DNA of 64,000 nt from Zanthoxylum bungeanum (taxonomy: Eukaryota > Streptophyta > Magnoliopsida > Sapindales > Rutaceae). Below, piece after piece: positions 1-64,000 of this stretch (positions within the stretch are counted from its first letter, which is position 1; every line of letters starts with the position of its first letter). The DNA lies in contig SKCR01032799.1 of assembly GCA_019454045.1 (NCBI GenBank), positions 1-64,000 of the forward strand, given 5' to 3'. The notes beneath the pieces are model-generated. The model was not told the origin of the DNA. It made no database searches and worked only from the letters and a program-made list of their open reading frames with translations. Made by a program: the position numbers and the translations under genes.

Positions 1-1135
1 TGTCGTCTTTCTCTGATAGTTTTCCCCCTCCGGGAGATTCTCTCCTCATTCTCCAACGAAACAAACTTTCGGGCTATTACCAGAGCGGTGGCATAATCTG
101 GTGTATCTTGGATCCTCAGATGGGTCCACAGCTTCCCGACCTTTAAGGCCCCCTTCAAACTTTCCAAGGCCTCGAGCGACTCATATCCCCCGACCTCGAG
201 CACCATGTTATGGTACCGTTCAATGAAAGCCTTCAGGGGCTCGTTGTCCCTCTGCTTAATGAGCCTCAATTCCTCAATTATTTTCTTACGGACGTCGGCC
301 CCTTTGAAATGCCGAACAAACGACTTCCTGAGTTACGCGAAGCTACCGATGCTCCATGGGGCTAGACTTCTGAACCAAAGAATGGCAGACCCACCCAAGT
401 TTAAGGGGAATACTTTGCAAATGGCATCCCCTACCACTCCTTGGACCTCCATCAATATGAAAAAACCCTCAATATGGGATTTTGGATCAGTATGGCCTTT
501 GTAGGGCGTCATGGACGGTATGTTGAATCGTCTTGGGAACTTTACCAGCTTATTTCTTCTGTGAATGGAGATTCAACCTCGCCGTCCCGAGCATCTCCCG
601 TATCAATTTTGAGATTCAATCCCCACTTGGCCATTTCTCTTCTTAACCAAGATCTTATACTGTCATCGATGTTACCATGCCGCCTCTTGCGGCCTTCTTC
701 GCGCCTGTCACCCTGGGTGCGACGTTCCTTATGGCTTGAGATTTCCCGACCAGTTTCACCATGCTTCCTATCTCCCCTTCTGGTGTCGCGGAGGCTATCA
801 TCAGAAGAATCTGGCGACTGTCTCCCCTCTACTTCTTCTCACATGTCCTCCATTTGCAAATATTTTTCTACCACTACGAACCTCATCCTGTAGGGGCTCT
901 TCCTCCTAGGTTCATCGTCTTCACTCACATCTCAACCCTTTTTCCTTCTACCATTTCGCCTCTCCTCCGACTGGCTCCGGCTTCAAGTCCTCATTATTCA
1001 TCGCTTCCATCCTCACCAGTCCGTTTATCATGGATTTCAGGAGGATTTGATTCTCCTTCTTATTTTTCCTTATATTTTCCCCCTTCTTCTCCATCCATTC
1101 CGCTGTTGAATTCCCTGACGACCGGTGATTTCCAT
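1..1135 (-). pseudogene. E1 gag remnant, Ty3/gypsy
   Basis: Read on the minus strand, this is the gag region of a gypsy-type retrotransposon, the structural capsid protein. The best stretch lies at about 60-540 and has the retrotransposon-gag pattern: a TPYKGHTDPKSHIEGF start, a tryptophan-containing AILWFRSLAPWSIGSF segment, then EELRLIKQRDNEPLKAFIERY, typical of the capsid C-terminal half. An ATG at 1135 sits about 40 bases from the LTR, as expected for a gag start, but a stop follows within 25 codons and further stops occur, including one directly after WSIGSFA. The gene is therefore dead. It runs off the left edge, so protease and pol are outside the window. Family assignment rests on the gag pattern and the TGGCGCC primer site. 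Confidence 0.8.
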
Positions 1136-1159
1136 CTTTTACTGTTTTTTGTTGGATTC

Positions 1160-1177
1160 CCCACAGACGGCGCCAAC
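1160..1177 (-). other. E1 primer-binding site
   Basis: On the minus strand TTGGCGCCGTCTGTGGGG follows the LTR end (CAACA) directly. TGGCGCCGT matches the 3' end expected of plant tRNA-Asp; the rest diverges, so the tRNA assignment is tentative. Confidence 0.65.
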
Positions 1178-1290
1178 TGTTGACGATTGATTTTAGTCTC
1201 AGGGGCAGTTAGGGCTCTTCGCTCCCGAGACAATCCTCCTGCAACTGTGAATTTGTTTTGTTATGGGAAATCAAAAGTAAATTTGACAGA
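1178..1290 (-). repeat. E1 5' LTR, gag-proximal part
   Basis: This is the gag-proximal 113 bp of the E1 LTR. On the plus strand it begins TGTTGACG; the other LTR end, at 10250, reads CCGCCAACA, giving TGTTG/CAACA termini. E2 interrupts it after 1290, leaving the ACAGA target copy at 1286-1290. Confidence 0.8.
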
Positions 1291-3085
1291 TGTAACATCC
1301 CCGATCTGGAGATGTTACTGGCAGAGGATAGCGGTACTAACCCCATAAGCCTCTGTTTATCTAACTGTATTCTAAACTATTCGAATGTAATGTTACATAT
1401 ACAAACCATAACTCAACTAGACATTATATTACTTTTACTTTTAAAAAATGAATGTTCACAATATCATTTTCATATAACTCTTTTAATGATTACCTATGCA
1501 GACTAGTATGATACTAACAATGCATACAACTACTATGACTTTGAACTGGACTCTTATGCTTGAGACTCTGTACTGGTGGACTCCATCTCTGGTGACTGCA
1601 TCAGTATCCATCCTCCCGAGCTTGTCCTTCTGGAATCCCTACAAAATAACTAAAAACTGGAGGGGGGTTAGATTGTTATACAATCTAAGTGAGTGGACTG
1701 AAACCGAAAACTGAAGTAAAAGTCTTTTAACTTTAAAATCATACTTGTAGAAATATCTTTTATAGAAACTCTATTTCTTTTGAAATCTGTTTCTGAAAAT
1801 CTGGTTTCTGAAAACTATTTGCTAAAAATCTGGATTCTGAAACTCTGAAAACCTTATAATGAAAATCTGAAATCTGAAACTGAAAACATTTCTGAAATCT
1901 ATATCTTTGTCTGAAAACCTAGACGTATGAGGGCGTTACTTATCGCCGTCCCTCCATACGCCTAACTGGAGCCAGCAATGCAAATCCATGACTTTGGAGC
2001 GTTACGTATCGCCGTCCCCCAAAGCATGCCACTACTGTCTCAGAATCTGGTGGTCTTGGGGCGTTACGTATCGCCGTCCCCCAAGCAACAAACTGGAGCT
2101 GGGGGTGCGGATCTATGCTACTACCCAAGCTCAAACTATGGTCTAGGGGCGTTACGTATCATCGTCCCCCTAGCCCACTGGAGGATCTTAGAGCTCCTTT
2201 CAGTCCTCAACATGTGCACATGCTCTCTGTATCCGTCAATTACATCTGTGTCTGAAGTTACATACTGGGGGTGAGGTTTTACCTCATGCCCCGAAAACAT
2301 AAATCTCAAGTTTAAAAATATTTCTTTTGTAAGTCACTATCATCTGAAAAATGACTGTAAATAAATAAAGGCTAACGCCGTACATGCTGGAAAAGTAAGT
2401 CTGGATTTATAAAGAACAAGTAAAACAAAAAAAAATGAAATCAATTTAAAGAAATAGTGTCCACTCACTGTGATCGAATCTGGCTGAGCTGTCACTGGAT
2501 CTTTGATCACAAGGAACTGTGTTTCCTGTGGATAACCTATGGTAAGAACTTGATTAGAATCAACAAATTCAATCAACTATGGTACTTTAAAGATTTACTT
2601 GAAAATCGAATACTTAAGGCTTGTAACGGTCATAATTTGATAGTAACCCTTTATATATTTTGTGTGGGGTATTAGATATTTGGAAACTTATGGGAAAAGT
2701 GTGGAAGTATCTAGAGAAATTGAGATTTCTCACTTTTGTCCTCGAAGTTACTATTCATCTCAATTTTTATTCGTATTTTTGACCTAGTTCTGGTCCGAAT
2801 TTGGAAAAATATTTTACGCGGAAGTTATAGGTCTCGGTCTAAGCTTTCTGACGATATAAAATTCATAAAATTCCGAGTTCGTATGAAAAAGTTATGCCCA
2901 AAATACTATATAAAAACAAAATGACATATGGTACAGTTTCTTTTCATGACCTCAAGAAATTTACCGATCGTTTCCAAAGTCTTTTCATAACCGTATTTGA
3001 GTCCCAACATGATTTATTTTACGTTCGTTTGTCTCGTACGTAATAATATCATTATAAAGAGTAGTACTTATTACCGGTCGTTACA
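1291..3085 (-). repeat. E2 3' LTR
   Basis: 1795-bp LTR, highly similar to 7164-9858. Relative to that copy it lacks ~0.9 kb at about 2648: here 'taatttgata' runs directly into 'gtaaccctttatat'. Four palindromic units lie at 1924-2173. Confidence 0.85.
1924..2173. repeat. Four palindromes with a shared core in E2 3' LTR
   Basis: Units at 1924-1960, 1992-2024, 2055-2085 and 2143-2173 share the core GCGTTACGTATCGCCGTC, with small changes in units 1 and 4. The flanking arms differ between units but remain complementary within each: CGTATG/CATACG, CTTTGG/CCAAAG, CTTGGGG/CCCCAAG, CTAGGGG/CCCCTAG. Confidence 0.85.
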
Positions 3086-3100
3086 AATTCTCCCCCCTTA
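3086..3100 (-). other. E2 polypurine tract
   Basis: Minus strand TAAGGGGGGAGAATT abuts the 3' LTR start (TGTAACGACC). A preceding CGAGGACGAATCC is typical of the end of gypsy internal domains. Confidence 0.75.
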
Positions 3101-6100
3101 AATAGGATTCGTCCTCGAATCCTCTTGGTGTCTAACTTATGGTTTCCTTGATCTTCTTGCCTCTATCCTTTGCTAGTTCGTAATCTTTCTCTTTTTCCTT
3201 CTTCCTGGGCCTTCGTTCTATAATAATTCTATTGAGTACTTTTGACTATTGTCCTTCTGTTCTTTCCGCTATTCCTTATACTTTTGTCTCTAAGATCTCT
3301 TCTTTGCAGACTTTCACTTATACCTCATGATTCCTCAACATGAGGAAACTCTTAATAGTTAGTTTCTTGACTCTCTTCGAGGATTCTAATATTTCATTTC
3401 TTTCTTTGGTGTTTATCTATTCTACTTGTCCATCTTTACCTTAAGATTATTTCCTATTTTCGCCTATCAATTCCCTATAATTCATTTACATTCTTTAGCA
3501 ATCTTTAAGATTTTCTTCTTCAACGGTAGCTTGGCATCAACTTATTTCGTCATTCCTATATTATAATACAAACCTACCAAACCACCCATAACCCGCGGTT
3601 AAACCATCCCAAACCCGTAGTGGTTTGGTCTTCTTAGGCTAAGCTGGGTACTTTACGCAATTTTTCTTTAATTTTTTTCTTAGTAGTCTCTTTCTCTTTT
3701 CTTTATCTTATCAAAGCTTACTGGGTCTATGTCTTACTTTTCATATTGATATCAATCATCTTGTTGATTTACTTTTCTGTTTCACCCTCTATCTGCACCT
3801 ACTATAGGTCATATCTTTTTCCATTACTTGAAGGATATCTGATCACATATGTCATTGGTTATCCTTAACACTGACATCTATCTTCTTATAATATGCTTGG
3901 ATACTACTTCTTTTCTTGCTACTTTATCCAATGGTTCCTATTAGTAGTCGTTAATAGGACTATCATTTCTTTTCTTATTATCACCACCCTTGTACTTGCT
4001 CCTGGAGTATCTCAAAGTTGCACCTCCGTTCCATTTGTTATTGGTATCATCCGAGGGTTGGGAGGGTGGGAGTTAATCTTAAGATTCTTCTGTTGAGGTA
4101 TTTCGATAACCTTATTCCTTACCTAAGAATTTTGTGTACACCAACCTGGTACCTCTTTTATATTGGATACTACTACTAAAGCTTTTCTGACTTATCTCTC
4201 CTTTACTCCAGGTTCTTCTTTTTCATCATTTAATCACTTACATTCTATATAAATCCTTCTAGAAACATAATCTCAAACAAGTTCCCTATGTTATCTCTCT
4301 ATCCCTTATCTTACATAACTTCCTTCGATTACCACTACTAAAATCTCTTTATTATCATTCTTAAGGGACTTTTTATGTTATGAAGATTCCCTCTTAATCT
4401 TAGTCTTCCTACTCCTAATTCCTTACTCTTTTTGAAAACTCTATTCTCTTCAACTACTAAGGTCATACTCTACACTTTTCCTAAAATCCTTCTTAATGCT
4501 ATAAGATCTTTGATAAATTGGTTACTTCTATTTTCTATGAATTATTCGTTATGTTAGTTGTACTTACTTCCTTAAGTTTTTGGTCTTCTATAAGGTCTTC
4601 TACATTTTCTTCTCTTATCGTCACATTGATATCTCACCTCATGCTCCTTGTCTAACCCCCTTTAATTGCTTTCCTTACATTCTTACAACTTCTTAATCCT
4701 TCTAAATTTAGTTTCTCAGATTCTTCATATCCTTAAGTCCTTATAACGCTTCATTAAATTGCGACATGAAGTTCATTTCTCGTTTATTATCCTAAATCCT
4801 TATTTATTTTATCGTCTCCAACTTTTTTTCTTATTCCTACTCATACTAAATCTTCCTACCACTTCAGTTTCCTTTCTTACTAAACGTGATGTTCATTCCC
4901 AGTGATACCATATAGTCATTCTTATGATGATTTCCTTTATAGTTCTAGGATCCTACAACTATCGTTGATTCAATCACTTCCTTGTTCCTCCTCACAATCT
5001 CACACCAATTTGTATGCTTTATTCCCTTCCAATATTTCTTTACTATTAAAATCATTTGTGGTTTATTTCTTTATTTACTTTGAGTTCTCAACATCATGTT
5101 CTTGCTATAAACCTTGATTTGCTTTCTTTATCCGTCGTCCATACTAATACACGTATTACTATTCCTTAAATTTTTCAATCTTACAGTTTTATTCTTTTTC
5201 TTATCCTTATGCTTTCCTATGAATCCTTACTAGCTCCACTTATTTGTGGTTTCTACGATATCTGACTTTCTTGTGATCCTTTGCTGGTCTAGAAATCCTT
5301 ACTCTGACTTCCTTAATCCGTAAACTATCTTAAGTGTTTCCTTCTTTATACTCTCAAAACTTCTTTGATCTTTCTCCTAGGTGGATATTTCTGTCAGATT
5401 CCGCCTTATTTCTTAAATAGAACTCCATTGGGTTCCTTCACATTCGCCTATACTAGTAGGAATTATTTACATCTCACTAATCATTTTCCTCATGCCTTGG
5501 AAAGTTTCTTTATCCTTGTTCTAGTACTTTACGTCCTGATGGAGTCCATTGTTCATTTAGGATAGGTATGAGATAGACTCTATCAGGATAACTTCTTTAA
5601 CTAGTGTCTCGAAGGGGTGGCAAATTTGGGTAGGTAAAATCCTAGCTATTGGATCTCTTGACTATGGGGAGCTATCTATTATTCAAATCGTCATTTCATC
5701 TGGCTTTTCGTGTCCATTAGAAAGTTCATTGATCGTTCTTGAGTTTCTTACTTTTCCTATCTTATAATGATCTTTGGTTAATCATAGGATTCGCAACCTA
5801 TACAAGACGGTTTTACGGAATATATTGAATCGACTTAGAGTGATTCTTCTAGGTAAGGAGGGCATCTTACTTGAGGGAAGAACCTTTTCTCGATCTATCA
5901 TCTTCTATTCTATCCTTATCTTACTATGCTTACCTTTACTACTAGTCTTGGTATTATTACTTAACTCAATGTCTCTAATTCCTACTTCCATAGATTCCTT
6001 CATTTCTTATATGTTTCTATTTCTCTATCTATTTACCTTTATATCTTACTTCTACCTTCCAAATCCATACTCTTTATCCTTGTTGTAGGTTCTACTATGG

Positions 6101-7144
6101 CACTTTATTTTACAACACTCATACTGCTGCTTTTGTCACTTCTAACTCTCTTTATCCTTATAGGTTTATTCTTGTATATTCTCATGGATTTCTACTTAAC
6201 TTTAGACTGATCTACCTTCCAATTTCCTGGGTAAACTCTTTGTCAAGCCTCTTATGGTCACATGTGCCTATGAAATAAGTTCTATCAGAGTAACTCCCTT
6301 ATCTGATGTCATTAAGGAGTATTGAAGGCTAGATAGTTCAGAGTTTCGTCTTAATCAAATTTATTTAAGGGAATAGGGTAGCTAATCGTTTCTACTACTC
6401 ACTTGGGAATCGAAGTTGGAGTTTGGTTATCTGGAATCCTTTTTGGAATCTAAATCCATTGGGGCTCTTAAGACTATCCTGGATTTCTTACTTCTTTTGT
6501 CTCTTTGACTATTCTTCGTTACTCGGGAAGTTCACTATCTATGAGAGGATTTCGAAGTCTATTGGATTACTTGGAAGAATTTTCTTGAGTAGGAAACGAA
6601 TCTTAATTTTGCTAGGCAACTCTAATGCTTGTTGGTGCTTTCGTTACTTTCTTTCATTGCTATGGGTTCTAGTGTCTTGTTTCTACTCTTATTTTTATGT
6701 CCTCTATCTTGTTTTACTTCTCTTCTAGCCTTTTCTTTCTCTTTCTACTTTCCTGGGTGGGTATCCTTAAACTTTTCTGTTTTACTCTATCTCTACATAT
6801 CTCTTTTGCTAACTGGTTCAAGCTTCTAGGTACCTTCTCTTCTAGTCTCCACTTTTCTCTTTTGCTCTCATTTCGACTTTCTTTGGAATTTATCAATCTA
6901 ATTCCCTAGCTTATTCAGAACTTCGGAAAATAGTCTAAGATTACTACGGAATGATTCTTAACTGAAATGAGAAAAAGAGAATTTGAATAGCTGGGGAAAT
7001 ATTTACTAACCTGTCTGAGAAGCTTTGAGGACGTACTCGAGGATCGAATACTGGAGATGTAGTGCCTCATTTACGGGTATCCTGGACATACTATGTATAC
7101 AAGACCCCAACACTCTACCCACTGCAGTCACTGACTCCCTAGAA
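3101..7144 (-). other. E2 internal domain, purine-rich, no coding capacity seen
   Basis: About 4 kb, strongly pyrimidine-rich on the plus strand and so purine-rich in the element's RNA sense. Open frames here are low-complexity, rich in Phe/Leu/Ser on the plus strand or Lys/Glu/Arg on the minus, and show no protease, RT, RNase H or integrase motif. I regard them as composition artefacts. Confidence 0.65.
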
Positions 7145-7159
7145 CATGCTCTGATACCA
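7145..7159 (-). other. E2 primer-binding site (initiator Met tRNA type)
   Basis: Minus strand TGGTATCAGAGCATG lies 4 bases inside the 5' LTR. This matches the widespread plant retrotransposon site complementary to initiator methionine tRNA and fixes the element's orientation. Confidence 0.85.
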
Positions 7160-7796
7160 TCTTTGTAACATCCTCGATCTGGAGATGTTACGACTGGCAT
7201 GAGATAGCGGTACTAACCCCCATAAGCCTCTGTCTATCTAACTGTATTCTAACTATTCGAATGTAATGTTACATATACAAACCATAACTCAACTAGACAT
7301 TATATTACTTTTACTTTTAACAATGAATGTTCATAATATCATTTTCTTAGAACTGTTTTAATGATTACCTATGCAGACTAGTATGATACTAACAATGCAT
7401 ACAACTACTATGACTTTGAACTGGACTCTTATGCTTGAGACTCTGTACTGGTGGACTCCATCTCTGGTGACTGCATCAGTATCCATCCTCCCGAGCTTGT
7501 CCTTCTGGATCCCTACAAAATAACTAAAACTGGAGGGGGGTTAGATTGCTATACAATCTATGTGAGTGGACTGAAACCGAAAACTAAAGTAAAAGTCCTT
7601 TAACTTTAAAATCATACTTTTAGAAATATCTTTTTATAGAAATCTATTTCGTTTTAATCTGTTTCTGAAAATCTGGTTTCTCTGAAACTATTTGCTAAAA
7701 ATATGGATTCTGAAACTCTGAAAACCTTATACTGAAAATTTGATATCTGGAACTGAAAACTTTTCTGAAAGCTATATCTTTGTCTGAAAACCTGGA

Positions 7797-8044
7797 CGTA
7801 TGAGGGGGTTACGTATCACCGTCCCCCCATACGCCTAACTGGAGCCAGCAATACAAATCCATGACTTTTTGGGCGTTACGTATCGCCGTCCTCCAAAACA
7901 TGCCACTACTGTCTCAGAATCTTGTAGTCTTGGGCGTTACGTATCGCCGTCCCCCAAGTAACAAACTGGAGCTGGTGTGGGATCTATGCTACCACCCAAG
8001 CTCAAATTGGGGTCTAGGGGCGTTACGTATCGCCGTCCCCCTAG
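7797..8044. repeat. Four palindromes with a shared core in E2 5' LTR
   Basis: Units near 7797-7833, 7865-7899, 7929-7958 and 8014-8044 are counterparts of those in the other LTR. The arms CTTGGG/CCCAAG and CTAGGGG/CCCCTAG are preserved. Confidence 0.8.
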
Positions 8045-8603
8045 CCCAACTGGAGGATCTGAGAGCGTCCCTTCAGTCCTCAACATGTGCACATGCTCTC
8101 TGTATCTGTCAATTCCATCTGTGTCTGAAGTTACATACTGGGTGAGGTTTTACCTCATGCCCCGAAAACATAAATCTCAAGTTTAAAAATATTTCTTTTG
8201 TAAGTCACTATCATCTGAAAAATGACTGTAAATAAATAAAGGCTAACGCCCTACATGCTGGAAAAGTAAGTCTGGATTTATAAAGAACAAGTAAAACAAA
8301 AAAAAAAATGAAATCAATTTAAAGAAATAGTGTCCACTCACTGTGATCGAATCTGGCTGAGCTGTCACTGGATCTTTGATCACAAGGAACTGTGTTTCCT
8401 GGGATAACCTATGGTAAGAACTTGATTAGAATCAACAATTCAATCAACTACGGTACTTTAAAGATTTACTTGAAAATCGAATACTTAAGGCTTGTAACGG
8501 TCATAATTTGATATAAGATATGAAATAAATTGATACGAGTCTTTAAAGGTGGTTTCTAAACCTTTAATCGGGGACTTAAAACTGATTAAGTGTGTTTCTG
8601 GCT

Positions 8604-8712
8604 CCGCGTCGCGACGTAGGAAGGGTCGCGCGTCACGACGCACGGCGTATAGAATTTTGGTTTTCTGTTTCGTCCCGCGTCGCGACACGCACTCTCCCAG
8701 CGTCGCGACGCT
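8604..8712. repeat. GCGTCGCGACGC-type CpG palindromes
   Basis: Four near-copies of the self-complementary motif (C)GCGTCGCGACG(C) or variants occur within 110 bp, as in cgcgtcgcgacgta, gcgtcacgacgc, gcgtcgcgacac and gcgtcgcgacgc. They are CpG-dense in an otherwise AT-rich LTR and are present only in the right LTR. Confidence 0.75.
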
Positions 8713-9295
8713 ACTGTGATTTTCCAGATTTTGCCCAGGTTCTGTTTTGCTTCTTCAACTCTTCTAAAACTCAACTTATTCAATCTTTACTCCTTTCCAT
8801 CATTTCTAATCCACAAACCAACATTCAAAACATCATCACACATCTAAAGTTTCATCATCTAAACCATCAATACATCATCAAATCAATTCCTAATTGGTTA
8901 TACACATCTACTAAATTCTACTCAAATGAGTCTTTATTCTTTTTCCATAACAATCCAATATATTATCTTATCATATTTCATCAATTCTACCATAATAAAG
9001 CTACTATTTGTCATCCTTAACTACCCATTTATCCATTTAATCATCATCACAAATTAATTATTTAAACTTCTTAAACTTAACACTCACCACATAATTCATT
9101 TCTCAACCAATTAAACACTAATATACATGCATAATCATGTCTCTACAACATTCATCCCATCAATTCATCACAATTTCATATTTTAGAATTTGGGTCAAGT
9201 GAGTTTTTACCTCTTTCTTTCTTGAATTTCTTCATTCACTAAGTCTTCCATTGTTGCAAGGCTTCACAAGCTTGCTCCTTCTTCTTTATCTTTAT

Positions 9296-9358
9296 CTCTC
9301 TCTTCTTCTTCTTCTTCTTCTCTTCTTCTTCTTCTTCTTCCTCTCTCTTTCTCACGCC
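9296..9358 (+). repeat. CTT/CT microsatellite
   Basis: Imperfect (CTT)n and CT runs inside the E2 5' LTR. Confidence 0.85.
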
Positions 9359-9863
9359 ATCTTCGCTATTTTTTTTCTCTAATTATGTCTCAAAAATGGG
9401 TATTTTTAAATAGTAACCCTTTATATAGTGGGGGGGGGGGGATTAGATATTTGGAAACTTATGGGAAAAGTGTGGAAGTATCTAGAGAAATTGAGATTTC
9501 TCACTTTTGTCTTCGAAGTTACTATTTATCTCAGTTTTGCTTCGCATTTTGACCTAATTCTGGTCCGAATTTGAACAAATGTTTAACGCAGAAGTTGTAG
9601 GCCTCGGTCTAAGCTTTCTGACGATATAAAATTCATAAAATTCCGAGTTCATATGAAAAAGTTATGCCCAAAATACTATATCTAATACAAAAGGGCATAC
9701 GGTACAGTTTTCTTCTCGGGACCTCAAGAAATTTACCGATCGTTCCCAAAGTCTTTTCATAACCGTATTTGAGTCCCAACATGATTTATTTTACGTTCCT
9801 TTGTCCCGTACGCAATAATATCATCATAAATGTAGTAGTCTTATTACCGGTCGTTACAACAGA

Positions 9864-10250
9864 AGATAAATAAACACAACAATCACAAAGAGATTTAACG
9901 TGGTTCGGTGGATCTGATCAAACCTACATCCACGGGCATAAAACGAATGATGTTTTATTATCTCATCCCGCAAAAATAGGATGACTTATCCTCTAGAACA
10001 TATCTCGCCATCTGCTCGGTCTTCATGAGGTCGGTCACAATGGTCCTTTGAACTGAGAATGCTGCTATTGATCTGATAATGCTCGATCATCCGGTCTTAA
10101 GTGGTTGATTACCGATTATAAGGTGCCTGGTCCCTTACTGTTGGATTTTAGTGGTCGGGTCGGCTTTAATGATTTTGATCAAGAAGGGAATTACCTTCTT
10201 ACCCCTGTCGTATTACTTAAATATCATAGGACCTGAAAATACCGCCAACA
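9864..10250 (-). repeat. E1 5' LTR, distal part
   Basis: Resumption of the E1 LTR after E2. Minus-strand reading starts TGTTGGCGG at 10250. Together with 1178-1290 it gives an LTR of about 500 bp. It contains 'atttaacgtggttcggtg', a phrase common in plant LTRs and leaders. Confidence 0.75.
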
Positions 10251-11439
10251 TATTTAAATCGGGATGATTAAATTAAATAAAAAATAAAAAATGATTAATC
10301 CGTATAATTTCATATAAATGTATAATTGTACATGTATGATTCTTTTATAATTATAAGTTGACATCACTGAACAATTCATTGGACATCGTAAATTAATATA
10401 TAATTTGTTACTTTATCGTTTGTTATAATCGATTGTATATCCAAACATAACTGAATTGAACTGAACTCTCCCTTAGTCGAGTTGATTTTCAAATATCTTA
10501 ATAAAGTTTGGCATCCGGGTTCAATCCTTGGAAAAGGTAAGGAGTTAAAAAAATATTTGGACTTGTTCACTCCCTTATCACTAAAAAAAATTCAAGAGCG
10601 TAATCGAGTTGGTTTTCAAACATCATAATAAAATTTGTCACCTTGATTTGAACCGTGAGGAGTTATGGAGTTAAAATATATATATAGGCTAACCCACCCT
10701 CTTTACTTTTGAGAAGGGAAAAAAAGATTTTCACTTATATGAGCAACTCATTGTTTGTATGCATCCTTGGAATGAGATCATTTACACTTGTTAAAATAAT
10801 TGGCAATTGGGATATCTCGTCCTGTCTCAATTGGATCTCATCACAGCTCATTCTAATTATGATTCGGAATGAAAAATTCATCTCGAATATCTATCAATTT
10901 TTTGAATTAGGATAATTATGGTTCGTGATTCCGAATCGCGCTATAAATTTGGGATTTTTAGGCTATAATTCGAGATAGTCGATTTTTTTATCCTGAATTT
11001 CGACCTGAATTTTTATTTGGAATGAAAATTATCCAATTCAATCAGAATTTTTATTCGAGATAATTTTCTTTCCGAATATGTACCGAATAATATCGGATCT
11101 CGAATCTTTAATTGTTAACGTAGAATTAAAGATCCATAGCAACAAATAATAAAGAGCAGCGCCAGTTATGTGGACTCAATACTGACACATACATATTAAC
11201 AGTAATTAGGAGATTAGCCATCAATTTCGAGCTCGGTAGGTGACATGTAAGATAGTTCGGATATATATAATTTAAATCTCTAAATGCTCTAGTGATAATA
11301 AATAGTGTTAAATATGTTAAACAAAGTGAGAGAAGACCTAATTTGCATGGATAGAAAATGTAAAGAAATACCTATATTTTATTAACGGTCGTTCAAGAAC
11401 ATTTGAATTTAAACAAAATTTTATTATGACATCTCTTTA
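10251..11439. other. AT-rich spacer between E1 and E3
   Basis: No gene recognised. Contents are AT-rich sequence, a pair of related SINE-like monomers (10472-10680) and several short inverted AT stretches near 10900-11110. The two open frames of ~65 codons here have no recognisable features. Confidence 0.5.
10472..10680 (+). repeat. Two related ~80-bp direct repeats, possible SINE monomers
   Basis: Segments 10472-10553 and 10600-10680 share the order '(g/a)tcgagttg(a/g)ttttcaaa', 'aataaa(g/a)tttg', '(g/t)ttgaa/ttcaa', 'ggagttaaaa'. The first contains GGGTTCAATCC, close to a pol III B box, downstream of an A-box-like TAGTCGAGTTGA. A tRNA-derived origin is possible but unproven. Confidence 0.35.
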
Positions 11440-11444
11440 CATTC

Positions 11445-12006
11445 TGTTGGCCGATAAAATCCCCGCAGGGCGAATTCGTCCTAGAACGAGAAGAGGTGTG
11501 TTGGCCGATAAAATCCCCGCAGGATGAATTCGTCCTAGAATGAGAAGAGGTGCGAAAAGAAAAAGGGCAATAGGCGAAGAATGACAAAAGACTTAGCGAT
11601 CGAGCCAATCACCAGAACGAAAACGTGCGATGCAGTTATCTTCATTACCAAAGCAGTTGAGCGGTTGTTCCTCCACGATCAGGCAGTTAAGGCACACGAC
11701 CCAGCAGTTACAAGCACTATCAGAACTGCAGAAAAAGATGATGGAACTGCTTAAATCGGTTATCAACAAGCGGCACTATAAAAGCTCGCCTATCCCAAGA
11801 GGAAAAAGACACAGAAAAATGAAGACTCAATCGAGCATATTTTATCTTTTTATTTCTTAGCTTGTAATTAGGACTGTAACTTGTGTGCTTGTGCCCCTTG
11901 GAGGCTTATTCACTTGATTCAATACACACCCCTGCTGGGACTTTGTCTCAGGAGGTTTGAACCTTACACGCTCTTTTTCCCTGCACGCGTAAAACCTGCG
12001 CAAACA
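11445..12006 (+). repeat. E3 5' LTR with 54-bp terminal tandem duplication
   Basis: The LTR opens with two tandem copies (11445-11498, 11499-11552) of a unit starting TGTTGGCCGATAAAATCC. The same duplication is in the 3' LTR. The LTR ends CTGCGCAAACA. Confidence 0.93.
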
Positions 12007-12011
12007 GTTTT

Positions 12012-12028
12012 TGGCGACCACAGTGGGA
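12012..12028 (+). other. E3 primer-binding site
   Basis: TGGCGACCACAGTGGGA begins 5 bases after the LTR end. Both E3 and E4 have it (E4 with one change). I do not assign the tRNA with confidence. Confidence 0.75.
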
Positions 12029-12044
12029 GAATTGGTGTAACAAA

Positions 12045-13750
12045 GTGGAGATGCCTCCGAAAAGAAACGCTCAGACTGGCTCAACCGCGGAGGAAGGTGG
12101 ACTGGAGCAAACCAACCAGCCCAACGTTCCAGCCATAGTGGGTCAGTTCGAGGGTCTAGCAGATGTCAGCCGGTACGAACCAATGAGGGAGCTCAGCCCT
12201 AATGCGATGCGCACATTGATTGGCGAATTCACACAGGATGTCGTCGAACAGGTCAGGCTCCAAAATGCGCATGTTGTGGACAAATTCGTATCGACTAGTA
12301 ACTTGCACTATGAAAATATGGCCAAACACTTAAGCTCAATGAACGAATTGGTGGCCAAATATATAAGCGGCGGAACAGCGCTGCCGTCGACCACGCCTCT
12401 CCCTACAGTAGGCAGTCAGGAAGCTGGTCCTAGTGGTGTTCCCCTACAAGGAACCAATACCCCTATGGTTCCCAGAGGAGGGACGAGCCCTGGAGGGCAC
12501 GGCCCACACTTAGGGCCAAGCATTCACCAAGGGCCAAATATGGCTCAACATGAAATCGTGGTGCCTCAGGGTGTCCAAACTTCCCAGGGACAGAATCATG
12601 ATTATGTCCCACCCCCGAGAGGGCCGCAACCGCTCCCTATAGCGATGCCATTCAATGGCAACGATATGCTAAGGGAGCAAATGACCGAAATCCTGCAAAA
12701 CCAATTCGGTCTAGGCATACGACCAATTCGGCCTAGATATCGGAAGCCTTACCCTGATTGGGTCGATGTGGCTTATTCGTGGCCAATGAATTACAGGATA
12801 CCAGATTTTACCCTCTTTACGGGATCTGGAGAAGTTTCCACTATGGAGCACATGGGACGTTTCACACCCTTCAGTGTGGGGAAGTCAATGATTCCATAGA
12901 CTAAGGTTGTTTCATGGTTCGTTATCAGGAGTGGCTTTCTCCTGGTATGTCAGCCTACCAGCCAATTCAGTAGAAAGTTGGCAGCAAATGGAGCAACTGT
13001 TCCATGCGCAGTTTTATAAGGCCGAATCTGAAGTGGCCTTAGCTGATTTGGCAAATTTGAGACAATTGCCAGGGGAATGGGCCGAGACGTTTCTCTACAA
13101 CGATTTAAGGTAGCCCGAGGCCGATGTTACGTGCCTTTGCCCGAAAAGGAGTTCGTAAGAATCGCTCAAGGATGCCTGAATCTCGATCTGAAGAAGAAAT
13201 TCCAGGATCGTGAGTTTTGGGACCTTCCCCAACTCACTACCAGTGTGGTGCGCTATGAGCGATTATTACGAGAAGAGGAGCAGATGAAAAATTCGAGCAA
13301 ATGGACGTATTACAGAAACATTGACTACGAGATGGGCGAAGTGAACGCCGACTCGGCCGATCTATGTTTGGCCGAATTGGTGAAAGGGAAACCCTACGTC
13401 TGCAAAACGTGGGCGGAACCCCAAACCAATGAAACGAGCGATAAAAAGAGCAGGAAATTCTCCTTCGACATTACTAAAGTCGAAGCTATATTTGACCAAT
13501 TGTACAAAGATAAGCAAATCAGCTTTAGCGACAGACATACGTTGCCAACAGTCGAGCAAATCGGCAGTAAAAGATACTGCAAATGGCATAATGCATGGTC
13601 TCACAACTAACAATTGCCTTGTTTTTCGTAATGTTTTGCAGGATGCCATAGAATCCGGACGAATCACGTTCGAAAAGAAGATGGCAGTAGACAGCAATCC
13701 TTTCCCGAAATCGGCGGAGTTAAATATGATCAATCCAGTCCCTACAAGGA
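12045..13750 (+). pseudogene. E3 gag
   Basis: Capsid/nucleocapsid precursor of the Tat-type element. The first frame (12045-12899) has a hydrophilic N-terminus (PPKRNAQTG), a Pro/Gly/Gln-rich linker, then YPDWVDVAYSWPMNYRIPDF, the start of the capsid domain. The gag core continues in other frames: LFHGSLSGVAFSWYVSL at 12907 and QLPGEWAETFL near 13070, followed from about 13110 by a segment ending in a CHHC-type zinc knuckle at about 13575 (CKWHNAWSHNTNNC). At least three frame changes are visible (near 12870-12905, 13105 and 13610). ATG 12045 or 12051 is the start; E4 has the equivalent MPLNRN. Order and motifs are those of Tat-type gag. Confidence 0.85.
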
Positions 13751-14787
13751 TAAACCAGCCGAGGGTAAAGGTAGTGCTGGACGAAAGACAACACCGCCAT
13801 CGCCCGAGCGCGCTGGAGAGGATCAAGGAACCTGCAGAACGAAAGGACAAGAAAGACATTTGTGTGAGGTGCAAGAACAGCATTGAATGGATGAAGGAGC
13901 TAGAAGACACTTGTGAGAGGCCTGTGAAGAGAGAATCGTCCTGGCAGCCACGAACCTTTGCGCCAAGGTTCTATGGAGAAAATTCGAACTTCGTCCAGAA
14001 CGTGAGGACATTTCGGCCAAAGATCCATCGGCCCAACGTGTGGCACTCATACCGAAAGTCATACCCAGGACAACAGGCGAACTCAGGGCAACGGGCAGAC
14101 AAAAAATATCCTCCCATAGATGAAATGACAAGGACACAGCTGAGGAGGCACCAAAGGAACTACGGCCGCATGATGCGCCGACAGAACAAGGCAAAGGCTG
14201 CCACCGGCCATAGCCCTCATGCCACAGAGAAGTCAAAAGACCACAAGAAGGCACATGATGAGAAAAGAAGGAAAGTAACCAATGGTGATGAGTACACTAA
14301 GCTTCATGGAAGGAAACGGGACGGGACCGATGATGAGGAGCCTCCATCGTCATCCAATTCGGCAGCATGCCACCAGTCGTGGCAAATCACTACTTGTTGC
14401 CCAGAGAATTCCGGGGAAATGACAATGGGGAAGCTGGACAGAGTGACATATTTATGAGGGAGATGAGGCCGAATTTGCGGCACTCTCCATAACAGACGGA
14501 AATGCTACAAGGCCGAGAGGCCGAAGAGGAAGAATTAACGGATATAGAAGAGGAGATTGACATCAGGACGGAAGCCAGAGAAGGGAATTTCACAAAATCG
14601 GCTTCTGAAAGAACTATATGAGGCCGGGAATCCAGCAGTCGGAACACTGGGAGAAGACCTAGGGCAATACCCATTCCTCGTTCTGTATGGAACGCCTAAG
14701 GTAAGGCGGGCTGTCACCAAGCCGAGAAGAGAAGGCTGACTATCAATCACATCTCCCAGAGATACCTCCCACACTGCCATCTTCCCG
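13751..14787 (+). pseudogene. E3 gag-protease linker region
   Basis: Continuation of the polyprotein between capsid and protease, read in changing frames. It is rich in Lys/Arg/His (RRHQRNYGRMMRRQNKAKA), then acidic (DIEEEIDIR in the frame near 14540). Equivalent sequence occurs in E4 at 29257-30300. I know no defined enzymatic domain here; RNA binding by the basic stretch is plausible. Confidence 0.6.
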
Positions 14788-15505
14788 GTGGGATATGGAA
14801 GAAGAGTCATCCCAAGTCAACAAAGGGGGAGGTCAAGCCATGGAAATTGGCATGTCAGGGAAGTAATTTTCCCAAAGCCACCAGCTCAGATGACAAAACA
14901 CCTAAGGCCATTGTACGTGAAGGCGAAGGCCAATGGTATCCCCATATCCAAAGTACTGATTGATAACGGAGCAGCCATCAATGCAATTCCAGTTAGGATG
15001 CTGGGGCGTTTGGCCAAGTCCGAGGAGGACCTCCTCCCCACAGAAGTAGTCCTCACCAGTTTTAACGGAGGAGCGACGACTGCGAAAGGAGTCATACCAC
15101 TGGACTTGCAGGTAGGAAGCACTACGAAGACGGTGGTGTTTTTCGTCATAGATGGGCCAACCTCATACAATATGCTTCTGGGGCGAGACTGGATACACGG
15201 CAGCCGATGCATCCCATCATCCCTCCATCAGTGCCTGGTTTTCTGGAACCAAAGGGATGAAGTGGAAATCGTACACGCCGACAACAAACCCTTCGCCGCA
15301 GACACGAACTCGGCCGAATACTATATGTATGAGGGAAACTACGGGCCAACCAGAGTTCTGAACGAAGGAGAGAGCCCAACCATCGTAGCCCAGAATGACG
15401 AGCCATGCCCCGATGGATTGTTAAACGACCTGTTCGCACAAACAAGACCAACCACAGTGGTCTTCGGAGAACCCACACACGTCGGTATCAATGAAGCACG
15501 GCCAG
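14788..15505 (+). pseudogene. E3 aspartic protease
   Basis: Retropepsin region that would cut the polyprotein. It reads LYVKAKANGIPISKVLIDNGAAINAIP; the catalytic triad position is D-N-G rather than the usual D-T/S-G. A flap-like LTSFNGGATTAKG segment and the second conserved hydrophobic-Gly motif NMLLGRDWIHG (residues about 128-138 of this frame) follow. The open frame runs on to 15508. E4 has the same D-N-G triad, so the Asn is ancestral to the family and not a lesion of this copy. The frame itself is open, but upstream and downstream breaks make the polyprotein defective. Confidence 0.85.
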
Positions 15506-17876
15506 AGTAAAGAGCAAGCTGCCCTTGCGGCCTCTAAGGCCAATTTAATGGCCTACGTTCTGGAACGAAAAAATGAGGACGAGGCGCTGGCCGCTGTTTC
15601 GGCTTTAAGAGGGAAGCTGCTGACGCACCAGATGGAGGATAAGGTGAAAGAACTGTGTGGGGTGGACTGTTTGATAGAGGGAGAAGACGCACTGGAGGAC
15701 GAATACGCGCTGAACGGACGACGCAAGACAAACTTCTCAGGAGGACAAGATGCTCTAGAAGAGGTAAATCTGGGGGATGAATACAATAAGCGCATAACTT
15801 ATGTCAGCAGGGAATTGAGTCCCCAGGTACGTGAAAAATTACTATGTTTATTACAAGAATACAGAGATTGTTTTGCATGGGATTAAATGAGATGCCCGGC
15901 CTAGATAGGCCTTGGTGGAACATAGGCTGCCGATCCTATCAAACCATAGGCCCCATAGGCAGCCTCCACGGAGGTTCGCGCCTAATGTTTTTGCCTGATG
16001 TTAAAAAGGAGGTCGAGCGACTGTTAGAGGCAAAGTTTATTAGAACGACCAGTATGTAGAATGGTTGTCCAACATCGTCCCAGTCAGGAAAAAGAATGGG
16101 AAGATAAGGATTTGTATAGACTTCAGGAACTTGAACTTAGCAACGCCAAAAGACCAATACCCAATGCCGACGGTCGATTCCCTAGTGGATTCCACGGCAG
16201 GGTATCAAGTATACTCATTTATGGATGGGTATGCGGGTTATAATCAAATTTACATCTCCGAGGATGACGTGCATAAGACGGCTTTTAGATGCCCAGGGTC
16301 TCTAGAATGCTACGAATGGGTAGTAATGCCGTTCAGCCTAAAGAATACCGGTGCCACGTATCAACGAGCCATGAACTCCATCTTTCATGACATGATCGGC
16401 AAATTCCTAGAAGTCTACGTTGACGATATCGTGGCTAAATCCGTAACTACGGATGAGCATTTTAGCCATCTAGTGTCGGCCTTTAAACGAATGAGAAGGT
16501 TCAAGCTTAAATTGAACACTGCCAAGTGCGCTTTTGGGGTATGCGCAAACTTCTTAGGTTTTCTAGTACACCAACGGGGAATCGAGATTGACACCAATAA
16601 ATCTCGGGCGATTACTGAAGCCATGCCGCCCCGAAACAAAAAAGAGTTGCAAAGGTTTCTAGGGCAGGTCAATTTCCTAAGACGATTCATCTCCAATTGT
16701 GCAGGGAAGACCAGGGCATTCTCCTCCCTATTAAAGCTAAAGGGAGAGGACGAATTCGTCTGGACCGAAGAGCACCAACAAGCATTCGACAGTCTGAAAA
16801 GGTATTTATCACAGCCACCAGTAATGGCGCCTCCAGTGTCAGGGAAACCAATAAAGTTGTACATAGCAGCTGAGGAGCAGTCCATAGCTGGGATGATCGC
16901 ACAGGACGACGACATAAATGTTGAGAGAGCCATTTATTACATCAGCAGGCAATTGCTGACTTATGAATGTAGTTACTCTCCCATGGAGAAGTTATTTTTG
17001 GCTTTATATTTTACATGTACTAAGCTACGTGCCTATCTTAGGCCGAACATTGTATATTTGATCACAAAAATCAATATAGTAAAGTACATGTTTTCTCGTC
17101 CTATTTTGCATCAAAGGGTTGGTTTCTGGTCTCTGTCGCTCTCAGAATTCGATATACGGCACGAACCCCAAAAGGCTGTCAAGAATCAAGCTTTGGCCGA
17201 TTTTCTGGCCGACCATCCATGCTTAAGTACAACTAGGGAAAGAGAACTGGATTTGGACGAATGCAGTCTAAAACCATGGACGATGTATTTCGACGGATCC
17301 AGCACGGCAGAGAAAGCTGGAATAGGGGTTGTCTTAGTCAGCCCATTGGGAGAACCCTTCCAGTTTTTAGCCAAATTGAACGAATACTGCACCAATAACC
17401 AAGCAGAATATGAAGCCTTGATACTGGGGTTGGAAACACTCCTCGACATGGGAGTAACCCATGTGTCTATCAAGGGAGACTCGCAGCTGGTAATCCAACA
17501 AGTAATGGGAACTTATAAATGCCAAAGCCCGTCGGTCGTGGCATTATTAGACATAGCCAAAAAACTAATAGAACGGTTTGATCATGCTGATTTGGAATAC
17601 ATTCCAAGGACAAAGAATGAATCGGCCAACAACTTAGCCCATGCGGCTTCCTGTTATAAACAAACCAACATAAGTGGGGCGTACAGAAGCGAAGAAATCG
17701 AACCAGCCCTCATGAGAAGAGCCCAAGAAAAAGACGTCATGGCTCTTGACACAGAGGACGATTGGAGAGACGAAATCAGGGCGTTCTTAACACAGCCTGG
17801 ACTAGGAAAAGACCGAAGGGTGAAGCTTAAAGCCTTGAACTATGTAATGTCAGGGGATGTGCTCTATAAAAAATGA
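15491..17876 (+). pseudogene. E3 reverse transcriptase and dual RNase H
   Basis: The first frame (15491-15886) is the RT-upstream connector; the frame breaks at FAWD*. RT proper lies mainly in the 603-codon open frame at 16065-17876: KKNGKIRICIDFRNLN, YSFMDGYAGYNQI (first catalytic Asp), VMPFSLKNTGATYQRAMN and the YVDD box (VYVDDIVAKS). The first RNase H follows (FSSLLKLKGEDEFVWTEEHQ, YISRQLLTYECSYSPMEK). After QALADFLADHP comes a second, archaeal-type RNase H: MYFDGSSTAEKAG, NNQAEYEALILGLE, IKGDSQLVIQQ, with a terminal AN-LAHAAS. Two RNase H domains in tandem define the Tat lineage. The main frame is intact. Confidence 0.92.
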
Positions 17877-19005
17877 CAAGATGGATTGTTATTGAAGTGT
17901 GTAGGACCATCAGAATCTAAAACTATCATGGCTGAAATACACGAAGGCGTATGTGGGGCTCACCAAGCGGGAATCAAGATGAGATGGTTGATCATACGAA
18001 GCGGCTATTATTGGCCGAAGATAGGGGAATCGTGTAACTCATACGCCAAAGGGTGCGTAGCTTGCCAAAAGCATGGTCCTGTCCAAAGGGCCCCTGCAAC
18101 CGAAATGGTCCCAGTCATTAAACCCTGGCCGTTTATGGGATGGGCGATAGACTTGATAGGAAAGATTTATCCTGCTTCAAGCAAAAGGCACACCTTTATC
18201 GTCGTTGCCACTGACTTCTTTACCAAGTGGGTAGAAGCTATCCCAGTTGTAGAGATCTCACAAGAGCAGATAGTCAAGTTCATAAAGGAACATATAATTC
18301 ACCGGTTTGGTATACAACCATGGTACCTCATTAAACGGTGAAAATGTAAAGGACTTCTTAGCTGAGTATGCAATTCGGCTGGTGGCTCCTCAGTCAAATG
18401 GTCAAGCCGAATCGTCCAACAAAACCCTCAAAAGATTGATTTGAAAGATTATGACGGACAATGCTAGACGATGGGACGAATACTTGAGTCAAGCTTTATG
18501 GGCTTACAAGACATCGCCACACACAAGCACGTCGGTGACACCTTTCCAGTTGGTGTATGGGCAAGAAGCTGTGCTCCCTGTGGAAATGAACATTGAGTCC
18601 ACTAGGGTAATGTTGCAGGAGAAACTAACGAAAGAAGATTACAACGAGGCGATGATCCAGAATTTGCTGGAATTGGACGATATTAGGTGCGATACGCTCA
18701 ACCGCCTGGAAGCACAGAAGAAAAAGATAGCCAGAGAGTATAATCGCAAGGTAGTGGCCAAGTCCTTCGAGAAGGGCGAAATAGTATGGAAGACAATATT
18801 GCCAGTTGGATCTAAGGAACCAGCATATGGCAAGTGGTCGCCCAACTGGGAAGGCCCATTTATAGTAAGAAGTGTGTTACCACATGGGGCCTATCATTTG
18901 CAAGATTTAAAAGGACGGGTGCATATAAGAGCGATAAACGGGAAGTATTTAAAGAAATATGTGCCCTCGTTATGGGAGCACGAAAACATTCAAGAAAAGC
19001 AATAA
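17877..19005 (+). pseudogene. E3 integrase
   Basis: Integrase inserts the cDNA. The N-terminal HHCC zinc finger is visible (HEGVCGAHQ... CVACQK), then core residues AIDLIGKI and ATDFFTKWVEAIP. The second catalytic Asp region (normally TDNG/TDQG) is missing or scrambled near 18315-18345, where the frame breaks after HRFGI; NGQAESSNKTLKRLI carries the catalytic Glu. The frame resumes at 18451 with the C-terminal region (YKTSPHTSTSVTPFQLVYGQEAVLP... SFEKGEIVWK), ending at 19005. Integrase is therefore inactive in this copy. Its stop lies only 70 bp from the end of the convergent antisense gene. Confidence 0.88.
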
Positions 19006-19809
19006 GAATTTCATATTAATAATGGACGAGAACGTCCTAGATTACAAAATGGACGATATAACGTCCTCAATTACATCATCCTTGGCCCGAAAATTGCCTA
19101 AAACCCCCAGGCTGGTCCTTAATGGCTGAAAGCGTCTCCTCGTCAGGCCCCAGTCTTCCTGAACAGCCGCGCTCGCGCGCATCCAAATCGGCCAACTCCT
19201 TCTCGAAGTCAATACAGGCCAACCCTTTAAATTCGGTCATCGACCGTTCCACCTCCTCCATTTGAGCGATGACGGCTCTCTCCTTCGCCTCTTTCCTCAT
19301 CCGACTTTCGTCCAAACGGCGTTAAAGCTCTTTCAACTGCTGCTCCAGGTCCATGAAGATTGATTCTTCAGTCACCATCTCTTTCGTGGTCTCCTTCAAG
19401 GCCTGTTGCAGCTTTCCCAAAGATTCACGGAGCTCTTCCCTTTTCACCAAAGAGGAGCGAAGCCCAATCCTCTGGCTATGAATTACACGATGCCGGGAGA
19501 GTAGGTTAGTTATTTCCTCTTGCATCTCTTGGAGAAAAAGACAGTCATCGATAGATACGGGTGATGAAGGAAGAGCCAGTAATCGGCTTAACTCGGAGGA
19601 ACACCGGCCCAATTGAACCATGTTCTGGGGCTGAACAGCTTGGCGAACATCCATCACAGTGAAAGAGGCATACTGACGAAGAACCTCCCGAAGACTCTCC
19701 AAGTCTGAACCCGCGCCAGTTTGGGGCGTCGATGGGCGATAAGAAACGGAGGTCATTTCTCCAAGACGATCCAGAAGACGCTGGACCGATTGCAGCAATT
19801 GATAGGCGC

Positions 19810-19875
19810 CTACACATAAGGAAAGAATTAGCAAAACAGGTTAAGACCATAACGTAAGAATGGAAAATAGCTCAC
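19810..19875 (-). other. Intron 2 of E3 antisense PMD gene
   Basis: 66-bp predicted intron. Donor GGATG|GTGAGC, branch-like TGCTAAT, acceptor TTATGTGTAG|GCGCC. It sits at the same place as the E4 intron, but the frame does not join cleanly here, so a small indel is likely. Confidence 0.6.
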
Positions 19876-20879
19876 CATCCTAGAAGCAGAACTAGAAGGC
19901 TGATGAGCCCGTAAGTCAGATGCTCCAGCTGCGGGCTGCACCAGTCCTTGCTCGGGGACAGTGGACGTTGGGGGACAAAAACTAATTGCTGCGTGGTTTG
20001 AGGAGAAATCGACCGAAGAGGAGAAGTTGACGATATATTGGGGGATTCGGCCCGAGGAGAAAGTACTTGTTCAGCAATGATTGGCATTTGGACTGTTGGT
20101 GCCACTGATGGAACGATCACGAGGGTTGAAGACGATGGTTGCCTAAGCTCAGGCTCCTCCCTTTGAGCGGACCTTTGAGGAGAAGGAGGCAGAGGGACCG
20201 AGGCTGATGGCTGGGTTGAGGAAGACGCATCATGCCCAAGAATACTGGGGGACACGGCCTCCGGCATTGAGTGTTGAGACACAGCAGTCGACCAAACATC
20301 TGCAAGAGAATCGGAGTCGGATGAATCATAAATTATAATGACTTCGTATTCTTCATATATACGATGAAAGACATCGTCTTTGTACAGAGACCGAGCCTCC
20401 TCTAATGATTCCAACTCGGCCAAACTATAAAGGCCACCCACATCCCTATAACTCCCTCAAAGTCCTGCAGTGGACATCCTGCATACTAGAGGATAAAGCT
20501 GCCTAAGGTGACCCCACAAAGCTCCCATCGGCCACGTGGGCTGCAGCCCTTCAACCTCTTCATCCGGGCCATGCTCAAACGGTACAGAGCCGTCCGAAGA
20601 AAAGCGCTCGAAGAAAGGATGGTCACCGGGGATTTCCTCAAATCTAGGGCGAGAAGCATAAGAATTCCTACCTTGGGGGACAACTCCACCTGTACTCCCC
20701 TCTCCTAAGAGCGGCTTTACGCTCGGTCTTTCGCCCGCTCGTTCATCATCAGAAGGAAATTGAATCATCGGCTCCCTCGCGGGTTCCTCGCTCGCATTGC
20801 CGCCCACAGGAGTTTCTACCTCTGGGGCTGGTGCCGTCCCACGCGCTGCAGGGAACGAAGGCGAATCAATTTTCAAGGC

Positions 20880-20960
20880 CTGCGTCAAATCATACAATAC
20901 TAGCATTAGTATACCGCAATGCGTCGTAGAAACGAGAAAGGGAAAATTTCAAACTTATAC
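20880..20960 (-). other. Intron 1 of E3 antisense PMD gene
   Basis: 81-bp predicted intron. Donor CCTAAG|GTATAAG at 20960, branch-like TACTAAT at 20911-20905, acceptor TTTGACGCAG|GCC at 20880. It joins ...VRRPK to ALKIDS in phase 0. The E4 counterpart is at 43652-43577 with the same phase. Confidence 0.75.
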
Positions 20961-22559
20961 CTTAGGACGACGGACCAGAGGAACGTCCGAGTCAGAGCTT
21001 CGGCTAGGGGAAGGCTTCTTCCTTTTGACGGGCTTTGTCTTCTTTGACTTAGAGGCCTCGGAAGTTTTCTTCGACCCCGGCGACTCAGATGGCTTGGGAA
21101 GCAAAGAAAGATAGGAGTATACCTTCGCCGAAGGCAGGGAGAAAAATCGTTCACGGGCCGTTGGCCAGAAACGGTCAAAATAGGGGTGAACGGATGTACA
21201 AGGACTGAAAGAAGCTACGGCAAAAGAAGCCAGTAAGGATCGAGTCTCTTCCATAGAGTCCTCAACCTCTGAGACCGAAAAAACCTTGAAACGGTCTGAT
21301 GATGAAGAATACAAATGGAAAAATGCAAGAAGCCATCCTTGGACAAGGCCGAACTGACGAGCTACAAAATTGGGCGAATATACTTCTACCCCGGCCTTAC
21401 CATTAGCTCCCGTCAAAATATCATGAGCCAATTCGTGGCCGCACAAGAATTTACACATATGCGAAGGGCCGTCTCTTCCTTTTCAGAAAGGGGAGAATCA
21501 AGGGCGAAAGATGAACTGTCCGATGCTGAAAAAGAAAAAAGGAAGGGACATGGGAAAGAGTATTAATGTGGCTTGAAGGGAAACAGAAGATTGTCGAAGC
21601 TGGGAATAATGAAGACCGCGCACGAGTAAGAGCAAGTCAGCTCAATTGTGCCGAAGATAGGAAAATACGCTTTCAGCCAAAGCTGGACAATCCATAAAGG
21701 GCCAGAAGCAATGGCTGAGGACCCGGAGCGAAGCTATTTTTGGAGGATGGCTAACCCCATGTACGTGGCAGCAAGGAAAAAGGAGGTCAAATCTAGGCGA
21801 CGACCATTCGCAATGTCAGAAGAGATGGAGAGATAACCCGCCGCAGGTTTCTGGCTGGGTGTGCAAATGATATACTTACACGGCCAGTAATGAAGAAATG
21901 TCATTCGTTCCAATCAAGAAACTGACCCAGTCATCTTCGAATAGGCACAGAGAAGAGAGGAATACGATGACAAAGAAGAAGGGTTCATCTTAGGAGGAGG
22001 GAAGCGAAACAATGTAGAGGCCGATATGGTCGCTCCAAGGGGGGATAACCCAGTTAGGGCACTAACATCACGAAGGGTGATGGTGAATGACCCGATGGGA
22101 AAGAAAAACACGTTATAATCAGATGACCAGAAAAATAAAGAGATAGGGAATAGGCTGCGATCAAAAGCCGGCAGGTTTAAGGAGAGCTCGATAAGGGGAT
22201 GGAGGCGGTGCGTATCCAAGAAGGACCGGGTATCCTCATGCGATAGCATAGCATACGTTTATACCAGGCTTCAAAAGCGATGTCGGTCTAGTCCAAGTCC
22301 GAATTGGGTAGGCATAAGAGAGGGCAGAAAGACTTAGCGACTCAGAAAATGGAAGGTCGGAGGAAGCAGGAAATTGCTGAGCCAATGGGTTTGTCGCAAT
22401 GGCTTCGGCGTCTGTAAACATAGGACCGATGGCGCACTGGGTGACCTTTTCATTCAGGGTATGAATGCCGAAAATGCCCACTGAATCAGACTCTAACGCC
22501 GTCTGATAATCGGCGGAAGTCGAAGCATCGATTTTGGGGACTGAAGAAGAAGAAGCCAT

Positions 22560-23940
22560 AGTTCGAAATCACGAAGGAAGGCAAGGTTGTAAAAGAAAGA
22601 GAGCGAAGTTTGAAAACGGAGAAAAAACGAAACCTTATAGCCAAACAAATGACAAATGTCATGATAGGAATTGCCAAATGGCGAAACGGCGGGAAAATAG
22701 AAAGGGATGAAGTTTGCCCTAGACAGGTGTTCAAATGCGATTTGCTGCGAGTGACGTGCTAGGAAAGGGGACACCGAAGCGACACCGAAACGGCTCCTAA
22801 ATAGGCCTCATGATGAAACATGGAAGAAAGGGTCACGCATTTATTGCAGATAAGATGGGTCTCAATGAAACTCCAAAGGGCGGCGCAACAAATTAGGACG
22901 AAAGGCTCGTTCCTTCGCCCTACCTTCACAAATGCGGTCTCAATCCATTCTGCCAAACTCAATGCCTTACCTTCGGCCTACAGAATCAGCCAATGATAGC
23001 TGTCGCGATATTACACACTACAGAGATTATTACCCAAGCCTCATCCATTATTGATACTGGTAATGGCGACAAAACTGATGTGACAGGATCGTCAGGCCAC
23101 AGGCTCGCTTTGGGCAGAGACAGACCTTGGGCAGAAGACCTCCAACCGATCGCGTAACGCGTGGAAAGACCCTTCACGTGCCAACAGTACCCATTTTGGG
23201 AACATGCGCAACAGGAAGAGAAAGGGGCAAATTGAAAAGCTGCTCACCATTTATTTAAAGACCGACCTACCTCACACCACCACGACCAAGTTCACCATAG
23301 TCAAGCAGAATCTCAAAAAATGAAGAAAAAAAGATCGTGGAAGGTAATGAAATTTAGGCCACCAAAAGTGAAGGTTCCTATGGAATAAGGTGTGAAATGG
23401 AATGTAAAAAAGTGCGCTAGCGGCCATCCACACGGAGTAAGGTGTAAAATGGAATGTAAGGATGTGGATGGACTATGTCTGTTAGCAACAATTGTCCGAG
23501 AACCTCGGTGCAGAAGGTACTACATCCCCCAGGTGGTGAGTAGGTCACGCTCATTAGCAATGGCTTGCTTAAGCTTATCCACTCGGGGCATGCTACTTAC
23601 CTGGGAGTACGGGTTCTCTGGACTGAGGGACCAGCCATACGATGGGCTGGTCTTTCGAAGGGCGAGAGGGAATTGATGTCAGATGAACCCTCAATTGGAG
23701 CTGTGACCTTCCCTAAATGGGGGAAGCAATGACCGGCAAAGATCGCCTTCATCCCCTCCACGATGATGTTTTTTTCCAGAAAGAAAGAACCAGATAGTTG
23801 GTCAGGCGGGAATGAAGAGCATCTACAGCAATAGTCGTGATTATCCAACTGAATTTACCACAGACCAGAAGTTAAGGAAGAACGAACCACAACAAAAGAT
23901 GAAATTCACCTCGATCATCCCTCTCAGTTCAATCGAGGTA
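22560..23940. other. E3 region between antisense PMD start and 3' LTR
   Basis: 1.4 kb that would hold the promoter and leader of the antisense gene. E4 has only about 380 bp here. The part nearest the ATG (to about 22960) is alignable to E4, for example NKCVTLSSMFHHEAYL versus NKCATFPNTFHHYAYL read on the minus strand, which I take as shared leader sequence. The rest is specific to E3 and includes an imperfect direct repeat (aaggtgtgaaatggaatgtaa and aaggtgtaaaatggaatgtaa, about 60 bp apart near 23390-23460). Confidence 0.5.
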
Positions 23941-23955
23941 AATTTGGGGGACAAT
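23941..23955 (+). other. E3 polypurine tract
   Basis: AATTTGGGGGACAAT precedes the 3' LTR directly. E4 has the near-identical AATTTGGGGGATAAT. Confidence 0.75.
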
Positions 23956-24519
23956 TGTTGGCCGATAAAATCCCCGCAGGGCGAATTCGTCCTAGAATGA
24001 GAAGAGGTGTGTTGGCCGATAAAATCCCCGCAGGACGAATTCGTCCTAGAACGAAAAGAGGTACGAAAAGAAGAAGGGCAATAGGCAAAGAATGACGAAA
24101 GACTTAGAGCGATCGAGCCAATCACCAGAACGAAAACGTGCTATACAATTATCTTCATTACCAAAGCGGTTGAGCGGTTGTTCCTCCACGATCAGGCAGT
24201 TAAGGCACACGACCCAGCAGTTACAAGCACTATTCAGAACTGCAGAAAAAGATGATGGAACTGCTTAAATCGGTTATCAAGCGGCACTATAAAAGCTCGT
24301 TTATCCCAAGAGGAACAAGACACAGAAAAATGAAGACTCAATCGAGCATATTTTATCTTTTTATTTCTTAGCTTGTAATTTAGGACTGTAACTTGTGTGC
24401 TTGTGCCCCTTGGAGGCTTATTCACTTGATTCAATACACCCTTTGTTGGGACTTTGTCTCAAGAGGTTTGAACCATACACACGCTCTTTTTCCCTGCACG
24501 CGTAAAACCTGCGCAAACA
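23956..24519 (+). repeat. E3 3' LTR
   Basis: 564 bp, matching the 5' LTR including the 54-bp terminal duplication; ends GCGCAAACA, followed by the CATTC target copy at 24520-24524. Confidence 0.93.
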
Positions 24520-24524
24520 CATTC

Positions 24525-25036
24525 AAAAACATCAATTCTCAAGAAATATAAAATAGCTCAAAATTCATTATATTTTTAAACATATTCATATTTAAATTTT
24601 AGCATTAGTCAAGAAAATTCTTTAAAAAATAGTAGTCGAGAAACTTGTAATATAAAAAATAAAAAAGTGTGACTATGCGGGTAATAAGAAGCCAATTTCT
24701 TTAAAACCCCACCACAGTAAGCTAATAATGATAATAATAATAAAAAAAAAATTATTATCTAATATGATTTTTTATAAAAACAAATCTTACTTTTAAGATT
24801 TTAATTAATTGGATTAAAATTATGAGATGCCTATGAAATTATCGCATTTCTACAATATTATACGGGACTTAAAAAGTTAAAATCTAGGAAATAAAATTTT
24901 GTTAAGGAGATATCTAAAAATTAGCGTCTTTTTAAAATATGTGATCTAGAAGACTGAATAGTTTTTTTTTTTTTAATCTTAGAGCTATCCGAATATATTA
25001 AAATTAACGAGATAATAATTTTGAATATAACACAAT
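24525..25036. other. AT-rich spacer between E3 and E4
   Basis: About 500 bp of very AT-rich DNA with a T run near 24962 and ATA repeats near 24730. No gene or repeat family recognised. Confidence 0.6.
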
Positions 25037-25041
25037 GATAT

Positions 25042-25504
25042 TGTTGACAAAATAAAGTCACGAAATCGCCCTAGAGCGAATGAGTAAAGGACGAAGGCAA
25101 GCAGGGTGACGAAGGGAAGAACGATCGGAGCAATCACTAGATGCCACAGCGATTAGAACGACAAAGGACTCATGACGATCGAACACACGCTGCAGTTGAT
25201 CCCACGATTACAGCAGTTAGGTATTTCCCCCACGATCAGGCGATTATGGCCCACAACTCAACGGTTGGAGGCATGACCCAGCAGTTGCAAGGAAGCTATG
25301 AGCCGAACCCCTCCGAGCAGAGCCCTCAATCAAATGAAGACTCAAACGAGCATCTTATTTTTTATTTCGTAGTTTTAGAATCTGTAATTTGTGTGTTTGT
25401 GCCCCTTGGAGGCTTATTCATTTAATCAAATACCCATTGATGGGACTTTGTCTCATGAGGTTTGAACCTTACACGTTTTCTTCAGGCAGAAAATTACGCA
25501 AACA
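25042..25504 (+). repeat. E4 5' LTR
   Basis: 463 bp, TGTTGACA...GCAAACA. The 3' half is clearly related to the E3 LTR (ttgtgccccttggaggcttattca, gggactttgtctca). It lacks the E3 54-bp duplication. Confidence 0.88.
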
Positions 25505-25510
25505 GTTTTT

Positions 25511-25527
25511 TGGCAACCACAGTGGGA
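25511..25527 (+). other. E4 primer-binding site
   Basis: TGGCAACCACAGTGGGA just inside the LTR, one base different from that of E3. Confidence 0.7.
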
Positions 25528-25547
25528 GGATTGGTGTAAAAGTGGAA

Positions 25548-27180
25548 ATGCCTCTGAATAGAAACACTCAAACTGGCTCAAGTACGGAGGAAGCAGGACT
25601 GGAGAAAACCTACCAGCCCCACGTTCCAACCGTAGTGGGCCATTTTGACGGTCTGGTAGATGCTAGTCGATATGAGCCTATGCGAGAGCTCAGCCCTAAC
25701 GCGGTTTACGCATTGTTCGGTGAATTCATGTAGGATGTTGTCGAGCAGGTTAGGCTTCAAAATGGTCATATCATAGATAAGTTTACTTCGACTAGTAACT
25801 CACATTATGAAAATATGGCCAAAAACTTAAGCTCATTAAATGAGTTAATGGCCAAATGTGTAAACGGAGGGACAGCCCTACAGTGGACTACACCTCCTCC
25901 TGCACCAAGCAGTCAGAAGGCTGGCCCGAGTAATATTCCTCTGCAAGGGGTCACTGTCCCTACGACCTCCAGGGAGGGAATAAGTCCTGGGGGCAATGGC
26001 CCACATCTAGGGCCAAACCTACACCGAGGGCCAAATATGGCACAACATGAAGTGGTGTTGCCCCAAGGTCTCCAGGCTTCCCAGAGGCAGAATCACGACT
26101 ATGTCCCACTGGTGAGAGGACCACAACCGCCACCTGTGGCAATGCTATTCAATAGAAATAACATGTTGAGAGAATAGATGACCGAGATTCTCCAAAATCA
26201 ATTCGGTTTGGGGATAAGGCCAATTCGCCCAAGATATCAAAAGCCATATCCAGGTTGGATAGATGCAGTATACCCGTGGCCGAGAAATTACAAAGTACCG
26301 GACTTTTCTTTGTTTATAGGGTCTGGGAAAATTTCTACTATGGAACACATTGGGCGATTTACCATTCAGTATAGAGAAGAACATGATTTCCATAAGTTGA
26401 GGTTATTTCACGGCTCACTGTCAAGAGTAGCTTTCTCCTGGTATGTCAGCCTGCCGCCCAACTTGGTGGAAAATTAGCAACAAATGGAACAGCTATTCCA
26501 TGCGCAATTCTACAAGGCTGAATCTGAAGTGGCCTTGGCCAATTTGGCAAACTTGAGACAGCTACCAGGAGAATGGGCCGAGATATTCTTACAAAGGTTT
26601 AACGTGGCTCGAGACCGATGTTACATGTCTTTTCCAGAAAAAGAATTTGTCAGAATCGCCCAAAGTTGTCTCAATTTCGATGTGAAAAGAAATTTCAAGA
26701 TCGCGAATTTTGGGATCTCCCCCAACTCACCACTAGTATGGTGCGTTATGAAAAGTTATTAAGAGATGAGGAACAAATGAAAAATTCCAGTAAAGGAACT
26801 TATTACAGGAACATCAATTATGAAATAAGCAAAATGGACATCGAATCAGCCGACTTATGTTTGGCCGAATTGGTTAAAAGAAAGTCGTACATTTGCAAGG
26901 CGTGGGCTGAACCCCAAGCCAAAGAAAATAGCGATAAAAAGAGTAGGAATTTCTCGTTTGATATCAAGAAAGTCGATGCCATATTCGATCAATTATATAA
27001 AGACAAGCAAATTAGTTTGAGCGACTGCCACACATTGCCACGCGCCGAGCAAATCGGTGGGAAAAAATATTATAAGTGGCATAATACATGGTCTTATTCA
27101 ACTAATGATTGTCTCGTTTTTCGAAATGTTTTGCAGAATGCCATAGAATCTGGACGAATAACGTTCGAAAAAAGATGGCG
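25548..27180 (+). pseudogene. E4 gag
   Basis: Homologue of E3 gag, starting MPLNRNTQTG. Stops interrupt at about 25732, 26176 and 26476, and there is a frame change near 26690. The capsid portion retains FHGSLSRVAFSWYVSLPPN, QLPGEWAEIFLQRFNVARD and the knuckle region KYYKWHNTWSYSTNDC, where the first Cys of the CHHC knuckle is Tyr in this copy. E5 interrupts the reading directly after FRNVLQNAIESGRITFEK. Confidence 0.85.
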
Positions 27181-27189
27181 GTAGATGAC

Positions 27190-29247
27190 CGGCGTAATCA
27201 CACACGTATAACGCAAGCGCACGTATCGTTCAAGTAGTATAAAAATATCGATCCCACGAGGACTTAAAACCTTTTGTTATCAATTTATGGAGTTAAATGT
27301 TTACAAGTATCTAATAGATTGATTGTTTGATTGGGTGGTGACTTTAAAACTTAAAACAAGTAAATAAATTGCTTGAAAGTAAATTGAAGAAAATTCAAAT
27401 TTATAAAACTATCCAGGGTTGTGAATCCTTCCAATATCTTTTTAAAAGATGAAGTGGTTTTCTTACAGTTGTGTAATATATTGGTTTATTAACCTGGAAC
27501 ACGAAATTATGTAAAAGCCTCTTCCGATGGTCAATTACAAATACCTAGTATAATCCAATTGAACCATATATCTATGTCAACCAAATTACCTAGATTCATT
27601 AAGATTAAGTGCCAATTATGGCTACCCCCGCCTGACAGGTATATTCCTATCCTGTAAGGAAATCTATTAAAGGGTTATCTATCCTCAAGGAAGATCGTGG
27701 GCTATTAAGTCTAAGGTCTTAAACCTAAAATCCCTTTTCCAAGTTCATTTTAAGTTTACCAGTTCAATTTTATTAATGGCCAGTTAATAAAAAGCATTAG
27801 GATTAAGGCTCAATAAATAAACCTTTATATTACCCAAACTATAATTTAACCCCTTATAAACCGGCGATATTGGATTTCATCACAACCCCAGATACTAACT
27901 TAGTTACGACTCATAACTAGGGCTAATGAAAAATACATAAAATAAATGCTGAAAAGTAAATGCGGAAAATAAAAGCGGAAAAGTAAATGAAAATAAATTG
28001 CCAAGATAAAAGGAATTACTTTTACTAACTACTAACTTAGATATCTCCCTTAGTACAACATATTCTCTCGTGAGATTAAAACCAACCAGCCATATAGGCG
28101 GTAACCTGATTAAGTCAATATTAAGTCCAACCAGCCATAAAGGCAGTAAAATTTGTCCATGAACCTGCCATGTAGGCGGTAAAGAAATTTAAAAGCCAAC
28201 CGACCAATATAGCGGTATTCCTTTTTAAGTCAGGATTAATCCGGTTTATAATAAATAGCCCACCGACCAATATAGCGGTATTCCTTGTTAAGTTCAATTT
28301 TAAAATGGAGAATATGTTGTGTCTAAGGGAGATTAACCTAAGATAGTAACAGTAAAAGAATTACCTTTCACCTTGGCAGAGGGAAGTTACCTCCTCATGG
28401 TTGAAAAATAAAAAAAACTGAAAAAGTAAAGAAAGGAAAGTGTTATGCGTAAAAGTAAATTACGGAAAGTAAAAACTGAAAAGTAAAGAAAAGAAAATGC
28501 GAAAGCGGAAATTAATTACTAAAAGCTGTAAATACACAAACAAGATACAATCTTCTTATTTTTTCTTAAGGAATTTCAAAGAAGAAAGTATGAATTTTAC
28601 AAATGAAATGGCTTGGTATTTATAGGCAAAATTTTGCCTTCCATCAAATCATCCATCAAATTCTACACCAAATCCATTATTAATTTCTCCACTAATTTCT
28701 CCACCAAATCCATAATTGCTCCACTAATTGCTTATCTTGTTTGGTGTTGATTTGATAATTTTTATTAATTATTTATTAATTTATATTTTGCTTTGAAAAT
28801 GATTGATAATGACTTTTAATAATTACACACCACACACTTCTGGATGGTTCATCAATTTCGGTCATGAAATCATCAGAATTCGAAAATATTTTCTCTTTAA
28901 AAGTTTTAGATCTTTGAGTTTTCTTTAATCTGGCACTTGAATCAGCTCAATCCGATATCGGAGTAAAAAGTTATGCCCAAAATACGACAGATGTGCAAAA
29001 TTGGAATTTTCAAAACTGCACTTCGTCAAAACGCCCTTTCAAGTTTCCAATCTCCAAAATCAATAATTCAAGTCCAATAATTGCCCTTAATTGATCCACA
29101 TTTCATCCTAAATGATTTCATTGAGACCCGATATTATTTTATCTGCAAAATAAACTAAAACATATCAAAACGTTCATCAAACCCGAGAAACTAAACAAAA
29201 TATTAAGTAAAAGGGGCGGTAAATATTGATATATTTTTCGCTCATCA
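27190..29247. mobile_element. E5, unclassified 2.06-kb insertion with 9-bp duplication
   Basis: Comparison with E3 shows an insertion in E4 gag flanked by GTAGATGAC (27181-27189) and GTAGACGAC (29248-29256), a 9-bp target duplication with one change. Ends are CGGCGTAATCACACACG... and ...TTTTTCGCTCATCA; no matching terminal inverted repeats, poly-A tail or coding region is visible. The duplication length fits Mutator-like elements, including the non-TIR class, but the ends alone do not prove it. It contains a phrase near 27235 (atcgatcccacgagg). Confidence 0.7.
28084..28285. repeat. Five degenerate 'ccatataggcggta' repeats in E5
   Basis: Five spaced copies resembling AACCAGCCATATAGGCGGTA lie near 28084, 28132, 28164, 28199 and 28260. 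The last two have CCAATATAGCGGTATTCC. Confidence 0.7.
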
Positions 29248-29256
29248 GTAGACGAC

Positions 29257-30712
29257 AACCCTTTTCCAAAGCTGATAGAATTAAACATGATCGATTCGGA
29301 CCTTACCAAAATGAACTTGCCAAAGTTCAAGTTGGTCCTAGTTGAAGATCATGACTGTCATCGTCCGAGCGCTCTGGAAAGGATCGAAACACCCAAGAAG
29401 GGAATGATCGGTGAAATCTGTGTGCACGGTGCAAGAACAGTGTAGAGTGGATGAGGGAGTTGGAAGATACCTGTGAAAGGCTAGTAAAGAATGAGCCAGT
29501 AGCATGACAACTGATAACCTTCACGCCGAGGTTCTACGGTGAGAATTCAAATCTTGTCCAAAACTTAAAGGCGTTTAGGCCGAAAATTCATCGGCCCAAC
29601 GTATGGCATTCATACCGGAAGCCATCTCCGGGGCAGTGTCTGGGAATGAACTACCCTCATGTGGATGAAATGACAAGGAAGCATCTGAGGCGACACCAGA
29701 GAAATTATGGCCATATGATGCGCCGACAAGGTGAAATGACGGTCACCACAGGCTGTAGTGCTTATACACGGGAGGAACCGGATGTAAGTGGTAAAGAGAG
29801 TGACGACAAAGAAGGGACAACAACGAACTGCAAGAAGCACACCAAATTTGACAGACGGAAATGGGACGAGACAGACGACGAAGACCCCCTATCGTCATTC
29901 AGTTCGGCAGTATGCCACAAGTTGTGGCGAATCATTACTTATTGTCCGAGAAATTCAAGGTGTACAACAGTGAAATGGCTGGAAATAACGAAGACGTCTT
30001 TGACGGTGATGAAACAGAATTTGCAGCATGAAACAGAAAGTGCATCACTCTCGATAACAGACAGAAAGGCTTCAGACGAGGAAATGACTGACATAGAAGA
30101 AGAAATAGACATCAGGATTGAAGCACGAAGAAGGGGAATATCATAGAATCGATTTCTCATAGAATTGTATGAGGCCGGAAATCCTGTAGTCGGAACATTA
30201 AGAAAGAACTTGGGATGATCCCCATACCTCGTCCTATACGGAACACCCAAAGTAAAGTGAACCATTACCAAGGCGGAAAAGCAAAGACTGGTCATCAATA
30301 ATATCTCTCACAATGCGTCGGTCATTTTACCACCTTCTAGATGGGACATGGAGGGAGAACTGCCTAGGGCCAATGCTGGGAACGAACCAACAATGGAGGT
30401 AGGCCTATCAGGGAAAGTGATATTCCCAAAACCACCACCACAAATGACTAAACACCTACGACCATTATATGTAAAAGCAAAGGCCAACAGGATACCAATC
30501 GCCAAAGTGTTGATTGACAATGGAGCAGCCATCAACGCAATCCCTGTTAGGATGCTAGGGCGTTTAGCAAAGTCAGAAGACGACCTCATCCCTACAGAAG
30601 TGGTGCTTACAAGTTTCAATGGAGGCGCGACGACGGCCAAAGGGGTTGTCCCACTAGACTTGCAAGTAGGGAGCACTACGAAGACAGTAGTGTTCTTCAT
30701 TATAGATAGGCA
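29257..30712 (+). pseudogene. E4 gag-protease linker and protease N-terminal part
   Basis: E4 polyprotein resumes after E5, parallel to E3 13690-15140. The basic linker (MTRKHLRRHQRNYGHMMRRQ) and acidic stretch (MTDIEEEIDIRIEAR) are kept. The protease begins near 30440: LYVKAKANRIPIAKVLIDNGAAINAIP, with the same D-N-G catalytic triad as E3, then LTSFNGGATTAKG. E6 cuts the protease at VVFFIID. Several frame changes and stops occur upstream. Confidence 0.82.
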
Positions 30713-33113
30713 TGTTAGAGTTGGTACTCCGAGCACCAATTTTATTATGTATTTCTATGTAAATACTAATGTAACGTTTTATTATAAATAAAATGAACAG
30801 CTTCTTCTATATAACTTCTTCTTTAATATGGTAAAGACGTAACCGACCTTAGAATGATTAGTTATGATACTGTTGCAAAAGCGTCTCAACTGACATTGAG
30901 TTGTATCATGAAGTTGTCATTCTTAGACAGTTTCCGGTCAAGGTTTAGACTACTTGGTCAGTAAAGTAAACCCGTAGAGAGTGCTACATGTCGTATATTA
31001 AAATCTTGGATTCCGATGGTTTCTCAGTGAACCATGAGTCTTTGAGACTCGTATAGACGTGTAGGTGTTTATAGCGGATAAACACTGAACGACTCACCGA
31101 AGATTCTTAATGGATGGTACACCAATGTCAGTAAGAATCTTCTCTGGTTGAGTAAGCATAGTGATTCTTTGACTTGAGATACCACTGTGGATATCTGAGT
31201 TATCCTCCACACTTAGATGGCAGTCACGTCACCGATCTATTTAGATCAGACCTCCGCATGTTCGTTGGGTGTGGACTGATGCTCAGGACATCATGTGTGT
31301 ATCAGGATATGATCCGTCAGCTCTGTTCCAGAGTATATGTATTCAATATGGTATTAGCAATCTGTTAAATCCATGGGCCCGTGGTACACTTTAGAAATTT
31401 GTTCTAAGTGTTATTTGAAGGATTACTAATAGAAACGTCGACGTGATTATATCTATAGAGATTTGACATTTGTATATATATCTCTAGATTAATCTGGATA
31501 CCTGTGACGGGGGGATTATACGTTTGTAGTGACCTCGGCTTGTATGATTGAGTTTATCCGTGTTCCTCATAATTTACGGGTGGGTGAATTATGGACACGT
31601 AATTTGATTTCGTGATGGATATGCCTGAATCTAGAGAGTCTCACTAATGAAATTTACTCGTAGAGCACTAGGGCAACTGTTATGAATAATACTGATTATT
31701 TATAACTCGTTTAATGGTTAAACGGAAAATACATGCAATCGGGACCTAGCGGTCATTTCCAAATTAATGTGTATTTGTATTTAATATTTGATATTATTAA
31801 ATACACATTAAATACAATATCAAATTGTGATATTTGAATTATATCGTTAATATAAGTATTTGAGATATTTATTGTAAATATAATACATATATTTAAGATA
31901 TTTAAATTTATTATTTAATTATTTAATTGTTAAATAATTAAATTAATTTATAAAATAAATATCTTAAGTAATGATATCAACTTTATGTGTTTGGAAATGA
32001 AAAATTATCATTGGTACATATTTTAGTTAACTTTATTAAAGGTGAAATTATCTTTAATTTCGTTAAATTGTGGACCAATTATTTTTCAACAAAAATGAAT
32101 TAATTGTTGATTATTTTTGGCAAGTAAAATTCGGCCAAAGTGTATTCCATATATCAAAATTATTTTGATTTATTTTTTACACTTACACAAGTTAAACAAA
32201 AATTACAAAAGTGAGTTGAGAGCATTTGGTTGGAAAAGAAAAGAAATCAAAGCAAAACTTGGATTTTGTAAGTTATTTCACTTCTTCTTCTTCATGAAAA
32301 TTTTCAATATTTCTTACCTTCAATGGTGATGTTAAGATCATGCCTCTACTCTTTTAGTTTGTAATTAAATTTGTTGGATGCTTGTTCGATGTGTTTAAGC
32401 ATGTATAATTAATTTATTTGCTTATTAATGTAATTAAGCTTAATAAATTAATTAGAAAATTAAAGTTGCTATTCTAGAGTTAATTAGCCATTCATAATTA
32501 GCCTAGAATTATTCTTGATTAATTCCATGATGGTGAGAATTAATTGGTATAGTAATTTGAAGATTAAAGTATTGAATTTTATTAATTTAGTGTAAATTAC
32601 CCAATTTGAGTGATTTATGAAATTAGGGTTCTTAACGCACTCAAATTTTGGGGCTTTTCATATATAAGCTTTAATTTGATGTATATTAGACGCATGTAAA
32701 ATTTGGGATTAATTGGATTTGATCTTGATGTGTTTTGAACAATTGGGCCAAATTGTAATTATTTAAAATTCCGGGCTGTTTTGTAAATTTCAGAAAAATC
32801 TGGGTTGTGGCGCAAATCTGGAAAAAATTTTTGGTTTTGTAACAAACTTGTAAAAATTATTTTGGGATTAATTTGGAATTAATTAAATATGTAATTGACA
32901 TATTTAAAACTAAAATAATTAATTTGTAAAAGTTTGGGGTAATTTTGTAATTAAAAGAAATATGATTTCTTAGGTTATATTTCATAATTTAAGTATTGGT
33001 TAATTAAATAAATAAGTTTATTTAATTGTTCCAAGAAAATTTTTTGAAATCGGAGAAATCGTTTTTCCGCGTTCCGCTGCGCTAACCTTGTAATTCCCAA
33101 TAAAACCCCAACA
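30713..33113 (+). repeat. E6 5' LTR
   Basis: 2401 bp, TGTTAGAGTT...CCCCAACA. Very AT-rich in its second half. Short open frames in it recur in the 3' LTR and have no recognisable product. Confidence 0.92.
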
Positions 33114-33117
33114 AAAA

Positions 33118-33130
33118 TAGTATCAGAGCT
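33118..33130 (+). other. E6 primer-binding site
   Basis: TAGTATCAGAGCT, a degenerate form of TGGTATCAGAGC (initiator Met tRNA type), 4 bases after the LTR. Confidence 0.75.
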
Positions 33131-33338
33131 AGTCTGATTCTGGAACCCCGATATATGATTATGCCTTGAAAATTCAATATTGACTTTAATCTTGACTTTA
33201 ATGCATGCTTGTATTTATTTAATGTAATTAAATAAATTAATATATCTTTAGCTGAAAATTCCTATTTAAAATAAGATTTATTATTAATATGTATTTGATG
33301 TATATTAATCGGTCCGTCTTGTCAATACCGCTTATCGG

Positions 33339-33689
33339 TAAATTTTCTACGACTATATCTGAGAACGTGCCAAAGCTGTGAAGATATGGCCGTGAAATAT
33401 TTAGAAATTTATCTGTACCAGATATATTTGATATTAGGTGAATTCAAGTGAAAGCGCAATCCTGAACGTGCCAAAGCTGTCAGGGTTACGTAAGTATCTT
33501 GAATTCATCATTGACAAGTTTGACCTTGGTATGCCTCCTTGTGAACGTGCCAAAGCTATCACAATGAGAAACGACCAGGACTGAAAACCAAGTCCCAGGA
33601 GTCACGATTGAGTGATCGACAATCTGTTGTCTACCTAAATGAATATACGTAGGCGAGAACGTGCCAAAGCTGTGAGCTGAAATATATTC
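33339..33689 (+). repeat. Four two-tier stem-loop repeats in E6 leader
   Basis: The motif GAACGTGCCAAAGCTGT occurs at 33363, 33464, 33543 (GCTAT variant) and 33657. Each is enclosed by different complementary arms: ATATCT/AGATAT; AATCCTGA/TCAGGGTT; TTGTGA/TCACAA; a short GC/GC in unit 4. Outer arms are also seen: TAAATTT/AAATTTA (unit 1), GAATTCAAG/CTTGAATTC (unit 2), GAATATA/TATATTC (unit 4). They lie between the primer site and gag. Confidence 0.85.
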
Positions 33690-33904
33690 ATGGGGTCCAC
33701 CTTTCACTATTATGTTATGATTTGATTATCGCATGTTTTGTATTCTGTTTGGGGATTACAGTATTGCATGAAATAGTAGGAGGGGCATTTTTAGATTAAA
33801 AATCTATGATCTAATTATGCTTTAAGATATATTATGAAACTGTTATGATCTTTTATCTGCTTATTAACTGACTGTTGTTTCGTTGTCTATTTGATAGATT
33901 TGTG

Positions 33905-34735
33905 ATGGCGGCACCTCCACCCAATCCTTTTGCACGTATGCTTGATACGTACAAACTGAAAGGCACAGAAAACTTTGCGGATTGGGATATGGACTTGAGG
34001 ATTGTCCTCAATTCCGAGAACTGGGGTATATTTTGGAAGGTCCATTACCACTTGCTATATCACCCGATGTATTACCTGAAGAACATGAGACTTTCCAGCG
34101 ATGGAAGGATGATGATTTAAGGGTTAAATCATTCATCCTGAGTTCTCTTTCTTCTGAGCTTAAGAAGACTTATTGGGAGATGCACGATGCATATAGTATG
34201 ATGAACAAACTTCGTGAATCGTTCATGAACCAGGAACAGGTCATTGTTCATAAAGTTTCGATGGAATTTTTCCATTCTAAACTTGATGAGGGGCAAGCTG
34301 TGGGCCCGCATGTGCTTCAATTGATCGATTTGATCGAGCAGTTGAGGCGACAGGATTTCCCTCTAAATGAGACTATTTGCCCTAGTGTCATTCCCGGTTC
34401 ACTCCCGGCTTCATATCGCCAATTCGTCATGTACTTCAACATGAATGAGATTCACTGTTCTTACCGTGAGTTGCATAGGATGGTTCTCACAGCAGAGGAA
34501 TATTTAAGGAAGAGAGTTCCGACTCGCCTTCCGAAACCCACTTCACTTTCCGCTTCTTCCCAATCCAAGTCGAAGGGGAAGAAGTCTAAAGGAAAGAAGA
34601 AGAAGGGTTTCAATATTCCTCCGCAGGGTAAAACGGAGAAGCCCAAGAGAGCTTCTGAAGACAAGTGCCACCACTGCTAGAAAGTCGGGCACTGGAAACG
34701 TAACTGCCGGACTATCTTGCACAACTCAGGAAGGA
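33905..34735 (+). pseudogene. E6 copia gag
   Basis: Capsid protein of E6, starting MAAPPPNPFARMLDTYKLKG at 33905, the usual N-terminal form of copia gag. A frame change near 34025, in NWG, shifts the reading to the long frame ending at 34680. This includes SFILSSLSSELKKTYWEM, DLIEQLRRQDFPLNE and a Lys-rich tail (SKGKKSKGKKKKG). A CX2CX4HX4C zinc knuckle follows (CHHC then KVGHWKRNC), but a TAG stop replaces the residue directly after the second Cys. ATG 33905 is preferred because it opens the conserved N-terminus. Confidence 0.85.
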
Positions 34736-35003
34736 TAGAGCATCGACATCAGATACTTTTATTTTTCCTATTATTGATATCTCTTTAGCTTGTGAAGCTA
34801 TTATATCAAATTGGATTTTGGATTCTGCTTGTCCAATTCACATTTGCAATACGTTGCAGGTGCTGACGGGAAGTAGATGACTGGAATCTGGGGAGATACA
34901 GTTGCGGTTTGGAGTGGCGACTCTTGGATGCAGTTGCAGTGGGCATATGTGAGATTCCCTTACCCAGTGGGAGACTTTTGTTAAATGACTACTATTTTTT
35001 GCC

Positions 35004-36177
35004 ATGATGTGTGGCGAATATTATGTCCCTTTTGTATTAGATACTGAAGGTTATAATGTAAATATTAAGAATCGTTCTTTGTATTTATATTATAGTTGTA
35101 ATATTCAGATCCTTTGTTGTCCAAATGAGCATGATCATTACATATTGCGCACCTCTCAAGATATCTTTAATACTAGAATAAATAAACGTAAACTATCTGA
35201 TATAAATAATAATGAACTCTGGCACATGAGGTTAGGTCATATAGGCGTGAAACGCCTAACCCAATTGGTTAAGAATGGTTTGATACATGATCTCACCATT
35301 GAACCTTATCCAACTTGCGAATCTTATATTCGAGGTAAAATGACCAAAGCCTCATTTTCAGGTGTTGGACACCGAGCCAATGACTTGTTGGAACTCGTAC
35401 ATTCTGATGTATGTGGTCCCTTAAGTCAAATTGCTCACAGTGGCTTTTCTTACTTCGTCACCTTTACCTATGATCTGTCACGATACGGTTATGTCTATTT
35501 AATGAGACATAAATCAGAAACCTTTGAAAAGTTCAAAGAATTCCGAAATGAAGTTGAGAACAAACTGGTCAATATATTACATGCATATCTGATCGAGCTA
35601 TCGGCGTCGAGGTAAATATATGAGTGGATAGTTCACTGATTATTAAAGGAGAATAAGATTCTCGCTCAATATACTCCTCCTGGTACTCCGCAACACAATG
35701 GAGTATCTGAAAGGAAAAATCAGACTTTATTAGATATGGTCCGATCGATGTTGAGTTATATAGATTTACCCTATTATTTATGGGGTTATGCTTTTTTAAC
35801 TGTCGCACATCTTTTGAACAAGATTCCTTCCAAGGCTGTTCCGACGACTCCGTATGAGATATGGACCGGTAGGAAACCAAATCTTAGTTATATTAAGATT
35901 TGGGGGTGTCCTGCTTATGTCAGGATGGCTCAGCATGATAAGCTTTTGCCTCGAGGGCATAAGTTTAGGTTTGTTGGATATCCTTCAAATGCGAAAGGAT
36001 TTTTGTTCTATGATACCGAGCATCGAAATGTGTTCTGTAGCTCGCTTCACAAAATTTCTAGAAATAGAATTTTTGGTTGAAGATGGTTATCATAGACAGG
36101 TTGAACTTGATGAAGTACAACCTGGAACCAACGAACTAATGGAGGAACATATAGTTCAAGAAAATGGAAAACTTTAA
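35004..36177 (+). pseudogene. E6 copia GAG-pre-integrase and integrase
   Basis: The zinc-finger region reads LWHMRLGHIGVKRL, with the HHCC histidines. Of its cysteines, CESY replaces the expected second Cys by Tyr. The catalytic core has LVHSDVCGPLS (first Asp) and FTYDLSRYGYVYL; the second-Asp segment is scrambled by a frameshift near 35590-35620. The catalytic Glu lies in PQHNGVSERKNQTLLDMV (~35695). The later part has YLWGYAFLTVAHLLNKIPSK and TPYEIWTGRKPNLSYIKIWGC, common to copia integrases. Several frameshifts make it inactive. Confidence 0.88.
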
Positions 36178-36297
36178 CACACACTCCGTAGGTCACAAAG
36201 GGTATCCGGACCTCCTGAACGCTTGTATTTAATATAAGAAAAGAGTCTCAATGTTCTCTTATTAGAAGAGACTGACCCATTTACCTATAGAGAATCG

Positions 36298-37839
36298 ATG
36301 TTGGACATCGACTCCGTGAAGTGGCAAGACGCCATGAAATCCGAGATGGACTCAATGTATGAGAATCAAGTTTGGAACTTGGTTCCGCTTCCCGAAGGAA
36401 TTGTTCCTATCGGTTGTAAATGGATTTGCAAGAGGAAGCGAGGGCCCGATGGAAAGGTTGAAACCTTTAAGGCCCGACTGGTAGCTAAAGGTTACTCGCA
36501 GTGACCTAGAGTCAACTACGATGAAAATTTTTCTCTAGTTGCCATGCTGAAGTCCATCAGGATTTTGTTGTCAATTGTCGCATATCATGATTATGAGATT
36601 TGGCAAATGGATGTCAAAACGGCTTTTCTAAATGGATTTCTTGATGAAGAAATCTATATGGAACAACCGGAAGGTTTTGCATCCCGCGAGAACTCGGGCA
36701 TGGTATGTAAGCTGAAGAAGTCCATTTATGGACTTAAACAGGCTTCACGAAGTTGGAATCTTCGATTGGACAAGATAATCAAATTGTCTGGTTTTCTCAA
36801 GAATTCGGAAGAATCTTGTGTGTATCAGAAGGCAAGTGGAGTATGGTGATATTTTTATTCTCTATGTTGACGACATCCTTATCATTGGGAATGATATTGG
36901 GATGATGCAATGCATCAAAGCTTACTCTGTAAGAATTTCTCCAGGAAGGACTGGTGAAGCTTCTTATGTCTTGGGCATAAAATTCTATAGGGATTGAGAA
37001 ATGAAGCTTATTGGGTTATCTCAATCAATGTATATAGATAAGATCTTAGAAGGGTATAATTTTCTTAACTGTAAGACAGCAAACATACCGTTCAGACATG
37101 GCTTACATCTTTCGAAGAAGATGTGTCCGCAAACAGAAAATGAGAAGATTAGAATGTCTAATCAACCTTATGCTTCTTGTTTGGGCAGCATCATGTATGT
37201 CATGTTATGTATTAGGCCTGATATCAGCTTCGCAGTTAGTGTGACGAGCAGATATCAGTCCAATCCAGGAAATGACCATTGGATGGCCATCAAACATATC
37301 CTAAAGTATCTTAAAGGTACTAAGGATAAGTTTATTATTTATGGAGGAAACAAACTGCAAGTTAATAGGTATACGGATTCTGATTTCCAATCGGATCCTG
37401 ATGATAGAAGTCTACATCGGGATTCGTGTTTACCCTTAACGGTGGTGCAGTTTGTTGGAAGAGTTCCAAATAGTGGTCAACAGCTAATTCCACCACAGAG
37501 GAGGAATATATTGCAGCTTCAAAAGCTGCAAAGGAAGCTGTATGGGTTAGGAACTTTATCACAGAATTGGAAGTAGTCCCAAGTATCGAGAATCCGATTC
37601 CGTTATACTGTGATAATACTGGAGCCATTGCAAAAGCAAGGGAACCAAGGGCGCATCAGAAGTCGAAGCATATGGAACGAAAGTACCATATCATTCGAGA
37701 GATTGTGTCGCGAGGGGACATTATCGTGTGCAAGGTACCAAGTGAAGATAATGTAGCAGACCCGCTTACGAAGGCCATACCTCCGAAGTTATTTGATAAA
37801 CATGTGGAGTCGATGGGTATTAGATACAATCGATATTAG
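36298..37839 (+). pseudogene. E6 copia reverse transcriptase and RNase H
   Basis: RT starts with WQDAMKSEMDSMYENQVWNLV and KWICKRKRGPDGKVETFKARL; a TGA breaks the frame after AKGYSQ. The first catalytic Asp is in WQMDVKTAFLNGFLDEEIYM, and YGLKQASRSWNLRLD follows. The YVDD box lies near 36862 (LYVDDILIIGND). After KHILKYLKGTKD comes RNase H: YTDSDFQSDPDDRSLHRDS, ENPIPLYCDNTGAIAKAREP, and the terminal VPSEDNVADPLTKAIPPKLF. At least three further frame breaks are present. The gene ends at 37839, just before the polypurine tract. Confidence 0.9.
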
Positions 37840-37850
37840 CACTAGAGTAA

Positions 37851-37861
37851 GTGGGAGATTT
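37851..37861 (+). other. E6 polypurine tract
   Basis: GTGGGAGATTT directly before the 3' LTR TGTTAG; typical copia tract. Confidence 0.75.
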
Positions 37862-40262
37862 TGTTAGGGTTGGTGCTCCGAGCACCAATTTTATTATGTA
37901 TTTCTATGTAAATATTAATGTAACGTTTTATTATGAATAAAATGAACAGTTTCTTTTATATAACTTCTTCTTTAATATAGTAAAGACATAACCGACCTTA
38001 GAATGATTAGTTATACTGTTGTAAAAGCGTCGTAACTGACATTGAGTTGTATCATGATGTTGTCATTCTTAGACAGTTCCTGGTCAAAGTTTACACTACT
38101 TGGTCAGTAAAGTAAACCCGTAGAGACTGGTACATGTCGTATATTGGAATCTTGGATTCCGATGGTTTCTCAGTGAACTACGAGTCTTTGAGACTCGTAT
38201 AGATGTGTAGGTTTTTATAGCGGATAAACACTGAATGACTCACTGAAGATTCTTAATGGATGGTACACCAACGTCAGTAAGAATCTTCTCGGGTTGAGTG
38301 AGCATAATGATTCTTTGACTTGAGATACCACTGTGGATATCTGAGTTATCCTCCACACTTAGATGGCAGTCACGTCACCGATCTATTTAGATCAGACCTC
38401 AGCCTGTTCGTTGGGTGTGGACCGATGCTCAAGATATCCTGTGTGTATCAAGATATGATCCGTCAGCTCTGTGTACAGAGTATAGGTATTCAATATGGTA
38501 TTAGCAATTTGTTAAATCCATAGGCCCGTGATACACTTTAGAAATTAGTTCTAAGTTTTATTTGAGGGATTGCTAATAGAAACGTCGACGTGATTATATC
38601 TATAGAGATTTGACGTTTCTATCTATATCTCTGGATTAATCCGGATACCTGTGACGGAGGGATTATACGTTTGCAGTGACCTCGACCTGTATGATTCAGT
38701 GAGTTTATCTGTGTTCGTCATAATTTACGGGTGGGTGAATTATGGACACGTAATTTGATTTCGTGACGGATATGCCTGAATCTAGAGAGTATCACTAATG
38801 AAATTTACTCGTAGAGCACTAGGGCAACTGTTATGAATAATACTGATTATTTATAATTCGTTTAATGGTTAAACGGAAAATACATGCAATCGGGACCTAG
38901 CGGTCATTTCCGAATTACTGTGTATTTGTATTTAATATTTGGTATTATTAAATACACATTAAATAAAATATCAAATTGCGATATTTGAATTATATCATTA
39001 ATATATACATTTGAGATATTTATTGTAAATATAATACATATATTTAAGATATTTAAATTTATAATTAATTATTTAATTATTAAATAATTAAATTAATTAT
39101 AAAATAATATATTAGTAATGATATCAACTTTATGTGTTTGGAAATGGCAAATTATCATTGGCACACATTGTAGCTAACTTTATTAAGGTGAAAGTTATCT
39201 TTAATTTTGTTAAATTGTGGACCAATTATTTTTCAACAAAAATGAATTAATTGTTGATTATTTTTGGCAAGTAAAATTCGGCCAAAGTGTATTCCATATA
39301 TCAAAATTATTTTGATTCATTTTTTACACTTACACAAGTTAAACAAAAATTACAAAAGAGAGTTGAAAGCATTTGGTTGGAAAAGAAAAGAAAAGAAATC
39401 AAAGCAAAACTTGGATTTTGTAAGTTATTTCACTTCTTCTTCTTCATGAAAATTATTTCGATATTTCTTAGCTTCAATGGTGATGTTAAGATCATGCCTC
39501 TACTCTTTTAGTTTGTAATTAAATTTGTTGGATACTTTTTTGATGTGTTTAAGCCTGTAGAATTAATTTATTTGCTTATTAATGTAATTAAGCTTAATAA
39601 ATTAATTAGAAAATTAAAGTTGCTATTCTAGAGTTAATTAGCCATTCATAATTAGCCTAGAATTGTTCTTGATTAATTTCATGATGGTGAGAATTAATTG
39701 GTGTAGTAATTTGAAGATTAAAGTATTGAATTTTATTAATTTAGTGTAAATTGCCCAGTAATTTATGAAATTAGGGTTCTTAACCCACTCAAATTTTGGG
39801 GCTTTTCATATATAAGCTTTAATTTGATGTATATTAGATGCATGTAAAATTTGGGATTAATTGGATTTGATCTTGATATGTTTTGAATAAATTGTGCCAA
39901 ATTACAATTAATTAAAATTCTGGGCTATTTTGTAAATTCCAGAAAAATCTGGGCAGTGGCGTAAATCTGGAAAATTTTTCTGGTTTTGTAACAAACTTGT
40001 AAAAATTATTTTGAGATTAATTTGGAATTAATTAAATATATAATTGACATATTTAAAACTAAAATAATTAATTTGCAAAAGTTTGGGGTAATTTTGTAAT
40101 TAAAAGAAATATGACTTCTTAGGTTATATTTCATAATTTAAGTATTGGTTAATTAAATAAATAAGTTTATTTAATTGTTCCAAGAAAAATTTTTGAAATC
40201 GGAGAAATCGTTTTTCCGCGTTCCGCTGCGCTAACCTTGTAATTCCCAATAAAACCTCAATA
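37862..40262 (+). repeat. E6 3' LTR
   Basis: 2401 bp, the same length as the 5' LTR with scattered differences; the terminal CAACA has become CAATA. Confidence 0.92.
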
Positions 40263-41374
40263 GGGCCAACCACATATAACATGCTCTTATGACAGAATTG
40301 GATACACGGAAACCGATGCATTCCTTCATCTCTTCATCAATGCCTAGTTTTCAGGAACCAGAGAGACGAAGTGGAAATAGTACATGCCGATAACAAGTCT
40401 TTTCGCTGTAGAGACAAATTCGACAGAATACTTTATGTACGAAGGAAATTACGGGCCGACCAGAGTTCTGACTGAATGGGAAAATTCAGCCATAGTGGCT
40501 CAAAACGACGAGCCATACCCCGCAAATCTGTTAAATAATTTGTTCGCACAAACAAGGCCAACCACAGTGGTCTTTGGAGAGCCAACACACAACAATTCAA
40601 ATGAAGAAGAACAAGCAGAGTAAAGAACAAGCCGCATTCGCGGCCACCAGGGCCAACTTAATGGCCTATGTAGCGGAACGAGAAGATGAAGCTGAAGCTC
40701 AGGCCGATATTTCGGTCTTAAAGGATAAATTGTTACCACACCAGACAGAAGACAGAGTGAGAGAGGCGTGCGGGGTAGATTGTTTGATGGAAGGGAGTCC
40801 CAAGAGTGAACAACGAATGGAAGAAGAAGAATACGCTCTGAGTGGGTGGCATAAGGCGAGCATCACAATGGTACAGGATATATTGGATGAGGTAAACCTG
40901 GGAAGTGAGGACGATAGACGTATTACCTACATTAGCAAGGAACTAGAGGCCCAGGTACGCGAAAAATTGATTCATTTGTTACAAAATACAAAGATTATTT
41001 TGCTTGGGACTATAATGAAATGTCTGGTTTAGACAGAACATTAGTGGAACATATGTTGCCAATCATGTCAAACCATAAACCGTATAAACAACCTCCCCGG
41101 AGGTTTACACCCAACGTCATGCCTGACATTAAGAAGGAGGTCGAACACCTTTTGGACTCGAAATTCATCAGGACGATCAGATACGTGAAATGGTTGTCAA
41201 ATATTATCCTTATCACGAAAAAGAATGGAAAGCTAAGAATATACGTAGATTTTAGGAATTTAAACTTGGCCACACCAAAAGATCAATACCCAATGCCGAT
41301 AGTAGATTCCCTAGTAGACTCCACAGCGGGGTATCATGTGTATTCTTTTATGGATGGGTACGAGGGATATAATC
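40263..41374 (+). pseudogene. E4 protease C-terminal part, connector and RT N-terminal part
   Basis: E4 resumes at GGGCCAACC, matching E3 15155. Protease C-terminal half: a TGA interrupts where E3 has LLGRDW; WIHGNRCIPSSLHQCLVF follows. The connector frame (40574-41032) matches E3 15491-15886. The RT start (41020) reads MSGLDRTLVEHMLPIM, PPRRFTPNVMPDIKKEVEHL and KKNGKLRIYVDFRNLNLATP, and stops at SFMDGYEGYN. The breakpoint sequence TATAATC (41368-41374) corresponds to two sites in E3. Confidence 0.87.
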
Positions 41375-41632
41375 AGAGAGTCATGGCTAAATCGTTCAGA
41401 AAAGGCGAATTAGGGTGGAAAACTATATTGCCACTTGGTGCCAAAGATTCGGCATATGGAAAATGGTTGCCTAATTAGGAAAGTCCATTCGAGATAAAAA
41501 GCGTATTGTTAAACGGGGCCTATCATTTAAAAAATTTGAATGGAAAAGTGTATGTTATGGCGATAAACGGTAAATACTTGAAAAAATATGTGCCTTCATT
41601 AAGGGAACACAAGAACGCAATGTCTTTGTAAT
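41375..41632 (+). pseudogene. E4 integrase C-terminal tail fused to RT
   Basis: Immediately after GYN the frame continues as RVMAKSFRKGELGWKTILPL, equivalent to E3 integrase C-terminus at 18745 onward. The junction is in frame. A TAG follows at 41476 and the remainder (HLKNLNGKVYVMAINGKYL) is readable to about 41632. No catalytic domain remains. Confidence 0.85.
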
Positions 41633-42465
41633 AAGGACAAAACTAAGAAATAAAAGAATGTATTTTCATTAATACATGACAAAGACGTCATCAAAAGTAC
41701 AACGTCTGGACGATGAAACGTCCTATATAATTATTGGCCGACCGAAGATCGCTAAAGCTCGTCAGGCGAATCTATCAAAAGTGAGAACGTCTCCCCCAGG
41801 TTCGGCCACTCTCTCCGCATCTCAGCATCGGCCCTCACTAGATCGGCCATGCCTTTTTCAAAATCAACTCGGGCCAGATCCCTGAACTCGGCCATGATAA
41901 AATTGGCCTCAGCTACCAGAGAGGCAAGCCCCCTCTTCTTGGCATCTCTCCTCATGCTGCTTTCCTCTATTTGGCGCTGGATATCTTGTATTTGTCGCTC
42001 TAGGTCCAGCAGCAAAGACTCATCGATAACCATTTCGTGTGTAGATTCTCTTATAGCTTGCCAAAGGTTATCAATGGTGACTTGAAGCCTGTCCTTTTTG
42101 ACTATTGAAGCGCGCAACCCGGCCTTCTGACTATATGTGGTCCAATAACGATAAATAAAGGTCGAGATCTTGCTTTGCAGGTCTTGGAGTGAGAGTCGGC
42201 TTTCTGCTGAAATAGGCAAAACGGGCAGACCCAGCAGTCGGTCTAACTCGGAGGAAGCTTTTTCCAACTTAAGCATATTCTCTGGCAGGGCAGCTTGGCT
42301 GATGTCATTTGTCATAAGCGATGCATATTGACTGAGAACCTCATGAAGGGCCTCCAAGTCCGAGGTAGCCTGGGCCGGAGATAAATGAGGTAAGGAAGAA
42401 ACAGAAGGTAACTGGTCTAGATCGCTCAAAATGACATTGAACGATTGCAAAAATTGATCTGACGT

Positions 42466-42542
42466 CTGATTACAAAAAGCCAAAGTTAGTAAATCAAACC
42501 AGAATAGACGAAGAAGAGAGAACATAAGGAGAAATCACTTAC
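42466..42542 (-). other. Intron 2 of E4 antisense PMD gene
   Basis: 77 bp. Donor GAAATT|GTAAGTGA (strong consensus), perfect TACTAAC branch motif about 30 bases before the acceptor TTGTAATCAG|ACGTC. Joins RRCEI to TSDQFLQS in phase 0. Confidence 0.8.
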
Positions 42543-43576
42543 AATTTCGCACCGACGAGCAGAACTAGACGGCTCAGGGGTTTCCAGTGGCAACACCGGT
42601 TCTTCCCTAGGCGATTGGACTGAGAGACTGGGAGATGATGCCCGAAGAGGAGAGGAAATAGGGGCCGGAGACGATGGCCGTTCATAAGTAGCAAATGTTT
42701 GAATTAAAGAAACAAGAGCTTCCAACCGAAGAATTGGAGACTGAGGAGCCGAAGATGACTGCTGGGCAAACACAGAAAGTTCAAGCGCCAAAGGTACATG
42801 AGACATCGCCCAAGGCGGGAAGGGCGGAAGAGCCGAGGAAGATGGCTGTCCAGAGGCCGAAGTTAGTTGCACCAAAGGGACATGAGATGCCGCCCGAGGA
42901 GGAGATGATTGTTGCGGCATAGCTGCCAGCTGAGCCACTATAGAAGAATCAGAATCGGAAGAGTCAGAAACATGAATGACATCCATCTATTCATAAATGC
43001 GACGAAGTATATTGTCTTTATACATAGATCGAGCTTCTTCTAATGACTCCAATTCGGCCAAACTATAAAGTCCTTCTACATCCCTATAACCCCCCTTAAG
43101 CTCTACATCTCTATAACTCCCCTAAGCCTTATGTCGGTCATTCTACGTACTAAGGGGTAAAGCGGTTTGAGATGACGCCAAAGAGGCCCGTCATCCGGCC
43201 AAATAGGTTCTAACACATCAGGCTCGTCATCCGAATCCTGCATAATTGGTTCAGGATCATCCAAAGAGTGGCATTCAAATAACATATGGTCTCTTGGAAT
43301 TTCCTTAATACGTGGACGCGAATGGCCGAATTCTATACATAGCTCCGTACCTTGGGGGTCAACTCCGGACGAAGCACCGGTATCAGCTGTCTCGCCCTCT
43401 TCTAGCGGTTGTTCCATGATTGGAGCCTCGAATGCTTCGTCGTCGTCCAATGGAAGTTGAACAATCGCCACTACGGTAGGTTCAACCTCATTAGGTGGAC
43501 CTTCAACTATGGGAGCTGCGGGCCCCGGAGTTTGGGTCGTTTCGAGAATGACAGAAGGCGGCCCCGTCCTAAGCAC

Positions 43577-43652
43577 CTGGATAAGATACAAAACTTAGTC
43601 CCAAATTATATTTTAGCCCGGTACGCAAGAGGAACATGGTTTCAGATTGTAC
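43577..43652 (-). other. Intron 1 of E4 antisense PMD gene
   Basis: 76 bp. Donor GCTAAG|GTACAATC, branch-like GACTAAG, acceptor CTTATCCAG|GTGCTT. Joins VCRAK to VLRTG in phase 0, as in E3. Confidence 0.75.
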
Positions 43653-45642
43653 CTTAGCACGACATACGAGAGGCACATCTGAATCGGAGCTATGACTGGG
43701 GGAAGGCTGTTTCCATTTGGCCTGTTTAGTTTTCTTCTGTTTGGTTGTCTCAATTGGTTTCTTCGACCCCGTTGACTCCGAGGATTTGGAAGAAAAGAGA
43801 TGGTAGAAAATACCCGCATATAGGGCAAAGAAAAGAGCCTCTCCCGGCCAGCTGGCCAAAAATGGACAAAAGAGAATGGACCGATGTGCAAGGGGAAAAT
43901 GAGGTTGCGACAAAGGAGGATAGCAAAGAACGGGTCTCTGATAAACTTTGATCTATATTTGAGATCGAAAGAACTCTAAAACGGTCGGATGAAGCAGAAC
44001 GTGTGTGGAAAAATGGAAGAGGCCATCATTGAACGAGACCAAACTAACGGGCAGTGAAGTTGGGCGAATAAACCTCCACTCCGGCTTTGCCGTTGCCCCG
44101 GTTAGGATGTCATGAATCAAATCGTGGCTACATAAAAACTTGCACCATATGCGATGACTTGATTCGTCCTCTTCCGACTCAGGGATGTCATGGATAAAAG
44201 AATGACTGTCGCCCTGGGAAAAAGGAAAGAAAGAAAGAACCCGAGAAAATGATATAGAAATATTCAAAAACAGCGCTAGGGAGGAGAGAAGTTGGCCGAA
44301 GTTGGTCAAACAAAAGACCAGCACAAGGATAAGAATGATTTGACTCGATTGAGCCGAAGAAAGGGAAGTGGGCTCTAAGCCAAAGCTGGACGAGCCATAG
44401 AGGGCCAGAGGCGATTGACGAAGCCCCTGACCGAAGTTTTTTTGGAGGACGGCCAACTCTCGATAAATGGCGGCCAACAAAAGAATGTCAGGTCCAAACG
44501 ACGACCATTGGCAAGGTTAGAAGAGATGAGGAGGTAACCCACCACGGGTTTCTGGCTTGGCGCGCAAATGATGTACTTGCAAAGCCAATAATGAATGAAG
44601 ACCGTACGCTCCAATAGTGAGACCGGGCCGGCTGATTTAGAAAATGCACGAAGGAAAGCAGAATATGACGAGATGGACGAAGAGTCCATTGAAGGATGGG
44701 GAAAAGCGAAAAGTTATACATGTCGAAATAGTTGTCCCTAGAGAGGCCAACCCAGTCAGAGCGCCGATATCGCGAAGAGTAACGGTGAAGGGACCAGCAG
44801 GAAAGATGAAGACATTATATTCAGAGGACCAGAATAGTAGTGAGGTATGAAACAGGTTTCGGTCGAAAGAGGGCAAAGCCAATAAGAGTTCGATAAGAGA
44901 AATGAAGCCATGTTCCTCAAGAAAGGTACGAGTATCTTCATGCAATAGCATACGTTGTAACACGGTCTCAAATGAGGAATCGTGTTTAGGCCATGTGCGG
45001 ATATGATTAGATTGAGCCAATGGAGAAACATTTAGTGGCTTTGAAAAAAGGGAGACCAGAAGTAGAAGGAAACAGTTCAGCCAACGGGGCCGTGGTGATG
45101 GTATTGTCATCGACAAAGATGGGGCCTAGAGTGCATTGGCCGTAGTTTTCATTGAGGAAATGAACACCAAAAGCACTCATAGATGAGTCACCCAATGCCA
45201 TTTAATAGTCACCAAAAGTTGAAGAGCTGTTTTTGGGGGTAGAAAAAGAAGACGCCATTAATGCTGGAATACAAAGACGAAAGGCTCAACCTGGGACAAA
45301 TACCGCAACCCGAATTGTCGAAGAATGGAAACGGCAGGAAAATGAAAAGGATGAAGAATCGCCCTAGACAGGTGTTGGGATACGATTCGATGTAAAGGTG
45401 ACGTATGACGAAAGGAGACACCGAAATGACGTGAAAAACGGCTTGTAAATAGGCGTAATGATGAAACGTGTTGGGAAAGGTCGCGCATTTATTGAAGAAG
45501 TGATGGGCTCGCATGGGGAACACAAAGGGCGACCCAACAAACAATGGGGCGAAGACTTGTAGGCCGACGTCTATCACCATGATATGAAGAAATTCACCTC
45601 CATTTCATTTCCAATTCAATCAAGGTGAATTTGGGGGATAAT

Positions 45643-46194
45643 TATTGACAAAACAAAGTCACCATAGAGCGAAATCGCCCTAGAGCGAAGGAGTAAAGGA
45701 CAAAGACAAGTAGGGCAACGAAGGGAAGAACGATCGGAGCAATCACCAGATGACACAGCGATTAGAACAACAAAGGACTCAGAATGACCGAAACAGAGAT
45801 TAGAACGACAAATGACTCAGGACGATCGAACACATGCTGCAGTTGATCCCACTATTACAACATTTAGACATTTCCCCCCACGATCAGGTGGTTATGGCGC
45901 ACAACTCAACATTGGAGGCATGACCCAACAGTTGCAAGGAAGTTATGAGCCGAACCCGTCCGAGCAATTTACAAATTCCACTATAAAAGGCTCACTCATG
46001 TGAAGATTTGAGCCCCCGATCAAATGAAGACTCAAACCAGCATATTATTTTTTATTTCGTAGTTTTAGAATCTGTAATTTGTGTGTTTGTACCCCTTGAA
46101 TGCTTATTCACTTAATCAAACACCTCTTGCTGGGACTTTGTCTCAGGAGGTTTGAATCTTACACGTTTTCTACAGGCAGAAAATTGCGCAAACA
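45643..46194 (+). repeat. E4 3' LTR
   Basis: 552 bp; its first dinucleotide has mutated (TATTGAC for TGTTGAC). Longer than the 5' LTR through an internal near-duplicate 'gattagaac(a/g)acaaa(g/t)gactcag' segment and other indels. Preceded by AATTTGGGGGATAAT. Same orientation as RPS11 downstream. Confidence 0.87.
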
Positions 46195-46393
46195 AATATT
46201 AAAGAAATAATTTAGAAAAATGTGTAACAAGATTGTAGTAAAAAGGAGTAAGTATACGACTAGTCGTGTACTTTCTTTATGTGAATCGATGTCGGGCAAC
46301 GGACTAAACAAATAGTGCGACCAGTCGTTTTAATTCTGATTTCCACTTTCAGATAGGGCATTTTGGTAATCGTGTCGTATTAGGGATTCCCGT

Positions 46394-46433
46394 TATAAAA
46401 CCTCGCTTACAAGCTCCGCTTAAATTAGGGTTT
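46394..46433 (+). promoter_or_regulatory. RPS11 core promoter: TATA box and telo-box
   Basis: TATAAAA at 46394-46400 and TTAGGGTTT at 46425-46433 (reverse of the AAACCCTAA telo-box typical of plant ribosomal protein genes). The ATG is 53 bases after the telo-box. Confidence 0.75.
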
Positions 46434-46485
46434 CTGTATTGTGCAAGTATCATTCGTCGTCGCGTGTTCATCTTCAACCCCAGCC

Positions 46486-48309
46486 ATGGCGGAGCAGGTC
46501 TCCTTTCATCTATCATTATCTGTCTGTTTTAATTTTTTTACAACATCACATACATACTGTTCATTTTCGTTTTATTTATTTTTTAAAAAAATTGAATCTT
46601 GTTTTGTTTTGTTTTTTGTTTTTTTGTTTTTTTTTTGCTAGACTGAGAAGGCGTATTTGAAGCAGCCCAAGGTGTTTCTTAGGTAAATAAATTTTCATTT
46701 TTTATTTTATTTTAACAGTTTGTATGCTTTTTTTGGCTCATTGTTTGTGAGCGCGTGTTGTGTTGTGTTGTGTTGCAGCTCGAAGAAGACTGCAAAGGGT
46801 AAGAGGCCAGGAAAGGGCGGGAATCGATTCTGGAAGAGCATTGGCTTGGGATTCAAGACACCCAGAGAGGCAATTGAAGGTATTAAAATCCTCATTTGTG
46901 TTGTCAACAACTCAATATTGTCGATTTATTTGAATATTTTATGCTCTTTATGTCTGTATGTGGATGCAGTTTTAATTTTTGATCCTCTCTTCGCAGAACT
47001 AGTGTGATTTTAGGCTTAGTAAAATGATTATTATGGCCCATTTGCAGTGATGCGGCATGAGCAGCCGCCTCACAGGCTGAGAGGCGGCCGCCTCTCAGAA
47101 ACCGCAATAGGCGGCCGCCTCAGCGCGCCGTCGCGGCGAGGCGGCGAGGCAGCGCCTCGAGGCGGCCGCCTCAGGCGTATTTTTAAACAATGGTCTTTGA
47201 ATATTGAAAATGTGTTGGGTTTTTATGCACCTGGAAAATAAATGCAGAATCTAGGATAAAGATTTAAGCAATTAAGCGAAGAAGTGTTCTGATACATAAT
47301 TTGAATCTCTTTCTAGGCTTCAGCTCACGGGAGTGTCAAGTTGTACATCTGGTTTTATGTGATTAAGCATTTAGCACTGTATATTCTGCTTACGTTTTTG
47401 GATTGATCAGTTTCATATATCTATGTGAAATCTTATTTATATGGAATTTGGTGAACAGAATTTATTGAACAGTGTGTTGGTTGCTGTTACTGCATTTTCG
47501 GGGATGCTAATGTATGATAAGTGGATCAATCAGTTCCATATAACCCTAATCAAACCAAATACAACCTTTTCCCACTATGTGGGATTGGCTGTGAACCAAT
47601 CACTTTCATATATTTATGTGAAATCTTAGTGATATGGAATTCAGTGAATATAATTGATTGAATGATGTGGTTATTACTGCATTTTTTGGGAAGGTGATGT
47701 TTGACATGTCATTTTTGTAATGTTATTTGATGTATTTCTCGGTCTGTTTGTCCCCTTGTTTTGGAAAGAACCAAGGATTTAAATGGGTTTGTGCTTTTCA
47801 GGTGCTTACATTGATAAGAAGTGTCCGTTCACTGGCACTGTTTCTATCAGGGGTAGGATCCTTGCTGGTATTTGCCACAGTGCTAAGATGAACAGGACCA
47901 TCATTGTTAGATGTAACTACATGCATTTTGTGAAGAAATATCAGAGGTAAAAACTATTGAACGAAACGTACTTTCCCTCATATGTGATGTTAATTATCTT
48001 GCTATTTCATAGACACTAATACTTTCTGCGGCTATTCTTTAGGTATGAGAAGAGGCACTCTAATATTCCAGCACACATCTCACCATGCTTCCGTGTGAAG
48101 GAGGGAGACCATGTTATCATTGGCCAGTGCAGGTTAGAGTTTCTCTGTTCATTGTCACGTAGGAATTTGTATATTCATTTTTTGTTCTAATTGCAATTGC
48201 ACGGTCTGTTTTTGATAGGCCTTTGTCGAAGACAGTGAGGTTTAATGTCTTGAAAGTGATACCGGCTGGATCTTCTGGTGGTGCAAAGAAAGCATTCACA
48301 GCAATGTGA
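46486..48309 (+). CDS. RPS11: 40S ribosomal protein S11 (uS17), cytosolic
   Basis: Component of the small subunit of the cytosolic ribosome; uS17 binds 18S rRNA early in assembly. Six exons with GT/AG borders: 46486-46497, 46642-46682, 46779-46879, 47802-47946, 48043-48132 and 48219-48309. They sum to 480 bases, 159 codons plus TGA, the usual plant length. The product begins [17 protein letters not shown], contains [35 protein letters not shown], the conserved [20 protein letters not shown] and [20 protein letters not shown], and ends in [10 protein letters not shown]. No stop or frameshift is seen, so it looks functional. The short first exon (four codons), the TATA box and the telo-box support the start. 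The E4 3' LTR ends 292 bp upstream, limiting the native promoter to that distance. Confidence 0.97.
47044..47180. repeat. GC-rich palindromic insertion in RPS11 intron 3
   Basis: About 135 bp of GC-rich DNA in an AT-rich intron. It has three GGCGGCCGCC cores: a perfect 22-base palindrome at 47077-47098, AGGCGGCCGCCT at 47109-47120 and GAGGCGGCCGCCTC at 47159-47172, with related 'gaggcggcgaggc' sequence between. No flanking duplication recognised. Confidence 0.85.
47404..47705 (+). repeat. Direct duplication in RPS11 intron 3
   Basis: Two copies of ~110 bp, offset 193 bp: both read tttcatatat(c/t)tatgtgaaatctta...atatggaatt...actgcatttt. Diverged by roughly a quarter. Confidence 0.75.
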
Positions 48310-49114
48310 CTCCAACATTAAATTTTGCTACTTTTGTTCAATCAGACTTGTTAGTTGCTGTTTCTAATATTTTCTAAAGGTGAATTTTTAATTTTATTCG
48401 TGCTTATTAATTTTTCTTGGGTTTGTTTATAATGACTGTTTTGTGATGTCCAATGTTTTCGCTATTACCTCACCATGAGTGTTTATGGAATGAATCCATA
48501 GTTACTTTCTATTATTCACTCATTTCATTCGCATATCATTATTGCCATCAAGATATAGGTTATGAGTGTTCCCGAAATGGACTTAAATATGCATTCAATC
48601 CATGATTTTGCGGATTATAGATTTTTTTAATCTAATACAAATTTGCAGATTGATGAAGTATAATTCGATCCATGCATTTGCATATTGGATCATCTAATCT
48701 ACTATTTTACGGAGTAGATGTGATTACAAACTTTTATTATGTTCTAATTTCCACGCACTGGTAGCTCATCTTGGCTTAGAGGGGATGATACTTTATGCGA
48801 CACAACTAGTTAAATAAGAAGAGGGCAAACGGGTTGTGTTCTTGATAGTTACCTCTGGGATGGATAACTAACCTTTTGGACTGTTACAAATGTAACCTAT
48901 TTTTGGAAGAAATTGCTTATTGTTTTGGGAATAGAAGCAGTAACACAATTGGGATATCCCGGGGTCTAGGAACATGGAAACTACCTACCTGTAGATAGAC
49001 ACGCTAAACAAGGGAAGCAATCAAATTAAGACTTGGTTGTCAGGTCATGGGTTTGAGTCTAGCGGCTGCATTCTTTTTATACGAATCTAGGGCTTTCGGG
49101 GGTTTTACCTGCTC
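48310..49114. other. RPS11 3' flank and intergenic DNA
   Basis: The 3' untranslated region of RPS11 probably lies in the first 150-250 bp, but no single poly-A signal stands out. A tRNA-like B box (gggtttgagtc at about 49047) hints at a SINE remnant, not established. No gene seen. Confidence 0.5.
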
Positions 49115-50953
49115 TTAGACATGCACACGGTTGTATTTTGGAATCGTAACCGAACCGCAACCAAATTGTTGACCACCCTGTAAATCAAATTGTTGACTAT
49201 TCATTTCAACCAAATCGTAACCAAACCGGTCGGGTTCGGTTAAGGTTGAGGTAAAATTCCAACAGCCTAAATCGGTGGTTGGATCGGTTTGACCCGTAAC
49301 AGTTTCAGTTCGAACCGTAACGGTTACGATTCAAACCATAATGATTTCATTCGTTAGCCGTTATCGTTAACTGTATCGATTACATTTTTTTTTTTAATAA
49401 TAATAAAATCTAAAATGTCTAATTTGTCCCTTTCAACACCTATATTTTTGGGACATTTTAGAGATCATAAAAAATAAAAAATACACTATAAATAATCTTT
49501 TAACTCAATTTTCAAAACCATAAAATCATTTACTCTTTTTCACTCTCAATTTATCAAATCTCATATATCAATCGATTTATTCTCTTATTATCTCAATTTC
49601 TTCATTATAATGACAAGCTCCTCACATAACACTATATTCCCGAGACTGAGGATATTGCTCAACATACCATCAGTTAAATGACTTCAAGTATTCAAATGAG
49701 AAATCGAGGTTATGAAATATTGACAAAATATTTCACTCTGGTCGTGAATGATGTCATTGGTGAGAAGAATGATGTCTGTAATTATTATGGAAAAATTTAC
49801 AAACACACTGGTAAATATGGAACTATGACGGGTCATATGAAGAGTACTCATAAAGTTCAGTTTGAGATTGATACAACACACATAAATGACAAGGTAATCT
49901 ACTTCCAGTCCAGGTTCTTTTTCTTTTGCTAAATTATTTAAATGTAATGAATCTCAATGAAAATATAATCTAACTAAATTTATTGTCAATGAAAATTTTG
50001 TTTTTACTTTTGTGTGAAAAAATTATCTTTTAATGATTTAATATATGAAAAATTGATTTGTAAATTTACTAGGATGACATGTAAAAGGAAAATTATAGAT
50101 TTGTATGCAAAATGTTAAAATAATTTAAAGGAATTATTTTTTAAACTTAAGGATCATGTTTCATTTTATAGTGACATATAAAGTGACCATTGACAGTCAC
50201 ATTCATACATGAGTGTAACATGTTATTGAATTGATGATTCATGATTTATTCAAAAAAGAATTATTGCATTTCGGCTTTTCGATGATGCACACACTGCACA
50301 TAATATTATTTAATGATTAGTAATATCTTACAGCAATATGGATTAGTGCAAAAAATTTTAAATATTGGATTTAATAATGTATCGGCTAATACTGCATCTA
50401 ATGAACTTAAAATTATTTGCCAACCAAATTATAAGGTAATTTTTTCATATTCGATGTGTATGTCATATTTTGAATTTATGTATACAAGATGATTTGAAAT
50501 CTTTAAACTCTCATATTGCACATATTAAAAAATAATTAAATTTAATTTAATCGTATTCTAAAATTAGAAAAGAATAGTGTCATTTTTGTAAGGAAAATGG
50601 TGTTCGGAAAATATTTTATAAAATTATTATGTTTTATTAGGTGAAAGAACTGTGATTGTTTCTTCAATTATTGACAATGTTAGAAGAACTTTACTTGATT
50701 TATACAATGATTATGTTAGTAGATATAATATTCAAATAACTGGTACTACACAATCCAAGAATGCATCAACTGAACAATCTAAGTGTTATGCCGGTAGAAG
50801 TTGGTTAATGCAGCAAAGTTTAAAAAAAAAACAAAGTCCACCAATATCACCATTTCTAATTCAGAGATTAATGCATATCTAACGACAAATTTTGAGTTTC
50901 CCCATATTATTTTTGTAGGTGAGCAATTTCTTACCCTTGATTGGTAGCAAATA
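49115..50953 (+). pseudogene. hAT transposase pseudogene, 5' part
   Basis: Decayed Ac-like DNA transposon. Its 5' subterminal region (about 49125-49380) has many 'aaccgtaac', 'accgaacc' and 'cggttcggtt'-like repeats in both orientations, typical of plant hAT ends. The 49678-49932 frame carries a BED zinc finger: VCNYYGKIYKHTGKYG, GHMKSTHK. The second expected Cys is Tyr, so the finger is broken. Further on are transposase core traces: ELLHFGFSMMHT (~50260), NIGFNNVSANTASNELKI (~50370), IVSSIIDNVRRTLLDLYNDY (~50655). Frames change often and stops are frequent. The element continues at 54507 after E7. No terminal inverted repeat or 8-bp duplication could be fixed. Confidence 0.75.
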
Positions 50954-51870
50954 TGATGTGATCCAGAATGAGCGGTGTTTGTTGGGCCAAGTTAACTTGA
51001 AGTTGCGGATGATTGTTTGGCTTGGTCAGATTGATGTATTTGGGCCATTTTGGTGGATTTGGAAGATTCATTGGGTTTTGGAGTTTGGTCCATGTATGAG
51101 ACTTTATATGAAGGCCTTATTATGTTTATGTCAAGAATGGAATGGGTCTTGGACATGCATGGGAAGCCTTGATTGATTTTTGGCTTAATTTCCGAATGGT
51201 GCATTAGTATTGGCGGGATTTGCGCAGTCTTCGTATTTTGGACGTAACTTTCTTGTCCGATTTTAGTGATTCAAGTTGCATTGGAAAGAGGACTCATAAC
51301 TCTACAACTTTGTAGCTTTCATCAAAGTCTATTTCGGACCTCTTAATGGTCAAAATGAGGACGAAAGATGTCCCTACAGTTTTTATGTTTTATATTTTTT
51401 TAAGGTTATGTGTTGTTTAAGTGATGGGCTGAACTTTAATTATATTACAAAGCCCAAGCACGAAATTTTAAAGTATTTTATGTGTTATTAGGTTTATTTT
51501 ACTAGGATTTTATTATATTTGGGTAGAATTAGGGTTAGCCACCTATTTAAAGGGGCATTATTCATTGTAATTGGAAATTAACCAATAATATCTTTTTACA
51601 AAACAAAGTGACTTGTGTCATCTTGAGAGAGTGGATTCTTCCTTGGTTCTACATAACAAAAGCTTAACAACGTGTGGCAAGCGTTGTGGCGCTGTATCGC
51701 TGTTCAAGATTCTCCAAAGAAATAAAGAAAGGTTCTTAAGGGCAGAGTTCTTTAAGGGTTGGACCTGATCTTGGAAGGATTTTATTCTTATAAAATTAAG
51801 ATTCGCGGTTCTTGGGGCTTAGAACACTCGGAGGGGTTTGCTTGGATTTGTTCCAGGCATGTTTCTATCA
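50954..51870 (+). repeat. E7 5' LTR
   Basis: 917 bp, begins TGATGTGATCC, ends TTTCTATCA directly before the primer site TTTGGTATCAGGAGCTCAAG. Confidence 0.9.
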
Positions 51871-51890
51871 TTTGGTATCAGGAGCTCAAG
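51871..51890 (+). other. E7 primer-binding site
   Basis: TTTGGTATCAGGAGCTCAAG follows the LTR; TGGTATCAGGAGC resembles the initiator Met tRNA type with an extra G. Confidence 0.7.
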
Positions 51891-52445
51891 GTTCAAGGTC
51901 ATGATTTTCTCTATCTTTGTCGTTTTATAAAGTCTTCACATTTATTTTTTTGGGTCTCTTCTCATTTCAATTTTTTTTTAATTATTTCCTTTGTGTTTTC
52001 ATGTTTATGACTAATCTTAGATGTTTTTATAATGTTCTTGCATGATAATAGCATAGAGGATTCAATCCTTGGAGTTTTTGAGTCAATTAGGGTCGAATTT
52101 ATTTGTAATTTTCAGATCAGTTCGGTCAGAATTTTTCAGCCTCGCACTGAGTTTAAAACGGCTATAACTTTTGATCTAGAAAGAGTTACGGGACCCATAA
52201 TATATCGATTTATAAATACTCGAGGAGAGGAATTCATTAGTGGTTGGTTGCTCTCTGTCAGTGTAAGTTTTGAGTCTCAAAATCTATTTCAAACAATAGT
52301 TATGAATTCTGTCCAGTTTCAGTTCAGTTTGCGTTATTCTTTTATTTTTGGTGTTTTTTTCAGTCAGTTTCTTTGTATTTATTTTCATATTTTCTCAGTG
52401 CTTCTTTGAATCTTTCATCATTATTGGTGTCTTTCAAGTAAAGGG

Positions 52446-52880
52446 TTGATTTATATACATATTCTGATGGACAAAAAGGTATTTATCTTTCGAGCGAGAT
52501 GCCTTATCAATAATAAAGTATGTAGAATGATTATTAATAGAGGGAATCACACAAATTTAGCTAGCACTACCATTGTGGAAAAATTGGGATTACCATTGAA
52601 ACCTCTTGATAGACCTTATAAGTGGGTGAGTGATTTGGAGAGTTCGAGGTTACTAAGCAGGTTGTGGTAAATTTTGCAATTGGGCAGTATGTTGACAGTT
52701 TGTGACGTGGTTCCTATGTGTCATACGTATATTTTATTAGGTAAGCATGGGTATTAATTCAATAAAGTAGTTTATGATATGGATAGGAATATGTACAAAT
52801 TTAAGTATGGTGGAAAAATTATCAAGCTTGCTCCTTTAACCCTACAAGAGGTCTATGAGGACGAGTTGTACATGCAGAGG
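52446..52880 (+). pseudogene. E7 retropepsin-like fragment
   Basis: The frame from 52446 reads FRARCLINNKVCRMIINRGN, then ASTTIVEKLGLPLKPLDRPYK, resembling the aspartic-protease region of chromovirus-type gypsy polyproteins. The catalytic D-G/S-G triad is replaced by N-R-G, so no activity is expected. Beyond the frame end near 52670 the matching sequence continues (VVNFAIGQYVDS, then the hydrophobic YILLGKHG region at ~52735) in shifted frames with stops. It would have been the middle of a gag-pol polyprotein; neither gag nor RT flanks it. Confidence 0.65.
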
Positions 52881-52925
52881 AGTGAATAAGAGTGGGCTAA
52901 AAAGAAAAATGCGATTACTTTTGGA

Positions 52926-53258
52926 ATGTTACTAGGAGAGCTTCCAGAGTTGATAGAGAAAAAGACATTACCAAAATGTGAAGTAAAGAAGGATATGAGG
53001 GTAGCCTTGAGTAATGAAATGAAACATGTTGATGTTTCAATAAATAAGAGTGATGTTTTTGATGGTGTTGATGATAGTGATGATATTGCTGTGAGGGATA
53101 ACATTAGTGATCATGATTTAGTTGTTCATGATGCCAATGAGGTGTTTGACGTTATTGTTAAGGGTGAATGTCATATGGAGCAATCCGATGTTGGTTATGA
53201 GGACATGACTTATGAGGTGCAAAAAATGCATATGGTCGAATATGTAGAGTGTGATTAG
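52926..53258 (+). other. Acidic open frame in E7, function unknown
   Basis: 110 codons, rich in Asp, Glu and Val (DVFDGVDDSDDIAV), with no motif I recognise. It follows the protease-like fragment where RT would be expected and may be a neutral leftover of the internal domain. Evidence for translation is absent. Confidence 0.35.
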
Positions 53259-53578
53259 ATCGTGGATGAGAGTGTTGATTGTTTGAGAAAGCGACATGGG
53301 CATATTGAGTTTGTTTTAAATGAGATTCAAATGTGAATCAATGTGGGAATCTCTTTGCTGTTGCAAATGGAGTTAAGAATGAGAGTAGCAATTGAGAGAT
53401 TGAGAATGGACAAATTTTGACAAAAAGTCATTCATTCGCTTTATTGACTTTTGCTCACCTTAACCATTGTTTCCATTGATTTTCTTTTATTCCAAGATTC
53501 TCGTCCCATTGATCTTGTCATTTTTATCTATCACTCGGGTTCAGATTAGAAGTCGAATCCTTTTCAAGAGAGGGAGAA

Positions 53579-54501
53579 TGATGTGATCTAGAATGAGCGG
53601 TGTTTGTTGGGCCAAGTTAACTTGAAGTTGCGGATGATTGCATGGCTTGGTTAGATTGGTGTATTTGGGCCATTTTGGTGGATTTGGAAGAGTTCTTGGG
53701 TTCTGGAGTTTGTTCCATGTATGAGACTTTATATGAAGGCCTTATTATGTTTATGCCAAGAATGGAATGGGTCTTGGACATGCATGGGCTGCCTTGATTG
53801 ATTTTGGGCTTAATTTCCGAATGGTGCATTAGTAGTGGCGGGATTTGCGCAGTCTTTGTATTTTGGACATAAATTTCTCGTCCGATGTCCGATTTTAGTG
53901 ATTCAAGTTGCATTGGAAAGAGAACTCATAGATCTACAATTTTGTAGCTTTCATCAAAGTCCAGTTTGGATTTCTTCATGGTCAAAATGAGGACGCAAGA
54001 TATCCATACAGTTTTTATATTTTATATTTTTTAAGGTTATGCGTTGTTTAAGTGTTGTGCTGAACTTTAATTATTACAAAGCCCAAGCACGAAATTTTAA
54101 AGTATTTTATGTGTTATTAGGTTTATTTTACTATGAGTTTATTATATTTGGGTAGAATTAGGGTTAGCCACCTATTTAAATGGGCATTATTCATTGTAAT
54201 CGGAAATTAACAAATAATATATCTTTTTACAAAACAAAGTGACTTGTGTCATCTTGAGGGAGTGAATTCTTCCTTGTTTCTACGGAACAAAAGCTTATCA
54301 ACGTGTGGCAAGCGTTGTGGCGCAGTATCGCTGTTCAAGATTCTCTAAAGAAATAAAGAAAGGTTCTTAAGAGCAAAGTTCTTTAAGGGTTGGACTTGCT
54401 CTTGGAATGATTTTTTCTTACAAAATCAAGATTCGCGGTTCTTGGGGCTTAGAACACGTGGAGAGGTTTGCTTGGTTTTGTTCCAGGCAGGTTTTCTTTC
54501 A
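53579..54501 (+). repeat. E7 3' LTR
   Basis: 923 bp, matching 50954-51870 closely; preceded by AGAGAGGGAGAA. Confidence 0.9.
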
Positions 54502-54506
54502 AAATA

Positions 54507-54656
54507 CATCAAGGATTATTTCCAGTCTTGGCCGTGATTGCAAGGGAGGTATTAACGACATCGACCTCAACTATATTTGTAGAATATACATTTAGTATGA
54601 GCGATAATTTTCTTGATGAAAAAATATCAATGTTGAAATCGAAGACATTATACGCT
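54507..54656 (+). pseudogene. hAT transposase pseudogene, dimerisation domain
   Basis: Continuation of the hAT gene beyond E7. The frame reads FPVLAVIAREVL, then VEYTFSMSDNFLDE and ISMLKSKTLYAC, matching the C-terminal hAT dimerisation region (pattern FP.LA..AR..L...S....E..FS). The upstream stub before E7 (FLTLDW*) is the expected preceding segment. It is cut at 54657 by a partial LTR. Confidence 0.78.
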
Positions 54657-55093
54657 TGTAGGACACAGAAATCGGCGACGCTGTTCTAGGCTCGCGGCCT
54701 AGTCTGGAGTACGGAGTAGCCCACGGGAGACTAAACCGGAGAATAATGGAGTCGCCACCCAGTGTGAACTGGGAAAATGATTTAAGGCCGCACTCACCCC
54801 TCGCAAGGGAAGACCTCAAACCGTTGGGTTCGGAATGGTCCCTTACTTAATGCCACTTGTCATGAAAAAATTTGTGCAATAATCTAATCAAGTCTACGCA
54901 ACCAACATACGTGAGAATAACCTACATCTAAGTTCGCATACATAAAAGTAAAACCTATATCTAAGTTTGCATGTATAAAAGTAAGTCGACATAACGGTAA
55001 ACACGCAATCACATGAACGCATTAAACTAATACATGTAGAAGCATAAATAAATAACAATATCTAAGCATAAAAATAAAAAAAGAAATAACTAG
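54657..55093 (-). repeat. Partial E8-family LTR
   Basis: 437 bp similar to the first part of 55094-57352 (gtaggacacagaaat, ttctaggctcgcggcctagt). It ends exactly where E8 begins, so E8 inserted into an older LTR of its own family; the remainder should lie to the right of the window. Confidence 0.85.
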
Positions 55094-57352
55094 TGTAGGA
55101 CACAGAAATTGACGACGTTGTTCTAGGCTCGCGGCCTAGTCGGGAGTACGGAGTAGCCCGCAGGGGACTACACCGGAGAATAAAGGAGTCTCCACCAGGT
55201 GTAAACCGGGAAAATGATTTAAGGCCGCACTCACCCCTCGCAAGGGAAGATCTCAAACCGTTGGGTTCAGAATGGTCCCTTACTTATGCCACTTGTAATG
55301 AAATAATTTGTGCAATAACTTAACCGAATCTACGCAACATATGTATTCAAGAATGACCTATATCTAGTTCGTATTCATGAAAGTAAATCATATATCTAAG
55401 TTTACATGCTTTAAAAGTAAGTCATAGAACGACAAACATACGATAACACACAATAATCTCATGAGCATATTGAATTATCAAACACGAAAAATCAATGAAA
55501 ATCTAAACACAAACGTAAATTAAATTCCAAATGCGAAAGAAAATAACTAAATCATGCATAAAGAAATAACATACTAATGAATAAATCATGCTTAAAAATA
55601 AATAACATACTAGACTAAATCATGCTTAAAAAGAAATAATATACTAGACTAAATCATGCTCAAACACAAGGTTGGATGAAACGAAATATGTGTGTCTCTC
55701 AAGTGGTACGTGGAGTTGTTTCCCAAGTACAGACCGCACTACCGTCCATTCGGATTCTGCTAAGGAATTTACGTCTGGGTTCCCATCCGATATACCGTAA
55801 GAGAGAACACATATTCCATTCATCCGAAAGTCATATCATACACCAATCCGTAATACTCATGCGAAGTAAAGTAAGGAAATAAATAAAAAATAAAAGAGAA
55901 TAAATAAAAAGGGTGCCATCAGGTCTAACCTCTTAAGTCTTCTCTCGGAAGTGCGCTACGCGGTTGTCGGAAGGGTTGATGCTCCGCAACTCCTCCGGTT
56001 CACTGATTCTCTGTTTTCCTTCGTCGCCTCGCTGTTTCGGGCTGTCGTTTCCACTATTTTTTGCTGTATTTTCTGGTCGTGTTTAGTTACTGTTTGCGGT
56101 ATTTAGGGGCTGTTTTGTGTGATTTTTGGGACTATTTTTGTTGTAGTTTTTGATGTTCTGGTTGTGCAATTTTTTGGGACTATTTTGCGGTGTTTTAGGG
56201 GTTTTCGGGACAGTCTGTGTGGCTGTTTGTGGGCGTGAACTAAGGCAGTTTGTGGAGGGTGTTATTGGCGTGAATTAAGGGCTGAATGAGGGTTTTTTTA
56301 CGTTGAAAGTCAGGCTGGTCAAGGAGTATTTATGCGTGAAGTTGCTGGTTAAGGGGGGTGTTTGCGTGAAGCTTGTGAGTGGGGGTTTGGGGTTACTTGA
56401 GTGGAGTGTGCAGGTCAGGGGGCTTATGGCATGAATCAGTGATGGCTATATTGAGGGTAGTGGCGTGTTAGTGTTTGTGGAGAATGAGGGAAGATTTGTG
56501 GTGTTGTTGCGTCGAGTTGAGGGTTGATTTGAAGGGGCTTTCTGCGTGGAGAAAGGGTAGTGGCTTGGCTTATATGTGCGTGGAGTTGAGGCTGCTTGCG
56601 TGAGTGGAGTTGAGGCTGCTTGCGTGAGTGGAGTTGGGGGCTATGTGTGTGCTATTGGTGCGTGGAGTGTTTTGGCGTGAATAACTAGGGGAGTTACGGT
56701 AGGGTTTCTTTTTTGTTTGTTATTTCTTTGTGAGTTTGAGCTAGGGTCCAAGGGTTTGGTTCATGCTTCTTTTTATAGGGAAGGGTGGAGGTTGTCCTTA
56801 TACGGGTAGGAAATGAATATTGTAATCATGGTAGGTATCTTTTAATTTGTGTATCTCAAGGAAAAATCTATTTTAAATAGGGAAGCAATTTGTGTGATTT
56901 TATTTGATTTGATTTCTTCTCTTTTGATTAGGGATATGATTTAATCGAATTAGGAAAATATTTGATGATATTTGATTTGAATCTTTTAATTCGGGAAGGT
57001 GAATTGTCTTGATTTTAGCATGTGTTTAATGTGTAATTTTATTATTTGGGAAAGTGAAGGGCGTGGCTTTGGTCCATTTGGGCGTGGGCTTGGCTTATTT
57101 TAGTGGGCTTGGTGTGTGGCTTGTGATGTATGGGCTTGGTGTGTGACTTACGGGGGTTTTGGGCTACGGTAAGTTTAAAACAGAGGCTTAGCGAGCAAAC
57201 CCGAAGTTAAGCAAACAAATTTAATCCAATAAGGTGTCAATTTCTGACTTTCCCTTCCGACGTCCGTTTCCCGCGACTTCTAAAACTTAAAGAGTATTGC
57301 CTCTGTACGAGACTCATCATCAGGACTTATATGCAAAAATACAGTGCCTACA
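55094..57352 (-). repeat. E8 3' LTR
   Basis: 2259 bp, TGTAGGACAC...GTGCCTACA, matching 61980-64000 as far as that is visible. Contains a short tandem repeat near 56575-56645 with three copies of about 24 bp. Confidence 0.88.
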
Positions 57353-57370
57353 GTCACCCCCACTTTGATG
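57353..57370 (-). other. E8 polypurine tract
   Basis: Minus strand CATCAAAGTGGGGGTGAC abuts the LTR. Confidence 0.7.
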
Positions 57371-57513
57371 GGACTTGTGCAGTGTGTGATAGTGACAATC
57401 CTATCAAAGTTGTGCAATGTATTTTTACTTGCCTAGCTCGCCAGCTGTTGCTTGACTTTCCGGTTTCTTTGAACTGAGTTGATATGGTGGTGAGGTGCTT
57501 CGACCCCTGGTTC

Positions 57514-57757
57514 ATTCCCGAACCGTTATTGTGAGGTAGTCCAGTCCCAAACCGTTGCTGTGATGTGGTCCATTCCCGAACCGTTACTGTGAGGTGGTCC
57601 ATTCCCAAACCGTTACTATGATGTGGTCTATTTCCGAACCGTTATTGTAACGTGGTCCATTCCCGAATCGTTACTGTGAGGTGGTCCATTCCCGAACCGT
57701 TACTGTGAGGTGGTCTATTCTCGAACCGTTACTGTTATGCGGTCTATTCCTGAACCG
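57514..57757. repeat. 29-bp tandem array in E8
   Basis: About eight copies of a unit like gaggtggtccattcccgaaccgttactgt.. with a period of 29 bp. Confidence 0.85.
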
Positions 57758-58240
57758 TGCTCCATTCTCGAAGTGCCATTCTCAGCTTTTCCATTCCTGA
57801 ATCTTGCTCCATTCTCAGAGTGCCATTCCCGAACCTTGCTCCATTCTCGGAGTGCCATTCTCGGCTTTGTTCATTCCCGAATTGTGCTCCATTCTCGGCT
57901 TTGTTCATTCCCGAACCGTGCTATATTCTCGGAGTGCCATTCCCGGCTTGTTCATTCCCGAACTGTGCTCCATTCTCGGAGTGCTATTCCCAGTTTTTTC
58001 ATTCCCCAATTGTGCTCTATTCTCGGAGTGTCATTCCCGGCTTGTTCATTCCCGAACCTTGCTCCATTCTCAGAGTGCCATTCTCGACTTGTTCATTCCC
58101 GAACCTTGCTCCATTCTCGGAGTGCCATTCCCGGCTTGTTCATTCCCGAACCTTGCTCCATTCTCGGAGTGCCATTCCCGGCTTGTTCATTCCCGAACCT
58201 TGCTCCATTCTCGGAGTGCCATTCCCGTCTTGTTCATTCC
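57757..58240. repeat. 47-bp tandem array in E8
   Basis: About ten copies of a 47-bp unit; well-ordered copies start at 58141 and 58188. Each contains 'attcccgaacc', 'tgctccattctcgg' and 'gtgccattcccgg'. It shares 'cattcccgaacc' with the 29-bp array. It has no stop in any of the three plus-strand frames, producing three overlapping false ORFs. Confidence 0.9.
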
Positions 58241-59420
58241 CGAGGGCCTCGACCCTGGGATGCATCCCGGAACTGTTGACGTGGGCCTCGATGATACATC
58301 ACAAAACTACTTACAACGTGGGCCTCGACCTTGAACGCATCCCAATATCGCTGATGTAGGCCTCGCCCCTGCTCTATCCTCGAAATATCATTCCCGACAT
58401 ACTGAACCTCATCCCCGAGGCATTGCTGATGTGATAGTTCATTCCCGAACCGTGCTGTATGAGAAAAAGGTAGATTGGTAGCCCCTAGTCTCGGTTCATC
58501 TTTCTATTCTTTGCTACTTTCATTAGGTCAAGATAGATCTCCTGATGTGATATTACATACCAACATACTATGCTGCCTCTCACGAGATAATCCCGATAGC
58601 TAAACATATTTTCATCCTCAACGGATGCTCCGCGTCGAAACCAAAGAACCTTCAAAAGTACTTAATATACTCAAATCTGATCGTCTGCATGAGTGATCTA
58701 AACTAGACTCCTAGTGTGTGTGTGCCAAGGCTCTTTCGAAGCTTAATCCTTAAGTAAACCAACTCGATAATTTTGTCTCGGAGAATTGGATCAGTGGGTC
58801 TAACCAACCTAGACGTCTTGATCATACTCTATGATTACTTCCTTGTACTCAACATGGTATGATTTTCTTATTTTTTCTTTCGTCTCTTTCTTTTCTTTTG
58901 AACTTTCTTTTTCTTTTTCTTTTTTCTTTTTCTTTTTTCTTTCTTTCTCTCTTTTCCGACACATATATCTTTTAAGGTAGCATTTCTCCTCATGGTGGTC
59001 CTAATACTCGCCCATGGGTAGCTTCACGCATATCAGTTATAGGTGGTCTATTTTTCTTTTTCTTCTCAGAGACTTTTTCTTTATTTCCAACCATATCATA
59101 TATCATAGCATAAGTAAACCAGGATGGACATCTAGGCAAACGTTCATTCACTAATTCACCATCTCTTCAACTAGTCATCTTGCCGACTACTCAGGCCTCT
59201 ACTGCTAAGATCCCGTAATTGAGTGCTCGTGAGTCTAGCCGAGATCATTCCCTCAGAGTACCGGATGAGAGCACATTTCGCACTTGTCATTTCTAAGGTT
59301 TCACCCTATAGCAAACAATGTCATCACCGAACTTATGCCTAACCATCAAGGATTTCTCTCTCTCTCTCTCTCTCATTTTTTTTCACTCACTCGCTCCATA
59401 GGAATTCTTCTTTTTTCAAC
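58241..59420 (-). other. E8 3' region, no gene seen
   Basis: Contains degraded 'gtgggcctcgaccctgg' units (58241-58440), a long polypyrimidine tract on the plus strand (58870-58955) and unique-looking sequence. No coding segment recognised. Confidence 0.5.
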
Positions 59421-59423
59421 CGT

Positions 59424-59610
59424 TGATAATGTGGGCTTCGCCACCTGGGATTCCCTCCTGACACTGATACTGATATGGGCCTCAATCTTGGGATTCCTTC
59501 TCGAAACTATCACTGATATGGGCCTCAACCCTGGGATTCCTTCCTGAAACTAACACTGATATAGGCCTCAACCCTAGGATTCCTTCCCGAAATTGATACT
59601 GATTTATTTC
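59424..59610. repeat. 43-bp tandem array in E8
   Basis: About four copies with the phrase 'gatatgggcctcaa', 'gggattcctt'; starts at 59472, 59515 and 59558 fix the period at 43 bp. Related to the units at 58241-58440. Confidence 0.8.
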
Positions 59611-59825
59611 TGAAATTGATGGCATTGTACTGCTGCTGCTTCTGATTGGCTTGCCTTTACCGTTTTCTCTTTTTCTTCTTTGAAACCTGTGAATACAAAA
59701 CAAAACAAACACAAAAAAGAATGCAAAATATGTTACGTGTATGCATGTATGCATGAATGAGTTTCCTATTCCGTTGGGTTAGGTCTTCTGCCGGTTCCTT
59801 GGGTGACTGCTTAGTCTTCTATTTT

Positions 59826-60242
59826 TCAGGCAAAATACAGCTTCAATCCCTTCTGCATGTGATGTAAGGACTTCATTCTCTTTTCGTCCATCAATGCCAA
59901 CTGTTCAAATCTCTGCGAGACCCACTCTTGTTCAGGTAGCTTTGCTTCTGCTAATACCCGCATAGACTGTATCTCAACTTCCACCGACAGTACTGCTTCT
60001 ATTGCCTTTCGAACTTCTTCTTTTCTTAAACACTTCAACTGAATGCCATTCGCTTGTCTTTTGTATAGTTCTCCCTTTAAACTCACGTATTGAGAATCCA
60101 ACTCCTGAATGATTATCTTATTTTTCTTGAAAGGTAGAGACTCAGACAAGTAAGTGAAATGAACGTCTTTATTATTATTAAGAAAAAAGTTCGAACAAGT
60201 AGACAAAGTCAATATCCTTATTATTAATAAATGATGGATCAC
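59826..60242 (-). pseudogene. E8 integrase remnant
   Basis: Minus-strand frame of 138 codons. LKGELYKRQANGIQLKCL resembles the segment preceding the integrase zinc finger (where E3 has GDVLYKK... LLLKCV), and LPEQEWVSQRFEQLALMDEKRMKSL matches the post-core region of Tat integrases. The zinc finger and catalytic core between them are missing. The frame itself is open, so the fusion was probably made by a deletion. No activity expected. Confidence 0.65.
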
Positions 60243-60406
60243 AATTGAATAAGATCAGAGAAACAAACGTATCCATAATTTGCAACTTCGTCTTCCTCCG
60301 TCTTCTTGCTTCCTTCGACCATCAAGTTCTCCAAATGTAGTAGTTCTTTTTCCCATTTACTTTCCCTTTTTGCAACCTCCTCCTCGTCACTGTCCAAGAA
60401 GTTTTC

Positions 60407-61018
60407 CTAGAAATTCCTCATCTGCTCTATTTCTCCTTTACCACTGTTTTCCCATATCCCAATGTGAGAAGTTTGGTGGTTATGAGTTTGGAGGACAAGG
60501 CTGTCGAGTAGGCCGGAGTCGATCATATGGGTGGGTGGAGGTTTTCTGTACGTGTGGAGTTGCTCTTTTTCAGGGTCGGGTATGTTGTGGGAGTCGATGA
60601 GGTTTTGGATCTCATGCTTAAGGCGGATGCATTTGTCAATTTTGTGGCCTTTTTGCCGGTGGAAATAACAGTATAGGTTTAGGTCAAGGTAGCGTGGCAC
60701 ATAGTTTGGAAGTGGTTTAAGTTCTAAGGGACTTAGGAGTCCTTGTTTTTTCAGCTCTTTAAACACCTCTGACAAAGGTCTACCAAAATTGGAGAATCAC
60801 TTGTTTCTGATAGAGGTGACCTCAGAAGGAGTGGGCTTGGTTCCCAAAGATCTCCTAATGGTCTTTCTATTCCGGTCACAGAACTGTCTATTATCGGCTA
60901 TATGAGGTGTGGTCAAACTGGTCACAGCAGCTGTTAAATCTTACAACTGCTCGATAATCTTAGTGAGACTGTTCTCCAGCTGATCCATACGAGATACATC
61001 GTTCTCTGATTCACCCAT
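60407..61018 (-). pseudogene. E8 gag remnant with zinc-knuckle-like segment
   Basis: From ATG 61018 the frame reads MGESENDVSRMDQLENSL, then a stop after IIEQL, with readable sequence beyond. The second frame (60775-60407) has MSEVFKELKKQGLLSPLELK, CYFHRQKGHKIDKCIRLKHE and NLIDSHNIPDPEKEQ. The C-x2-H-x4-H-x4-C spacing and the following 'RLKHEIQ-LID' are typical of Tat-type gag nucleocapsid. The capsid core normally between the N-terminus and this segment is absent, so a large internal deletion is inferred. A protein from this would lack capsid function. Confidence 0.72.
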
Positions 61019-61958
61019 GTTTGCTAACGGCTTTTTGACGAGTCTTCCTTCTTTCCTAACCCAACAGGTATCTATGATGGCTTTTAAGACACAAGGGTTA
61101 ACATGATGCGTGTATGCATGAGATGCATGAGATGCGTGCGATGTATGGAATATATAAGTCGGCCCTTTATCATTTTAAAGCATTCAATCATACTATTGCG
61201 CGGTGCAAACTTGTCCCAGTTGAAAAGGCCCAACAGGTTTACACTTTTGCGATAACATGGCTAAACAACTTCAAATGATAAGAGGCCCAAACACAAAATG
61301 GCTCATCGGCATTTTAGAAGCTTTTGGCCCAATTGCTAAAGGACACGAACTCGTCCCAGATTAAATGGCCCAATAAGTTCACATCTCTTGATAAGAAGTC
61401 CAACTGAATCCAAATGATGATGGTCCTAAACATAAACATACAGAGATATTTTCGATTGGTCCTACAACTATGGTTCACCTGTGGGTTTATAGAAGTGTAA
61501 ACAAAGGCTCTCGCTGATGAAGGATTGCCCACAACTAGGACTCCCCACTCAAGGGTTCGAGCGACCAAGTGAGCGCACCTTTTTTATACACTAAGGTACG
61601 TGCCAATGAGTTATGGTGCGTGACTGACTGTCAAATAGATTTCCTGTTGTAGATTCCCCAAAGGGAGGGTAGAGCGAACTCTATTAAAAATCCAAGCCTC
61701 TTCGGCTCTTATCGCTTGGTGACAGGAATAAACAATGAGTCCTCCAAATTAGTCCATCACAGTAAGCTACGAGTAGATGATTATCTAGTGCCTTCACTGC
61801 TTTTCCTTATAGAAAGGTAGTGAATGAAGGAATACACCAAACCATTACCTAGCTCTAAAAGTGCATTTGATTAAATCCCTTTCAACCCACGGTAGACATG
61901 GTTAACTAAATCATAAATCACAATCACTACAAGACATTATTTCGGGGTCGATTCTCTA
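61019..61958 (-). other. E8 leader between primer site and gag
   Basis: About 940 bp with no coding motif. Contains short 'gatgcatgagatgcgtgcgatgtatg' repeats near 61110-61150 (plus strand) and several 'aaatggccca/ggccca' phrases. Confidence 0.55.
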
Positions 61959-61976
61959 TCCCCAGTATACTCGCCA
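61959..61976 (-). other. E8 primer-binding site
   Basis: Minus strand TGGCGAGTATACTGGGGA, three bases inside the LTR. tRNA not assigned. Confidence 0.65.
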
Positions 61977-61979
61977 AAC

Positions 61980-64000
61980 TGTAGGACACAGAAATTAATG
62001 ATGTTGTTCTAGGCTCGCGGCCTAGTCGGGAGTACGGAGTAGCCCACGGGGGACTACACCGGAGAATAAAAGAGTCACCACCCGGTGTGAACCGGGAAAT
62101 AATTTAAGGCCGCACTCACCCCTCGCAAGGGAAGACCTCAAACAGTTTGGTTCGGAATGGTCCCTTACTTATGCCACTTGTAATGAAATAATTTATGCAA
62201 TAACTTAACCGAATCTACGCAACATATGTATTCAAGAATGACCTATATCTAGTTCGCATTCATGAAAGTAAATCCTATATCTAAGTTTGCATTCTTTAAA
62301 AGTAAGTCATAGAACGGTAAACATACGATAAAATACAGTAATCTCCTGAGCATATTGAATTATCAAACACGAAAAATAAATGATAATCTAAACACAAACG
62401 CAAATTAAATTCCTAATGCGAAAGAAAATAACTAAATCATGCATAAAGAAATAACATACTAACAACTAAGTCATGCTTAAAAATAATATCATACTAGACT
62501 AAATCATGCATAAAAATAAATAACATACTAGACTAAATCATGCTCAAACACAAGGTTGGATGAAACAAAATATGTATGTGTCTCAAGTGGTACGTGGAGT
62601 TGTTTCCCAAGTACAGACCGCACTACCGCCCATTCGGATTCGGCTACGGAATTTACGTCTGGGTTTCCATCCGATATACCGCAAGAGAGAACACATATTC
62701 CATTCATCCGAAAGTCATATCATACACCAATCCACAATACTCATGCGAAGTAAAGTAAGGAAATAAATAAAAAATAAAAGAGAATAAATAAAAAGGGCGC
62801 CCTCAGGTCTAACCTCTTAAGTCTTCTCAAGGAAGTGCGCTATGCGGTTGTCGGAAGGGTTGATGCTCCGTAACTCCTCCGGTTCTTTGATTCTCTATTT
62901 TCCTTCGTCGCCACGCTATTTCGAGCTGCCGTTTCCATTATTTTTTGCTATATTTTCTGGTCATTGTGTTTAGTTACTGTTTGCGGTATTCAGGGGCTGT
63001 TTTGAGGCTATTTTGTGCGGTGTTTGGGACTTTTTTTTTGCAGTTTTTGATGTTTTGGTTGTGCAATTTTTTGGGTCTGTTTTGTGGTGTTTTAGGGGTG
63101 CAGTTTGCGGATTTAATGGTGCAGTTTCGGGACAATTTAGGGGCTGATTTGATGCAGTTTAGGTGCAGTTTCAGGATAGTCTGTGGGGCTCTTTGTGGGC
63201 GTGAACTGAGGCAGTTTGTGGAGGGTATTATTGGCGTGAATTGAGGGCTGAAGGAAGAGTTTTTTTTACGTTGAAAGTCAGGCTGGTCAGGGAGTATTTA
63301 TGCGTGAAGTTGCTGGTTAAGGGGGGTGTTTGCGTGAAGCTTGTGAGTGAGGGTTTGGGGTTACGTGAGTGGAGTGTGCAGGTCAGGGGGCTTATGGAAT
63401 GAATCGGTGAGGGCTATATTGAGGGTAGTGGCGTGTTAGTGCTTGTGGAGAATGAAGGCAGATTTGTGGTGTTGTTGCGTGGAGTTGAGGGTTGATTTGA
63501 AGGGGCTTTCTGCGTGAAAAAGAGGCAGTGGCTTGCTTATGTGTGCGTGGACTTGAGGCTGCTTACGTGCGTGGAGTTGAGGCTACTTGCGTGAGTGGAG
63601 TTGAGGCTGCTTGCGTGAGTGGATTTGGGGGCTATGTGTGTGCTATTGGTGCGTGAAGTGTTTTGGCGTGAATAGTTAGAGGAGTTACGTTAGAGTTTCT
63701 TTTTTGTTTTTATTTCTTTGTGAGTTTGAGCTAGGGTCCAAGGGTTTGGTTCATGCTTCTTTTTATAGGCAATGGTGGAGGTTGTCCTTATACGGGTAGG
63801 AAAGGAATATTGTAATCATGGTAGGTATCTTTTAATTTGTGTATCTCAAGTAAAAATCTATTTTAAATAGGGAAGCAATTTGTGTGATTTTATTTGATTT
63901 GATTTATTCTCTTTTGATTAAGGATATGATTTAATCGAATTAGGAAAGCATTTGATGAGATTTGATTTGAATCTTTTAATTTGGGAAGGTGATTTGTCTT
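61980..64000 (-). repeat. E8 5' LTR, truncated by window end
   Basis: Matches 55094-57117 or so. Near 63545-63625 the ~24-bp unit (gtgagtggagttgaggctgcttgc) is present in four copies against three in the 3' LTR. Confidence 0.88.

Follow-up and report, generated by a model that had tools for sequence, protein, structure and literature searches.

The E3 element and its antisense gene

The window, a stretch of 64,000 nucleotides from a Zanthoxylum bungeanum contig, harbors two related LTR retrotransposons, each of which carries a gene on the strand opposite to pol. The first, E3, is a Tat-type element on the plus strand at 11445..24519. Its LTRs (11445-12006 and 23956-24519) are 94.7% identical, and a 5-base duplication, CATTC, on both flanks reveals it to be a bounded element. 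The first part of E3 pol (16065..17876, plus strand) encodes reverse transcriptase (RT) followed by two RNase H domains, with Pfam matches to RT_RNaseH at 260-362 and then to RVT_3 at 409-528, and the integrase zinc-binding domain lies in the next ORF. The placement of the additional RNase H, after the first and ahead of integrase, assigns E3 to the Tat type. The integrase pieces at the end of pol occupy 17886..19005 (plus strand); Pfam recognizes the zinc-binding part, and the C-terminal part, which has no integrase match in Pfam, is named from its position and from matching copies. A putative primer binding site was read from the sequence at 12012..12029 (plus strand); it may be complementary to tRNA-Arg, the primer that characterizes the Ogre sub-lineage. 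A literature search on this primer-site sequence returned no match. In the 3.96 Gb of genome searched, 1497 occurrences of a 15-base part of this site were counted, against 0 of a reversed control, which gives a rough size for the primer class.

The second element, E4, is an older relative of E3 that spans 25042-46194, with the outermost bases read from the flanks and the blast match beginning at 25061. The flanks of E4, GATAT and AATAT, differ at one base, and its LTR pieces are 90-92% identical. E4 contains a nested LTR element at ~30713-40260, whose ~2.4-kb LTRs are 94% identical, and its pol has suffered an internal deletion, such that 41375 and 41384 adjoin in the alignment to E3. Elsewhere in the window, a tandem array with a 47-base period is found at 57508-58290.

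The antisense gene of E3 (22559-19076, minus strand) consists of three exons and two introns and encodes a Plant Mobile Domain (PMD; PF10536). On the minus strand, exon 1 (20961..22559) encodes the N-terminal part, the PMD and a basic linker; exon 2 (19876..20879) encodes a Ser/Pro-rich part without a Pfam match; and exon 3 (19076..19809) encodes a tail predicted to be helical from a low-confidence model of the E4 homologue. Both introns, likewise on the minus strand, are of the GT-AG type in phase 0. Intron 1 (20880..20960) has 81 bases, and intron 2 (19810..19875) has 66 bases and a CTAAT-type branch motif. The predicted protein has ~1,100 residues, as estimated from the exon sizes of E3. 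E4 contains a broken homologue (41752..45258, minus strand), as revealed by alignment to E3, Pfam matches and its stops. The original prediction described a multi-exon antisense PMD gene in both elements, with homologous start, PMD motifs, basic linker, Ser/Pro part and tail. Indeed, the two genes align over their full length through all of these parts.

The profile search bears out the domain assignment. The E3 minus-strand ORF at 21914-22249 matches PF10536 with an E value of 4.4e-8 and 33.1 bits, just missing the cut-off of 34.9 bits, and the E4 piece at 44637-45116 is by itself under the cut-off (E 7.1e-7, 29.2 bits). An X-separated read-through of E3 exon 1 exceeds the cut-off with 73.4 bits (E 2.5e-20), as does an open-frame copy from elsewhere in the genome, L009, with 100.4 bits. 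Exon 1 has three in-frame stops in E3 and three in E4, in addition to frame changes, and therefore neither window copy could yield a whole protein. The tail had been described as a coiled coil. An AlphaFold model of the E4 tail is nearly all helical, but it is poor (mean pLDDT 56), which leaves the coiled coil unproven. A homologue search of a set of 5.8 billion proteins returned none at E <= 0.001, and solved structures gave two weak matches only (E 0.25 and 0.36).

Conservation of the gene and its signals across the element family

A Pfam search of the genome returned at least 120 PMD matches, of which 20 were classed as host-like and 100 as element-like by score and extent. The 20 best-scoring of the 100 element-like loci were sampled, a choice that favors open frames in exon 1. 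In 20/20 of these PMD-sampled loci, the N-terminal part is followed in order by both PMD parts; the start of exon 2 is found in 19/20, and the Ser/Pro part and the tail in 17/20 each. A tail match is missing from three loci (L019, L021 and L027) though the fetched stretch continues, and L017 is without the second exon. A K/R-rich linker is present in 22/22 rows. Integrase lies on the opposite strand, convergent with the gene, in 16/20 loci and on the same strand in 0/20; L014, L019, L021 and L027 have no integrase match within the fetched stretch.

A second sample was drawn through integrase and comprises 20 loci, stepped down the ranking of the best 150 integrase matches, skipping E3 and the loci already sampled, with ~1 kb downstream of each. 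Those 150 were the best-scored of 60,908 first-look integrase candidates. The 3' end of the gene, seen as a tail match on the expected strand, is present in 20/20 of the integrase-sampled loci (the last part only in L057), a sample that covers close relatives of E3 and removes the PMD bias for the tail alone. In such relatives of E3 the gene is therefore a component of the element and was not captured by chance in one copy, as the original prediction held. The distances between copies in exon 1 and in pol are correlated clearly, though not tightly (Mantel correlation 0.54, p 0.0002, 17 copies).

The intron boundaries, read by eye from the alignment, are conserved. For intron 1, GT is found in 20/21 rows and AG in 19/21, with L020 lacking that stretch. 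For intron 2, GT is found in 17/18 rows and AG in 18/18, and the branch motif is mostly of the CTAAT or CTAAC type; these rows leave out L017, which could not be placed, and L019, L021 and L027, which have no tail. LTR elements replicate via sense RNA, in which introns of an antisense gene cannot be spliced out, and this accounts for their persistence through retrotransposition.

ATG is retained at the anchored start in 17/22 copies. Upstream of it in E3 lies a conserved block with 75% identity to E4 (22683..22892, minus strand), which is a candidate promoter. This block is non-coding and contains a CACGTCAC-type motif and an AATAAA-like motif. A TATAWAR motif is present within 150 bp upstream of the start in 14/22 copies, compared to a mean of 0.17 and a maximum of 2 in 200 shuffles, although the copies are related and the shuffle control therefore overstates the weight of the TATA box. 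The motif lies 85-90 bp before the anchored start in 10 copies and 94 bp before it in one, such that 11/22 copies have it at 85-94 bp; in 3 of the 14 copies that bear it, it lies outside this interval. TATAWAR is absent within 150 bp from 8/22 copies, including E3 and E4. E3 has instead a TATA-like motif of the form CTATAAG (22634..22639, minus strand), which it has in common with L011, and the other six copies have neither form.

The antisense stop at 19076 is 70 bp from the end of the pol ORF at 19005, and the corresponding spacer is ~77-130 bp in the 18 rows measured. The distance agrees with the original prediction, which took the convergent end near integrase to permit overlapping transcripts. 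The argument itself is weak, because a full-length genomic RNA in the sense direction must in any case span the entire antisense gene. The spacer contains twin tandem inverted repeats (19024..19066, minus strand), a feature that recurs in the spacers of other copies (L009-L028 and L039-L058). In an alignment of 38 sequences, pairing holds for 93.7% of cells. Double changes occur in 4/10 pairs, a level reached by 29/500 shuffles, and both sides are changed in 16 cells, compared to 5.9 in shuffles, with 0/500 shuffles reaching 16; this control is generous, since the copies are related. When the partners are slid, at most 4 cells have both sides changed. In the 20 integrase-sampled loci, a strict repeat pattern finds both repeats in 13, one in 5 and none in 2. 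Counts of G-U against A-C (19 vs 10) lean to the antisense RNA, a lean that CpG decay could mimic. In the 3' UTR of the antisense transcript the repeats may form RNA hairpins; alternatively, they may be DNA palindromes, perhaps protein-binding ones. Overall, the conserved signals support the view that the antisense gene would form a separate transcription unit, driven by a TATA promoter, interrupted by two introns and closed by a 3' end of its own.

Selection on the encoded protein

The antisense gene is selected as a protein. The pairwise median omega is 0.20 for exon 1 (22 copies), 0.45 for the Ser/Pro part (17 copies) and 0.23 for the tail (19 copies); for pol it is 0.20 for RT (10 copies) and 0.11 for the integrase parts (15 and 17 copies). 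Frames shifted by one or two bases have median omega values of 0.88 to 2.02 overall, and of 0.88-1.85 for the three parts of the antisense gene. The pair of E3 and E4 alone is a poor test of selection, with synonymous sites saturated in places.

Purifying selection across family copies, which had been named as a check on the original prediction, is also evident from maximum likelihood. One-ratio codon models without a transition/transversion term were used, and E4 was left out because frame changes distort its row. Omega is 0.27 for exon 1 (21 copies), 0.50 for the Ser/Pro part (16 copies) and 0.29 for the tail (18 copies), and for pol it is 0.20 both for RT (9 copies) and for the C-terminal integrase part (17 copies). 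Free omega is favored over omega = 1 with 2lnL of 1249, 156, 261, 808 and 369 for exon 1, the Ser/Pro part, the tail, RT and integrase, respectively, and fixing omega at 1 costs 624, 78, 130, 404 and 185 log units in the same order. The integrase-sampled tails (19/20 loci in the model) have a maximum-likelihood omega of 0.385 (2lnL 214, a cost of 107 log units) and a pairwise median of 0.30, with 6/189 pairs at 1 or above.

Omega on internal branches is 0.13 for exon 1, 0.28 for the Ser/Pro part and 0.23 for the tail, compared to 0.05 for RT and integrase, in a split that left out pairs with dS >= 1.5 (exon 1 kept 177/210 pairs). In each of the five parts omega is higher on terminal branches (0.24 to 0.59), which is what decay after insertion would produce. 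The purifying constraint on the antisense protein is real, and looser than that on pol. A PMD match, purifying selection and an ORF shared with relatives, the three points on whose failure the original prediction would have fallen, were all found.

Possible function and relation to known systems

The available portions of PMC5418596 describe the PMD proteins MAIN and MAIL1 as acting in silencing, including the silencing of transposable elements in Arabidopsis, and raise the possibility that host PMDs captured by MULE transposons serve anti-silencing. That LTR elements themselves make PMD proteins for counter-silencing is offered as speculation in the accessible text of PMC8616336. A mechanism may be proposed along these lines. 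The antisense gene would be transcribed from its own TATA promoter, its two introns would be spliced, and the transcript would finish at its own 3' end. The basic linker would direct the protein to the nucleus, where it would act in trans on the transcription or silencing of the element. The most likely route would be by meeting or mimicking the machinery of the host PMD proteins, MAIN/MAIL1 with PP7L, and either an anti-silencing or a self-regulating role would be expected.

As a whole, this explanation, an antisense accessory protein gene with its own transcription unit and a nuclear role in trans on element transcription or silencing, is given a probability of roughly one half. Within it, the protein is probably a nuclear trans-acting regulator, and perhaps an anti-silencing one. 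The original prediction suggested interference with host silencing, and it is family resemblance that would point that way. A fuller version appears doubtful, in which the independently promoted and spliced antisense gene would encode a counter-silencing factor that mimics or displaces MAIN/MAIL1 complexes, and in which the twin hairpins would balance sense and antisense RNA.

It is possible, if not the favored reading, that the protein acts as an autoregulator, controlling the element's own sense transcription or the fate of its RNA in the manner of the antisense HBZ of HTLV-1 or of the Grande accessory protein, and is unconnected with host PMD silencing. Antisense TRP28 ORFs occur in 97% of Retand clusters at the same position and in the same orientation, and a regulatory role likened to that of retroviral genes has been proposed for them (PMC11963269). 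The Grande accessory gene reportedly encodes a nuclear protein and is transcribed from its own promoter (Gomez-Orte 2013). The purifying selection on the antisense gene also fits an autoregulator. However, autoregulation leaves the retention of a PMD in particular unexplained, and the role of Arabidopsis PMD proteins in silencing, noted above, speaks against it. It is improbable that the antisense RNA, and not the protein, is what matters, by pairing with sense RNA and feeding small-RNA control. The sense genomic RNA does cover the antisense gene, and in tea, 175 PHAS loci at PMD genes are a source of 21-nt phasiRNAs, according to the available part of PMC10673657, but selection specific to the frame (omega 0.20-0.45 in frame vs 0.88-1.85 in shifted frames) is not needed for RNA alone. 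A captured host gene hitch-hiking without function is very unlikely, for although both window copies are broken and MULE transposons have captured host PMDs (PMC5418596, available portions), the end of the gene is found in 20/20 integrase-sampled copies, omega is well under 1, and the element PMDs form a clade apart from four host rows.

The preferred reading, a nuclear accessory protein acting in trans, concerns an extra ORF that is present in every integrase-sampled close relative and selected as protein, and whose promoter, introns and 3' end are mappable. Whether the protein works against host PMD-based silencing or as part of it thereby becomes testable. The separation from host PMDs is seen in a tree of 22 element PMDs and four host rows (one partial), where one branch divides the groups with an SH-aLRT of 98; the host rows are from this genome, none is a named MAIN/MAIL, and named A1/A2 sequences are likewise outside the tree. 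E3 stands beside L011, L013 and L014.

The founding paper on PMD-bearing extra ORFs of Ogre/Tat elements is reportedly that of Steinbauerova (2011). Introns, an antisense promoter or selection were not found described for an element PMD gene in the open-access literature, a body that leaves out this 2011 paper. According to the available text of PMC6317226, a PMD is present in 57% of Ogre elements and Transposase_28 in 23% of Retand elements, and the role of extra ORFs in plant LTR elements is raised as a question. The PMD is the most frequent non-canonical domain in plant LTR consensuses (PMC9289625, in part), and the clades PMD-A1 and PMD-A2 are exclusively Gypsy-encoded (PMC5418596, available portions). 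The Ogre/Tat extra ORFs thus described resemble the E3 gene in having PF10536 in Tat elements, whereas introns, an antisense promoter, selection and junction repeats are not described in the accessible portions of PMC6317226 and PMC5418596. Host MAIN/MAIL1, as presented in the available portions of PMC5418596, PMC7156037 and PMC8616336, have the same domain as the element protein. Unlike them, the element protein has linker, Ser/Pro and tail parts after the PMD, and its PMD falls in a clade separate from host PMDs of this genome, the rows of which are not named MAIN/MAIL.

The TRP28 ORFs of Retand are likewise antisense and lie between pol and the 3' LTR, with Smc-type matches in some, but their domain is Transposase_28 and not a PMD (PMC11963269). 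No match to PF04195 (TRP28) at E <= 1 was found in seven antisense pieces of E3 and seven of E4, and hhalign detected no homology between PMD and TRP28 (probability 0.3%) with profiles of five and two sequences, which are blind to a remote link. Elsewhere in the genome, Transposase_28 has at least 146 matches; two such loci have no significant integrase or RT match within the fetched stretch. At one locus, L029:5063-6151, Transposase_28 is followed by a charged, coiled-coil-like stretch, a layout like that of PMD and helical tail with no detectable homology. The Grande accessory gene, from an element cited as Retand in the available account, resembles the E3 gene in its location in the 3' internal region. 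Earlier publications already report PMDs in Ogre/Tat elements and antisense accessory genes in Retand, and put forward the counter-silencing idea. What is added here to a known kind of gene is mainly the intron and promoter anatomy of an antisense PMD gene, together with the evidence for selection on it.
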